From Ischnura elegans (lineage: Eukaryota; Arthropoda; Insecta; Odonata; Coenagrionidae), in contig NC_060248.1 of assembly GCF_921293095.1 (NCBI RefSeq), forward strand, positions 137,404,972 to 137,468,971: a DNA stretch of 64,000 nucleotides. The letters run 5' to 3'. Both the position numbers and the translations under genes were made by a program. Shown piece after piece: positions 1 through 64,000 of this stretch; position 1 is the first letter of the stretch, and each line of letters starts with the position of its first letter. The notes under the pieces are model-generated. The model had not been told where the DNA came from and made no database searches. It saw only the letters and a list, made by a program, of their open reading frames with translations.

Positions 1-60
1 AAATATGCGAAAACAACTAAAACCATGCTATTTACAGAAAGAAATAATTTTTTTGCTGGT

Positions 61-790
61 CTTCTAGGGAGCCACGTGAAATTTTGAGGGGTTTTCCTGC
101 ATAACATTTGTATGCCTACCTACAATAAAAATTCCAGCTCTCTAGCTTTAAGGGAACAATGAATTTTCCCCTATTACTCACATATAGATTATAAATTCTG
201 TGTTCTCCACATAGTGGTGCATAGACGCTGTAATAAGGCATCACACACGTTAATTTTGTAGCCGTACCTTATCGGAAAGTGCTTTAAAAAATCGCGTTTA
301 GGTGTCCATGGGCTCGAACTAACAACACATCACTACTATTTTGTTAAGAAATCTAGATAAAGAAATTAGAAGTTTTATTCCGGATGTGTTAATGGGCATG
401 GAAAATTGAACATGACGGTTTAATATAGCCGACACAATTCACATTTCGAATCAATAATCAATAAAAACGATACAACTCGGATGAATGGTACACGAAATAT
501 ACGACTTATTAGGTAATTTTTATTTTTTTGGGGGGGTCGCAGAGGACTATCGGGGGACTTTATGTGCTTGTCCCGTGTAACGCTGCATCCTTTACCTTCG
601 ATAAAAATTTCGGCTCTTTAGCTGTAGTGCAAGCATGGTTTTCCGACGGTGTCACCCGTTAAAATGAAATATTCAGCGTTCTCCTGTTAGCGGCACGAAG
701 GGGCGCGAGAAAGACGTCACTCACGTTAATTTGGTGTCCCTACCTCGTCGGGAAGTGGAAAAAAATTCCAAAAATTTTAAAGTTGTGTGT
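61..790. repeat. Two diverged tandem copies of a ~477-bp unit
   Basis: Segments near 120-290 and 600-770 share ordered blocks: 'aaaaattccagctctctagc' against 'aaaaatttcggctctttagc', and 'cacgttaattttgtagccgt' against 'cacgttaatttggtgtccct'. The offset is about 477 bp throughout. No coding potential is seen. The copies are strongly diverged, so this is an old duplication or a satellite remnant. Confidence 0.6.
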
Positions 791-924
791 TGAGGGAATG
801 CATACTTCAAGGCGGATGTGTTGTAAGTTACCAATCGGTGTAGGAGTCGCAATTTCGATGAAATTCGATAATCGTTAATTACTCGAAATTCGTTCAATTT
901 ATGGATACATGAAGATAGGCAAAA

Positions 925-1240
925 AATTGAGTAAAAAATCTAGTATCTTGCGTTGAAAGTAATTTGTCCTACGATTATTGCAAATTGGTCAAATAAATTC
1001 CGAAATTCGGCCCATAAGAAAAGCATTGGAAATTTTATAAAGTAAAAAAATACTTAAAATCAAAATATATGAAAAAAACCACACCAAAACCACACACTAG
1101 TATCTTATACGTTAAGGACTTATTCCTACAACCATTGCAAGTTGGTTTTAAAAAAATCCAAAGATAGTCCCGTAAGAAAAGCATTGGAAATTTAAAAAAA
1201 TTATAAAAAATACTTATAATCAATATATGGCAAAGTGTTT
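925..1240. repeat. Two copies of a ~157-bp tandem repeat
   Basis: The blocks 'ctagtatctt', 'cctac-attgcaa-ttggt' and 'gaaaagcattggaaattt' recur in the same order at about 940/1097, 968/1125 and 1018/1176, a period of 157-158 bp. The sequence is AT-rich and non-coding. Confidence 0.65.
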
Positions 1241-2178
1241 CTCATCAAAAATCGGCCAAAAATTCTAGTTTTCTTCAAAGAAATTTCATGTACCTGTATC
1301 ATTTAAAAGTAGGCAATAAAAGGAAAACTTTTTAGTCCCATAAGGCTCCAATGTTAATTCGGATCGATATATCTCAAAAACCGATCGACTTTTTCGAGTT
1401 TTTGGATCTTTCCCCCCGAACAATATTTTTTCCCCATCCACGGTGAAAATTTCGTCTTCCCAGCACGTCCGGAAGTGGTCGGGAATTTGTATACGTGAAT
1501 CAGTGGTCAGTGAGTGAGTGAGTGAGATATCTGTCGCACATCGGGTTCTATATAACATAGATAGATACCCATCACTCCAATAATCCCCCCATCCCTCCAC
1601 ATCACCTTGCATAATCCTAAGATATCTATCCTCCCTTTATCGATTTTCCTTTTGATATTTTCTAACGACGACGACGATCCTCGGCAGATCATTAATGGTC
1701 GCGCCGAAGGCGCGAATACTGGGGCTGTACCGGTGAGTCAATTTCACCTCAACCAGCCTTTTGACAATTGCATTAAAAATTGGCGCATGTGTACAAAAGT
1801 GTCAGAGTAAAGTGTTGTTTGCGTGAAATTAGAAAAACCTAAGTTAAATTAATTTTGAAAATACATTTGCTTCGGATGAATGTCAATATAGTCTTTTATT
1901 TTATTTTTTTTTGATGTTCAAAAGACAATTCTGTTCTCTATCAGTTGTTGCTTTTATTTGTTCTTTTTGTATTATTTTATTTTTCCGAAGCATTGAAAAA
2001 TTGGTAGAATTACTGTTTTCTCAAGAAAAACATTCAGGAGAATTAAAAACACTAGATTAAATTGAAGAATGAAAGACATACGAAAGGCTCATAGTCGAGA
2101 ATTTAGTAGGCAGTGTAATGTGTTGAATTTAAATGTTTTACAAAATGCCAACAGCCTGGACTCCTACCTAACAATCAG
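1241..2178. other. Non-coding stretch with a GTGA microsatellite
   Basis: This stretch holds a short (GTGA)n tract near 1506-1526, a TATA-like 'tctatataaca' near 1548, a (GAC)n tract near 1665-1676 and AT-rich DNA. No domain or confident gene was recognised. The part from 2,178 downward lies just past the stop of the minus-strand ORF1, where a Jockey ORF2 would normally begin. No endonuclease-like reading frame is found there. Confidence 0.5.
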
Positions 2179-3819
2179 TTAAGGGGATTGAAGCAGTAAT
2201 AATTGATGGAGTAAGAACGACTTTTTTTCATTTATTGATTTTAAGGAATTTAGTTTTGAGTAAATATTTGAAAACCAGGAAAAAAGTCCCTGGTTTTCAT
2301 CAGACGGAGCGGAAAGGTTTGGGGGAGAATTAGCAAGAGAAGGAAATGAATTTTGATATTCCGGATTAGCGGCAGAGGCAAAGGATTTAGAAAGAGGGGG
2401 AGGAGGGATTTGATTCACTGAAGGTGATTGAAGAGCGGCACGACGAGCTACTAATGCTGCTTTGGCTTCCTTGTGTTTTACACACCCTTTGTAATTTGCC
2501 GGATGGGCACCACCGCAGAGAGCACATTTTGCTGGTAACTCAGTCGATTTTTGGCAAGCTGTATTAGGATGGTCTTCCCCGCAGCGAACACACCTCGGCG
2601 GCAAATTGCAATGATTTTTTGTGTGTCCAATGCCTTGGCAACGGTAGCATTGGACTGGAACTGCAGGTTTTTTAAAGTCGGAAATTTTAATGGATAAGCC
2701 AACTATGAAATTTAAATTTAGAAAGGAGGGAACATCAATGGAAGGATCAGCAGATACATGGCAAACACGGGTCGGGTAGGAGGGAACAGAATTGGTACCA
2801 CTAGCTTTTTGAGAAGGAGACGGACGGGTTGATTTGATGCGATGAACGGTAATAATCGGGAAACCAAGTGATTGAAGATCAGAGAGAATTTCGCTGTCAG
2901 GTATTGAAGGTAATATGCCTCTAATCGCAAATTCCCTACGGCGATTTGCTGCGAGTTGGTAGGTCGTGAAGGGCACATCTAGAGACTTGAGGATTTCTCG
3001 AGTGTTATTAAAATCTACTACTGACTTGCATTTAATGATCGCAGAGGACGAGCTGGTTGCGTGGGAAACGGGAGGGGAGGAACAAGACTTGGCAATTTTG
3101 GGGTAGAATGAAGACCATTTAGTGGTGTCAGCTACGCAAATTGGCGGGATTTTGACCTTTTTAGGTATACTAGGGGGAGGAGCAGAGTCTACGTCATTAG
3201 ATGAATTTTCATCAATCAAAGGGGCATCCGAGAGAAGAGTGTATTGGTTGGAAATTTTGATTTGGACAGGAGCAGAGGGAATTTTAGTTGCAACGGCCTT
3301 TCGGCGAGCTGGCACCACTGTAAAGCCGTCCAGGCTGGAACAATTGGCATGCGCACTGAGAGATTGGCTGGTTGAGGGAATTGGACTCACCAAAACTGGA
3401 TCAGCGGCAATGGCAGGGCTCTCAATTGGCAGCGCAGCATCCACGGCTTTGGCCCTCTTTAGGTCCTCAGGCTGGCTGCGGGCAGGTTCCGGCGTTGTTG
3501 GTGGATGGGTGGGAGAGGCGGTGGAGCCAGATGGCTGTGCGATGTCATCAGAAGACTGCGGGACGGCTGCAGCTGGTGGCGGCGACTCCCGTGGGGATTG
3601 CCAGGTGGTACAGGACGCTGTCAGGAGGTCCGCAGGCAGCTTGTCAAGTTGGTTTTTGATGGCGGTGGCATCCTTGTCCCTGCTCGGTGATGACTTACTT
3701 GCCTTCCTTCTAATGACAGCGCGAGGTCTTTTGCTGCGCTCAGCTGCCCACAGCTGTGGGACGTTGTCTATTAGCAGAGTGTAAGATGGCCCATCGGTCG
3801 ACGGGGGCTTCGGAGCCAT
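2179..3819 (-). CDS. Jockey-type ORF1 (Gag-like nucleic-acid-binding protein), element 1
   Basis: A 546-residue open frame. The first ~230 residues are Pro/Ser/Ala-rich and probably disordered. A PRE_C2HC-like domain follows (about 235-390), beginning near 'PPICVADTTKWSSF'. Three zinc knuckles follow: CYRCQGIGHTKNHC, CVRCGEDHPNTAC and CALCGGAHPANYKGC. In Jockey-clade retrotransposons this protein coats the RNA in a ribonucleoprotein and helps target it to the nucleus. The start (MAPKPPSTDG) gives a length like that of the complete ORF1 at 11,192-12,739. Its C-terminal tail (EKKSFLLHQLLLL) resembles that of element 2 (EKKLFLLRQM), so the two belong to related families. The frame is open, but no ORF2 follows. 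The copy is therefore either truncated at its 3' end or a Gag-only element. Confidence 0.88.
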   Translation of the reverse strand: MAPKPPSTDGPSYTLLIDNVPQLWAAERSKRPRAVIRRKASKSSPSRDKDATAIKNQLDKLPADLLTASCTTWQSPRESPPPAAAVPQSSDDIAQPSGSTASPTHPPTTPEPARSQPEDLKRAKAVDAALPIESPAIAADPVLVSPIPSTSQSLSAHANCSSLDGFTVVPARRKAVATKIPSAPVQIKISNQYTLLSDAPLIDENSSNDVDSAPPPSIPKKVKIPPICVADTTKWSSFYPKIAKSCSSPPVSHATSSSSAIIKCKSVVDFNNTREILKSLDVPFTTYQLAANRRREFAIRGILPSIPDSEILSDLQSLGFPIITVHRIKSTRPSPSQKASGTNSVPSYPTRVCHVSADPSIDVPSFLNLNFIVGLSIKISDFKKPAVPVQCYRCQGIGHTKNHCNLPPRCVRCGEDHPNTACQKSTELPAKCALCGGAHPANYKGCVKHKEAKAALVARRAALQSPSVNQIPPPPLSKSFASAANPEYQNSFPSLANSPPNLSAPSDENQGLFSWFSNIYSKLNSLKSINEKKSFLLHQLLLLQSP

Positions 3820-4260
3820 CTCCGGGGAACCCCGCGGCCGGTGGCCGCCGAGGAGTCGACCGCAGGCTCGGAGTTCGGGCGTTGGATGGGTTTTTTAACA
3901 AAACCAATATGCCGATTTCGGAAATCACCTCACTCCGAAATGGTCCGATAGCTGTGATATGGTAATATTTCGTTGAAACTACTACTATATAAAGCTCCGA
4001 ACTTTCTTGTTGTTCGTTTGGACGACGATCCTCAATTTTAACGGGCTTTTATACCCTTGATTCGTCCAACCTCCGGTGCGTATATATACCACCTCTCCGG
4101 CTGTGGTGAATTTACGCAAGTGCGTAAAAAAGGGAATTTTGACTCAACAAGTGTATAGGGACCAGTGTAACCTTTCCAGTGTAAGTGAAGGAGAATTAGA
4201 AAGACAGGCTTCTAGTGAGCGCGTGCAAAAGCACTCTAAAAATTAAAAAGACTACAAACT
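3820..4260 (-). promoter_or_regulatory. Probable 5' UTR/promoter of Jockey element 1
   Basis: This is about 440 bp upstream (minus sense) of ORF1 of element 1. It is GC-richer than the DNA around 4,300-4,500 and contains TATA-like runs near 4,080-4,088. It also contains 'tatcggaccatttcggag' (minus sense, near 3,930-3,950), which recurs in the 62-bp tandem monomers at 15,550-15,735. Jockey-clade elements carry internal promoters in the 5' UTR. The element's exact 5' end is not visible. Confidence 0.4.
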
Positions 4261-4564
4261 AACGGCATCGGAAGCCGGGAACGGCCCTTAGTGGCCCCAA
4301 AATGACATTACAATTTTTACAATAATTATTTTTGAGCTTTTATTATTTTATCATTTTTTTTTGTCGCATACAATGCGTGTTTGCTCATTTTATATTTTTT
4401 TTTGGTTCATTTTATCAGTTTTAATATTTTTTTTTGTCTGATTTTTAACATTTTTATATTTTTTTTTGTTCAAGTTTTTCCATTTTCTTTTCAAACCACA
4501 ATATAATTATTACCATGACAATGATTACATTTTTGAAAGAAAAGACATAGGATAGAATTCGTTA

Positions 4565-6964
4565 TCAGCGAAATAATATTTCTTTTGGAAGTCTGTAGCT
4601 TTTGAAGCGTTTAGAATGTACAGGGTAATCCCATAGTGTTTTTGTAAGCGTGTTACGTGGAAGGGAGTTCTGTAGTCTCACAGCTTGTGACTTGATTAAC
4701 TCGTGTATTTTGGGTACTTTGTGAGCGCGTCTTATTTCAGTCATTGGCATGAGTCTACGTTGGTTTGTGATGTAGCGCAGAGTACGATTCTGGAATGTTT
4801 CTAAGTGTTTGATATTCGTGAGGGAAGTGTTGCCGAACACTTCGCACCCGTAAAGCAGCCGAGGACGAATATAAGATTTGTACAGCGTCACCTTGTCCTG
4901 TCTAGAGATCCTAGATCTATTGTTAAGCATGCAGCTAAGAGAGATCTTAGCTGCAATGGCAGATTTCAAGGCTTGCTTTACGTGCGCGGACCAGAGCAAT
5001 TTGTTATCGAAATGTAACCCTAAGAATTTGTGTGATGAAACCATTGGTACTTTACAGGAATTGAAGGTAAGGGATTGGGAGATAGGTTTTTTTCGCCGTT
5101 GAAAGACGACAAGGCTGCTTTTGGCAGCGTTGATTGTCATCTTCGACGAAACAGTCCACTTTTCAAGAAGAGAAAGATGGGTTTGGATTTTACGCAAAGC
5201 GTAAGTGCCGCTCCAGGATTGAGCCGCTATTGCGGTATCATCGGCAAACATGAAAGTTTGAGTTTGTGGAGAAGAAGGAAGGTCATTGACATATAGGTTG
5301 AAAATGGTAGGTGACAAAATGGCGCCCTGGGGAACGCCACAGTTCGTTTCTCTCGCTTGCGACAATTCACCGCCTTCGGCTATCTGGAATTTCCTCTTGT
5401 ATAGGAAGCTCTGAATGAGTTTCGAAAGAGAGGGCGGAATGTTTGCCCTGCAAAGCTTGAGGATTAGGCCCTTGTGCCACACTTGGTCGAATGCCTTGGC
5501 GACGTCGAGAAAAACCGCTGCCGTATACCTACGGCGTTGAAAACCTTGGGCAACAAATTCAGCTAGTCTTAGGACTTGGTGCAAAGTTGAGATTCCTTGG
5601 CGGAATCCCATTTGCTCCGGGCGGAGTACGTCATTTGTCCGTAAGTAAATGTCGAGACGTTTTTTGATGACTTTTTCGAACATTTTTGAGATGTTCGAAA
5701 GCAAGGAAATAGGACGGCGGTTGAGGGGAATGGTAGGATCTTTGCCAGGTTTAGGAATTAGGACTATTCGCGCTGCTTTCCATGCAGATGGAAAATAACT
5801 GGCGGCCATGCAGTTATTAAACAGCGCTAGGAGGTGGAGAATGACAGGTCTAGGTGCATTCATCAATTGTCTGTTCGACACCTCGTCGAGTCCAGACGCT
5901 TTTCTAGGATTGAGATACTTGACGAGTAACCTCAATTCCGTCTCAGTCACAGGAATAAATGGAGGAGTTGGAGTATTCGCAAGTGCGGTATACTCTATTT
6001 CTGCTTCTTGGTCGTCGTCAGTCACCGACCAATCAGCTTTCATCGTCATTGTGGCCTGAAAGGCGTCAGCTAAAATCTCTGCTTTGTCTTTAGCGTCATG
6101 GATGAACATGTCGTTTTGTCGTAAAGGAACCTGAGAAGGCCCTTTCTTTGATAGGTAACGCGCCAACTTCCAAATGGAGTTGTCGCTAACGGAAAGAGAA
6201 TTAATTTTGTTCATCCATAATTCCCTACGATGTCGTCCAATTTCTTGCTTCACACGAGCGGCAAGAAAATTGTAAAGTCTTCTGTCAGTGACGTCATGTC
6301 TCCGAATCCAACGTCTACGCACTCGGTTTCGTTCCTTCATGAGTTCTAGGATATGATCGGGAAGGATATTTGGATCGGCCGGTGGCCGGAAATATGGAAG
6401 GGAAGAAAGGGCATGGGCGTCAAGGAGTTTTGATGTTATTAACTCGACATGCGCGTCAATTGCATCAGGAGTGGCTGAGTTTGGGATAGGAATTTGGGAA
6501 AAGGAATCGTTGGAATGATTGACAAAAAATTGCCAATTCGTTTTTGCTGAAGGCGAAGGAATGAACTCTTCCGGCGAACACCAAATATGCATTTGGATTG
6601 GAAAGTGGTCGCTTGAAAGATCGTCAATTACTTTGGGAGTGGAAAGTCGGTGGATATTTTTAGTCACACAGAGATCGAGAATATCCATGTTGCCGAAGGT
6701 ATCAACATGCGTCGCCGAGAGCGGCACTTCGACATTACACTCGCCATCAGAGACAAAACTGTTAAGAATCATCCCACGCGAGTTAGTGCGTTGACAGCCC
6801 CAATCAACATGCTTTGCATTCCAGTCGCCGGCAGCGATGATTCTATGGTCGGCGGATAATAAAAAACGAACTTCGTCACTCAGGAGAGGTTTGGCCGCGG
6901 ATTGGTACACAGAATACATATATAAATCGCCCGTTGGAGTAGGAATACAAATACCAATGGTTTC
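4565..6964 (-). pseudogene. Jockey ORF2, second part: end of endonuclease, reverse transcriptase, C-terminal region (element 2)
   Basis: About 800 residues that continue ORF2 beyond the DNA-element insertion. The start shows the end of an APE-type endonuclease, with the GDWNAKHVDWGC and SSDHFPI signatures. The reverse transcriptase follows, with 'RPISLLSNISKMFEKVI', 'FLDVAKAFDQVWH', 'GVPQGAILSPTIFNLYVNDL' and the catalytic FADD motif. The C-terminal part matches the Jockey ORF2 layout ('KFLGLHFDNKLLWSAH'). The protein would nick target DNA and prime reverse transcription from it. The open frame extends upstream to 7,027, but the residues before about 6,964 are translated from the inserted element's terminal repeat and are not part of ORF2. 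Confidence 0.9.
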
Positions 6965-6966
6965 TA

Positions 6967-8510
6967 CTGTCTGTAAAAAAAAGCAAGATACTCGAGTTTG
7001 AGGAGCTCTAGCGTCTAAACGAAGCAATCGATTTCAATGCAATAAAAAGCATACGAAAGAAAATTTAGTTCCTCGTTATATCATGTACTTTAAAAATTCT
7101 TCGGCTAAATAGTATTTCCTGTACTTAATTTTTTCTAAAAAAAGTACCCGTTTTTTGCGCGTAAAATCAAGTTGCCCAACTTTGAGCGCTTGGCATTCCC
7201 GTAGTTTTCGCTCCTATAAGTTGCAATTTCGATATAACAAAGCCACATCTATTGCTAGAAATTTACCGAAAACAAATTGTTTATACCACAAAAATTAACG
7301 GAGTTGTTGTAAACAACGCAAACCTCTGCTAACTTCGAAACCAGTGAGTCAGTTGAAAATTGATTGGTACTGTTGTCTTCCGTAGAATGTTAGTAATGCA
7401 AGCACATATGAAATGTATATTAAATATCAATAATAACGTCAATATCACTTATTATTAATCTAGATGTTTCTATGCGCGTACCGGCAGCTCCGTCGTGGGA
7501 GGGGGAGGCGAAAAGAGACGCGTGGTTGCCACCGACTTAGCAGAGGGCGCGCTTCCTTTAAATGACCGACTCGCACGACGAAAGTATCGTTGTTGCACCC
7601 TTCAGGTAAACTTAAGGTCAGGTTGGGCTGAGCTTTCATCAAAATGCTTGCATCAAAAAGACAATCAGACACAGTTTGATACACAGGATACTTTTTGTCC
7701 GTACTTTTACTGCTTCGCAGCGACAAAAGCAAATTCCACTCAATACCATTTGGACTTCCGTTTCCGAAAAACCCGTTCTTGGACGCATGATTTACCGAGG
7801 GAATCTGCACTAACAATAGTCGAATCATCCCTAAAGGTAAACGTTTTAAACCAACCAGCGAATGATTCATTAACTGCTAAGGTACTGTGAGCTACTGATG
7901 TACGATGCGCTATGTGGCAGCTGCGCACGACTTCGAGAGACTTTCTCTTTTCTGTTGCATTGTTTAGGCTATTCCCGTCAGGCAGAGAGAAGGCGACAAC
8001 AAGAGCTAAAAACAAAAATAAATATAAAAAGATATTGAATATACTGCTGACTTTTAACGTGTATGATCTACGTACATACATTACTAACATACTACGGAAG
8101 ACAACAGTACCAATCAATTTTCAATTGACTCACTGGTTTCGAAGTTAGCAGAGGTTTGCGTTGTTTACAACAACTCCGTTAATTTTTGTGGTATAAACAA
8201 TTTGTTTTCGGTAAATTTCTAGCAATAGATGTGGCTTTGTTATATCGAAATTGCAACTTATAGGAGCGAAAACTACGGGAATGCCAAGCGCTCAAAGTTG
8301 GGCAACTTGATTTTACGCGCAAAAAACGGGTACTTTTTTTAGAAAAAATTAAGTACAGGAAATACTATTTAGCCGAAGAATTTTTAAAGTACATGATATA
8401 ACGAGGAACTAAATTTTCTTTCGTATGCTTTTTATTGCATTGAAATCGATTGCTTCGTTTAGACGCTAGAGCTCCTCAAACTCGAGTATCTTGCTTTTTT
8501 TTACAGACAG
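6967..8510. mobile_element. 1,544-bp DNA element with ~430-bp terminal inverted repeats, TA target duplication
   Basis: The left arm (6,967 to about 7,399) and right arm (about 8,079-8,510) are near-perfect inverted copies that start CTGTCTGTAAAA and end TTTTACAGACAG. TA dinucleotides flank both ends (6,965-6,966 and 8,511-8,512). The host ORF2 frame reads straight across the insertion point if the element and one TA are ignored, which fixes the boundaries. TA duplication is typical of the Tc1/mariner/pogo superfamily, although such long arms are unusual there. The 680-bp core (7,400-8,078) has short open frames (for example 7,495-7,890 plus), but no transposase domain was recognised. It is probably non-autonomous. 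Confidence 0.88.
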
Positions 8511-8512
8511 TA

Positions 8513-8783
8513 GTGTGCTAAAGGCATTCGTAGGCAGTGCTTTATGTTTGATGGAAGATTTTACTGCGATCAGCACTCCACCTCCACGGATGGAGCGATC
8601 ACGCCGATAGAGTTTGAAATTAGGAATGTGGATATGCTGTGAGGGAATTAGATGCGTCTCCTGAAGGGCGATCACATCAAAAGTGCCAGAGTTAATAAAA
8701 TTTAAGAATTCCTGTTGTCGGCGTCGGATACCGTTGCAATTCCAACAGAAAAAGTTAATACCGCTGAGACGATTAATTGTCAT
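8513..8783 (-). pseudogene. Jockey ORF2, first part: N-terminal endonuclease (element 2)
   Basis: About 90 residues from the ATG at 8,783, which overlaps the ORF1 stop in another frame (MTINRL). It shows the start of an APE-type endonuclease: 'NFFCWNCNGIRRRQQEFL', then 'VIALQETHLI' with the catalytic Glu, then 'RGGGVLIAVK'. The frame is cut at 8,512 by the long-TIR element and resumes at 6,964. The open frame runs on to 8,466, but those residues come from the insertion. Confidence 0.88.
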
Positions 8784-10389
8784 TCTCGAGCAGAGCGCAC
8801 ATCTGCCTGAGAAGAAACAATTTCTTCTCATTGGTTGTCTTAAGGAGACTCAATTCAGAACTGATGGTCAAGAAGAAGGTGAAAAGGTTGTCGGAGGAAG
8901 TATTTTCGGGTTGCTGGGTCGGGCAAGATTGAGTGCCGGCGGATGTCGGCTGAGGTACAGTGGGAGTGGGTCTTGGGCGAGGCTGAGTTAGAGAAGGAAA
9001 GCCACTTTGGTCCGTTGCGGGACCTCGTGACCAAGCATTGAAGGAAGGAGCAGGAGCAGGAGTAAAAGATTTCCCTTGGGCTGATCCTTGGGCTTTATCG
9101 CGAGCCAATTTCTGCTGTTGCGCAAACTTAAACGCCTTGCAACCGCGGTAATTGGCAGTATGGTCACCTCCGCAATTAACACACTTCGGTGGTGTGGAGC
9201 GGCCAACTCTCAAACATTCGGCTGTTCCATGCGACCCGGCGCACTTAACACAACGTGGCCGAATATTGCAGTAATTTTTAGAATGCCCGAAACCCTGGCA
9301 CTTGTGGCACTGTAAAATACCTTTAGGCTTTTGATAGTGAGTGACCTTGACGCGCATGCCAAGCAAATAAAAAGGTTGATCTAAATTGATTTTGGTAGAT
9401 TCTTTAGTAAAGATTACGTGGTACACGGGCGTGAGGCGCTTCGCGACCGAGTTATGTCCTAGTTCTCTGTCGCTCTGAGTGGGCCTTGTGGTTGTCAGTT
9501 GGACAACTGACTTCGGGAGGAAGCCTTTTTTCTCCAAGGCCTCCTTCACTGCTTCAGCCGGGGTGTTCCGCTGGATGTCACGGAAACAGTACTCGGTCAG
9601 CTTGTCCTCTGCAGCTTGGTAAGAGTGAAATTCCAGCTTCCTTCCCGTCAGCACGTTCCTGGCCTCGTGGTAGTCCCGCGGGGATGACGTAGAGATGACC
9701 ACCGTGTTAGGGCCCCTCAAAGAGCACCTTGGCGGCACCACCAGTTTTGCCTCCAGTTCAGCATACAACGGGACCCACTATGAGACTCCGTACACAGTGA
9801 TATTAGGCATCTTAGGGGACCTAGTTTGCTCAGTAGTCCCAATTGGGGACTCAACAACATTATTGGAATTTAACACTTCAAATGAATTGGCCGTGGGGAC
9901 GGGCGCAACCGGATCTACTCGGTTTCGCTTTCTAGCGGCATTTTTCCCTTGGACGACAGTGAAGCCGTCGTCCCCTTGGTCATGCGCGGTTTGCGTAGTG
10001 TCATGCGGCATTGATTGTGCAATAGGGGGGACAGTACTCACCGCCGAAGAGATGGCTTTGGCCCTTCTTGGATCATTGGCTGCCTGCCTGGCGTATTTTG
10101 CGGCTGCTGCGGCAGCTGGCGATGGCGGCATCTGGGGAGTGGTGACCGGCGTTGCCGTAGTGGTTGTCCCAGCATCAGGAAGGCCAGGGGATGCATTAGG
10201 GGCGGCAGCAGGCGCTGCTTGCTCGTCCGGCAGAACTGGTGAGTTGGCCAGGTGGCATGGAAGAGGACCAATCAGCGTTGTGGTGGAGGCAGCTGCAGAT
10301 GATGGTGCAGTAATTGCCAGTTGGCACTGTTGTCTCGCCTTGTCCATGATCCACATCACCTCAGGAGTCACCGGTGGCTGGCTAGGCAT
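8773..10389 (-). pseudogene. Jockey ORF1 (Gag-like) with one frame break (element 2)
   Basis: Two frames together make about 534 residues, matching the 515 and 546 residues of the other two ORF1s. The first (from the ATG near 10,389, 'MPSQPPVTPEVMW', to 9,778) is Ala/Pro/Thr-rich. The second (9,768-8,773) carries the PRE_C2HC-type region and three zinc knuckles: CHKCQGFGHSKNYC, CVKCAGSHGTAEC and CVNCGGDHTANYRGC. The break lies near 9,770-9,778 and looks like a single-base indel. The open frame extends upstream to 10,704, but the 10,389 start gives the family-like N-terminus. Confidence 0.85.
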
Positions 10390-11191
10390 GATTTCGGCGC
10401 CAAAGGCGCATAGTCCGGGAGGTGGACCGCAGTCCGTATATAATAGAATGAATTTCCGTCGGAACCTGCGAGTGACTTCAACGCCAACCGGCGCCAACTC
10501 CCCGGCTGTCGAGGACGCACGCCCGCGTCTTCCGGCCACCCCCAGCGGTACTACGGGACGGATTCCCCGTTTCCGGCCATCGTCTGGTCTGCAGCCTGAA
10601 AAGGCCTCATAGGTCCTTAAGAGGACCATTTTCCCGAAAATTTTCAAGACCGCCAAGAACCACGCCAGGACATCCCTGCACCACCACAAGCACAGCGCCC
10701 TCAAGGAGGAAGGCCTCCGAGGCCGCTACGGCCACTATAAGGACCTTTTTGGTCAAATTTTATTTTTGACCGGAAGTCATCGAGACGGCATCCGGTGGAC
10801 CAGAGAAGCTGAGCGCCCTCACGGACTCGGCCCTCTGAGGCTGCATTGAGGTAATAACACAGCATCTTTAACCACATTGGCCCTCTTAAGGACCTTTTTT
10901 ACATTTATACGTAGTTTTCAACGCCATTTGCACACTAACAACATTGGCCTCTTGCGGAGGCCTACCCACACTCATTACACATCACTTTAGGTAAACACAC
11001 TCGGCAGAGGCATCTGGGGGGAGGCGGGTGCAATCCCCAGGTGGCGCTCTGACCGCTATTACACCCCGGTCGTTCTCGGTTGGCAACCCCAAGGCAGAGG
11101 GAAACCTCATTGCACGTCTTGGGGGACCCGCCGGGTCCCCACGCTAGGGTTCCATGCAATAACACTCACCAACAACAATACTCTCGTCAAA
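10390..11191. promoter_or_regulatory. Divergent 5' regions of Jockey elements 2 (minus) and 3 (plus)
   Basis: The two elements face away from each other, so this ~800 bp should contain both 5' UTRs. It is GC-rich. 'aaggacc' followed by a T-rich run recurs at about 10,740 and 10,888, with an inverted form near 10,615, and short GGCCTC/GAGGCC palindromes also occur. Their role is unknown. The last 60 bases before the ATG at 11,192 are typical A/C-rich leader sequence. The border between the elements cannot be placed. Confidence 0.45.
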
Positions 11192-12739
11192 ATGGATGAC
11201 GACCGCAGCTCCCTCGAATCTTTTGATTCTCCATTATCACCTGAAACTGCTTCAGGTCCTTCAGAACCGATTGACAAAGACCCCCGATTTCTTGCTCTGA
11301 TTAGCGAAAGAGCTGCAGAACTGCAGGACTTTTTCCTCAAGCAGGCTGCAGCCGCCAATGCTTTGCCCCCAGCACCCGGTGCCTTCGTTCCGGTGCAGTC
11401 CAGTTACAAAAAGCGAAAACCGAGTTCGCCAATCGAACGCCCTAGGACACCGCCGACTGACCAGCCACCGCCCATTGCCGACGTCAACCCGTTCGCGTCC
11501 ATTGCTCCTGACGACGAAGAAGAGGAAATGGATGAGGAACCACCTGCGGAGGACAACAATGCAGAAGGCCAATCGAAGATTCCTCCGATATTTATCACGG
11601 ACACAACCAAGTGGACAACCAAATGTCGGCTTATAAAAGCTGTATGCCAGTTCCCCCCCATCGCTTCCCTCAGAAGCAAAGACATCATGATTAAATGTCA
11701 AATAATTGCGGATTTCCGTGCAACCACAAAGGCGCTAGCTGCTAACAATATTCCTCATTACAGCTACCAGCTTAAAGAAGACAAAAAGCAGCATTTTGTT
11801 ATAAAAGGCATTCCAGTAGATTCACCGCCAGAACTTATTAAACACGAACTCCAATCAAAAGGTGTTCACACGGAACACATTCACCAGTTACATTCTTCCC
11901 GCCTGTCTCCCGAAGAAAACAAGGCTCGAAGCCAACTGCGACAACTCGATCCGGAAGCTAAACTTCCCCAAATACCGTTGAGACCGCTCCCAATGTTTCA
12001 GATTAGACTGGATCGACCGGACCAAAAAGAGGCGCTTAAAAAAATCAACAGCATGCTTGGCCTCAGTGCTAAAGTCATCCCGTACCGTCCAGCTCAGGGA
12101 CCCATTCAATGCCGACGATGTCAGGCTTTTGGCCACACGTACAAGGCGTGCAACCTGGAGGCACGCTGCTTCAAATGCGCCGGTAAACACCGATTCACGG
12201 AATGCGCCAAACCTAGGGATGAACCAGGAAAATGCGCTAACTGCGGAGGTGCGCACATCGCAACGTACCGCGGCTGTCCCAAATACAAGGAACTTGCGCA
12301 GATGCTCAAATTAAAAAATACCCCAACGGCTGAGACTGCTGAACCTCCACCGCGTGACGCCAACCATTTCCCACCGCCTCCTACAACTAATGCCTGGACT
12401 AACCGACCATCTTCCAGTCGCGCCACCGCTTCTGCAGAACAGCCTACAACTCCACCGACACCAGCTCCAACAATTCAGCCACGCCCTTTGCCTTCTACCA
12501 GCAATCAAAATCGTCAACCACTGCCGCCACGATCGATTCGATCGCAAGAACCTCAGCCGGGACCTAGTCTATCAATGCCGGCTCCACCACACTCGAATGA
12601 CTCCTGGAAAGGCCAATTAAAATCCTGGCTCTCAGGCCTCATTAAGAAAATAATCAATCCCCAGGAGGGGAAAAGCCGATTGGACGTCCTCATAGAGGAA
12701 GTTATTGCTGGCGCCATGGTCCTTATCAATGGCTTGTAA
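11192..12739 (+). CDS. Jockey ORF1 (Gag-like), element 3, intact
   Basis: 515 residues. An acidic, Pro-rich N-terminus (about 1-125) is followed by a PRE_C2HC-like domain (about 130-290, beginning 'PPIFITDTTKWTTKCRL'). Three zinc knuckles lie at about 300-365: CRRCQAFGHTYKAC, CFKCAGKHRFTEC and CANCGGAHIATYRGC. The tail is Pro/Ser/Gln-rich. It is the RNA-binding structural protein of the retrotransposon particle. The stop (12,737-12,739) overlaps the ORF2 start in a different frame, the usual Jockey arrangement, which implies reinitiation or coupled translation. No internal stop or frameshift is seen. Confidence 0.92.
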   Translation: MDDDRSSLESFDSPLSPETASGPSEPIDKDPRFLALISERAAELQDFFLKQAAAANALPPAPGAFVPVQSSYKKRKPSSPIERPRTPPTDQPPPIADVNPFASIAPDDEEEEMDEEPPAEDNNAEGQSKIPPIFITDTTKWTTKCRLIKAVCQFPPIASLRSKDIMIKCQIIADFRATTKALAANNIPHYSYQLKEDKKQHFVIKGIPVDSPPELIKHELQSKGVHTEHIHQLHSSRLSPEENKARSQLRQLDPEAKLPQIPLRPLPMFQIRLDRPDQKEALKKINSMLGLSAKVIPYRPAQGPIQCRRCQAFGHTYKACNLEARCFKCAGKHRFTECAKPRDEPGKCANCGGAHIATYRGCPKYKELAQMLKLKNTPTAETAEPPPRDANHFPPPPTTNAWTNRPSSSRATASAEQPTTPPTPAPTIQPRPLPSTSNQNRQPLPPRSIRSQEPQPGPSLSMPAPPHSNDSWKGQLKSWLSGLIKKIINPQEGKSRLDVLIEEVIAGAMVLINGL

Positions 12740-15413
12740 CACCAAAACTTTTACCCAAATCAATATACTGTCTTGGAATGCTGGCAGTTTAACATCAAAA
12801 AAGGGCGAGCTTTTTCACCTACTCCAGGAGTACAAACCGGACATTGCACTTATTCAAGAGACATGGCTGAAACCAGGCGAACACTGTACTGTGCCGAATT
12901 ACGTAATCAGAAGAAAGGAAAGGACTAACGGAAAGGGCGGAGGAGTAATGCTCCTATTCAAGAAATCGCTGCTCGAAACCCCACTTAAGGCTCCAAGAAC
13001 TGAGGCTTTAGAACTTGTTGGTTCAAAGTTCAAGACAGCAAACGGTGAACTCCATGTATGGAGTGCGTATCTGCCACCCAAATTTAACAAAATGAAGAAG
13101 AAAGATCTCGATGCACTACAACTCCTGCTCCAACACACTACCGTCATTGGAGGCGATTTAAACTCCAAACATATTGCTTGGGGTTGCAAATCGACCAACC
13201 ATAAAGGCAGAGATCTCCATCATGCCGAACTCACCTTTCCCTTCACTGTTCTGACTCCAACAAACCCTACCCATATCACGACTAACCTCAACCGTCGACC
13301 AGATATTCTAGACTTATTCCTCACCCACAAGTTATCTCCGTTCCTCTTACCCACTACCCTTCCACAAATGTCCTCTGACCACCTCCCAATACTGCTTACC
13401 TTACCCCTAGATCATCCCACAACCATCCCGCCACCGGCCATCAACTGGGATAAGTTCATTACCTCAGCATCGACAATACTACTACCAGACCCGAGAACCA
13501 GCAAGACAACGGAGGAAATAGAAGAACACGTGTCCCTCCTAACTAGAGCCCTAAACCACTGCACCGAAGAAGCTTCCTTCACCCCAACACCAAAACCGCA
13601 AGCTGACTTATCACTCCCTCCTGCCATTCTTCTACTAATGAAAAGACGGAATAACGCCCTGATGTGCTGGCGCCGCACCAACAACATTATCATTCGCAAC
13701 CTGTACAAAGCTCTTCGAAACCGGGTTACGTCGGCAATTAGAGCACACCGCCAAAAAACTTGGGACGATAAAATAAAAACCCTAAGTCTCAAGGATAACT
13801 CCGTTTGGCAGCTGGCACGCAGCTTGAAAAACAAAAGAACACAAACCCCTCCTGTGGAATTCGGCCATGTACTGGCAGTAACCGATTCCGAAAAAGCGGT
13901 AAAATTTGCCGAACATCTGGCGAAAACTTTCCAAGACGCGAATGACTCTGACGCCGCGGATGAATGCAAGAACGCATCCAACTCTATTCGCTTCTGTCCT
14001 AGTCCACCATTTCCACCAGTCTCTCCTGGCGAACTGGCGGATATTATTCACAAGCTGCCGAAGAAGAAAGCGCCTGGCCCAGACAACTTTACAAATACTC
14101 TGTTAAAAAATTTAACTTCAAACTTCCTTCTGTTCCTCCGCCATCTCATCAATACGTGCTACATATTCAACTACTTCCCAAAACCTTGGAAGTCTGCAAA
14201 AGTGATACACCTACCAAAGCCTGGCAAATCCCCCAAAGACCCGGACAACTTCCGGCCCATCAGCTTGTTATCAGGATTTGGAAAAATACTGGAGAGAACC
14301 ATCCTCAACCGGCTTCTTCCTGAAATCACCGACAATGAAATCATACGGAACGAACAGGCAGGATTCCGATCTGCTCACGCTACCACTCACCAAATCACCA
14401 GGCTAGTGGAAAACATTCAATTTAATTTCAATATCAGAAAATACGTGGTTGGCGTGTTCTTAGACCAATCAAAAGCCTTTGATCGAGTCTGGCACGAAGG
14501 ACTAATCAACAAACTCTGCCTCTCGCCTATCTCAACCTACCTCACGAAATTTATCCAATCCTACCTCTCCGACCGAACCTTCTTCTCCATTGTTAATAAT
14601 TCCCGATCTATACTGCACCCTATTTCTTCTGGCGTACCCCAAGGCTCCGTACTGTCCCCCACTCTGTTCAACATCTACATCAACGACCTTCCATCTCATC
14701 CGAATACCGAAACGTACCTCTACGCCGACGACCTTGCCATCATTTCCAAATCCTTCAAGCCAGACACTGCCGCTGAACACATCCAGAACCATCTAGACGA
14801 CGTAGAAGACTGGATGCATAAATGGAAGCTGCAAATCAACCCTAGGAAAAGCCACATCATCCAATTTGCAAGGAAAAAGAAGAGAACTCTCTCCAAAACC
14901 ATTTCCTATGGCGGCACCAACATCACGCGCAGCCCAACAGTTAAATTCCTGGGTGTTACCCTTGATGAACGATTGACCTGGCACGCGAACACAATGGCAG
15001 CCATCAAAAAAGCCAACGGCGCCGCTGCAGCAATTCATCCCCTACTTAAAAGCCCGCACCTCGCTCTACATACGAAAAAAGTCCTATACACTTGTATGAT
15101 AAGACCATTGCTAACATATGGTTACCCTGCCTGGGGCTCAATTGCACAGGTTCATATAAGGAAGCTAGCAGTCCTCCAAAACCGGGCTTTAAGGAAAATT
15201 ACGGACGCACCCTGGTACGTCCGCAACAACTATTTACACCAAAATCTAAAAATTAAAACAATTCAACAATTCCTTCACGACACTGCAAAAGCCTTCAACG
15301 ACTCCCTACACAAAACAAAAAACACGCTCATCACACCAATCTGGACATATGAAGAAAACCCCCACTTTAAACATCACAGACCGAGAAAAGCACTCACCCA
15401 ACCTCCGCAATAA
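12729..15413 (+). CDS. Jockey ORF2: APE endonuclease and reverse transcriptase, element 3, intact
   Basis: About 894 residues from the ATG at 12,729 (MACNTKTFTQ), chosen because it overlaps the ORF1 stop by 11 nt. The open frame itself starts at 12,705. The endonuclease (1 to about 225) has 'INILSWNAGSL', 'IALIQETWLK', 'GGGVMLLF', GGDLNSKHIAWGC and SSDHLPI, so the catalytic Asn, Glu, Asp and His positions are all present. The reverse transcriptase (about 430-720) has 'FRPISLLSGFGKILERTI', 'FLDQSKAFDRVWH', 'GVPQGSVLSPTLFNIYINDL', catalytic YADD and 'KFLGVTLDERLTWH'. The C-terminal thumb/connection region ends near 'HHRPRKALTQPPQ'. With ORF1 also open, this copy could be autonomous. Confidence 0.93.
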   Translation: MACNTKTFTQINILSWNAGSLTSKKGELFHLLQEYKPDIALIQETWLKPGEHCTVPNYVIRRKERTNGKGGGVMLLFKKSLLETPLKAPRTEALELVGSKFKTANGELHVWSAYLPPKFNKMKKKDLDALQLLLQHTTVIGGDLNSKHIAWGCKSTNHKGRDLHHAELTFPFTVLTPTNPTHITTNLNRRPDILDLFLTHKLSPFLLPTTLPQMSSDHLPILLTLPLDHPTTIPPPAINWDKFITSASTILLPDPRTSKTTEEIEEHVSLLTRALNHCTEEASFTPTPKPQADLSLPPAILLLMKRRNNALMCWRRTNNIIIRNLYKALRNRVTSAIRAHRQKTWDDKIKTLSLKDNSVWQLARSLKNKRTQTPPVEFGHVLAVTDSEKAVKFAEHLAKTFQDANDSDAADECKNASNSIRFCPSPPFPPVSPGELADIIHKLPKKKAPGPDNFTNTLLKNLTSNFLLFLRHLINTCYIFNYFPKPWKSAKVIHLPKPGKSPKDPDNFRPISLLSGFGKILERTILNRLLPEITDNEIIRNEQAGFRSAHATTHQITRLVENIQFNFNIRKYVVGVFLDQSKAFDRVWHEGLINKLCLSPISTYLTKFIQSYLSDRTFFSIVNNSRSILHPISSGVPQGSVLSPTLFNIYINDLPSHPNTETYLYADDLAIISKSFKPDTAAEHIQNHLDDVEDWMHKWKLQINPRKSHIIQFARKKKRTLSKTISYGGTNITRSPTVKFLGVTLDERLTWHANTMAAIKKANGAAAAIHPLLKSPHLALHTKKVLYTCMIRPLLTYGYPAWGSIAQVHIRKLAVLQNRALRKITDAPWYVRNNYLHQNLKIKTIQQFLHDTAKAFNDSLHKTKNTLITPIWTYEENPHFKHHRPRKALTQPPQ

Positions 15414-15522
15414 CATGATAACCAAATAAAAACATAACCGCCATACACACAAAAACCAAAGACTGATTACCAGCTACTAATGAAAATCGTGAACATAACT
15501 GCTAACACAGTTACAAAAAGGC

Positions 15523-15542
15523 GTCATGTCATGTCATGTCAT
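15523..15542 (+). repeat. (GTCAT)4 3'-tail of Jockey element 3
   Basis: Four perfect GTCAT units directly after the element's 3' UTR, followed by unrelated sequence. The position is that of a retrotransposon 3' tail. Confidence 0.7.
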
Positions 15543-15549
15543 GGAAATT

Positions 15550-15735
15550 TTACGTAACGGTCTCCGAAATGGTACGATACCCTCAGTACCCACGGACCGC
15601 TATCCGTAAGTTGCGTGAACGGTCTCCGAAATGGTACGATATCCTCAGTACCCACGGACCGCCATCCGTAAAGCGAATAGCGGTCTCCGAAATGGTCCGA
15701 TACTTTAACTATGGTCTCGGAAGAAAATTTTCGAG
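15550..15735. repeat. Three 61-62-bp tandem monomers
   Basis: Each monomer begins 'cggtctccgaaatggt' (15,558, 15,620 and 15,681); the first two continue with 'cctcagtacccacggaccg'. The third is truncated. The core 'ctccgaaatggtccgata' of the third unit is also present, in the same plus orientation, in the 5' region of Jockey element 1 near 3,930-3,950. Confidence 0.75.
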
Positions 15736-15784
15736 AATTTTTGCAGGTTTACGGAAACGGATTAAGCGTTTAGATCCTTAAACC

Positions 15785-16280
15785 GAACTTCCCCGCCCTC
15801 ATCATAGTCCTCACATTCCACGTCCCTACATTTATAGCCGACCTCTTCTTTTCCATCTTCTTGGTCTTCTTTTCTTCCTTCTTCATTGCTGCTGCTGCTG
15901 CTGATGATGATGATAAGTCTCTGCAAGGATTTCGCATGTTGGCGACCCCGAGGACCTTGCCGACCTCGCTGCCGTGCCCGACACCCGCCCTTTGCGGACG
16001 GGTCCCGGGCGATGAGATTCCGAGGCTCATTTCGTTATACTCCATGTTTTCAGGGAAGAGATAGTTGGTAGGGTTTCCCACTTCCATTCCAACAGTGTTT
16101 TTCACGTGACACCATCACGTGGACTACCTTTCGTCTGGCTCCAACCCTTCGACCTATCTGGCATGGGTGGCCCTACCGGGAATAATTTAGAATTAATCCC
16201 GCCAGTGCAGCTCTAGGGGTCATAGGAATGCGCAAGCCTTTCCACCGCGACAAGGTTGTAGCCCAAGGGAAAGGTCCAGA
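15785..16280 (-). mobile_element. 5' fragment of a second non-LTR retrotransposon lineage (5' UTR plus start of endonuclease)
   Basis: In minus sense, 16,280-16,110 resembles the conserved leader of endonuclease-type non-LTR elements ('ctacaaccttgtcgcggtgg', 'gggccacccatgcc'). An open frame (16,105 to about 15,785) ends with 'NVGTWNVRTMMRAGK', the classic beginning of an APE endonuclease. The protein is cut there and the remainder of the element is missing. Retention of only the 5' end is unusual, because these elements normally lose 5' sequence. The identification rests on family memory, not a search. Confidence 0.65.
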
Positions 16281-16394
16281 TCAATATATATTTAAAATTT
16301 ATATTAATGGCTTTCTTGTTTCGAGGTACCGATTCAGCGAATAAGTACGCAAAGGAAACAGCTTTTATGGTGCGAAATTTATTTTGGGGATAAC

Positions 16395-16545
16395 GAGACG
16401 AGACGAGAGTGTCGTCCAGAGACTCGAGACCGAGACGAGACTGGGGTTCACGGGACGAGACTCGAGACGATACTCGAGGTCAGGAAGCAAGACTGAGACG
16501 AGACTGGCGCAAGTCTCGTCTTGTCTCGCGGCAACACTACTCATG
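16395..16545. repeat. GAGAC/CGAGAC-rich low-complexity tract
   Basis: Degenerate repeats of 'gagacgagac' and 'ctcgagac' over about 150 bp. Non-coding. Confidence 0.7.
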
Positions 16546-16839
16546 ACAAAATTCAACATGGTATAATACCATTTTAGCCCTGCTAAGGATAAGTAACAAT
16601 TAACATGTAATGTAACAATTAATCGTCATGTATCTTCTATAATGCCCACCCTGGATAAATTGCCACCAGCCGCCACAGTTCGGGTGTAATATCGGCGAAT
16701 AGCATGATGCTATTCCATCCAGAATAGCAGTCGCAGTGATCCAATTCATAGGGTGCATTCTACGCTCTTGTGCTCTTACGCTCTAAATAGCTCTTTCGCT
16801 CTTTCCTGCTCGCCACCAGTAGTGCCACCACTGTCCAGT

Positions 16840-17000
16840 GGCAGATTTCGAAACCTTAGACCATATAGTCATAGACCCATATAAGCTAGTAGACCCGCCA
16901 TGTTCCACCCCTAACCATGGCTCGCCGTGTGGCTAACATCTCCCCTCCGCCTTCTTCCCTTCCCTCACACTTTTGAGGTGGCGTGACGTCACGGTTGGGA
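16840..17000 (+). repeat. Dispersed repeat, copy 1
   Basis: This stretch shares 'ccttagaccat', 'gtggctaacatc' and the block 'gtgacgtcacggttggga' in the same order with the reverse complement of 24,659-24,790. Intervening bases are diverged. It may be a SINE or MITE family, but the ends are not visible. The flank at 16,740-16,860 is rich in 'gctctt'. Confidence 0.5.
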
Positions 17001-17099
17001 AGCGCATCCATGGAGGAAGGATGCCATCCCCTCCTTCTTCCATGGCGCATCGTTGTAGTGCATGGCCATGGAAGATTCCATGGCATGGCTACGAATGGG

Positions 17100-18060
17100 A
17101 ATTCAATGTATCACTGCGGTATTTTGACCATTTTCTTCGCGATTTTTCAATTAAAGTTCTAATATTTATTGCGCTATGTACAAGAAGTATTCTTTGAACC
17201 GTGGTTGGATTAGTGAACTTAAAATAAATGAACAGTAGCATTTTTTGGCATTGGCAGCGACGAAATATATTGTGGCAGTAAAATTAAGAGAAAGCCCTTT
17301 GTAAACTTCCGCAGATTTTTTCTTATCTCGTTAGCGGTCTAGCATCATTCGGAACATCTTTATAAAAGTATGAAATCTTACAAAAAAAATGGAAACGAGG
17401 GAATTTGAAGCCGGTGACCCACGGTCAAATTTGCATCAAAATATTTGGTCCAAAACTTTTGATGCAAACATTTGTATGCAACGGGACGGGGGTGTCCCAC
17501 GATGCATCTCATTTGGACCAAAAACAAACGAAAGATGATATTTATGTAAATAAATTTGGAGCATGTGGAAGTGAAGGATTCTGTCTTTTTTAGCAGTCGA
17601 AATAGTCTGAACAGGCCTCTACTTGAACATTAAAAAGGCGAAAAAAACAGAAGGAATGCTGAACTTAGCCTTGGCTGGAAAGGGGGGATGAAAGCGTTAT
17701 ACCCTTTCTCGCTGTAATTATTTGGATGTAATTTTAAGTTAGAAGTGGCTTCGGGATGTTAGTGCATGACTTGAGTACTGAAGGTGGTTATTTAAAATAT
17801 TTTAGCAGCAAATCATTTGAGAAATTTTGCATTTCAGTTCCCTTCTTGTATTCTTTCGCTCGGTGAACGTGTGGTTAAAGGAGAAACTAGGAAACTAGGA
17901 AAAGCAGCAAAGTTTATACAATCGAATATTCTTCCATAGCTTGCCCTATGGTGTGTTATGCGTCTGCTTTCAACATTTCAAAATATCTTATGCTATTGTT
18001 TAAAATAAAATAATATATTGAGGTATATATTATATATATTTTTGGGGTTGTATTTATATA
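17100..18060. other. AT-rich intergenic DNA, no gene seen
   Basis: No supported coding region. Near 17,405-17,535 several short inverted and direct blocks occur ('gcatcaaaatatttggtcca', 'ttttgatgcaaa', 'catttggaccaaa'), probably a remnant of a small DNA transposon. Confidence 0.4.
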
Positions 18061-18079
18061 GAACGGATGGGTGACAAGT

Positions 18080-19605
18080 GGAAGGGGAAGTTGGGGAAGG
18101 GTATGTGTCATTGGGTGGAGCGCTTCGGGAATGGTATGGCCAGGAGTGGGGAATGTCCAAAAAATAGTTGCTCATTCATTAGTGAAATGCCTCCTTCTTG
18201 CACAATTTCAAATTTCTCCAAAGTGTCCAATCTTTGGCCTTTCATCTCCACGTGGACGATCTCCGGGTCAAACTCGCAAGAATGTTTTTCCTCCAGATGT
18301 TTCACCACGAGAGAGGTGATATCTCCTTTCTCCCAGCATTTCTTGGGCTCTTTCATGCGTGTATCGAAGCTCCTGCCTGTCTGAACGATGTACACTTTAT
18401 TACAGTCGTTGCACTTGATTCTATAAACCCCCGATTGTTTGAGGTGAGGGATCTTGTCTTTCGTGCGTCAAAGCAGCTTTACCAAGGTGATCGGATTGTG
18501 GAAACATGTTCGAAGTTTGTTTTTCGGGATATGCTTGGCGATTTTATACAATAAATCACCAATAAACTGGATTTTACACCACTTTTTGGTTTCGGGTGGG
18601 GGCGGTCCGAGGGAGCACAAATTTCTAATGGCGACGTCACGTTGTTTTTTATTTAAAAGTCTGCCTATTAGACCGTCACTGTAGCCGTTAGCCAGAGCTA
18701 TGTGTTTAATTATGCTGAGTTCTTTTGTGAATTCCACCGGTTGAAGGGGTAGGGACATCAGCCTATGGATTAAAGAGTGGACTGATGCCAGTTTGTGAGT
18801 GATAGAATGGACCGAGTCTATAGGGATCACTGCGTCATTGTAGCACTTCTTCCGGTACACTCCGAACTCGTGATTGCCATTGGTCAGGGATATTTTCAAG
18901 TCTAAAAAATTCAGCTGTCCACTTTCGTCTTTCTCCAACTTAAAATTGATCTCAGGGTGTTGACTATTTAAAAGTTTTAAAAAACATTTCAATTGGCGCT
19001 CGCTACCCGACCAGCAGCAAATGATATCATCTACATATCTATACCAGTACGTTACATTCTTTAAAAGTTGATTGCCCGAATTAAAAGTTTACACTCTAAG
19101 TTTGCCATAAATATTTCGGCCAATAACGGAGACAGAGGGCTACCCATCGCCAAGCCTTCCGTCTGGTGGTAAAAACCGCCGTTAAACATAAAATAATTCT
19201 GGTTTGTGCAGGTTGTTATTAGGGTTAAAATTTCATCTATTAAGACGAAATTGATATGGGAGTCATGGAGTAAGTTCTTTGTCAATTCGATTGTTTCAGC
19301 AACCGCTACAGATGTGAAGAGATTATCTACGTCGAAGGAAACCAATTTACAGCCCTTGGGAGGGTTGTGATTCGTGAGGCACCTCGTTAGGTGAATTAGT
19401 TCTTAACACTGAATTTAGAGGTGAAATATGTGTAATTCCTAATTATCGTGTTTAATCTAGCCACAAGCTTGTGGGTCGGGGCACTTATGCTGGCCACCAC
19501 GGGCCTAATGGGATTACCCTCTTTGTGGATTTTAGGAAGCCCAAACAGTCGCGGGGGAAGTGGGTTCATTTGAATTAGACTATGTTTCGTTCTCCCGTCA
19601 TTAAT
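18080..19605 (-). pseudogene. Penelope-like element 1: reverse transcriptase plus GIY-YIG nuclease (broken)
   Basis: In minus order it shows: 'LFGLPKIHKEGNPIRPVVAS' (about 19,540-19,480), a frame with 'VSFDVDNLFTSV' and 'TEGLAMGSPLSPLLAEIFMA' (19,345-19,061), a frameshift near 19,070, catalytic YVDD (about 19,030), and 'LNFLDLKISL' within 18,992-18,468. An in-frame TGA (18,468-18,470) follows. After it comes a GIY-YIG nuclease: 'GVYRIKCNDC', then 'VYIVQTGRSFDTRMKE'. This domain order (RT then GIY-YIG) defines endonuclease-positive Penelope-like elements. The Gly of YIG is replaced by Val. There is also a stop after 'KFSVKN' (about 19,400). It is a dead copy lacking its 5' part. Confidence 0.88.
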
Positions 19606-20700
19606 TAAACACGATAATAACCATTTCCCTAGAAAATAAAAATTTCATCACTTCAGTCCACATTAAACCTACTAACAAACAACAATATATTCACTTCAAC
19701 AGCTGTCACCCCTCACATACTAAACAATCCCTTCCTTACTCTCTCCCAGTAAGAGGCCACAGAATTTGCAATAATCCCGAATCCTTGGACATTTTTCTGA
19801 ATAATCTTCACCACTCCCTTCTTCGTAGAGGATATCCTGAGAACCTTCTACGTAAGAAAATTCTACACAATACTTACAAATCCAAAATTCATACCAAGAA
19901 ACAACCCACATATCTCTCCCTTTCCACCACATACTTCCCGGGCGTGCAGGCTTTGAACAGAATCATCAAAAGCCTTTTTCCGATTCTTTCTAACAACGTC
20001 ACTACTGGAAAAATCTTCTCTAGCTGTACATCCTTATCCTTCCGTCGGCCGCCAAATCTATATCATCCATTCTCAAAACGACTAAACCACTCTCAAGGTT
20101 CACCACCCGTACTAGCTCTTTACCTATCCCTTGCCAACGACCCCGGTGCAAAACGTGTGCTATCCTCATTACCCAGTCACTTCCTAACAAATTTCTTACT
20201 TTTCCGCTTCCTTCCACTCCGTCCCCTACCTGTACAACTAGTAATGTAATTTATCTCCTTTTATGTAATTCCTGCCCCGCCTTCAACATTGGTTTAACCG
20301 CCACCTCACTCAACCTACGGATTAACAACCATCGAGCTTCTTGTAAACCCACTTCCCAATCTGCTTCGCTTCCTGTTCCTACCCACGCCTTTTCCCACAA
20401 TTTAGAATTTGATGATTGCTTTCACATAGGAATACTTGCCTCTCTCCCACCCTCCGCCTCACCGCTAGATTTGAAAACTCTTGAGCAGTCTTCCATATGG
20501 CTATACCAAGCTTTCAACCCACCTGGCCCCACTGATCTCTATAGCCTTCTCCTCCTTCCCATCCCCATTTCCCCACCCTCTGCCTTCCCCTATCTTATCC
20601 TAATCCCCGCAGCCTTTGGGCATCCTCTGTCCTCCTCCTCAGTATCTCCTTGTCTCCTTCCCGACGAAGACCCAAAGGGGTCGAAAATTTGAAACTAACG
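19606..20700 (+). pseudogene. Penelope-like element 2: C-terminal RT/linker plus GIY-YIG (broken, 5'-truncated)
   Basis: From the left edge the frame reads 'ISLENKNFITSVHIKPTNKQ', then 'HFNSCHPSHTKQSLPYSLPV' and 'LLRRGYPENLLRKK'. This post-catalytic region resembles the Neptune/Nematis type of Penelope-like elements. 'SFRRPPNLY' (about 20,040) precedes a frame break at about 20,245. In the next frame 'NVIYLLLCNSCPAFNIGLTA' (about 20,246-20,310) is a GIY-YIG nuclease module, here VIY/NIG, and the following 'LNLRINNHRASC' fits that fold. The end near 'PKGSKI' (about 20,690) resembles the usual C-terminus. It differs in sequence from the adjacent minus-strand element, so the two are separate families that abut at about 19,605. 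Confidence 0.8.
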
Positions 20701-21360
20701 TGTGAGTTCTCTTTTATTTGTGTCTATGTTTTTTGTGGCCTATCATGGCATTTATTTATATTTATATCACCTGTGGTGTCCTTCAAAAGTAACATATATA
20801 CGTTTATACAATTATTTACTATATTAACTAGCCTAGTACTTTGATTTCTCATGCAGAAATGCAAAAATTGGAAATGATGTGCTGGAGGGAGACAGCCGGA
20901 AGGCCCTTGGCGCCGGCAGGGTAACGGGACCCGGGGGATTTGGCGCCCTGGCACGATGAGTAGCGTCCCGACAGTTTGAGGAGAGAGATCTGCCGATACC
21001 GCGACCGTGATTTCAATCCGGGGACATCCGAGCGAAACAATCGCACGTGTGCCTGTAATTTTATCCCGCAAATAAACGGATTAATTCATTATTTATAGAG
21101 GGCGTAGTTATTTCGCCGCCTGCCGAGATGACCCTTTAAGACCTCTAAAGTGAGCTTCACATCATACCTTGTGAAGCGGGAGCGTGTTCTGGACTACGCC
21201 CGTGTAGGGTTCTTGCTTCATTCTTGGCTCATTAGACGTGTAACCGCGCCGTGGTTCCGATCGAGGTCGATACGTGCGTAGTGTAAACGGGGTATGAACG
21301 GGGCAAAAGTGAGTTATGAAAAACGTTGTAAAATGACCAAAAATTGGTCTCGATATAGCC
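20700..21360. other. Intergenic DNA, no gene seen
   Basis: A GC-richer patch at 20,880-21,060 lies inside AT-rich DNA. Open frames here are short and show no recognisable domain. No RNA gene was recognised. Confidence 0.35.
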
Positions 21361-21362
21361 CT

Positions 21363-21600
21363 AGTAGCAATTGATATCTATACAATATCCATACAATATC
21401 TATAATATCCAACTATATTATCCAAAGGATATCCAATTTTCATCCAACAATATTGCTTAGATATCCACATAATATCCGAAGTTGCCGCCAAATGCCATCC
21501 ATATAATATCCAACTTGGATATTACCTAATATCTAATTTTCATCCAATAATATTGTATGAATATTGGGGGGGCCAATATTGGGGGTCTTGCCCCCCTGAT
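21363..21600. repeat. Cluster of ATATCC-type short repeats
   Basis: About a dozen copies of 'atatcca', 'atatcta' or 'atatccg' in 240 bp, with 'aattttcatccaayaatatt' occurring twice (about 21,433 and 21,536). The cluster ends in 'ccaatattgggggtcttgcc'. It is probably a decayed small repeat element. Confidence 0.5.
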
Positions 21601-22254
21601 GAACTCCTCCTATTGTTGCAATCAATATTCAACCATACAAATTGTGCATATAGGTAATTGCTCTACCTAATTTTTAAAGTCTAAATTCTTTACAACGAGT
21701 GTGTAATGCATTTTCAAGAGGGAGATTGAAAATATATATTTAACTCTCTCACTGGAAAGACTTTGACTGGAAATGCTGAGGAAAGTAATTATATGCACAT
21801 ATTCAAATGGGAAATTCACAAGAAATTAAGTAATGAACCCAATCAAGAGAATATAAAGATCAATTTCATTGAAAAAGTTATTAGAAACTTGCATGGTTAA
21901 TTTTAGATGATTCATTTTATAGTAGGAGTTAGAAAAAATCTATCATTAATGAAACTCATTTGGTTATTAACAGAAAAATAAATTCTAATACTTTCATGCG
22001 TTTATGTTATCACAAATCTATTTATTTTCTAATGTATCTTAATGCCCAAAATGGAACAACTAAAGTAATATTTTCTAACAGAATTTTAAAACAAGCTACA
22101 CGAATAAACAGCTTTAGAATACTTCCAAAAAGATATCAAATTTACATTAAAAAGGAAATTTAACATTGTTATTCAATATTACTTAAAAGTTAATACACCA
22201 ATTGACGTAATATGGGAAAATTAATTCCACACTATTGCTACTAATAAGTGAGAA

Positions 22255-22844
22255 CTGCACTATTGATTAGGATGATCAATATGATGGCCTTTCTTCTAGG
22301 CATCCATAAATTTGGCATGTCTAAGTTAATCCTTTATGTAATTTTCTAGTTCCTTAGATGAAGCACTTAGGTGGTAATGTCGAACTGCATCTGTAAAAGA
22401 AGAGGTATTCCCTATGACAATGATATCAACAACATGTAGTCCAATTAATCATCACAGGTAATTTATAAAACTTTTGGAGGAACAATTTATTGGAAAATAA
22501 GGAAGAGATATGTAAAACAATAACTTATGTAGTGGGGATGAAGAGCTAAAGAAATAAGCCTTACTGAAGAAAGGGATAGATGTTTGTTCGGGGTGTTTTC
22601 ACAAATAAATATCCTTTTGATTTAGAATTGCCCCACTATCTACCCTCTCATCTAATGATGAAAAAATGTAATATAAAACTTACCAAAAATCATTGCTTTC
22701 AGGCCAAGCTCAGAAAATACTCTTTTTCTTTTTGTAGCCTATCCAGCTGTAGTTTGCTGACAAGTTGTCTTTCATGACATACCGGAAAGTTCGTACAGTC
22801 ATTTCCTTAGAAGTGTTGCCTCCAATGAGGGCCAACTCGGAAAT
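22255..22844 (-). pseudogene. DUF4806-like gene fragment, two exons
   Basis: Exon 1 (22,844-22,684) follows a good acceptor (tttgattgcag). It encodes 'LALIGGNTSKEMTV' and 'NLSANYSWIGYKK', then, after a one-base shift in an A-rich run, 'RVFSELGLKAMIF', ending at a GTAAGT donor. Exon 2 (from 22,390) follows 'cttcttttacag' and encodes 'AVRHYHLSASSKELENYIKD', then a stop where the family has a Trp-like residue, then 'LRHAKFMDA'. The split codon (G + AT) joins in phase across the 293-bp intron. The pattern matches the DUF4806 domain found in many insect proteins of unknown function. The frameshift and stop codons mean it is decayed. Confidence 0.65.
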
Positions 22845-22849
22845 CTGCA

Positions 22850-24145
22850 ATCAAATTAACAAAGTAGTTACATGTTAATCTTCATTTTCAAAGGTAGATG
22901 TGTCAAGTCTTTCACAGAATGGCAAATATTCATGATGATACAATTTTATAGGAATCTGTCGCATGAGACATTTAATCTAACAATAGTTTCACCAGCATTA
23001 TTGCTAGTAGTTTCTTCAGGTTTTATTGGCAATTCAGTTATGTCCTGTTTATTGTACATTGCATTCACAAACTGATATCCAATATATATTAAAACCAGTT
23101 GAGATATTATTTTTCGAAGATATTATTTTTGCCTCAACTCCAACTTCTACAGAAATGGCCAGCAAATTGTGAAAATTGATAATGATATTACTATTTATGA
23201 CTTTCACTGCAATTTAGGCATTTGTGAAAAATGAACTGAAGCACAAATCAATACCTAGATGATAATGATCGGAGAGAGTTAAATTAATGGCTATGTTATA
23301 AACAGCTAATTAATTACTACAATTCTTCGAGACATATTTCTATAGGTTATTCATTTTCATGAAAAAAAACCTTCGTATACGAGTTAATTGTGACTGATAC
23401 TTTAATACCATAACGAACTGCTAAAAAAGTGGATTCTTCTGCGAAAAACCTGATATTTCAACTTAATCGGTGAATGGATTGTATTTTTACTATGGCCGCG
23501 AAAGCAAAGATCATGCTAAATTTTTATTTCACTGTGAACATAGCAATTAATAATCTTACATACTTATTGGATATAAATTAGCGGTACATTAATCGTATTA
23601 TTACATACGAAAAGATACATGGGCACAAGTTCGGTGCTTCACTAACGAATCGAAAAAATGTTCCATTTACTTACATTTACATGGTAAGCTCAGCAGATAT
23701 GTTTTGATGATGACAAAGGTATCTCCTTATATCTCTTCGTGCCGCAAAGATCCACTTTATCCGGTAATTCAGTATTCATAAACTTAATCCGGCGTTGATT
23801 TCAAAGTAGTTGTGTTGGTTGGGAAAACTGTGGGCCAGGTAACACAACTTTTCAAAGTGCCTGCAGCTCGATTCTGTAAATGTGATATGGCCGTCACAAG
23901 CGGATTTCGTCAATGTATTCACGGCTTAGACGCTGCACAGTGGGCGGAAATCGGAAAAAGCCGGACTAAGTTACAAAATGGCTTTTTCTGAGTTACAAAC
24001 TTGAAACTTTGCTCTTTTACTCACAAATGATTGAAATTTATGGATATGTACTTCATTTGATATAGATCCCACCCGTTACTGAGATACAGAGGCTCAAACG
24101 TGAAAAAATTTCCATAAAAACGCCCGTCTTCAATTTTCTCTAGGA
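22850..24145. other. AT-rich intergenic DNA, no gene seen
   Basis: No supported coding region. From about 23,935 a GC-richer block starts ('cagtgggcggaaatcgg') that resembles the end of a DNA transposon, but no matching opposite end was found. Confidence 0.35.
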
Positions 24146-24440
24146 GGGGGGGGGGGGGGGCAAGCAAAGTTGAGACATTTTAGCATGGAAAAGATGAATG
24201 AAAACAACATTATAAGAAAATTATAACAGCGCTTTATTGGTTTATGAGATTATTTCCTTGAAAAAATAGTTTTAATCCAGTTACCTATCTTATACTAATA
24301 CATATCATTTTTCGTTGGTTTGAAGAAAATTTGTTGAATACTTTCGTTTCAATTCAGTACTGATTTTGCTTAAAGACTTTTGCGATTTTTGCTTCCAGGG
24401 GGGCAGCTGCTCCCCCTGCCCCTCGCTGGGTACGCCCATG
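24146..24440. repeat. Poly-G tract and transposon-end-like sequence
   Basis: A 14-G run lies near 24,147-24,160. Near 24,398-24,440 the sequence 'ggggggcagctgctccccct', followed by 'gctgggtacgcccatg', resembles the GC-rich palindromic end of a common insect repeat. Only one end is identified. Confidence 0.35.
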
Positions 24441-24599
24441 TTTACATATGACATTCTTAATCAATTTATTTTATACGATCGCTTCTCGCTTTATCTTGAT
24501 TTATTTAGCTTTTTGCGCAGAGTCAAGGCTATAAAATGCCTAGTTCATCGTAAAAATATATTTATTAAGTGTATAATCATTTTGCGTGCCCAATATCGT

Positions 24600-24795
24600 C
24601 ACTTTTCAACGACTTTGCAGCGTATGAGCGTTAAAATATCTCAAGCGCGCATACGGAATATAGTCTACAGTCCCAACCGTGACGTCACGCTCCCTCATCC
24701 CACTCACTTCCCCGCCGTGCGATGTTGGCCACAGCGTTCCGCCCGAACGGCAGGTGTACTTACTTAAATGGTCTAAGGAGAATTTTAGAGATTGG
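24600..24795 (-). repeat. Dispersed repeat, copy 2
   Basis: The reverse complement shares 'ccttagaccat', 'gtggccaacatc' and 'gtgacgtcacggttggga' with 16,840-17,000 in the same order. It is a second, diverged member of that repeat family. Confidence 0.5.
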
Positions 24796-25429
24796 AGGCA
24801 TGGTATACATTTCTGATGAACATCGATGACAGCGCCCCTATGCTGATATTTGGAATCAAAAAACAAATGAGTAACCACCAGCGGAAATATCCCTTACTTT
24901 CGGAGAACACAGCGGCACCGCGCCACTGTGGTACTAATCCGAACCTAAAAACGGATTCGAAATACGTGCTCCTGTTAATGAAAACTGTACAGAAGGCAAA
25001 TTATACGGCTACAGCTGCATAGAAAAGTACACATCAATTGGAAACCGTTATTATATTATTGTTTGATGCACAAGTAGGCCCCGAGAGTGGACACGCGCAT
25101 TATTTTAACTCATGAAAGGTCATCCCACGCCCAGGGAAATAGCGACAAAATTATGCTAATGCATAATGCTTTATAATTATGGTATAAAGACGGCTTTTTC
25201 AATTAAACTTACTATTACACCTTTAAATCAGTTAATATTATTCTTTTTAGCAAGATAGTTATTCTTTCTTATTACAGATTGGCAGGAGAAACACTCTAAA
25301 ATATAAGTGCAGGCAATGTTCAACTCGGACATTTAATAAGACATAAAACCAAATATAGCAAAAAAATTACCTTTAAAGTATAGATAAGTAAACAAAATTT
25401 ATGTAACTCAACATTTCAACCGGCATAAA

Positions 25430-28400
25430 GGATAAATATCTATTAAAAAAATACGTTTTATACTACGGCGCTATCCAGATGTGTGTCCCGTGGAGAGCGC
25501 TAGTAAAGGCAACTTTTGACACTGAATTTTACGAAACATTACAGCGAAAAACCGACTGAATCTACTTTTAAATTAACGATAAACATCAGGATCAATAAAA
25601 AGACATTAATAAGGACCTTAATTTATCAGTTGTTAAACCTCATAACATGAAATACTTAGGCGCTATCGAGAGGTGGGCAAGTCGCAATAAGATATTGCAG
25701 TGTATATGTTACCTGGACATTTATTATTTCACCAATGCGACATATCTAAAACAGGGATTTGTAAATGAAACACAAAAAATCAAACATATGGTAACGTATC
25801 ATTCCCAACCCCGAATTAATATACAACAAAAACTACGCATGTTCAAAAACTAAGGCGCTATACTACGAATGTACAAAACTAAGGCGCTATCCGCATTCCT
25901 GAACCAAAAGTAAGTGCATATTAGATCTCTTTTAGGACAGAAACATTCAAATAATGAGGATAAAAATCTATTTACAATATTCTCCTCAAGCTAATATCTT
26001 GGAGTAAAACAACCATAATGTTTAAAATTAGAATTAAATCATGTCCAACATGGAAGAAAAAAATATTTGACAATATAATCAAAATAGGGTTTTAAATGTG
26101 ATATTTTCAAAATTATCCATCAGAACTTCAGATCGAAACTCGTCTACATCACGAGGTAACACATCAAATATTACGTAACACACATAGCCCATACAGATTT
26201 ACGTTACATAGAGATACCACGAGTCGACAAATACGAGGTCGCCCACCCCGAATCACCCGCATGGAAGGTAAGTGGTATGAATGATAAAATATTTTTTTCC
26301 GAAGGTCGTGCCTGACCAAAAGCTGTGATGTCAGCCTAATCGTAGAAAAACATGTTCAACCAAGGGATTAAAATAAAAAACGACAGCGTAAGTACTTTTC
26401 CCCTTTGAAATCTAGGCCTGGATGGCCCAACCCACAGCCCTCGACGCCATCAAAAAAATCTGGAAAAGTGAAACATTATAGAAATTTTTATTTTCGGTAA
26501 AAATGAAAAGAAATTTACTACAAATCCCAAAAGGAAACGAAAGCAAGACGATACCACAGTCTTAAAATTCAACTGAAAAATTTACGACTCTAGAGGAAAA
26601 TACTTGACCCACAAAAAACTGGAAGTAAAAATGTAAATAAGACATTTAAAAAACACTCCATCAGAATTTCGGATCGAAACTCGTATACATCACGAGGTAA
26701 CACATCAAAGATTACGTAACACACATAGCCCATACAGATTTACGTTACATAGAGATACCACAAGTCGACAAATACGAGGTCGCCCACCCCGAATCACCCG
26801 CATGGAAGGTAAGTGGTATGAATGATAAAATATTTTTTTCCGAAGGTCGCGCCCGGCCTAAAGCTGTGATGTCAGCCTAATCGTAGAAAAACACGTTCAA
26901 CGAAGGGATTAAAATAAAAAACGATAGCGTAAGTACTTTTCCCCTTTGAAATCTAGGCCTGGATGGCCCAACCCACAGCCCTCGACGCCATCAAAAAAAT
27001 CTGGGAAAGTGAAACATTTAAAAAATTTTTATTTTCGGTAAAAATGAAAAGAAATTTACTACAATCCCAAAGGAAACGAACGCACGACGATACCACAGTT
27101 TTAAAATTCAACTGAAAAATTTACGACTCCGGAGGAAAATACTTGACCCACAAAAAACAGAAAGTAAAAATGAAAATGTGACATTTTAAAAAGACCCCAA
27201 CAGAATTTCGGATCGAAACTCGTCTACATTACGAGGTAACACATCAAAGATTACGTAACATACATAGCCCATACAGATTTACGTTACATAGAGATACCAC
27301 GAGTCGACAAATACGAGGTCGTCCGACCCGAATCACCCGCATGGAAGGTAAGTGGTATGAATGGTAAAATAATTTTTCCCGAAGATCGAGCCCGGCCTAC
27401 AGCTGTAATGTCAGTCTAATCGTAGAAAAACATTTTTAACCAAGGGATTAAAATAAAAAACGACAGCGTAATTACTTTTCCCCTTTGAAATCTAGGCCTG
27501 GATGGCCCAACCCACAGCCCTCGACGCCATAAAAAAAATCTGGAAAGTGAAACATTTAAAAAAATTTTATTTTCGGTAAAAATGAAAAGAAATTTACTAC
27601 AATCCCAAAGGAAACGAAAGCAAGACGATACCACAGTTTTAAAATTCAACTGAAAAATTTACGACTCTAGAGGAAAATACTTGACCCACAAAAAACAGGA
27701 AGTAAAAATGTAAATGTGACATTTTAAAAAGACTCCATCAGAAAATCGGATCGAAACTCGTCTACATCACGACGTAACACAAAAAAAAATTACGTAACAC
27801 ACATAGCCCATACAGATTTACGTTACATAGATATACCACGAGTCGACAAATACGAGGTCCCCCACCCCGAATCACCCGCAAGGAAGGTAAGTGGTATGAA
27901 TGACAAAATATTTTTTTTCGAATATCGTGCCCGGCCTACAGCTGTGATGTCAGCCTAATCGTAGAAAAACATTTTCAACCAAGGGATGGAAATGAAAAAC
28001 GACTACGAAATTACTTCTCCCCTTTGAAATCTAGGTCTTCGATGGCCCAACCCACAGCCCTCGACGCCATCAAAAAAATCTGGAAAAGTGAAACCTTTTT
28101 AAAAATTTTATTTTCGGTAAAAATGAAAAGAAATTTACCACAATCCCAAAGGAAAGGAAAGCATGACGAAACCTCCGTTTACAAATGCATTTGAAAAATT
28201 TACGACATTAGAGGAAAATACTTGACCCACAAAAAACTAGAAGTAAAAATGTAAATGTGACATTTTAAAAAGACTCCATCAGAAAATCGGATCGAAACTC
28301 ATCTACATTACGAGGTAACATATCAAAGATTACGTAACACACATAGCCCATACAGATTTACATTACATAGAGATACCACGAGTCGACAAATACTTGCTCG

Positions 28401-29669
28401 CCCACCCCGAATCAAGCGCATGGAAAGTAGGTGATGCGAATGGGAATATATTTTTTTCCGAAGACTGTGCCCGGCATTCAGCTATGATGTCACCCTAATC
28501 GTAGAAAAACATTTTCAACTAAGGGATGGAAATGAAAAACGACTAAGTAATTACTTTTCCCCTTTGAAATTACGTATTGGAATGCTGCTGCCCACTGCTG
28601 CCCACTGCCTACTACACCATTAACAAAATCTGGAAAAGGAAAACATTTTTAAAATCTTTATTTACGGTAAAAATGAAAATAAATTTACCACAATCATAGA
28701 TGAAACGAAAGCACGACGATACCACCGTGTTAAAATTCAACTGAGAAATTTACCACACTAGAGGAAAATACTTGACACACAAAAAACTGGACGTAAAAAT
28801 GTAAATGTGACATTTAAAAAAGACTGCATCAGAATTTCGGATCGAAACTCATCTACATTACTAGGTAACACATCACAGATTACGTAACACACATAGCCCA
28901 TACAGATTTACATTACATAGAGATACCACGAGTCGACAAATACCTACTCGCCCACCCAAATCAAGCGCATGGAAGGTAGGTGCTACGAATGGGGAAATAT
29001 TTTTTTCCGTAGACTGTGCCCGGCCTACAGCTGTGATGACACCCCAATCGTAGGAAAATATGTTCAAACAAGGGATGGAAATGAAAAACAACAGCGTAAG
29101 TACTTTTCCCCTTTGAAAACTACGCCTGGATGGCCCAACCCACAGCCCTCGACACCAACAACAAAATCTGGAAAAGTGAAACAATTTTCAAATTTTTATT
29201 TTCGGTAAAAATGAAAAGAAATTTACCACAATCATAGATGAAACGATAGCACGACGATACCACCGTTTTAAAATTCAAATGAAAATTTTAAGACACCAGA
29301 GGAAAATACTTGACTAACAAAAAAGTGGAAGTAAAAATTTAAATGTGACATTTTCAAAATACTCCATCAGAATTTCGGATCGAAACTCGTCTACATTACG
29401 AGGTAACACATCAAAGATTACGTAACACACATAGCCCATACAGATTTACGTTGCATAGAGATACCACGAGTCGACAAATACAAGGTCGCCCACCCCGAAT
29501 CTCCCGCATGGAAGGTAAGTCGCATGAATGGTAAAATATTTTTTTCCGAAGATCGAGCCCGGGCTACAGCTGTGATAACACCTTAATCATAGAAAAACAT
29601 GGTCAACCAAGGGATTAAAATAAAAAGTGATCACGTAATTACTTTTTCCCTATGTAATTTACGTCTGGG
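25430..29669 (+). repeat. Left arm of foldback A: ~540-bp monomer array
   Basis: The landmark 'gagtcgacaaata' recurs at about 26,221, 26,762, 27,301, 27,840, 28,380, 28,930 and 29,468, spacing 538-550 bp. Each unit also carries 'cccacagccctcgac', 'cgtagaaaaacat' and 'ttacgtaacacacatagccc', with variation. Outward of 26,040 the units are more diverged and are marked by 'ggcgctat' (about 25,466, 25,658, 25,853 and 25,884). Short open frames in the array are not genes. Confidence 0.88.
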
Positions 29670-30560
29670 CCGTGAAATTTAGCCGTGTTATATATAATCA
29701 AATATTTGTTGTTCCCATGGATTAATAATATATAAAATGAATTCCTTGTGTTTGTCTGAGCGTTGAGAAGTTTTAAGCGAACTCCTAACGATCATATTGA
29801 CGGATTTAGACTACATATTTTTATTCCATATTGGCTGATTTGGTACTGAAATGAACTCCACTGATGTTAACGCTAGAACTCCGATTGAAATTTCCATGTG
29901 ATAAGCGAAAAACGAAGAATTCATGACTAACTTCAGATATAAGCTACGAATATATTTTCGGAAAAAAGACCACAAATAGCAGTGGAAGACCGCGCGTAGG
30001 GGATAGAAAAGGGTCATTCAGTTCTATGAAGGGCATGGGCTCGAGGGACATCCTGGTCCAGCAGGTCTTTTGTGTCCTCGGCGGTCCCTTTCCTAACCCC
30101 CGCGCGGTGCACACGCAGAGTCAGGCTCTTTAACCCCTTTTTGGGATAATTTCGTGCCACACGGCATGAAACTATGCGACGCGGAAAATGAAGGAAAATG
30201 ATCCTTAACTTTCAAAAGTGAAAAGCTTCATGCCGGCCTGGTCCGAAATGAATCGGATCGTTTCGTGCCTTTTCGTCAAATGTTTGTTTCACCGCAGCTC
30301 AGTTGTATATACGTTCATAAAATTTTCGTAAATATTTTCCGTTAACACGGAGTCATAAAATTTTCAATTGTACTGAGTGTGAAATCCTTGATTTGAAATT
30401 CATCTACATCTACATAATACCCCGCAGCCGCCTAAAAGGCGTGTGGCAGAGGGTGTTAGGACACCAGCCGTTTACAGCTAAAAAAAATGAAGTGCTCAAA
30501 CGAAGTTCGGACTAGCGTTTATTAAAGTCCTGTATGGTTCGGGGAAAAACGAATTCCCAT
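29670..30560. other. Central spacer of foldback A
   Basis: About 890 bp of sequence not related to the monomer, lying between the oppositely oriented arrays. It contains a GC-richer patch (30,010-30,290) and, at 30,401-30,475, 'ctacatctacataatacccc' followed by 'ggcgtgtggcagagggtg', which resembles a widespread arthropod interspersed repeat. No open frame longer than about 70 codons and no transposase motif is seen. Confidence 0.55.
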
Positions 30561-30817
30561 ATCTATCTGGCCCGAAAATTGGGGTGGGCAGGCCCAAGGC
30601 TAGTTTAAAAGTATTGCAATGAGTCTTGTGAATTTTTAACGTACGCGATTACATGTTTTTACGATGATCTAAGAGCAATAACAGTTTTTAGCGCGTTAAA
30701 GTCGCCGTAAAAACATTTTTCGATGCCAGTCTTCCACTGGGCCGATTTCCAGAAGATTCTGCATATTATTTATTGGTTTGGGGATGTTCTGCTTCACAAA
30801 TAATGATGTGTAATATT

Positions 30818-31164
30818 ATTAATAGTAGCGGGCGTAACTTGGTGGAAATACATAATCGCAGGAATAGAAGGATCTACAACTTTGCTTTTCCACGTAGCAG
30901 TTTATCGACACCGACCATGGTTTCGTAACAGAGTAACACAACAAGGTGAAAAATGCAGGTAAATTGATAGTATGTATAGCAGAGGGTTGGGTGTGGAAAT
31001 ACATTACAAGATTTTCCTATAATACAAGATTTCCCTACCCAACCCTCTGCTATATATACTGTCAATTTACTTGCATTTTTCACCTTGATAATGTTTCTGT
31101 GTAACGAAACCGTGGTCGGCCTCAATAAATTACTAAAATAGCAAAGTTGTTGATCCTTCTATTC
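30818..31164. mobile_element. 347-bp palindromic insertion in array A
   Basis: Arms of about 150 bp (30,861-31,012 and 31,024-31,163) are inverted copies, for example 'agcagagggttgggt' against 'acccaaccctctgct'. ATGTGTAATATT is directly repeated at both borders (30,806-30,817 and 31,165-31,176), and the flanking array monomer appears continuous across it. This looks like a foldback MITE. The left arm starts about 43 bp inside the left border, so the true ends are uncertain. Confidence 0.6.
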
Positions 31165-32373
31165 ATGTGTAATATTCATATTGAGGTGCATTTGCAATGG
31201 AAATTCTCTTTATTTTTTATGAATGACATAGTGAAAGATATATTTTCATTTTTTTCCAGGCTAATTATTTTGTTTTAGCGTCGTATTTTGTTGAAATCCC
31301 ATTTTAAAATTTTTTTACTGTGCCTCGCTTCTATCTAAGTTTATGAAAAATTGCATATTTTATTTCCCAGAAATAACGACATGATTAAATTATAATTAAT
31401 TTTCCTGAGTCTGAAATACCTGTTATGAAATTGGGATGGAGTGGCCCAACGGTTTTTTAAGCGGAGAAGCAATGAAATGGGTCTTGCGTTTTTTTAACGC
31501 TAGAGATAAGATGATTATACGCTGATGTAGATTTAATAACAATTTTAGGCGCGTCAAATTCGTTGGGACAAAATAAGTTCCGATGCGTATGATTTCTCTT
31601 TCCATAGGGCCGATTACCGGTTGGCGCACTAGTATTTGGTGACCCGGGAGTACCCTGTATATACATCGATTACGGTTTTAAGGAAGTTCTCTTTCTTTCA
31701 TTTTATTATTTCATTTTATATCAATCCATCTGAATTTCATTTAAAATTTTCTTCAATTGTTGCCTGATTACCTGGTGAAAATATCATTTAACATTTTGAA
31801 GGTTAAATATTTTCCATACATTTGTCTTAAATATTGTCATAATTGTCTTAAATTCCAAATGAAATTTTTCACTCGTTGCGTCATTGTTGCATCTAAGATC
31901 ATGAATAATTTCATTTATTACTTTCCAGAAAATAACAAAATTATAAAATTTTTACTTTTCCTAATCGTGATTTTCTAGCTGGGCAAATGAGGTGGGCATA
32001 GATATCAAGATATTTCAAGATAGATTCAAGCATAATTTCAGGAAGAAAAATCAATGAAATGGGTTGTAGAACTTCGCGACTTGCATGTGCTCTGAATATT
32101 ATTTATGGGTCTCGGGATGGCCTGTTACATCAATTTTGATTTTATATCTTGACAAAAGGATTATTCGAAATTTGCTTTTATATTATTTGTAAATGACCCA
32201 GTGAAAATTATATTTCGATTATTTCGTGTGTCTTTTCTTATTTTTCAAACAAAGAGTAGATAAAATTGCAAACATTTCTTACCATGTGTCATTTTAAATA
32301 TAAGTGCGTGGAAAATTTCTTTTCTTATTCTCCGAAAATAACGATAAAATTAATTTTAAGGTGGGCCAACCAG

Positions 32374-32541
32374 CAGTGGCGGATCTATGGGGAGCTACTG
32401 GGGCTATAGCAAACGTTAACCTCCTTGGGAATCATATTTACGTTAGATAGCATGGTAATTATTTCCGACCCCCAATATACTGCTGGTATTTTTGACCCCA
32501 CTTAGCCCCATTCCCTTGTCCCTATCCTGGATCCGCTATTG
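32374..32541. mobile_element. hAT-like MITE, 168 bp
   Basis: The ends CAGTGGCGGATC and GATCCGCTATTG are inverted. The flanking octamers CCAACCAG and CGAATCAG match at 6 of 8 positions, consistent with an aged 8-bp target duplication. It lies inside an array A monomer. Its terminal motif matches the element at 37,002-37,200. Confidence 0.6.
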
Positions 32542-35500
32542 CGAATCAGTGGCTATTTATCAAAGCGGAAAAGTATTGAAATGATTCTGATATACTATTA
32601 CGTTATGGTATAACATATTTTTACTATTTAAAACATCCTGGAATAGTATCAGCAATCGGCACAAAAAGAGTCGACGGGAAAAATATAATCCAGTACGTGC
32701 CATTTCTCATCCGCCGCGCCGGGACGATTTCGTGCAGGCGCCCTAGTAATATTTATTGATTCGCAGTTACTTTATACGCAGTAAAAGTTTGTCATGGCGT
32801 TCTCCCGCAATCTTTGATTTTTTATCTTGTAATATAGAAGAGTTACGCTTTGAAATTCGAATTCAATTTTTTTTAAATAACGCGTTAAAAACATTACTTC
32901 GATTTTTTTTGTCAGTAAAATATTTTCCTTCAGTATCCTCTATTGGTTAAATCCAATTTCTAACATCGGTGACGTGTCATTCTGCAATTTAGTTGTGTGG
33001 AAAGTTTCCTTAAAAATCTTCAGAAAATAAGGAAGATATAAAATTTTTACCTTTCCCTGTTTTGAATTGGTGGCGGAGACTGTGGGTTATGCCAGCCCAA
33101 GCCTATTTCTTAAAGATTAAAATTGTTATATGAGTGTTTATGATTTTTACCGCGTCGTTCAACACGTTTTTATGTGATCCATGTGGTATCACAGCTGTAG
33201 TCACAGTTGTCGGAAAAAAATAATTTTCCAATTCATGTCTTTTCGCTTCCACGCGGGTGATTCGGGGTGGGCGACCTAGTATTTGTCGACTCGTGGTATC
33301 CCTGCGCAATGTAAATCAGCATGGGCTACGGGTGTTACGTAATCTTTGATGTCATACCTCGTAATGTATATAAGTTTTGATCTGAAGTTCTCATGGAGAA
33401 TTTAGAAAATGTCACATTCAAAATTAACTTCGATTTTTTTGGCTCATTTATTTTCCTGCAGTGCCGTAAATGTTTCGTTAAATATTAAAACGGTGAAATC
33501 GTCGTGTTTTTACTTCTTCTATAATTATAATAATAATAATAATTATGGTAAACTTCTTTTTATTTTCACCGAAAATAAAGAATTTAAATTTTTTTTAGAT
33601 TTTTAGTTGGTGCCGCAGGCTGTGGTGTGGAGTACCCCGGGCCTAGATTTCAAAGGGGAAAAGTACTTACGTTGTCGTTTTTTATTTTCATCCCTTGTTT
33701 GAACATTTTTTTCTACGATTGGGGTGTCATCAAAGCGGAAGGCCGGGCGCAGTCTTCGGGAAAAAATATATTCCCATTCGCATCACCTATTTTTCCATGC
33801 GCTTGATTTGGGGTGGGCGAGCAAGTATTTGTGGACTCGTGGTATCTCTATGTAATGAAAATCTGTATGGGCTATGGGTGTTACATAATATTTGATGTGT
33901 TACCTCATAATGTAGATGAGTTTCGATCCGAAATTCTGAAGGAGAGTTTTGAAAATGAGAGATTTAAATGTTTACTTCGATTTTTTTGGGTCTATTATTT
34001 TCCTCTAGTTTTTTAAATTTTTCAAATGCATTTTTAAGCGAAGGTTTCGTCGTGCTTTCGTTTCCTTTGGTATTGTGGCAAATTTCTTTTCATTTTTACC
34101 GAAAATAAAACTTTTTAAAATTTTTCACTTTTCCAGATTTTGTTGTTGGTGTCGAGGGCTGTGGGTTGGGCCATCGCAAGCCTAGTTTTCAAAGGGAAAA
34201 GTACTTACGCTGTTGTTTTTCATTTTCATCCCTTGTTTGAACATATTTTCCTACGATTGGGGTGTCATCACAGCTGTAGGCCGGGCACAGTCTTCGGAAA
34301 AAAATATTTCCCCATTCGTAGCACCTACCTTCCATGCGCTTGATTTGGGTGGGCGAGTAGGTATTTGTCGACTCGTGGTATCTCTATGTAACGTAAATCT
34401 GTATGGGCTATGTGTGTTACGTAATCTTTGATGTGTTACCTCGTAATGTAGATGAGTTTCGATCCGAAATTCTGATGGAGTCTTTTTAAAATGTCACATT
34501 TACATTTTTACTTCTAGTTTTTTGTGGGTCAAGTATTATCCTCAGGAGTCGTAAATTTTTCAGTTGAATTTTAAAACTGTGGTATCGTCGTGCGTTCGTT
34601 TCCTTTGGGATTGTAGTAAATTTCTTTTCATTTTTACCGAAAATAAAATTTTTAAAAAGGTTTCACTTTTCCAGATTTTTTTGATGGCGTCGAGGGCTGT
34701 GGGTTGGGCCACCGAAGACCTAGATTTCAAAGGGGAGAAGTAATTTCGTAGTCGTTTTTCATTTCCATCCCTTAGTTGAAAATGTTTTTCTACGATTAGG
34801 CTGACATCACAGCTGTATGCCGGGCACGATATTCGAAAAAAAATATTTTGCCATTCATACCACTTACCTTCCTTGCGGGTGATTCGGGGTGGGGGACCTC
34901 GTATTTGTCGACTCGTGGTATCTCTATGTAACGTATGGGCTACGTGTATTACGTAATCTTTGATGTGTTACCTCGTAATGTAGATGAGTTTCGATCCGTT
35001 ATTCTGAAGGAGAGTTTTGAAAATGTGAGTTTTAAATGTTTACTTCCATTTTTTTGGGTCTATTATTTTCCTCTATTGTCGTACATTTTTCAGTTAATTT
35101 TCTTTAAACGGTGTTATCGCCGTGTTTTATTTCTTTTGCGACTCTGTAAACTTCTTGAAATTGCTACCGAAAGTAAAGAATTTTAAAGCTTATTACTTTT
35201 TCATGTATTATATTTTGGGCTATCCCAGGCCTTGATTTCAAAGACGAAATTTGAATGGATGAGAGTTTTTCATTTTCATCTCTTGGTTGAAAATGTTTGA
35301 CTATGATTAGGATGTTCTCACAGCTTTACGCCGGGCACAGTCTTCGGAAAAAAATATATTCCCATTCGCATCACCTACTTTCCATGCGCTTGATTCGGGG
35401 TGGGCGAGCAAGTATTTGTCGACTCGTGGTATCTCTATGTAATGTAAATCTGTATGGGCTATGTGTGTTACGTAATCTTTGATATGTTACCTCGTAATGT

Positions 35501-37001
35501 AGATGAGTTTCGATCCGATTTTCTGATGGAGTCTTTTTAAAATGTCACATTTACATTTTTACTTCTAGTTTTTTGTGGGTCAAGTATTTTCCTCTAATGT
35601 CGTAAATTTTTCAAATGCATTTGTAAACGGAGGTTTCGTCATGCTTTCCTTTCCTTTGGGATTGTGGTAAATTTCTTTTCATTTTTACCGAAAATAAAAT
35701 TTTTAAAAAGGTTTCACTTTTCCAGATTTTTTTGATGGCGTCGAGGGCTGTGGGTTGGGCCATCGAAGACCTAGATTTCAAAGGGGAGAAGTAATTTCGT
35801 AGTCGTTTTTCATTTCCATCCCTTGGTTGAAAATGTTTTTCTACGATTAGGCTGACATCACAGCTGTAGGCCGGGCACGATATTCGAAAAAAAATATTTT
35901 GTCATTCATACCACTTACCTTCCTTGCGGGTGATTCGGGGTGGGGGACCTCGTATTTGTCGACTCGTGGTATCTCTATGTAACGTATGGGCTACGTGTAT
36001 TACGTAATCTTTGATGTGTTACCTCGTAATGTAGATGAGTTTCGATCCGTTATTCTGAAGGAGAGTTTTGAAAATGTGAGTTTTAAATGTTTACTTCCAT
36101 TTTTTTGGGTCTATTATTTTCCTCTATTGTCGTACATTTTTCAGTTAATTTTCTTTAAACGGTGTTATCGCCGTGTTTTATTTCTTTTGCGACTCTGTAA
36201 ACTTCTTGAAATTGCTACCGAAAGTAAAGAATTTTAAAGCTTATTACTTTTTCATGTATTATATTTTGGGCTATCCCAGGCCTTGATTTCAAAGACGAAA
36301 TTTGAATGGATGAGAGTTTTTCATTTTCATCTCTTGGTTGAAAATGTTTGACTATGATTAGGATGTTCTCACAGCTTTACGCCGGGCACAGTCGTCGGAA
36401 AAAAATATTTTTTCATTCATGTCACTTCCCTTCCATATGGATGATTTGGTGTGGCTTCCCTATTATTTTTCTACTCGTGGTTTCTCCATTTCTATTAAAA
36501 CGGTTTGGGTTATGGGATTCCCATAATCTTAGATGTGTTCACACGTAATATTGGTGACTTTCGATCTGAAATTCGCTTTAACGGTTTTTTAAAATGACGA
36601 ATTTAAACCCATTTCTCGAATATTTTTCTGGTAAATTATTTTATTTCTCCGTCTTTTATGTGTGAAAGTTATTTTCAAACCCTCAAGTCCTATTATTTTG
36701 AATTTATTAAAGTGTCTATACTTTTTCCTTTCATTGCAGCTGAAAATTAATCAGACATAAAAATTTTTAGTGTTCCTGGATTTGATTTGGTGCGGAGACT
36801 GTGGGTTGTGCAAGCCCAAGTTTAGTTTTTAAAGAGGCTAAGTGATGTCATATGATTGTTTTTCATTTTTTCCATTTGGTCTCGTATGTCTTTTCTGTTA
36901 TGTATGCTTTATCTCAGCTCTAGGTACGTCACAGTCGTTAGAAAAAAATGACTTCCAAGGCTGTTCAATCCTTTTTCATGGGCGTGATTTCGTGTGGGCG
37001 C

Positions 37002-37200
37002 CATAGGCGGATCCAGGGGGGGGGGGCACGGGGGCACGGCCCCCCCCAGACCCTCAAAAATATGCAAGATTTTTAATACGGTCCCATTATCATTGCATTC
37101 GTTTTGTATTGCGAGGTATCCTTGTGCCCCACCCAGAACAAAATCCTGGATACGGCCTTGCTTGTGCCCCTCCCAGAAAAAAATCCTGGATCCGCACCTG
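37002..37200. mobile_element. hAT-like MITE, 199 bp, perfect 8-bp duplication
   Basis: The termini CATAGGCGGATCCAGG and CCTGGATCCGCACCTG are inverted. GTGGGCGC is duplicated exactly at 36,994-37,001 and 37,201-37,208. The 8-bp duplication and GGCGGATCC-type ends fit a non-autonomous hAT family. It has inserted in the outer part of array A. Confidence 0.8.
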
Positions 37201-38855
37201 GTGGGCGCCCTAGTATTTGTTGACTCCAGGTTACTGTATTTATTATTAAACGATTTGGGCTATGGACGCTTTGTAATCTTCGATGTTTTTATCGTATTTT
37301 AGAGGAGTTCGGACAAAAAAATTCCCTGCAATTTAAAAAAAAATTACCCATTGAAACTTTACTTCGATTTGTTGGTAGGTCAATTATTATTATTTATTTT
37401 CCTACTTCGTTAATTCCAATTTTAGAAACTGCTCCGGCTGTGTCTTTATTTCGTCATTGCATGTCAGAATTAGGTTTGCGTTTTGAATAAAATTCGCTTT
37501 TTACCTTTTTGAATGTGTCAGTGCAAATGTTAACCCCTACTGAGGATTTCTTCGGTGTCGAAATGTAATAGCGCCCTATTTTTAAAAATAATTTGGTTTT
37601 TCTATGTGAGCTGAATGGTTATGGGGATCCTATGTTTAATAAATTTTGTTATTTCTTCTTTCTTATGAAGTTCGTTGTTTTACATTATTCGAATAGGTGT
37701 TTAAATGAATGACCCAGTGACATATGGCCTGCAATCACTTTTTTCGACGAGGCGTCATTCCGATAGCGCTCCAGTTTATATAATGTCTTCTGTTTCTTTA
37801 TCGTTATACTACGATGTTTTTAATGATCCCCTTCACAGATTATAATATTTCCCATTTCATTAAGGAATAATTTCATTCGTGCCTTGTCTTTACGTTATGT
37901 AACATCCAATGTCAAAGTTTACCCGATTTTTCGTTTCCCAAGGGGTCTGTTTTTGGAATAGCGCCCTAGTAATTACAGTGTTATTGTTAACATAAATTTG
38001 CTGTAAACGGGTTGCAATGGTACGTTACATATATATTGATTGCTTACCTCTACTTGTACGCTTGTTTTCAAAGCATTGTCGCTTTTATGTATTTATGAAT
38101 AACCCAATAAAGCTTTGTCTACACTAATATGATAAAGTCTTATTTTCACCCATTATATCTAAAATACATTATTTTCATATTGTTAAATTAAATCATTACT
38201 ACGTTACTTTAACTATTCCACCTCGTTTCATTAACAAATTCGCTTGAATAACAATAATACAAACCATTCCTTCTTTACATATTCACTGTCGCTATTTCCC
38301 AGGGCGTGGGATGACCTTACGTGGGTCAAGATAATGGACCCGAGAGTGACTTAAGTTTCAGAACGTTTCGGTTAACATTTTTGATGAACATCTTCATGCC
38401 GGTATTATTCACCTTTTTCATGATTTCGTGAATAGAATGTGTCTCAAAATCATTAAGTGGTTTTGTTTTGATGTCATCTAACTGTGTGCAATCATGTTTG
38501 AGGAATATATTGGTGTAAATATTCGATGTGAACTTGGGGTAACATTTCTGATGAACATTTTGATTGTGAGACATTTATCTGTATTTTCATCATTTTATTC
38601 ATAAAAATTAATAGTGAATAATAAATAGGTAAATATATCATGTAATTATACAACTAGAACGCTTATTTGATGCAAATTAAAGCATTGGGAGTGATTTTGG
38701 CTTCAGAACGTTTCGGTTAACATTTTTGATGAACATTTTCATGCCGGTATTTTTTACCTTTTACATTCTTTTGTGAATAGAATGTGTCTCTAAATCATTA
38801 AGTGATTTTGTTTCGATGTCATCTTACTATGGGAAATCATGTTTGAGGAATGTAT

Positions 38856-39039
38856 TGTCGTGTCTTCGAGGATTCGCCAGCTTTCAGGGGATCAATCACT
38901 AACTCCAGGGGACAACGTGGTTCTGCTTCAACGGCTTTTATTCAGACTCCCATTCTCATACAAAACAATTGACAAGCATAATTCGTAAAACAAAAGCACA
39001 ACCTGTGCCGCCAACACATATTGGCTTAGAGATACCACA
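38856..39039 (-). repeat. 3' LTR of gypsy element I
   Basis: 184 bp, TG...CA ends, identical by eye to 43,702-43,885. Confidence 0.95.
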
Positions 39040-39162
39040 CTACCTCCCTCGGCAAAAGAAAATAAACACATGAAACAATTACATAATTAACCTTCTTTGA
39101 AACAATAAACAGAAAACAAACATTACAGGACAAAAGAAATAAGATGCACATAAAAATTTGCA

Positions 39163-41811
39163 TCACTTATTTAACAGGAAATCACCCATTCTGAGTTTGA
39201 CAGGCAATCTTAACTGGGACCTATCACGCAATTCACGCCTGGGTGGTGTGACTGCAATTGGGCTAGAAACAGTAAGAACATCATTATTAACTGGTACAGA
39301 GATTTGTTCTGGCCTATTTATGGGTGATACTACTTGCACATCAGGTGCTATTACTTGTTTGGGTAACACAATGGGCACAGCATCTCGAGAGGGTTCTACC
39401 ATAAGAGGAAATTGGAATTTGTCATCCTCCTGATGGTTGAAACCAACATTTGATGTAAGCTGAATTTGATTAGTGCTCACCTTTATGATTTTACAGGTGT
39501 CAAACATTTCAACATGCACCAGTGTAGGACCAACTACTTTAACAATTTTAGCAAGAAACACATCATGATTCTTTGATAGTTTGACTTTAACAATGTCATT
39601 GATTTTGAACTCTCTTTTAGATGGCACATACTTTCTAAGCTTTGGTTTGATAGCATTCACTAAAGTCTTTGGCTCAAATGCTAACATGAATTCTGAAGGA
39701 CATTTCTTTGTAACAGTGGACGGTGTGGTCCGCAAAGCTAACAAATAATTTGATAGTTTGATAGATAGAGAATTACCATCAACCTTAGCCAATTCCTTGC
39801 CTAACCCTGCTTTAACTGTTTCGACAAATCTTTCTGCCAATCCATTTCCTTGTGGATGATATGGTGCACTCTAAGAGACAACAATTAAATTCCGTGTGCA
39901 AAAGTCAATGAATTCCAAAGAGTTGAATGGTGGACCGTTGTCACTCACCACTTCCACAGGCAACCCCCAAATGGAAAAACTGAGACTTAATTTGTCTATT
40001 ACAGCGGATGCATTGGTCTTGTCCATAGTCCACACCTCGACCCATTTAGAAAAACTATCAACGCAGATTAAATATGTGACACTGTTCATAAAATAAAAAT
40101 CTATATGAATCCGTTCCCACGGTTGAGTGGTAGGTACCCACGGGATGGTTGTTGTTGAAGCTGCTTTGAAGTTGCATTTGGAACATGGATCACAAGCCTC
40201 ACACACCCTTTCTATGTCACTGGTGATGTTCGGCCACCACATGATAGATCGAGCCCTAAGTTTCATCCTCAGAATACCAGGATGACCTTCATGTAAATTG
40301 CGTAAAACCTTTTTTCTCAAACAAAAGGGAACCACTACTCTGTCTCCCAGCAAAATGCAATCATTCTCAAGTGATAAAGCATACCTCACATCAAAGTAAG
40401 CTTTTAGATCTAAACTAGGACAAGCTGCGGGCCAACCATTTAAAACATATTTCTTCACAGCTGATAATTGTGGATCATTGTCAGTTTCCTCAACTACTGC
40501 TTCAAATGACACTGGCAAGTCCGGCAAATCTACCACAACATTACAACTTTCATCACAAGCATACTCTTTTACGGGCAACCTCGAAAGCATATCTGCGGCA
40601 CCCATTTGACTGGACTTCCTATACTCCAATTCATAGTGGTAGTTTCCCAGAATTACAGACCATCTTTGAAGCCTTTGAGCGGATACCTTAGGCGTTGTTT
40701 TCGTAGGAGAAAACATGGACTTAAGTGGCATATTATCCGTTACAATGGAAAACTTTCTCCCCCACAAATATTTGTGAAACTTTTGCAAAGATACTATTAT
40801 TCCTAATGCCTCTCTTTCTAATTGTGAATACCTCTGCTGTGTTGCAGTCAACATTTTTGACATGAACTCTATTGGCCGCTCTTCCTTCCCATCTCTTTGA
40901 GCCAACACGGCACCTATGCCCACAGGGGATGCATCACATACTAAAACTAGCTCCCTGGATGGATCATACACAGCCAATGCATTACTATTAACCAACATTT
41001 GCTTACTCAAATTAAATGCTTCTTCACATCGGTCATTCCATTCCCACACTGCATCCTTTGCCAACAAGTCATACAACGGCTTGAACAGCGTACTAGCTCT
41101 AGGAAGAAACTTGGAATAGAAGTTTAACATTCCAACATAGGAGTGAACCTCAGAGGGATTTCTAGGTGTAGCACAGTTGAGAATAGCTTTCACCTTCCTA
41201 GGTGATGGTTTGTAAAAATTATGGCCCAGTACATAACCCAATATGTCAACCTCACTTTGGTACAATTTTAACTTTTCAAACTTGACCCTTACCTTGTGCT
41301 TCTCCAACCTACTCAAGACTGCATTCAAGTTATGCCTACAGTCTTCGACATCTTTTCCCCCCACAATAATGTCGTCAATATACGCCCTTGTACATTTCAA
41401 ATCTTGCAAAATTTGATCAATGACAGATTGAAAGCACGCACTTGCACTAGCTAGTCCATATGGCAATCTAGTGGGCTTGAGCAAACCAATGCAAGTATTA
41501 AGAACCAATATACCCTGGGACTCCTCATCCAATTTCAGCTGCATAAACGCATCAGCACAATCCAACACACAATAACATGAACATCCTTTCATGGCATTAA
41601 AAATATCAACAGGTACAGGTAAAGGATAATGGTCGACAACAATGCAAGGATTAACAGTTCGCTTGTAATCATGAACTACCCGTATGTCACTACTGTTGGG
41701 TTTAGGCACTGGCCACACAGGCGATGCCCACTCTGACCTTTCCACCCTGACATACCTCCCTTCCTGCACTTTCTGCCTTAGCACGGTAGTTACTCTCTCT
41801 CTCTCTCTCAC
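39163..41811 (-). pseudogene. Gypsy I pol: reverse transcriptase, RNase H, integrase (one internal stop)
   Basis: The RT carries 'VHDYKRTVNPCIVVDHYPLP', 'VLDCADAFMQLKLDE', 'LPYGLASASACFQ' and catalytic YIDD. RNase H follows with 'LVLVCDASPVGIGAVLAQ', 'LEREALGII' and 'FSIVTDNMPLKSMF'. The integrase has the zinc-binding HH-CC region ('HEGHPGILRMKLRARSIMWW', then C-x2-C) and the core Asp residues in HIDFYF and SDNGPPF. An in-frame TAG (about 39,868-39,870) separates the second core Asp from the catalytic Glu region (NGLAERFVETVK). After it the frame continues to 39,163 with the integrase C-terminal region. The 5' border is discussed with gag-pro. Confidence 0.9.
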
Positions 41812-43597
41812 TGTAGGGAACAGAATACCCTTTATGAAACACTGGACGAGAATTTGGCTTTAACACTACTGAGGCTGTGAACCCCTCAATACATGAACTG
41901 CCATCATCATTAAACACAGACGGGTACTTTGCTTTCAACTGTCCCAACACAGCACTAACGTTATCATTCTCAGCGTTGAACACTGCCTTTACTTGAGACT
42001 CCTCCGAAATTTGTGTGAAACCTAGCAATGAACGCCATTCGGGCACTATGGCATCCAACCATTCCCTGCCTAGCAAAGGGAAAAAATCATCTGGATTATC
42101 ACAAATGATTAACCTCAACCTATGTTTCTGCCCTCGCTCATGAACAACCACTGGCACTTCACCTGCCGCACACAACGAATGCCCACTCAATGATGCAATT
42201 TTCACATTAGTGCCTCGCACAACAATACCTGGAAACATAGTAGAAAATCTAGTACGTGTAATTAAACTATGTCTCGAACCATTATCTACTTCCATGGCCA
42301 TATCCTTTCCATTTATATTAATTTTCACCATCAAGCTCTGACCACTCTTGCCTTCATGCATACCTTCAACTAACTTCACCAAGTCATAATGCATACAAGA
42401 ATCACTTTCCCCTCTGAAATTTGCACAATCAAAGTCCGTAATATCACTAATATTTCCCTCATGACCTTCACATATTTGCATTTGACTTTGAATACACATT
42501 GACAATTTTGTAGCCTCAAACTCAACATCAAGCTCGTCATCACACACATTTTCCCAACATCTATCACTGTTACCTACACTGACTTCACGAATCCTCTTAC
42601 TCTCCACATGGTGGGACAACACATACTTCGAAATGTAAACTTCATCTTGTAAGTGGCTCAAATCCTCGATTTCATCACTTTGCTGCAGCTCATCATCCAC
42701 CACAGCTTTGGTCCTGGACACGGGACACGCCTTCTTAATGTGCCCCTGGCGGTGACACATATTACAAGTATAACTCTTGAACCGGCAGTTAAACGATTTG
42801 TGACCCTCATCGCCACAGGCATAGCACCGCACGGACCCTCCATAGGCCCTTCCTCTAGACTGCTGCGATGGTTGAGATCTCTTCCCTCTTGGATCTCTAG
42901 GTTGTTGCGGTTCATATCCACCATGACTCCCGCGCTGACTAAAGCCGCCACGATTCTGCGCGCCATCTCGGCTGTAGAGCTGGGAAGCTCCACGCCCTCT
43001 CACAAAGGGAACACGCGCCCTGCTGGACGTCTTACACACTACGTCCGTAGCCCGGCTCTGCTTGGCCTCCTCAAAGCTCTCGAACAATTTAGCTAGCTCC
43101 AAACACTTGGAAAGCGTAGTGATGTCGTCAGCCTTGGCCTTATCAAATTTTGCCTTTAACTCGGCACTTCTAACATTGCGCGTAAACGTGTCCACCAACA
43201 CAGTTTCCAAATAAGCATTAGGGTAATCACATTTGCTGACAAGAACACGCAGCGCATTTGCAAATTGTGTCACTGATTCACTCGGATGCTGAACACGAAT
43301 AGCCAATTTGCGCCGATAGGATCTGGAAAGGGGCTGGGACTCATAATTTGCCCGGAAAATGTTGCACAGTTCATCAAAAGTCTTCTCCGCAGGCTTAATG
43401 GGCAAACAGGCTTGGCGCAGTACGGTATATACTCTGGGGCCACTGAAGTGAAGCAGCGCACTAATTTTGTCCCGTTGTTCAGTCACATTCATTAAGCTCA
43501 AATAAACTTCCAATCGTTCCAACCACTCGTCGACTGTTTGCTCGTCGGGATTAAATTTCTCAAGATCGTCCGTCTTGAAATTGACCGCCATTGTCAC
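41702..43597 (-). CDS. Gypsy I gag-protease
   Basis: A 631-residue frame. The gag region (about 1-190, 'DEWLERLEVYLSLMNV', 'LSRSYRRKLAIRVQHPSESV') is followed by an Arg/Gly/Gln-rich stretch and two zinc knuckles, CYACGDEGHKSFNC and CNMCHRQGHIKKAC (about 260-295). The protease region has VDNGSRHSLI, where most relatives have D-T/S-G, so a key residue is altered, and later 'PLLGREWL'. The frame runs past the (TC)n tract at about 41,792-41,808 into out-of-frame residues and stops at 41,702. The RT frame starts at 41,811 in another phase. The dinucleotide tract at the junction suggests a slippage change in this copy rather than a normal frameshift signal. Confidence 0.88.
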   Translation of the reverse strand: MTMAVNFKTDDLEKFNPDEQTVDEWLERLEVYLSLMNVTEQRDKISALLHFSGPRVYTVLRQACLPIKPAEKTFDELCNIFRANYESQPLSRSYRRKLAIRVQHPSESVTQFANALRVLVSKCDYPNAYLETVLVDTFTRNVRSAELKAKFDKAKADDITTLSKCLELAKLFESFEEAKQSRATDVVCKTSSRARVPFVRGRGASQLYSRDGAQNRGGFSQRGSHGGYEPQQPRDPRGKRSQPSQQSRGRAYGGSVRCYACGDEGHKSFNCRFKSYTCNMCHRQGHIKKACPVSRTKAVVDDELQQSDEIEDLSHLQDEVYISKYVLSHHVESKRIREVSVGNSDRCWENVCDDELDVEFEATKLSMCIQSQMQICEGHEGNISDITDFDCANFRGESDSCMHYDLVKLVEGMHEGKSGQSLMVKININGKDMAMEVDNGSRHSLITRTRFSTMFPGIVVRGTNVKIASLSGHSLCAAGEVPVVVHERGQKHRLRLIICDNPDDFFPLLGREWLDAIVPEWRSLLGFTQISEESQVKAVFNAENDNVSAVLGQLKAKYPSVFNDDGSSCIEGFTASVVLKPNSRPVFHKGYSVPYSERERESNYRAKAESAGREVCQGGKVRVGIACVASA

Positions 43598-43701
43598 ACA
43601 CGTGCTCTTTTACAGTTGACGCATAAAATATCAAGCAATTAGGTTACTATCAATGTCCCAAATAAAACAATACACGCAAGTTCGATTAATCTCGTCGCCA
43701 A

Positions 43702-43885
43702 TGTCGTGTCTTCGAGGATTCGCCAGCTTTCAGGGGATCAATCACTAACTCCAGGGGACAACGTGGTTCTGCTTCAACGGCTTTTATTCAGACTCCCATT
43801 CTCATACAAAACAATTGACAAGCATAATTCGTAAAACAAAAGCACAACCTGTGCCGCCAACACATATTGGCTTAGAGATACCACA
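43702..43885 (-). repeat. 5' LTR of gypsy element I
   Basis: 184 bp, identical by eye to the 3' LTR. It contains the promoter for the minus-strand transcript. Confidence 0.95.
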
Positions 43886-45689
43886 TGTATCAGTGTAAAT
43901 ATTCGATGTGAACTTGGGGTAACATTTCTGATGAACATTTTGCTTACGAGGCATTTATCTCTATTTTCATCATTGCGGGGTAAAAATTCAATAGTGAATA
44001 ATAAATAGGTAAACGTTTATTGTTATATTTCAACTAGAACGCTGATTTGATGTAAATTAAAGCAATGGGAGTTACTTTGGTTTCATAAAGTTTGGGTTAA
44101 CATTTTTGATGAACATCTTAATGCCGGTATTTTTGACTTTTTACATTATTTCCTGACTACAATATGTCTCAAAATGATTAATTGGTTTGGTTTTGATGTC
44201 ATCTAACTATGGGCAATAATGTTTGAGGAATATATCAGTGTAAATATTCGATGTGAACTTGGGGTAACATTTCTGATGAACAATTTTCTTATGCGGCATT
44301 TATCCTTATTTTCATCGTTGTGGAGTAAAAATTCAATAGTGAATAATAAATAGGTAAAAATATCTTGTTATTATACGACCAGAACGCTTATTTGAGGCAA
44401 AGTAAAGCAATGGGAGTTATTTTGGTTTCAGAGAGTTTGGGTTAACATTTTTGGTATACATCTTCATGTCGGTATTTATTGGCATTTTACATCATTTAAT
44501 GACGAGAATGTGTCTCGTAATGATAAAGTGGCTAGGTTTTGATGTCATCTAACTATGGGCAAACGTGTTTGAGGAATATATGAGCGTAAATATTTTATGT
44601 GAACTTGGGGTAACATTTCTGATGAACATTTTGCTTACTAGGCATTAATCTCTATTTTCATCATTGTGGGGTAAAAATTCAATAGTGAATAATAAATAGG
44701 TAAGCATTTCTCCTTATATTACTACTAGAACGCTGATTTGATATAAATTAAAGCAATGGGACTTATTGTGGTTTCATAAAGTTTGGGTTAACATTTTTGG
44801 TGTACATCCTCATGTCTGTATTAACTGGCCTTTTACATTATTTGGTGACTAGAATACGTCTCAAAATGATTAAGTGGTTTGGTTTTGATGTCATCTAACT
44901 ATGGGCAATAATGTTTGAGGAATATATCAGTGTAAATATTCGATGTGAACTTTGGGAAACATTTCTGATGAACAATTTTCTTATGTGGCATTTATCTGTA
45001 TTTTCATAATTATGGGGTAAAAATTCAATAGTGAATAATAAACCGGTAAACATTTATTGTTATATCACAAGTAGAATGCTTGTTTGATGCAAACCTAAGC
45101 ACTTGGAGGTATTTTGGTTTCAGAACGTTTTGGTTAACATTTTTTTGTGAACATTTCATTTCGGTATTTATTGACTTTTTACATTATTTCGTGACTAGAT
45201 TGTCTCAAAATCATGGAGTGGTATGGTTTTTATATCATCTGACAATGTGTAAACATGGTTGAGGAATCAGTTTAAATATTCAATCTGAACTTGGCGTAAC
45301 ATCCCTGATGAACATTTTGCTCACGAGGCATTTATCTTTATTTTCATCTTTGTAAGATAAATTTCAATTGTTAATAATGCATAGGTATACATTTCTTGTT
45401 ATATTATCAGTGGAACACTTATTTGAAGCAAAGGTAATGTTTTAATCTCTTGCTCTCCAAAACTTTGGCAGAAAATAACGACAAATACAACTAATATATG
45501 TAAAATAAGCTTTTAGATCTGTAATGAAAATTGTTAACCTGTATATTTATGATAATAAATCTGAACCAGTTAATAATTCTTTCTGTTTATCATTTATACT
45601 AATGCAACTTTTTTTAAATAGTTCAGTACCTTTTCAATAATGGATACACATTTGAGATATCAAGGATCTCATACCAATGTAAATTATTC

Positions 45690-46560
45690 AATTGCAGATT
45701 TGTCCATGTTGACATTCAGGAAAGGGTAAATGAGAATATTTTTTGTAATCTTTACAATGCCTTCATATGAAACCAAGGGACTCTAATATTTATTTGCTTA
45801 CAGTTGAATCAATATCTGTATCTAATGTTAGTTTGTAGTCCAACAGAACACCTTGGATCTGTTTTTAGTGTACCCTTTGTAATATGTTTTCAGATAATTA
45901 GTATATTAAAAAAAAGGGAGTTTCTATTTACAAAAGGTAAGTACACTACATTTAATGATGCTTATCTGCAATAAATTATTTTTGTACTACAAAGTAGAAA
46001 GATAAGCTAACCGTTGCTGAAGGCCAATGACATCATGTAGTATTACTGCTGACACTGCACTATGTGAATCAATGGAATAGAAGATTTTCAAGTTAACAGC
46101 GGAGATGGAGTGCTTTCTCAGATTTAAGGCCATTCTCCATTAATGGACTCTATGGAAAATCCATGATAATTATCATTCACAAACAGCAATAAAGGAAGTG
46201 GTCCCAGGTGGGAGCCCTGTGGAACAGTAGATGTTGCATAAAATTGTGATGGTTCTGCATTCTGGAATTTATTTGCTAGTTCTCTCTTTCACTTATAGCA
46301 TGGGACCAGATATTCCATTGGCTTTCAGTTTTGCTGCTGATAGAAGTATGATAAACTTTATTGAATGCATTTGGAAAAATCACAATACACTCTACCTGAA
46401 AATGATCAGTGAGATCTGTAGCTACAAAGAGCTGAAAAAGCAAAAAGGTTTGTACCTAGTAGTTGAAATACCGCACCTAAATCCTTGCCCTTAATCATGA
46501 TTACTGCAGTAATCAGGTTTTCAAACACTTTGGCAAAAACTGACTGAATAATCATGGTCT
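45690..46560 (-). pseudogene. Old non-LTR retrotransposon RT remnant
   Basis: Minus-strand translation, crossing several frame breaks, shows 'VYCDFSKCI', 'AFNKVYHTSI', 'STVPQGSHLGPL' (about 46,230-46,195), 'LLFVND', then 'VLLDYKLTLDTDID' and 'RHCKDYKKYSHL'. These match the RT core and the post-RT region of Jockey/CR1-type elements, with many stops. It lies inside the interior of foldback B and is much older than the LTR insertions. Confidence 0.7.
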
Positions 46561-47448
46561 ATAATCACTAAAGACTGTTTTACATGGGGCACGTAATTGT
46601 GCAGGTTAGAACTGCATTAATTTTCAATATGGCATAAAATTGCGAGAATGTGAGCTTGGTATTAGAAGAGGGGCTATTTTGTCATCTCGTGTCCATGCCT
46701 TCTCGAATGCGACCTAGGAATTCTCTGCTTTACAGGACACAATTTTGACTGTGCCTTTGTACATAAGTTTGATTGTGCAGTGACTTGCCACTTTTTCATA
46801 TCTTTAACAGTGATAACCTTTTTACACATAGGTATCACAATTGCTTTTTTGGCGGAGCTAGGAATTGTACCAGTATCTAGACTTGTTAAAGATAATATGG
46901 AGAGCTATTTATCCCCAAAACTCCTCCTTGCTGCACCTGTCCTAGCTACACCCCTGGTAACATGAGGCCAAAAGAATTACCAAATGGTCTAATGATTACC
47001 TACCTATTAATATCTCTTGATGAGGTGATTGAATTTCATGTACTCAGTCCGATCACCATTTTTTTAAGGTTTATCAGTAAATTTTATTTTGAGTGATCAA
47101 AATTTTGAGAGCAGGGAAGAATCATTTAGGATTATTACTCTTACTTAAGAAATTTACAGGAGTGAAAATGTACATAGCATCTTAAGTACTGCATAAAAAC
47201 TATTCACAGCATCATATAGAGATTTTGGTTTCATAAAATCTCATTGTCGGACCAGTTAATATAACTGAAATAATAATTCAAACCAATAAAATCAGTTTTG
47301 AAAGTCATACAGCAGTGTGATAAATACCACAGCCTTAATGGCAAATATTTTCCTCATACACTGACATCCTTGATAGAATACTGTGTTTCCATGTGCTTTT
47401 AAGAGTTCCAGTCTTTTTCTGGGCAAACCTTTATTTTTATTGTTAGTA
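46561..47448. other. Interior of foldback B, no gene seen
   Basis: No coding region is supported. 'gttttacatggggcacgtaa' near 46,579 resembles the end of a small DNA transposon. No partner end was found. Confidence 0.35.
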
Positions 47449-48182
47449 CAGCACACTCCCGATTATCCGCCTACGGTTTCTCTGGGTAGCGGATTATCCA
47501 TGCATTATTGTCACTCTTGCTCATTTTTTTATGCTATACATTAAAAATAAAATCGGACGCAAAATCATCGCAATTACTGCATTAATGCGAGGATACTCCG
47601 GGCTTATTATTTCCGCTAGAATCCCCTATTTAAAACGGAAGCGATCGCGCGCTAGCTGCATCGACGGGACCACCGTGTTCCTATTTTCCAAGCCTCGCAA
47701 TGCACGACCGTGCTCCGTGATCACGGATACTCCTTTACCGACCTTGGGATACAAGTCCCGCAGCAGTTGCAACCTGGGAAACTTGTGCGAGACGCAACTA
47801 ACATAAGTGGCGTGGTGCCTGAAAGTAGTTTCCGACGTCGAGTAATGGTTTTGAAGCATTCGTTCAAACCACTTTACTGCATCCGTGATCACACAGCCAC
47901 GGATGTGTGGTTTTCGAAACCAGGCCTTATATAGAGCATTAATAATGCAAGCACAACAATCTTATCGCCGCTAAAAAGATCGCGAACTGGCGAAGAAAGC
48001 TCTCATTGAGTCCGGGAAGCACTCTTAAATAACAGAATACCTGCATACATAATATTATATTGTTCTTTTACGTAAATTATTAACATTACCAGACATCTCA
48101 GTAAACTTTTGGGTTATCCGTGTTTTCCGATTATTCGTGCCGTCTCTCCCCATCATTAGCCCGGATAATCGGGAGTGTACTA
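47449..48182. mobile_element. Tigger/pogo-like element, 734 bp, TA duplication
   Basis: The ends CAGCACACTCCCGATTATCC and GGATAATCGGGAGTGTACTA are inverted with two differences, and TA flanks both. Termini of the CAGTA-ACTCCCGATTATCCG type are typical of Tigger/pogo elements. The interior shows no complete transposase. It is a decayed or non-autonomous copy. Confidence 0.8.
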
Positions 48183-48614
48183 TACATGAAGTCATTTTCT
48201 TTTTATGCATGGGCTAATAATTCTCATGTACTGACTAAACTAGCTAGTGGTGCTCATTTAAATACAATGGGTCGCAAAGAGATAAATATGGATTAATTTA
48301 TTATGAAACATCTGTTTTACTGTTTTATAGCATGTTAAAATAGAATTGTTTCTTAAGCAATTTTTCGTAATAAGCAATCGAGATATTAGTAATGGTCCAA
48401 GTCTTACCTGAATGGAAAGAGCACTAGAGAGCTCTGCTAATGTTATATGCACAGGAAGAACTGAAACCCTGAAATACATTTACTCTATCATGTAACTTTC
48501 CACGTAAACATGAAACCCAAACACCTTACTTCTTCTTGGTGTTCTACTCTTCTAAATAAACAAGAACAGATACCTACCGATATAATATCCTAGAAGCAGG
48601 AAAAAATTCAGCTA
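48183..48614. other. Short AT-rich gap between Tigger-like elements
   Basis: Nothing recognisable. AT-rich with short open frames only. Confidence 0.35.
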
Positions 48615-49943
48615 CAGTAGACTCTCGTTATTACGAATTTCAACGGCCCGATAGTTCGGAGGTTCGTAATAACGAAGTTCGTATGAACGTTTCTTTTGGG
48701 AATCGTCAGAAAAAACCGTATGTGATAAATGCGATTAAATTACGCGGAAATATATATATACAGGAAAAATCTTTTCAGTTTCGGCATGCGGCATGACGTA
48801 ATCGAGGTTTGATATCCTCCCGAGTACAGTAATTCCGATTTGCGAACTAGATGCGTTCCAAGACCTTGCTCTTAAGTTGATAAACCTACCACCGAGAGTT
48901 GTCCGATGACATGCAGAATAGTCTACGTCGGGGCAGCGTTGCCAGGTGAGAAAGTGAAACGGCTACAAGGGTCTCCGTGAAGAATGGAGACGGAAAGGAC
49001 GAGTGTGAAGGACCCAGTGGAAGAATCACTTGTTTTGGAGATTCGAAGGAAGGGCATGTTTTTTTGGATCAGGCTTATTTCGCTGCTCTGTATGCATTTG
49101 ACAACGTTGTACGACTAGGCATGTGTGAGGTGCGTTTGGGGGACAGCGATTGGCTGCAAACCGTGCTGGCGAAGGGTTATCCGCACCTCCTATTGTGCCG
49201 TCATCGGACCGGTGGTACTGTATGCAAGGCATCGAGGAGTACGGTTATGATGCAGAATGCAACACTTCACGTGCGCTTACGATTGTGACGAATTGATCTA
49301 GCTGGGCGTGCAACGCAGCCGGAGCCGAAAAAAATCGCTCTCCGCGGCAAGGAACAACGGGCAAAACGCTGAACAGTTTCTTACTTCACACCGGAGTGAA
49401 TGATACTTTGTTCAGATTATGCCCAGAGTACGATTTCCTCTACGCCGCACGGCGTAACAACGGCGAAGTCAAAAGGCGCAAAATTCGAAATTTTTGAATG
49501 CTGCCATCTCTGCAAGTTCGTAAATCGAATGTGCGTAGGAAGAGAACTAACTGTACATAAAATTTACGAGCTGTGAGTCTGTCACCATGATTCCCAAGGA
49601 ATGAAGCTTGTTTTATGAAGTTGCGCGAATGGTGAAGAAATAACCATAAATGACGCTCTCGGTCACAGTACATGAGGACAACTTAAACGTGGCGTGATTA
49701 TTAAAACTTATCGTAGTGAATATCCATCTAAATGCCATAGCTTACGCGTGGAACTTCGTAGTAAAGTTCATTTTGTAACCGCCAGGACCGGGACTGAGGT
49801 TCATAATTTCGTAAAAACGAAACTTTTGTAATAACGTTTCTTTTCCTACAGCTTGGATAGACCTTTTCGTCAGAACCAACGATTTGCTTCGAAAAAACGA
49901 GAACTTCTTAATAACGTTGTTCGTATTAACGAGGGTCTATTGT
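48615..49943. mobile_element. Second Tigger/pogo-like element, ~1.33 kb
   Basis: The ends CAGTAGACTCTCGTTATTAC and 'gtattaacgagggtctattg' are inverted. TA precedes the left end, and the right flank starts TTA. Subterminal 'cgtaataacga' motifs repeat. It has no intact transposase and contains a nested element at 48,827-49,553. Confidence 0.7.
48827..49553. mobile_element. Element nested in the Tigger-like copy, 727 bp, TA duplication
   Basis: TA|CAGTAATTCCGATTTGCG at the left and CGTAGGAAGAGAACTAACTG|TA at the right. The reverse complement of the right end contains 'cgatttacgaactt', matching 'cgatttgcgaact' of the left, but alignment needs an offset, so the arms are imperfect. An open frame at 48,977-49,288 has no recognisable domain. 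Confidence 0.5.
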
Positions 49944-50721
49944 TATATACCAGTTTTCCAACCACAATTGTATTCCATACAAGGAATTTATAGAAAAACT
50001 TATTCTTCTATGCATAGAAAATTCAGTAAAATGGTAAAAAAAAGCTCATATTGATGACTTCCTATGATCAATTGAGTAAGTTGAAGTTATAGTTATCAAG
50101 TAAGAGTAATAAATGGGCTATGTGCTTTAGAAATTTTCCTCATGCCAACTCTAATACCAATATATATGTTTGTGGAAACATTTCACCACATTCTGAAAAC
50201 CCATTACCTTAACTGGAATGTTGAGAGGAGATTAGATGATCTTGTAACAATTATTTTCAGAATGCAAAAAAACAGCGTACCTGTCTCTAAAGTACAATAG
50301 GATGATTGAATAGCCACCTCTTGGATTTGCAAACGTAAATTGTTTACGCCATTACAAAGGCATCAAAATCTCTGATGGAAATATAATGGTAGTGACTAAA
50401 GGCTATAGTGTTGGAATGTTAGAGCCCAGTCTGATCCTTTAGTCTTTGTGCTTTGTCAAGTTGGCCAATGGTGATTGTAGCCTTCCAGAGTTGTGCTTCG
50501 TAAAATGCTGTAGGTTATCTTGTGCGGGTCTTTGTTCACACATATGCAGTGACAAACATTCAATATGAAAAAACGTTCATAAAGTTCACTTTTTTCAAGT
50601 TCGAAATCATCATACTTCATGTGCCCCTGCCTTTGAAGCTGAAAGTACAGCGAAATTGGACCTTTGCTCATCATCATTTTCCAATAATGATCAATCTAAA
50701 GAACAGTAACTCCATTCTACA
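49944..50721. other. Interior of foldback B upstream of the protease gene
   Basis: AT-rich with no supported exon. It may hold an upstream exon or the promoter of the protease gene, but none is identifiable. Confidence 0.35.
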
Positions 50722-51020
50722 GAAATGAGTTTGAAGCAAATAAAATCATTAATCAATCAAAAAAAGTCAGAGCCTCTCCTTCTCCATGTTCTTAACACTT
50801 TAAAATTACTGCTCGAGGAATGGGATGCAATTGAGCATACCACAGAACCTCCTAAACTACAGCATGCAAGAGTACCCCCTAACTCTAAACTAACAACTCA
50901 GTACAGGTTGCACCAAACCTCAAAGGATCGCAAACCCACCAAGCACTACTTCCAGAGGCCTAGCCGAGAACAACAAGAGTCCATTAAAGAGTCATTAATA
51001 AATAATGAGTGTTGCTCTTT
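50722..51020 (+). CDS. Possible upstream exon of the Ulp1-like gene
   Basis: An open frame (ATG at 50,725, 'MSLKQIKSLINQKKSEP') starts just after an acceptor-like 'ctccattctacag'. It encodes a Lys/Gln-rich, hydrophilic region with no known domain, which would suit the variable N-terminus of a Ulp1-like protease. No strong donor was found before the next exon at 51,069, and the frame differs. The link is therefore an inference, and the right edge is approximate. Confidence 0.35.
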
Positions 51021-51068
51021 CACAGATCAAATTTCTTCTAACAGTATTCTTCTGAAAACTGTTTGCAG

Positions 51069-51689
51069 GAGTGGCCATTATACAGTCAATTCTGTGCATC
51101 TAAATCACTTGATTATTTTATAAGTCATTTAGAAGTTGAGCAATTAGCCTGTGTATCACCAGATTTTCAAAGAGGCTGGCTGTATGATACTGTAATCGCA
51201 GTTTTTCTAACAATTGTAAGCTTATCTATATCTACGGCTAGAATTATAGATCCTGCAGTTTGTAGTTAGCAATATGAAATTAAAGAAGGTATTATGTACC
51301 TATCTCTTTTTCAGAAAATTACCTTCACAGATGTAACTAAGCTAATTATTCCATTTAATCCATTGAATTCACATAGGCTTCTCCTAGTAGTTAGGCTTAA
51401 TGAAAAAGAAATTGATTTTTATGACCCTTACAGTGATAGCATTAAGCATCTGTATAAATACAATATTGCTCGGTGGGTTATATTCCTTGCTCATAAATGT
51501 GGTGGTCAGATTGCAGACTGGAAGACATTTCACCCAAAACATCTGTTGCAAATTGATGGCCTTAACTGTGGGGTTTACATATCAAGGTTTGCTGAGCAAG
51601 ATCTGAAAGGACAACCAGTCGATCATCCTTACGATCCCATTGCCTACAGGAAGTTAATGTTCAACATAATCACTGGGAGAAGCCACTGA
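51069..51689 (+). CDS. Ulp1/SENP-like (C48) cysteine protease catalytic domain, two exons
   Basis: Exon a (51,069-51,215, after 'actgtttgcag') encodes 'EWPLYSQFCASKSLDYF', then 'SPDFQRGWLYDTVIAVFLTI', the family's substrate-binding start. The donor is GTAAGC at 51,216. The 99-bp intron ends 'tctctttttcag'. Exon b (51,315-51,689, phase 0) encodes 'KITFTDVTKLIIPFNPLNSH' and the rest of the core, ending TGA. Catalytic positions are present: His (about 51,372, 'NSHRLLLVV'), Asp (51,423, 'FYDPYSD'), Gln (51,549) and Cys (51,567) in QIDGLNCGVYI, with Gln six residues before Cys as in Ulp1. Such enzymes cleave SUMO or related tails. C48 domains are also carried by some transposons. It lies in the interior of foldback B and may be cargo or a transposon gene. 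Confidence 0.78.
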
Positions 51690-53020
51690 AAACCATGCTT
51701 GCAGGCTACCCAATTGCCAGAGGTTAAAGCAATATTTGTGTCTTCAATAGCTGCACCTTTTCATTCTTCTTTCCTATTTCATTTTCCTGTGTGCCTTAAA
51801 TATTTTGCATGACATTTTTTCAGATCTTGAGACGACTTACATCACATGCATCTTCTACTTACTTCTTCCTACTATCTTTTCAAATTTGATGGAGCATACT
51901 TCCTAGTTCAGAAATATAGCATTTGTATCATTTTATGTGTCTTAGTCTTAGTCATATTTTATTTTTTGTATTGGAAGGTATGCCAAGATAGACAATTTTT
52001 ATTTGATTATTCTAGTCATTGCCATGCATAACACCTTAAGTCTTCCACAAGGTCATGACTTTTATTTAGCTTTATCTATAAGGAAGTGCTAAGGTGCTTT
52101 CTATAAAACTGCAATATTTTAAGTCCTGACATTTGATGTCTTGTACATTACAGCTTGCTAAGAGAGAAAATTTTTGTCCAGTCGTTCTGTAAACAGCATG
52201 ATAAGAAATGAATATGTCAAGCAGAGTTGCATAGCCATTTCTAATCATATGCAGCATGTCTATAATCATTCAATAACAACTGGCTCTTATATATCCTTGA
52301 TAAATAATATACATATATTTCTATTTTCCCAAGTCTTGAAGGCTCAACATGTTAAGAGAATGGGCAAAGAATTTATTTATCTTCAGTTAAGAAGGATTTG
52401 GTGCTTTCCCGGCGAATGCTGATGATGAAATCTTCACGGGAAATCAGCCGGGTAATGATGGTCATCTTCGGTTACATTATTTTTTACGTGAGAGCTACAC
52501 CTATATTGTAAATATGTAGATAAGCAGTTTACATGTCCCTTTCCAAGGACTACTACCTTGTCATGGTGGAAGGCCTTGTGTGTTACGTGAAATCTGCACA
52601 ATATTGGCAATGATAAATTTTTCTCATTGTCATGTAAATTCACACTAATAATTTACAAGGGTAGGAACCAGACTAAAGGTAGTCAAATCCAGATAAAATC
52701 AGCAAAGGTGATATCAAAAGCAGTCTTATCAACAGTACCAAAATGGATAGCTGTTGAGTGTTACTTTCATGTACTTAATATTTAAGCTACAAATAGATAT
52801 TTTTCTGAAAATAGGCTATGTATTTTTGGAAAGTGTCTCTGAAAATAATTTTTTGAAATGAAAATTGTTCTGTGAAAGTATTTTTGCCTCATTTCAATGC
52901 CAAAAGAAAAACAGCTAATTTTCTTTTTAACTAAAAATTTCTTTGTCAGCAAAAACATAAGTCCATCACCTGGCCCGGATGATTGATGTCAGTCCCCTTA
53001 TGTTAATATTATAAAAAATG
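51690..53020. other. Interior of foldback B downstream of the protease gene; non-LTR leader fragments
   Basis: Mostly AT-rich with no gene. At about 52,398-52,460, 'ttcccggcgaatgctgatga' with 'cacgggaaatcagccggg' looks like part of a dispersed repeat. At about 52,545-52,600, 'actaccttgtcatggtggaa' resembles the leader found in minus sense at 16,250-16,220 ('acaaccttgtcgcggtggaa'), so a second 5' fragment of that non-LTR lineage is likely here, on the plus strand. Confidence 0.45.
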
Positions 53021-55492
53021 TTTACCTGTTTATTAGTCACTATTGAATTTTTACCCCATAATTATGAAAATACAGATAAATGCCACATAACCACAATACA
53101 TAAGAAAATTGTTCATCAGAAATGTTACCCCAAGAACACATCGAATATTTACACTGATACATTCCTCAAACATTATTGCCCATAGTTAGATGACATCAAA
53201 ACCAAACCACTTAATCATTTTGAGACATATTGTAGTCAGGAAATAATGTAAAAGGCCAATTAATACCGACATGAGGATGTACACCAAAAATGTTAACCCA
53301 AACTTTATGAAACCAAAATAACTCCCATTGCTTTAATTTATATCAAATCAGCGTTCTAGTTGTAATATAAGAAGAAATGTTTACCTATTTATTATTCACT
53401 ATTGAATTTTTACCCCACAATGATGAAGAAAGAGATAAATGACTCGTAAGCAAAATGTTCATCAGAAATGTTACCCCAAGTTCACATCGAATGTTTACAC
53501 TGATATATTCCTCAAACATTAATGCCCATAGTTAGATGACATCAAAACATAACCACTTCATGATTTAGAGACAAATACTATTCACGAAATAATGTAAAAG
53601 GTCAAAAATACCGGCATTAAGATGTTCATCAAAAATGTTAACCCAAACGTTATGAAACCAAAATAACTCCCATTTCTTTAATTTACATCAAATCAGCGTT
53701 CTAGTTGAAATATAACAAGAAAAGTTTACCTATTTATTATTCACTATTGAATTTTTACCCCACAATGATGAAAAAAGGGATAAATGCCTCGTAAGCAAAA
53801 TGTTCATCAGAAATGTTACCCCAAGTTCACATCGAATATTTACACTGATACATTCCTCTAACATGATTTCCCATAGTAAGATGACATCAAAACAAAACCA
53901 CTTTATCATTTTGAGACATATTCTAGTCATTAAATTATGTAAAAGGCCTATTAATACCGACATTTAGATGTACACCAAAAATGTTAACCCTAACTTTATG
54001 AAACCAAAGTAACTCACTTCACGATATGTTTACCTATTTATTATTCACTATTGAATTTTTACTCCACAACGATGAAAATAGAGATAAATGACTCGTAAGC
54101 AAAATGTTCATCAGAAATGTTACCCCAAGTTCACATCGAATGTTTACACTGATATATTCCTCAAACATTAATGCCCATAGTTAGATGACATCAAAACATA
54201 ACCACTTCATGATTTAGAGACAAATACTATTCACGAAATAATGTAAAAGGCCAATTAATAACGGGATTAAGATGTTCATCAAAAATGTTAACCCAAACGT
54301 TATGAAACCAAAATAACTCCCATTTCTTTAATTTACATCAAATCAGCGTTCTAGTTGAAATATAACAAGAAAAGTTTACCTATTTATTATTCACTATTGA
54401 ATTTTTACCCCACAATGATGAAAAAAGGGATAAATGCCTCGTAAGCAAAATGTTCATCAGAAATGTTACCCCAAGTTCACATCGAATATTTACACTGATA
54501 CATTCCTCTAACATGATTTCCCATAGTAAGATGACATCAAAACAAAACCACTTTATCATTTTGAGACATATTCTAGTCATTAAATTATGTAAAAGGCCTA
54601 TTAATACCGACATTTAGATGTACACCAAAAATGTTAACCCTAACTTTATGAAACCAAAGTAACTCACTTCACGATATGTTTACCTATTTATTATTCACTA
54701 TTGAATTTTTACTCCACAACGATGAAAATAGAGATAAATGACTCGTAAGCAAAATGTTCATCAGAAATGTTACCCCAAGTTCACATCGAATGTTTACACT
54801 GGTATATTCCTCAAACATTAATGCCCATAGTTAGATGACATCAAAACATAACCACTTCATGATTTAGAGACAAATATTATTCACGAAATAATGTAAAAGG
54901 CCAATTAATAACGGGATTAAGATGTTCATCAAAAATGTTAACCCAAACGTTATGAAACCAAAATAACTCCCATTGCTTTAATTTACATCAAATCAGCGTT
55001 CTAGTTGAAATATAACAAGAAATGTTTACCTATTTATTATTCACTATTGAATTTTTACCCCACAATGATGAAGAAAGAGATAAATGACTCGTAAGCAAAA
55101 TGTTCATCAGAAATGTTACCCCAAGTTCACATCGAATATTTACACTGATACATTCCTCAAAAAAGATTTCCCATTGTAAGATGACATCAAAACCAAACCA
55201 CTTTATCATTTTGAGACATATTCTAGTCATTAAATTATGTAAAAGGCCTATTAATACCGACATTTAGATGTACACCAAAAATGTTAACCCAAACTTTATG
55301 AAACCAAAGTAACTCCCATTGCTTTAATTTACATCAAATCAGCGTTCTGGTGGTATAATAACACGATATGTTTACCTATTCATTATTCACTAATGAATTT
55401 TTACTCCACAACGATGAAAATAGAGATAAATGACTCGTAAGCAAAATGTTCATCAGAAATGTTACCCCAAGTTCACATCGAATGTTTACACT

Positions 55493-55779
55493 TAAAGGGA
55501 AAGGTTAGTGTTGGTATATTAACCTCGCCTCAATCAACACACTAAAGTATTTGCGACCACGTTTATTGCGATGGTAAGCGATACACTTGTTTAATGTCTC
55601 TCACGCGAGATAGTCCTTCTCTATTGCCCTCTCGTAAGCGTCTCTCTCTCGCGGCGCCTTGCTGGCGCTATGTTCTGCGTACCCTGGCGGCAGCGGCAGG
55701 GACCTCAGGGTCCCAGGGCAATGACCTCAACCAGGTGCTGACCTTGGTGATGGCGCTCGTAATGAAGGGCTCCACCACA
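55493..55779 (-). repeat. 3' LTR of gypsy element II
   Basis: 287 bp, nearly identical to 60,423-60,709. Confidence 0.93.
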
Positions 55780-55880
55780 TCACCCCCCTGGCAGTGAGTA
55801 ACCCTAGCGTGGAGAAGAAAAAAAAAAGGAAAAAGAAAGAGCAGAAAATTTGTAAATACGTGGAGGAGAAAAAAAATTGG

Positions 55881-56618
55881 TTAGAGGTGGTAGTCCAGCA
55901 GATGCTGCGGGAAACGGACACGCCTCTTAGGGCGGCCACTGGGCAGCGTATATTCTGCCCCTGGAGCTGCGGGTGCAGGAGTTGGCCCATCAGCTGGAGG
56001 GATGCTGGTAGATGGCAACACCTGGGTTGAAGGCTGCCTCCTGGTGGTCGGAATGAGGATTTCACTCCTCTCCTCAGGGATGATTGGCTCCTCGGAGGTG
56101 ATGTACGCAGGTTTCAAACGGTCAATGGCAATGTTTGCATCACGGTTTGGCAAACGCACTTTGTAAGTTTTACCATCCCGCTGTAGGACCTTGTATGGAC
56201 CGTTGTAAGGGGCCTGAAGGGCACCGTGACTTGCGTCATGACGCACAAAAACGTGAGATGCTGATGGCAGGTCCTTATAGATGAAGGCATGCCGTGTGCC
56301 ATGGCGTGCTGCTGGTCGAGGGCTTAGGCCTCGAAAGTGCTCCCGGAGCTGGGAGGTGAAATAGGTGGCGTTGGGGGTGGGGCCACTGGTTGGGGAGAGG
56401 AACTCGCCTGGAAGTCTTAGTGGTTCGCCGTATACGAGCTCCGCTGGGGTGGCTTGAATATCCTCCTTCAGCGCAGATCGGAAACCCAAGAGGATTGCCG
56501 GCAGTACATCCACCCACTGCTGCGTTTGGTGGCAGCGGATGGCAGATTTCAATTGGCGGTGGAAGCGCTCCACCATACCGTTTGCTGCCGTATGGTATGC
56601 TGATGTCCTCAAGTGGAC
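55881..56618 (-). pseudogene. Gypsy II integrase, C-terminal part
   Basis: Continues the integrase after the insertion: 'RTSAYHTAANGMVERFHRQL' holds the catalytic Glu of the D,D-35-E core. 'APYNGPYKVLQRDGKTYKV' near residue 160 is the GPY/F module seen in many Ty3/gypsy integrases. The end is Pro-rich. It is separated from the rest of the integrase by the insertion at 56,631-56,948. Confidence 0.88.
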
Positions 56619-56630
56619 TGCACCGGCTAT

Positions 56631-56948
56631 AATCTAACGATTTGATCGTTGGATTATTCTTCCTCGTAGAATAATCCCCCAAGGTCGTTAGAATATTAAT
56701 TGCATATTGCTTGGTTTCGCTTATAGTAGGACCTGCCCGCCTTGTGACGGTGCAGGACTCCTCGTCCCGTCCTTCCTTCCCCGTCCTTTCCCTGAGGCGT
56801 CGTCGGGCTCTAATCGCGGCGATGCCTCTATCCTTTGTTCCTATCTGTCCTCCCCCTCTCGAGAGGCCCGGGCGTATAAGTCTCAGACTTGGTTCCCGGT
56901 CCTCGAGGGGTATCCTTGCGGGGATCCGCCCTGGACCCCCGAACACAT
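56631..56948 (-). mobile_element. 318-bp retroposed insertion with 12-bp target duplication
   Basis: TGCACCGGCTAT is repeated exactly at 56,619-56,630 and 56,949-56,960, and the integrase reading frame is continuous on either side of one copy. A 12-bp duplication is typical of LINE-mediated insertion, so this is a SINE or a truncated non-LTR copy. In minus sense it starts GC-rich ('gttcgggggtccagggcgga') and ends with two small hairpins ('ggattattc...gaataatcc' and 'aacgatcaaatcgtt'). There is no poly(A). No tRNA-like A/B boxes were recognised with confidence. Confidence 0.75.
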
Positions 56949-56960
56949 TGCACCGGCTAT

Positions 56961-58886
56961 ATTGGACAGCTGGCGGAAAAGGGCACTCTCAAATTGCCTG
57001 CCTTGGTCCGTGGTAATTCTCTGAGGCATGCCGAAGCGGGACAACCAATCCCGAAGGAAGGCACGTGCCACAGTTTCGGCGGAGATGTCCTCGACAGGAA
57101 TGGCCTCAGGCCACCGTGTAAAACGGTCTATACAGGTGAGGCAGTAGCGGTAACCACGGCAGATGGGGAGGGGACCAACAAGATCTATGTGTATATGTTC
57201 AAATCTCCTTCCTGGCAGAGAGAAATTAGAAAGAGGTGAGGAGACGTGCCGTGTGATTTTAGATCGCTGGCAGGGGATGCAGGAACGAGCCCACTGGCGG
57301 CAATCTTTTTTGATTGATGGCCACACAAAACGAGTTGTCATTAATTTGGCGGTGGCTCTCACTCCAGGGTGTGAAAGGTTGTGTATCGAGTCGAATGCTT
57401 GGCGACGGAAAGCTGGTGTGACATATGGTCTAATGTTTGAGGTAGATGTATCACACATTAAATGTACACTGCACCCGGGGATTGGCACTTTCTTGAGAAT
57501 TAAAGTTGTTTCAGATTTGATAAGGGAGGCCAGTTCCTCGTCAGTCTCCTGGGAACGGCCTAGTGCCTCAAAATCAATACCACGAGTCACTTCCTCAATT
57601 CGGGACAAGGCGTCCGCAACGACATTGTCGGCCCCCGCTACATGACGGATATCCGTAGAAAATTGGCCAATCAAGTCAAGGTAGCGGAATTGCCGGGGTG
57701 AGCACTTGTCGAACTTTTGTTTAAAGGCATATGTTAATGGTTTGTGGTCCGTGAAAATCGTGAAAGTTCGCCCTTCGAGCATATGTCGGAAGTAGCGAAC
57801 TCCACGGTAAATGGCCAATAATTCCCTATCGTATGGGCTATACTTCTTTTCTGCAGCATTGAGTTTTTTAGAGAAGAAACCCAAGGGTTTCCAACCGGTG
57901 TCTGTCTGTTGTTGCAGAACTGCCCCCAGGGTAAAATCCGAGGCGTCGGTGAAAAGGCCTAGGGGGAGGGAGGGAACTGGGTGGGCGAGGAGGGCAAAGT
58001 TGGAGAGGGCGTCTTTGCACTTTTGAAATGAGAGGCGCAATTCGGGCGTCCATGTGATCTCGTCATTTCCTCGCACTCCACCACGTAATAAATCATTGAG
58101 TGGCGCCTGTAATGACGCCGCGTTGGGTAGGAAACGTCTATAAAAGTTGACCATACCCAAAAACTGACGTAACTGTTTGATAGTCACCGGCTCAGGAAAT
58201 TCTTGAATGGCACTGACCTTGTCTTTTAATGGCTTTGTACCGTCAACACTTACGCTATAACCTAAAAATGTCACTTGTGACACACCAAAAACACACTTGG
58301 AGGGATTGATAACGACACCGTAATCACTAAGCCTAAGGAAAAGTTCGCTTAGGTGGCGCTCGTGCTCGTCCTCGTCTTTAGAGGCGATCAAAATGTCGTC
58401 CAGATAGGCGTAAGTGAAATCTAGGCCTCTGAGCACCTCGTCAATAAACCTTTGGAATGTTTGCGCCGCATTGCGGAGTCCATATGACATAAAAGGAAAT
58501 TCAAAAAGTCCAAAGGGTGTGGTGATGGCGGTTTTGGGAATATCTTCCTTGTGCACAGGAATCTGGTTATATGCCCTTACTAAATCTATAGTTGAAAAAA
58601 TTCGGGCTCCACTAAGGGAAGAGGAAAAGTCCTCTATGTGAGGGACGGGGTAACAATCGGGTATAGTGCGGGCGTTCAAAGCGCGGTAGTCACCGCAGGG
58701 GCGCCACTCGTTACCTTTTTTCGGGACGAGGTGGAGGGCTGACGACCAGCTGCTGTCTGAACGGCGGGCGGTACCCATTCGCACCATCAACTCGAATTCC
58801 CTCTTGGCTGCTTCGAGCTTATCCGAGGCCAGGCGTCGGGGTTTGCTGCATACGGGCTGGCCGGGAGTGGTGCGTATGAAGTGCAC
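56961..58886 (-). pseudogene. Gypsy II pol: reverse transcriptase, RNase H, integrase N-terminal part
   Basis: The RT has '[19 protein letters not shown]', '[19 protein letters not shown]', '[20 protein letters not shown]' and catalytic YLDD. RNase H has '[18 protein letters not shown]', '[14 protein letters not shown]' and '[14 protein letters not shown]'. The integrase zinc-binding HH-CC region ('[20 protein letters not shown]', then CIPC) is followed by core Asp residues in HIHIDLVGP and [10 protein letters not shown]. The open frame runs to 56,883 through the inserted element, so the element's own coding ends at about 56,961. The RT frame differs from that of the upstream protease. Confidence 0.9.
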
Positions 58887-59428
58887 GGTTGAATGTTTTG
58901 TCTTCCCGGGGTCCCTGCCGGGCGAGTAATCTCTGGGAAACGGGACAAAAGGGTGTGGAAACGGGACTCACCAACAACCGCTTTTATTTGGTCCCCGGAG
59001 TGGACGCCGATGCTACCGATGGCATGCAGTGAGGTGGTGCCATCGATAAGTTTGGCGTTTCTCACGTCCACCAAAAGTCCAAAATGAGTTAAAAAGTCGA
59101 CGCCAATGATTGGCTTCGATACGTCGGCGACCACAAAACGCCAAGTGAAATCACGACGAAGGTTAAAATTCAAATTTAAAGTTTCCCAGCCGTAAGTGTG
59201 AATAATTGAGTCGTTCGCGGCGAACAATTGATAATCTGTCCGCGTCCGTGGTCCTTTTACATATGAGCGCGGATACACTGATAGGTCCGCTCCGGTGTCC
59301 ACCAGGAATTGCACCTTAGTGCACACGTCGGTCATGAAAAGGCGGCTGGAAGTAGGGCAAGGGTCGGCAGCCGCATTTACAACCTGCCCGGGATGTTTTC
59401 CGGAGTGTAGGAACAGGGGGGAATGCAC
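58787..59428 (-). pseudogene. Gypsy II aspartic protease region
   Basis: 'VQFLVDTGADLSVYPRS' contains the catalytic D-T-G-A motif. 'IIGVDFLTHFGLLVD' is the second conserved hydrophobic block of retropepsins. The frame overlaps the gag end (59,377) and then passes out of phase before the RT, where a one-base shift lies around 58,900-58,930. The last ~30 residues are probably out of frame. Confidence 0.82.
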
Positions 59429-60222
59429 TTGTGAGCGTCCTTGCCGAAGCGCCAGTGGTACCAGCAGACATTCGGGTCGCGAGGGCCTGGTGACATAGGG
59501 CGTGAGGCACTTTTTCGGGAGCGGGAACGGGATCTGTGACGGCGATAATGAGGGTGCCCCGAGACGGAGAGTGCGCCTACCTGCCGGGTGAGCTCGTCCA
59601 TTCTGGCGATGAGGGAGGCCATTATCTGCGAACAGCCTGCGGCACAGGTTTGAGAGGTGGGGGCAACTTCACTTACACTGAGGGAAGGGGGAGCCGTTGC
59701 ACGGGGGACCACTTCGTTTATGCGGTCCGCTAAGGACCCAAGGGCGTTGAGGTCTGGGGCATCGTGAGCCGCTAAAATAGCGTGCAAATGGCTCGGTAGA
59801 CGTGAAAGCCACAGCGATGTTAGGAAATCGTCCGTGACGGAGTTACCCGCTAAATCCCGCAAATGTCTCAAAAACTGGGATGGTTTCCTATCCCCCATCT
59901 CCTCATGCTCCAAGAGGAGTTTTAATTTATGCTCCTGCGATGCGGAGAGTCTTTTAATTAATTCACTTTTTAAAGTATTGTACTTATCAGAGGTCGGAGG
60001 GCACGATATAATGTCTTTTACCTCCTGCGCGTAGCGGTGATCTAGCTGCGAAACCACGAACCAAAATTTGGTTTCGTCCTCCTTGACACCAGCAAGATAA
60101 AATTGTCCTTCTAGCTGGGAAAACCATAGAGAAGGCTCCTCCGGCCAAAATGGTGGTGCTCGAACGGCGATGCGGTCCGCGCCGGGTTGCGATGCTGGTG
60201 GATCGGGCATCTTCACAAACAC
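59377..60222 (-). CDS. Gypsy II gag
   Basis: 281 residues. 'FWPEEPSLWFSQLEGQFYLA' at the N-terminus and 'HEEMGDRKPSQFLRHLRDLA' are typical of insect Ty3/gypsy Gag. The C-terminus has an Arg/Ser-rich stretch and a zinc-finger-like 'CWYHWRFGKDAHKC'. It forms the particle core. The frame ends at 59,377, inside the overlapping protease frame. A programmed -1 shift or a mutation could explain this; I cannot tell which. Confidence 0.85.
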   Translation of the reverse strand: MFVKMPDPPASQPGADRIAVRAPPFWPEEPSLWFSQLEGQFYLAGVKEDETKFWFVVSQLDHRYAQEVKDIISCPPTSDKYNTLKSELIKRLSASQEHKLKLLLEHEEMGDRKPSQFLRHLRDLAGNSVTDDFLTSLWLSRLPSHLHAILAAHDAPDLNALGSLADRINEVVPRATAPPSLSVSEVAPTSQTCAAGCSQIMASLIARMDELTRQVGALSVSGHPHYRRHRSRSRSRKSASRPMSPGPRDPNVCWYHWRFGKDAHKCIPPCSYTPENIPGRL

Positions 60223-60422
60223 AATATAATAAACACAAAATAAGGAAAACTATTTACACACGCACATAGCACAGGATCACAATAAAAATATCAACTTAGA
60301 GACTTGATGGCCAAGGATTCGCGCGATGTCGGCGGCATGGCTAACGGAACTCGGCGTGGTCGCGCACGTGGTTCGAAAAAAGTTTTTTTTTCGAGAAAAT
60401 AATTCGCGCCGGGGGTCACCAT

Positions 60423-60709
60423 TAAAGGGAAAGGTTAGTGTTGGTATATTAACCTCGCCTCAATCAACACACTAAAGTATTTGCGACCACGTTTATTGCG
60501 ATGGTAAGCGATACACTTGTTTAATGTCTCTCACGCGAGATAGTCCTTCTCTATTGCCCTCTCGTAAGCGTCTCTCTCTCGCGGCGCCTTGCTGGCGCTA
60601 TGTTCTGCGTACCCTGGCGGCAGCGGCAGGGACCTCAGGGTCCCAGGGCAATGACCTCAACCAGGTGCTGACCTTGGTGACGGCGCTCGTAATGAAGGGC
60701 TCCACCACA
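60423..60709 (-). repeat. 5' LTR of gypsy element II
   Basis: 287 bp. It drives minus-strand transcription and is followed in minus sense by the primer-binding site. Confidence 0.93.
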
Positions 60710-61986
60710 CACTGATATATTCCTCAAACATTAATGCCCATAGTTAGATGACATCAAAACATAACCACTTCATGATTTAGAGACAAATACTATTCACGAA
60801 ATAATGTAAAAGGCCAATTAATAACGGGATTAAGATGTTCATCAAAAATGTTAACCCAAACGTTATGAAACCAAAATAACTCCCATTGCTTTAATTTACG
60901 TCAAATCAGCGTTCTAGTTGAAATATAGCAAGAAAAGTTTACCTTTTTATTATTCACTATTGAATTTTTACCCCACAATGATGAAAAAAGGATAAATGCC
61001 TCGTAAGCAAAATGTTCATCAGAAATGTTACCCCAAGTTCACATCGAATATTTACACTGATACATTCCTCTAACATGATTTCCCATAGTAAGATGACATC
61101 AAAACCAAACCACTTTATCATTTTGAGACATATTCTAGTCATTAAATTATGTAAAAGGCCTATTAATACCGACATTTAGATGTACACCAAAAATGTTAAC
61201 GCAAACTTTATGAAACCAAAGTAACTCACATTGCTTTAATTTACATCAAATCAGCGTTATGGTTGTATAATAACACGATATGTTTACCTATTCATTATTC
61301 ACTATTGAATTTTTAGTCCACAACAATGAAAATAGAGATAAATGCCTCGTAAGCAAAATGTTCATCAGAAATGTTACCCCAAGTTCACATCGAATGTTTA
61401 CACTGGTATATTCCTCAAACATTAATGCCCATAGTTAGATGACATCAAAACATAACCACTTAATGATTTAGAGACAAATACTATTCACGAAATAATCTAA
61501 TAGGTCAAAAATACCGGCATTAAGATGTTCATCAAAAATGTTAACCCAAACGTTATGAAACCAAAATAACTCCCATTGCTTAAATTTACATCAAATCAGC
61601 GTTCTAGTTGAAATATAACAATAAGCGTTTACCTATTTATTATTCACTATTGAATTTTTACCCCACAATGATGAAAATGGGGATAAATGCCTCGTAAGCA
61701 AAATGTTCATCAGAAATGTTACCCCAAGTTCACATCAAATATTTACACTGAAATGTTGCTCAAACATGTTTGCCCATAGTTAGATGGCATCAAAACCAAA
61801 CCACTTTATCATTACTGGACATATTCTAGTCACCAAATAATGTTAAAGGCTAATTAATACCGGCATTAAGATGTTCACCAAAAATGTTAACCCAAACGTT
61901 ATGAAACCAAAATCACTCCCGGGGCCTAATTGTGCATCAAATAATAATATAATAACGGTTTCCAATTGATTTGTACTTTTCTATGC

Positions 61987-62640
61987 GCCTCGAGCCTTAA
62001 AATTCGCCTTTGTTTACATTTTCAAATAATATTCCGCTTTCGGCCATCTTGAATTTAGATGTACATCCACATGTATACCAAGGATACCAACATGGCCACC
62101 TATAATACAGGCCGGAACATGCAATTTGGCGACAGCGCTTTACGTGACGTCAGGGGTGCTACTCTGCACATCGCCTGGGGTGCGGTGGATCGGCCTCTCA
62201 GCTGTTGACGTTAATACGGTTGGACCTCCGTTCACCTTCCCTAAAGTTAAGCTAAAAATTACGGTAGGGTTGAGTTATTAGAGTAGTTATATTTCGTATT
62301 TTAACAGCTATTTATTAAAAGTAATCGTGAGAACTAATAACAAGCCAAGGGATACGAGAGATTATTCACGGAAATATATTTAAGTACTGCGATCGACGTC
62401 CCAGAAGTTCAGACCAAGAAGGAAATACCGTTTAGTTTACTACTTAACCCATTGGTTGTTAATATGGAAGAACACCCTATAAAATTTATTGACTTAGAAA
62501 TAAAGAGCGGCTTTTAAATAAACATCATTTCACCTCCCTGCATAACCTAAAAAATTAACATGTTAAAAAGTAATTCGTTATTTTCTAGCACCTTTCGTCG
62601 CGGTATTTCAGGAGAGAAAAATAATTTATGAAGTTCAACA
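61987..62640. other. Flank beyond foldback B, no gene seen
   Basis: Unique-looking sequence, GC-richer at 62,040-62,240 and AT-rich after that. It contains no supported exon. Confidence 0.35.
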
Positions 62641-62643
62641 ACA

Positions 62644-62649
62644 TTTATT
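62644..62649 (-). terminator. Poly(A) signal AATAAA
   Basis: AATAAA on the minus strand about 65 bp past the stop codon of the exon at 62,714-62,898, a normal position for the end of a short 3' UTR. Confidence 0.6.
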
Positions 62650-62713
62650 TAAACTAAAAATCAGATATATACATTTTCCGGTAAACATTTCATATTGAAG
62701 AGGTCAAACAACC

Positions 62714-62898
62714 TCACAATGTCACAAGACATGGCCATAAAAGCATAAATATTACTCCAGAAAGTGGAATAAATAAAAGCTGCCACAGGTTCTTAATTTC
62801 AATTTCAGCTGGAAACAACCTCCATAGATCTTGCCATTTGAAGTTCACCGATGAACCGTCACCAGCAACAGCTATCAGTTTCACAGGCACCACATTAC
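62714..62898 (-). CDS. Terminal exon of an unidentified host membrane-protein gene
   Basis: Follows a clear acceptor ('ttttttttccatcag' in minus sense). It encodes about 61 residues, 'NVVPVKLIAVAGDGSSVNFK' and on to a hydrophobic C-terminal segment (LLFIPLSGVIFMLLWPCLVTL), then a stop. The end looks like a single membrane anchor. The open frame continues upstream to 62,977, but those residues are intronic. Upstream exons would lie at higher coordinates, beyond the window or unrecognised within it. I do not recognise the family. Confidence 0.6.
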
Positions 62899-63189
62899 CT
62901 GATGGAAAAAAATGATCAGTACAAATGTTAGGGCTAATTAGAAAACTATGTGATATAAAAAAAACTAGTCTTAGCATTATATAAATTGGACAACGTTTAA
63001 AAAATATGAAGCCACAAGGAAGATAAACGACTAATAATATTAACGACTTCCGAATTGGAAAAATATCTCAACAAATAACATTATACTAACATTTAACTCA
63101 ATACTTATTAAAAGAAAATCAAATTTTACGAACGAGAGGAAATTATTGAATTAATCTCGATAATGGTAGCCACAACAGGTTCTTCATAA

Positions 63190-64000
63190 TTGATTATATG
63201 GCCAAATTTTCAAGGTTCACTAACAAACGTTCACTCAAAAGGGAGTTTTAGCTGCAGAGAAAATTATTATATTGTTCTAAATACTACATACATATATGTA
63301 ATTTCACTCAGCACTCATGGATTTTCCAATATACCTACTGTATTGGAAGGCGGCTAGACGTCAATTTACTAAGTATTTTCAATATGAAAACTTATATAGT
63401 CATTTCCTCAGAAGTTCTTTCATGTTCCACTAATTCATACAATATTCGTTCATTTCATCTTTAATTATTTCCACAGATTTTCATGCTTCACTGATCACAA
63501 TAAGGAGTTTTACCTGCAAGAGAAAGATGGATTAGTTCAAAAATACCACGTATAGATATATCACTCAGTACCCTTGGATTTTCAATATACCTAGAATATT
63601 GTAAGGCGGATAATTATCAATTAAGGTGCCCTTATCGATAAGAGAACAAATATTGACATTTCATCAATGTTCTTTCATGTTCCACCGATTCATAAAATAT
63701 TTGTTGATCTCATTTCCAAGATTTACATCTACTTATGTTCACAGGTTTTCATAGTTCACTGATCACAACAAGAAGTTCTACCTGCAAGGGAAAGATGAAT
63801 TAGTTCAAAATACCACTTATATATTCCGTATCACTTAGTAGCAATTGATTTTCCAATGTACCTTCAGTAGTAGAAGGCGGCCAGATGTCAAATTAGCATG
63901 TATTTCGGAAATAATGATAAATATTATCATTTCATCAGCAGTCTTTTCCTGTTCCACTGATTCATACAATATTTCCTGATTTCATTTCTTAGAAGTACAA
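63190..64000. repeat. Three-copy ~265-bp tandem repeat, probably intronic
   Basis: 'gattttccaatatacct' or a close variant occurs at about 63,320, 63,579 and 63,850. 'gttcactgatcacaa' or a variant occurs at 63,211, 63,484 and 63,751. The spacing is 260-273 bp. In minus sense each unit has a pyrimidine tract ending in GCAG, similar to a splice acceptor. Confidence 0.7.

Follow-up and report, generated by a model that had tools for sequence, protein, structure and literature searches.

A large non-coding foldback element in Ischnura elegans as a probable member of a transposon family moved in trans with 9-bp target duplications

We analysed a 64,000-nucleotide window of the Ischnura elegans genome (contig NC_060248.1, positions 137,404,972 to 137,468,971) that contains an element of ~13 kb, here called A, with no recognisable gene and with mirror-image arrays of one repeat unit. 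We consider it probable that A is a copy of a giant non-coding foldback DNA transposon family which is moved in trans and leaves 9-bp target duplications, that its mover is likeliest of the Mutator type, and that B, the element into which A is inserted, is a decayed MULE relative. With its long inverted arms containing tandem repeats, its target duplication and its several copies at unrelated sites, A belongs to the foldback-type structural class.

The original prediction placed A inside B between 10-bp duplications. The nesting is real, but both ends of A had been placed 3 bp out of register. The 10-bp repeat CCCGAGAGTG is present at both flanks; the window contains it exactly twice (25080 and 38339) and nowhere contains its reverse complement. 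The apparent 10-bp length arises because the terminal CCC of A coincides with C's in the target; this register was rejected, as CCCGAGAGTG includes A's own terminal CCC and other copies give 9 bp. When the element is read as ACGCG...GGACCC, an exact 9-bp target duplication is found in 16 of 17 other A-family copies read at both ends (7/7 and 9/10 by batch of copies), and the remaining copy has none. Since the register is fixed by these copies in the same 1.72-Gb genome, A occupies 25093-38341, flanked on the plus strand by a right duplication at 38342..38350 (GAGAGTGAC) and a left duplication at 25083..25092 (GAGAGTGGAC), which consists of the 9 bp of the right-hand copy and one additional G. 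The unoccupied version of the site was also recovered where it had been predicted in B's opposite arm: the joined flanks of A align unbroken with the reverse complement of 61790-62024, and this flank alignment places the empty target, GGGAGTGAT on the minus strand, at 61912..61920. In this repeat-rich window, 3 of 200,000 random position pairs had an exact 9-mer in common when the register was fixed; pairs of random 80-bp stretches with a common 10-mer at any place were more frequent (21 of 2,000 draws). The proof therefore lies in the empty site and in the register on which the copies agree, and not in the repeat within the window alone.

As predicted, both halves of A are arrays of a single ~540-bp monomer, inverted relative to each other; 26055-29621 and 36648-33143 are 80.8% identical. 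The left half, on the plus strand, consists of a tip (25093..25147; ACGCG followed by ~50 bp with an inverted counterpart, 88% identical, at the right end), an outer arm (25148..26092) with GCGCTAT at 25468, 25660, 25855 and 25884, and an array of six full monomers and one partial (26093..29668). The right half, on the minus strand, consists of an array with decayed edges (32806..36648) holding seven full monomers (32894-36605), an outer arm (37210..38286) with the mirrored motif ATAGCGC at 37568, 37763 and 37958, and a tip (38287..38341) with the terminus GGACCC. Arm alignment revealed a small repeat inserted in the right arm (37003..37200, minus strand) and flanked by GGCGCCCAC at 36994-37002 and 37201-37209. 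The arms measure about 4.6 and 5.5 kb, and their outer parts are colinear by alignment score (z = 16), with an identity of 60.8% against 58.6% in shuffled alignments, so that the score alone separates them. The A-type tip sequences are ACGCGCATTATTTT and GGGTCCATTATC; the extreme ends are asymmetric, with ACGCG on one side and GGGTC on the other ahead of a common CATTAT. The middle of A (29669..32805) has no Pfam match and a longest open frame of 94 aa, and it contains a palindrome (30859-31167) and decayed monomers, oriented as in the right arm, at 30580-30738, 31244-31648, 31795-31997, 32214-32345 and 32551-32886. A composition of the monomer from ~180-bp subunits was not borne out, the best self-match being 33%.

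Other copies with A's tips were found across the genome, as the original prediction implied. The tip core occurs at 104 genomic places and its reversed pattern at none, and among the 100 places listed there are 43 inward-facing tip pairs with a median spacing of 12.7 kb. Of 20 copies fetched, 19 share the start ACGCGCATTATTTT and lie between unrelated flanking sequences. The 20 rank best among the 39 other places listed as matching the left tip of the window, and so are biased towards that end type. Eleven copies were extended rightwards, four of them falling short of a right end. A search for the A tip in viral contigs found none.

The middle of A runs one way in seven copies and is inverted in nine, among the 16 of 21 copies (the window copy counted) in which orientation was scorable, and exact duplications are carried by copies of both orientations. 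A crossover between the arms would invert what lies between them and may thus account for the two orientations. The monomer tree further suggests that each array gains or loses length on its own and that monomers pass from one arm to the other: the cross-arm pairs L4-R3 and L6-R6 are 96.6% and 92.7% identical, with tree support of 1.0 and 0.98, whereas the neighbours L4 and L5 are 84.4% identical. A single orientation change suffices for the tree built from the middle (15 rows) and likewise for that of the right outer arm (11 rows); as the outcome in two of three trees, this argues against frequent flipping. Three changes are needed in the left-outer-arm tree (21 rows, of which 16 have a known orientation), where each main clade contains both orientations. 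We give an even chance to the explanation that both orientations descend from one old inversion, after which both versions spread and were later mixed by ectopic exchange between copies, not by repeated flipping within the element. The two single-change trees agree with this history, but the left-outer-arm tree does not, nor does the closer resemblance of some window-copy monomers across arms than to their neighbours. More doubtfully, the arms may serve as a built-in recombination substrate, such that array crossover flips the ~3-kb middle and reshuffles the ends while either isomer can still transpose; the element would then persist as a protein-free transposon of 10-15 kb that rearranges itself and is served by a MULE transposase whose own elements likewise bear satellite-like arrays.

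A looks non-autonomous, in keeping with what had been predicted from its sequence. It has no transposase match, and among best-scoring candidates none of 25 PF10551 (MULE domain) matches and none of 59 transposase-protein matches fell within listed A tip pairs. The 1370-aa MULE protein used as query gave no match in 21 A copies, and no element combining A tips with a transposase was found among the best-scoring candidates, a scope that may have let an autonomous copy escape. The longest frames in extra segments of the fetched copies appear by eye to be nested and retrotransposon-like (Copia-, Gypsy-, Jockey- and Penelope-like).

We propose that a transposase acting in trans would move A, leaving the 9-bp duplications, and that this enzyme would recognise the ~50-bp tips, since these are 88% alike between ends while the outer arms have decayed. 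The mover is likely of the Mutator type, a grouping to which duplication length and architecture, as its only grounds, point: PMC6446971 names 8-11 bp as the duplication length of MULEs, and the 9 bp of A (16/17 copies) fall within this range. Intact MULE frames of 1355-1371 aa are present in the genome, with a mutual identity of 99.7-99.8% among three copies; intact MULE elements lie at C2:49.33 Mb, C2:118.53 Mb and C8:54.77 Mb, and the protein has C2H2-like fingers and a C48-like end. Phantom transposases typically have FLYWCH fingers. The finer placement of A in the FB/NOF and Phantom-type group, put forward in the original prediction, is at most tentative, given that A encodes no recognisable transposase. 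To name this near-identical MULE protein as the mover of A is a guess; A showed no sequence similarity to one extended MULE locus, which ends outside the stretch read. It is unlikely, though conceivable, that A is a foldback transposon served by a non-Mutator superfamily that also makes 9-bp duplications. Such a mover would suit an element that codes for nothing recognisable and whose tips are unlike any MULE element examined, but the duplication length of A is a MULE trait, the genome has intact MULE frames, and the 7-bp duplications described for Galileo of the P superfamily (PMC3573991) differ from the 9 bp of A. A reading of A as an inverted segmental duplication or as a fold made in assembly gains something from the chance sharing of 10-mers within the window and from the foldback-looking large inverted repeats of Anopheles judged to be segmental duplications (PMC1952172), but it is highly improbable and was rejected, because the arms differ by ~19%, a divergence not to be expected from a recent fold or an error of assembly, and many copies at unrelated sites have exact common ends and 9-bp duplications.

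The window copy of A inserted itself near the outer end of the left arm of B, and the prediction that A sits inside an arm of another foldback-like element holds, as the flanks of A rejoin to B's opposite-arm sequence. The outer end of B's left arm runs to A's left duplication (24979..25082, plus strand; 86.6% to 62024-61914 inverted) and lacks the outermost family tip. The rest of this arm, made of ~345-bp monomers, spans 38351..45432 on the plus strand (38351-38855 and 43885-45432) and is split at about 38856-43885 by a Gypsy-type element with 184-bp LTRs that are 100% identical. The right arm spans 53001..62082 on the minus strand (53001-55492 and 60709-61942, with end sequence continuing to about 62082) and is split by a Gypsy-type element at 55492-60709 (288-bp LTRs, 99.65% identical). 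In the middle of B lies a broken remnant (50114..51674, plus strand) whose homology to the 1370-aa protein at C2:49.33 Mb covers residues 838-1366 of that protein (tblastn E 2e-82), with a C48 (Ulp1) domain frame at 51270-51689 (PF02902, E 3.9e-7). The remnant represents the C-terminal part, and the homologous stretch excludes the MULE domain itself. This homology marks B as a decayed relative of the local MULE transposon whose end is C48-like. Searches of protein databases with frames from B gave no match, and the best candidate for a duplication around B has one mismatch in 9, with ~0.7 such candidates estimated by chance. Sequence similarity between A and B was rejected, matches being at chance level only. 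In B and the local MULE element, array-like repeats adjoin related transposase genes within one genome.

By description, the architecture of A resembles that of Tetris of Drosophila virilis (PMC4079207), in which an outer flank domain is followed by tandem repeats and a non-coding middle, duplications are 8-10 bp, no transposase was found, and the arrays are linked to satellite DNA. In that account Tetris has a repeat unit of ~220 bp and arms of up to 1,735 bp, against ~540 bp and about 4.6 and 5.5 kb in A, and three structurally complete copies, against the 43 A tip pairs among 100 listed places; relative to it, the two middle orientations are a feature of A. Tm1, a Mutator/foldback family of root-knot nematodes, resembles A in the account of PMC3169594 by its duplications, 9 bp in most cases, its arms with tandem repeats and its asymmetric extreme-end bases, but its repeats are ~14 bp, one copy codes for a Phantom-like transposase, and its end motifs are unlike those of A. 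Galileo, as described in PMC3573991, likewise has long tandem-repeat arms, unequal arm lengths and chimeric copies through exchange; its arms reach 1,250 bp, and its chimeric copies lack matching duplications, whereas the inverted copies of A have exact ones. Phantom (8-10 bp) and Rehavkus (9 bp) have duplications like those of A, and minisatellites are reported in some Phantom, Rehavkus and FB/NOF-type elements, but these groups are defined by transposases, which A lacks, and the reported arm lengths are 18-613 and 26-400 bp (PMC6446971).

The arms of A exceed the foldback maximum of 1-2 kb given in a 2007 paper (PMC1952172). As a family of many large non-coding copies with exact duplications and two middle orientations, A allows satellite-like array growth, the exchange of units between arms and inversion to be traced inside a transposon, while the arrays of B and the MULE element bear on the seeding of satellite DNA by transposons.

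The window occupies C3:137404972-137468971 in a genome of 1.72 Gb and 110 contigs. Within it, CCCGAGAGTG is found at two places only, 25080 and 38339, bracketing the 13-kb foldback transposon A. The joined flanks of A match the reverse complement of 61790-62024, in the other arm of the older foldback-like element B, with no break in the alignment; this empty site shows directly that A inserted into an arm of B. Searched genome-wide, the left 201 bp of A gave 136 candidates; identity was 88-100% for the 40 that were scored. From the 39 left-tip matches other than the window, the best 20 were fetched with 10 kb each. In 19 of these 20 copies the element starts with ACGCGCATTATTTT and the sequence outside is unrelated; in the other, L024, the start falls inside the tip. 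Rightward extension of 11 copies reached the right end in seven, all of which carry an exact 9-bp duplication when ACGCG is taken as the start and GGACCC as the end of the element. Both ends were also fetched for ten more tip pairs: nine show an exact 9-bp duplication in the same register and one shows none. By this register, A spans 25093-38341 (13,249 bp), its duplication reads GAGAGTGGAC on the left and GAGAGTGAC on the right, and the empty site in B reads GGGAGTGAT. The original prediction had rightly spotted a real foldback, but its ends are off by three bases in the register of the other copies: the CCC within its proposed 10-bp duplication is element sequence at the right end and target sequence at the left.

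Between the CCCGAGAGTG sites, A contains two mutually inverted arrays of ~540-bp monomers, with six full monomers and one partial on the left (26093-29668) and seven full monomers on the right (32894-36605). Across eight copies traced end to end, window included, the arms are unequal and hold 2 to 7 full monomers. Numbering the window copy's monomers by left (L) and right (R) array, L4-R3 (96.6% identity), R3-R5 (96.1%) and L6-R6 (92.7%) are more alike than neighbouring monomers such as L4-L5 (84.4%), and FastTree support is 1.0 for R5+L4+R3 and 0.98 for L6+R6. No Pfam match in six frames and no open frame longer than 94 aa was found in the middle of A. Decayed monomers oriented like the right arm sit in this middle, so the right array was probably once longer. 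The outer arms, ~1 kb each outside the arrays, are colinear (alignment score z = 16 vs 200 shuffles) at a low identity of 60.8%, against 58.6% in shuffled alignments. Each terminates in a 50-bp tip, and the left and right tips share 88% identity. The motif GCGCTAT recurs in them about every 195 bp, at 25468, 25660 and 25855 (and 25884) on the left and mirrored at 37958, 37763 and 37568 on the right. In arms so diverged, the motif could mark a putative repeated protein-binding site, a role also proposed for Galileo repeats (PMC3573991).

The middle of A occurs in two orientations. With five middle probes and one probe per outer arm, 16 of 21 copies were scorable: seven share the window orientation (the window, L009, L010, L011, L019, L022 and L026, with L019 called from two of the five probes) and nine have the opposite one (L013, L014, L015, L017, L018, L021, L023, L024 and L028). 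The outer arms, where found, stay in place in both kinds, and exact duplications flank copies in the window orientation (L009, L011, L026) and in the opposite orientation (L013, L014, L017, L023). Orientation has to change once on the tree of the middle (15 rows), once on the right-outer-arm tree (11 rows) and three times on the left-outer-arm tree (21 rows, orientation known for 16). Because of these counts, we suggest that one inversion founded the inverted group, and that left ends were then exchanged between groups or a few extra flips occurred; either scenario would require recombination in or near the arrays. Literature searches, largely limited to journals outside the subscription titles in which much FB work appears, listed no foldback or other long-armed transposon whose middle is inverted.

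A 31-base core of the A tip, at up to 2 mismatches, matches 104 genome places, and its reversed pattern none. Among 100 listed places there are 43 inward-facing tip pairs, spaced 6.8-32.9 kb apart (median 12.7 kb), and 14 places without a partner. A genome search with the monomer (156 candidates, 40 scored) listed at least 243 matches, in about 27 loci by our reading. Among the matches listed, monomer loci adjoin a listed A tip in all but two cases (C65 and C1:15.83 Mb), and no long free-standing monomer array was seen. Separately, the insertions at C1:73.51 Mb (L072/L073) and C2:77.64 Mb (L074/L075) carry the identical 9-bp duplication GTGTTATTA with differing outer flanks, perhaps reflecting a target preference.

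The arms of B are built of ~345-bp monomers, which in the right arm (53001-61942) alternate with a gapped 304-bp form as a higher-order repeat. Three insertions split B: A itself and two Gypsy-type retrotransposons, whose LTRs measure 184 bp (100% identity) and 288 bp (99.65%). The tip of B starts with GAATCGTTCCGAAT in 10 of 12 other copies fetched; the window copy lacks this start, and no target duplication of B was found in the window. A broken remnant in the middle of B is homologous to residues 838-1366 of a 1370-aa protein encoded at C2:49.33 Mb (E 2e-82) and includes a C48 frame (PF02902, E 3.9e-7); the protein's MULE domain (PF10551, residues 676-771 by our arithmetic) lies outside the retained stretch. 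Three copies of the gene are stop-free and 99.7-99.8% identical, and a related protein, L043, has weak C2H2 matches under Pfam's cut-off. The extended locus (L065-L062-L040-L063-L064, C2:49326984-49342771) contains a 174-aa open frame, the intact 1370-aa MULE frame and then a ~390-bp tandem array; neither an inverted partner of this array nor an end of the element was seen within these 15.8 kb. Among 40 full B tips listed, 21 have a remnant of the B-type protein within 7 kb. In 11 of these 21 remnants the stops are identical (one TGA, two TAG, two TAA), which suggests that the protein was already broken when B spread.

For three of the 43 A tip pairs (counting the window), a tip from the 40 listed for B is found no more than 30 kb away, and a fourth pair has a remnant of the B-type protein at 4.8 kb (together C19:4785725-4799857, C1:73514963-73528183, C3:104554858-104566947 and the window). 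Our estimate for random placement is 0.07; the proximity could stem from common heterochromatin or a common target preference. Elsewhere in the window, a 1.55-kb element at 6964-8513, with 435-bp inverted ends 99.5% identical, sits inside a Jockey-like frame; no duplication as long as 7 bp was found at its ends. Open frames at 18108-19402 resemble, by eye, what we take to be a Penelope-like element.

A genome search for PF10551 matched 25 places (39 candidates, all scored); none lies inside a listed A pair, and the shortest distance to an A tip is 82.7 kb. With a 763-aa segment from the local MULE protein as query, 59 places matched, and none of these best 59 of 210 candidates falls within an A pair; the 1370-aa protein has no match in 21 A copies, window included. 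Since scoring covered the best candidates only, an autonomous A copy could have escaped detection. Mutator duplications measure 8-11 bp (PMC6446971) and Galileo duplications 7 bp, from which the 9 bp of A differ (PMC3573991); duplication length therefore points to Mutator and away from Galileo. Tm1 is like A in its 9-bp duplications and asymmetric end motifs (PMC3169594), arthropod MULEs have arms of 13-1193 bp in a 2026 survey (PMC13359780), and the closest architecture met in the literature is that of Tetris (PMC4079207). We infer that A probably belongs to the Mutator superfamily; it represents a real, multi-copy family of giant foldbacks that is apparently non-autonomous.
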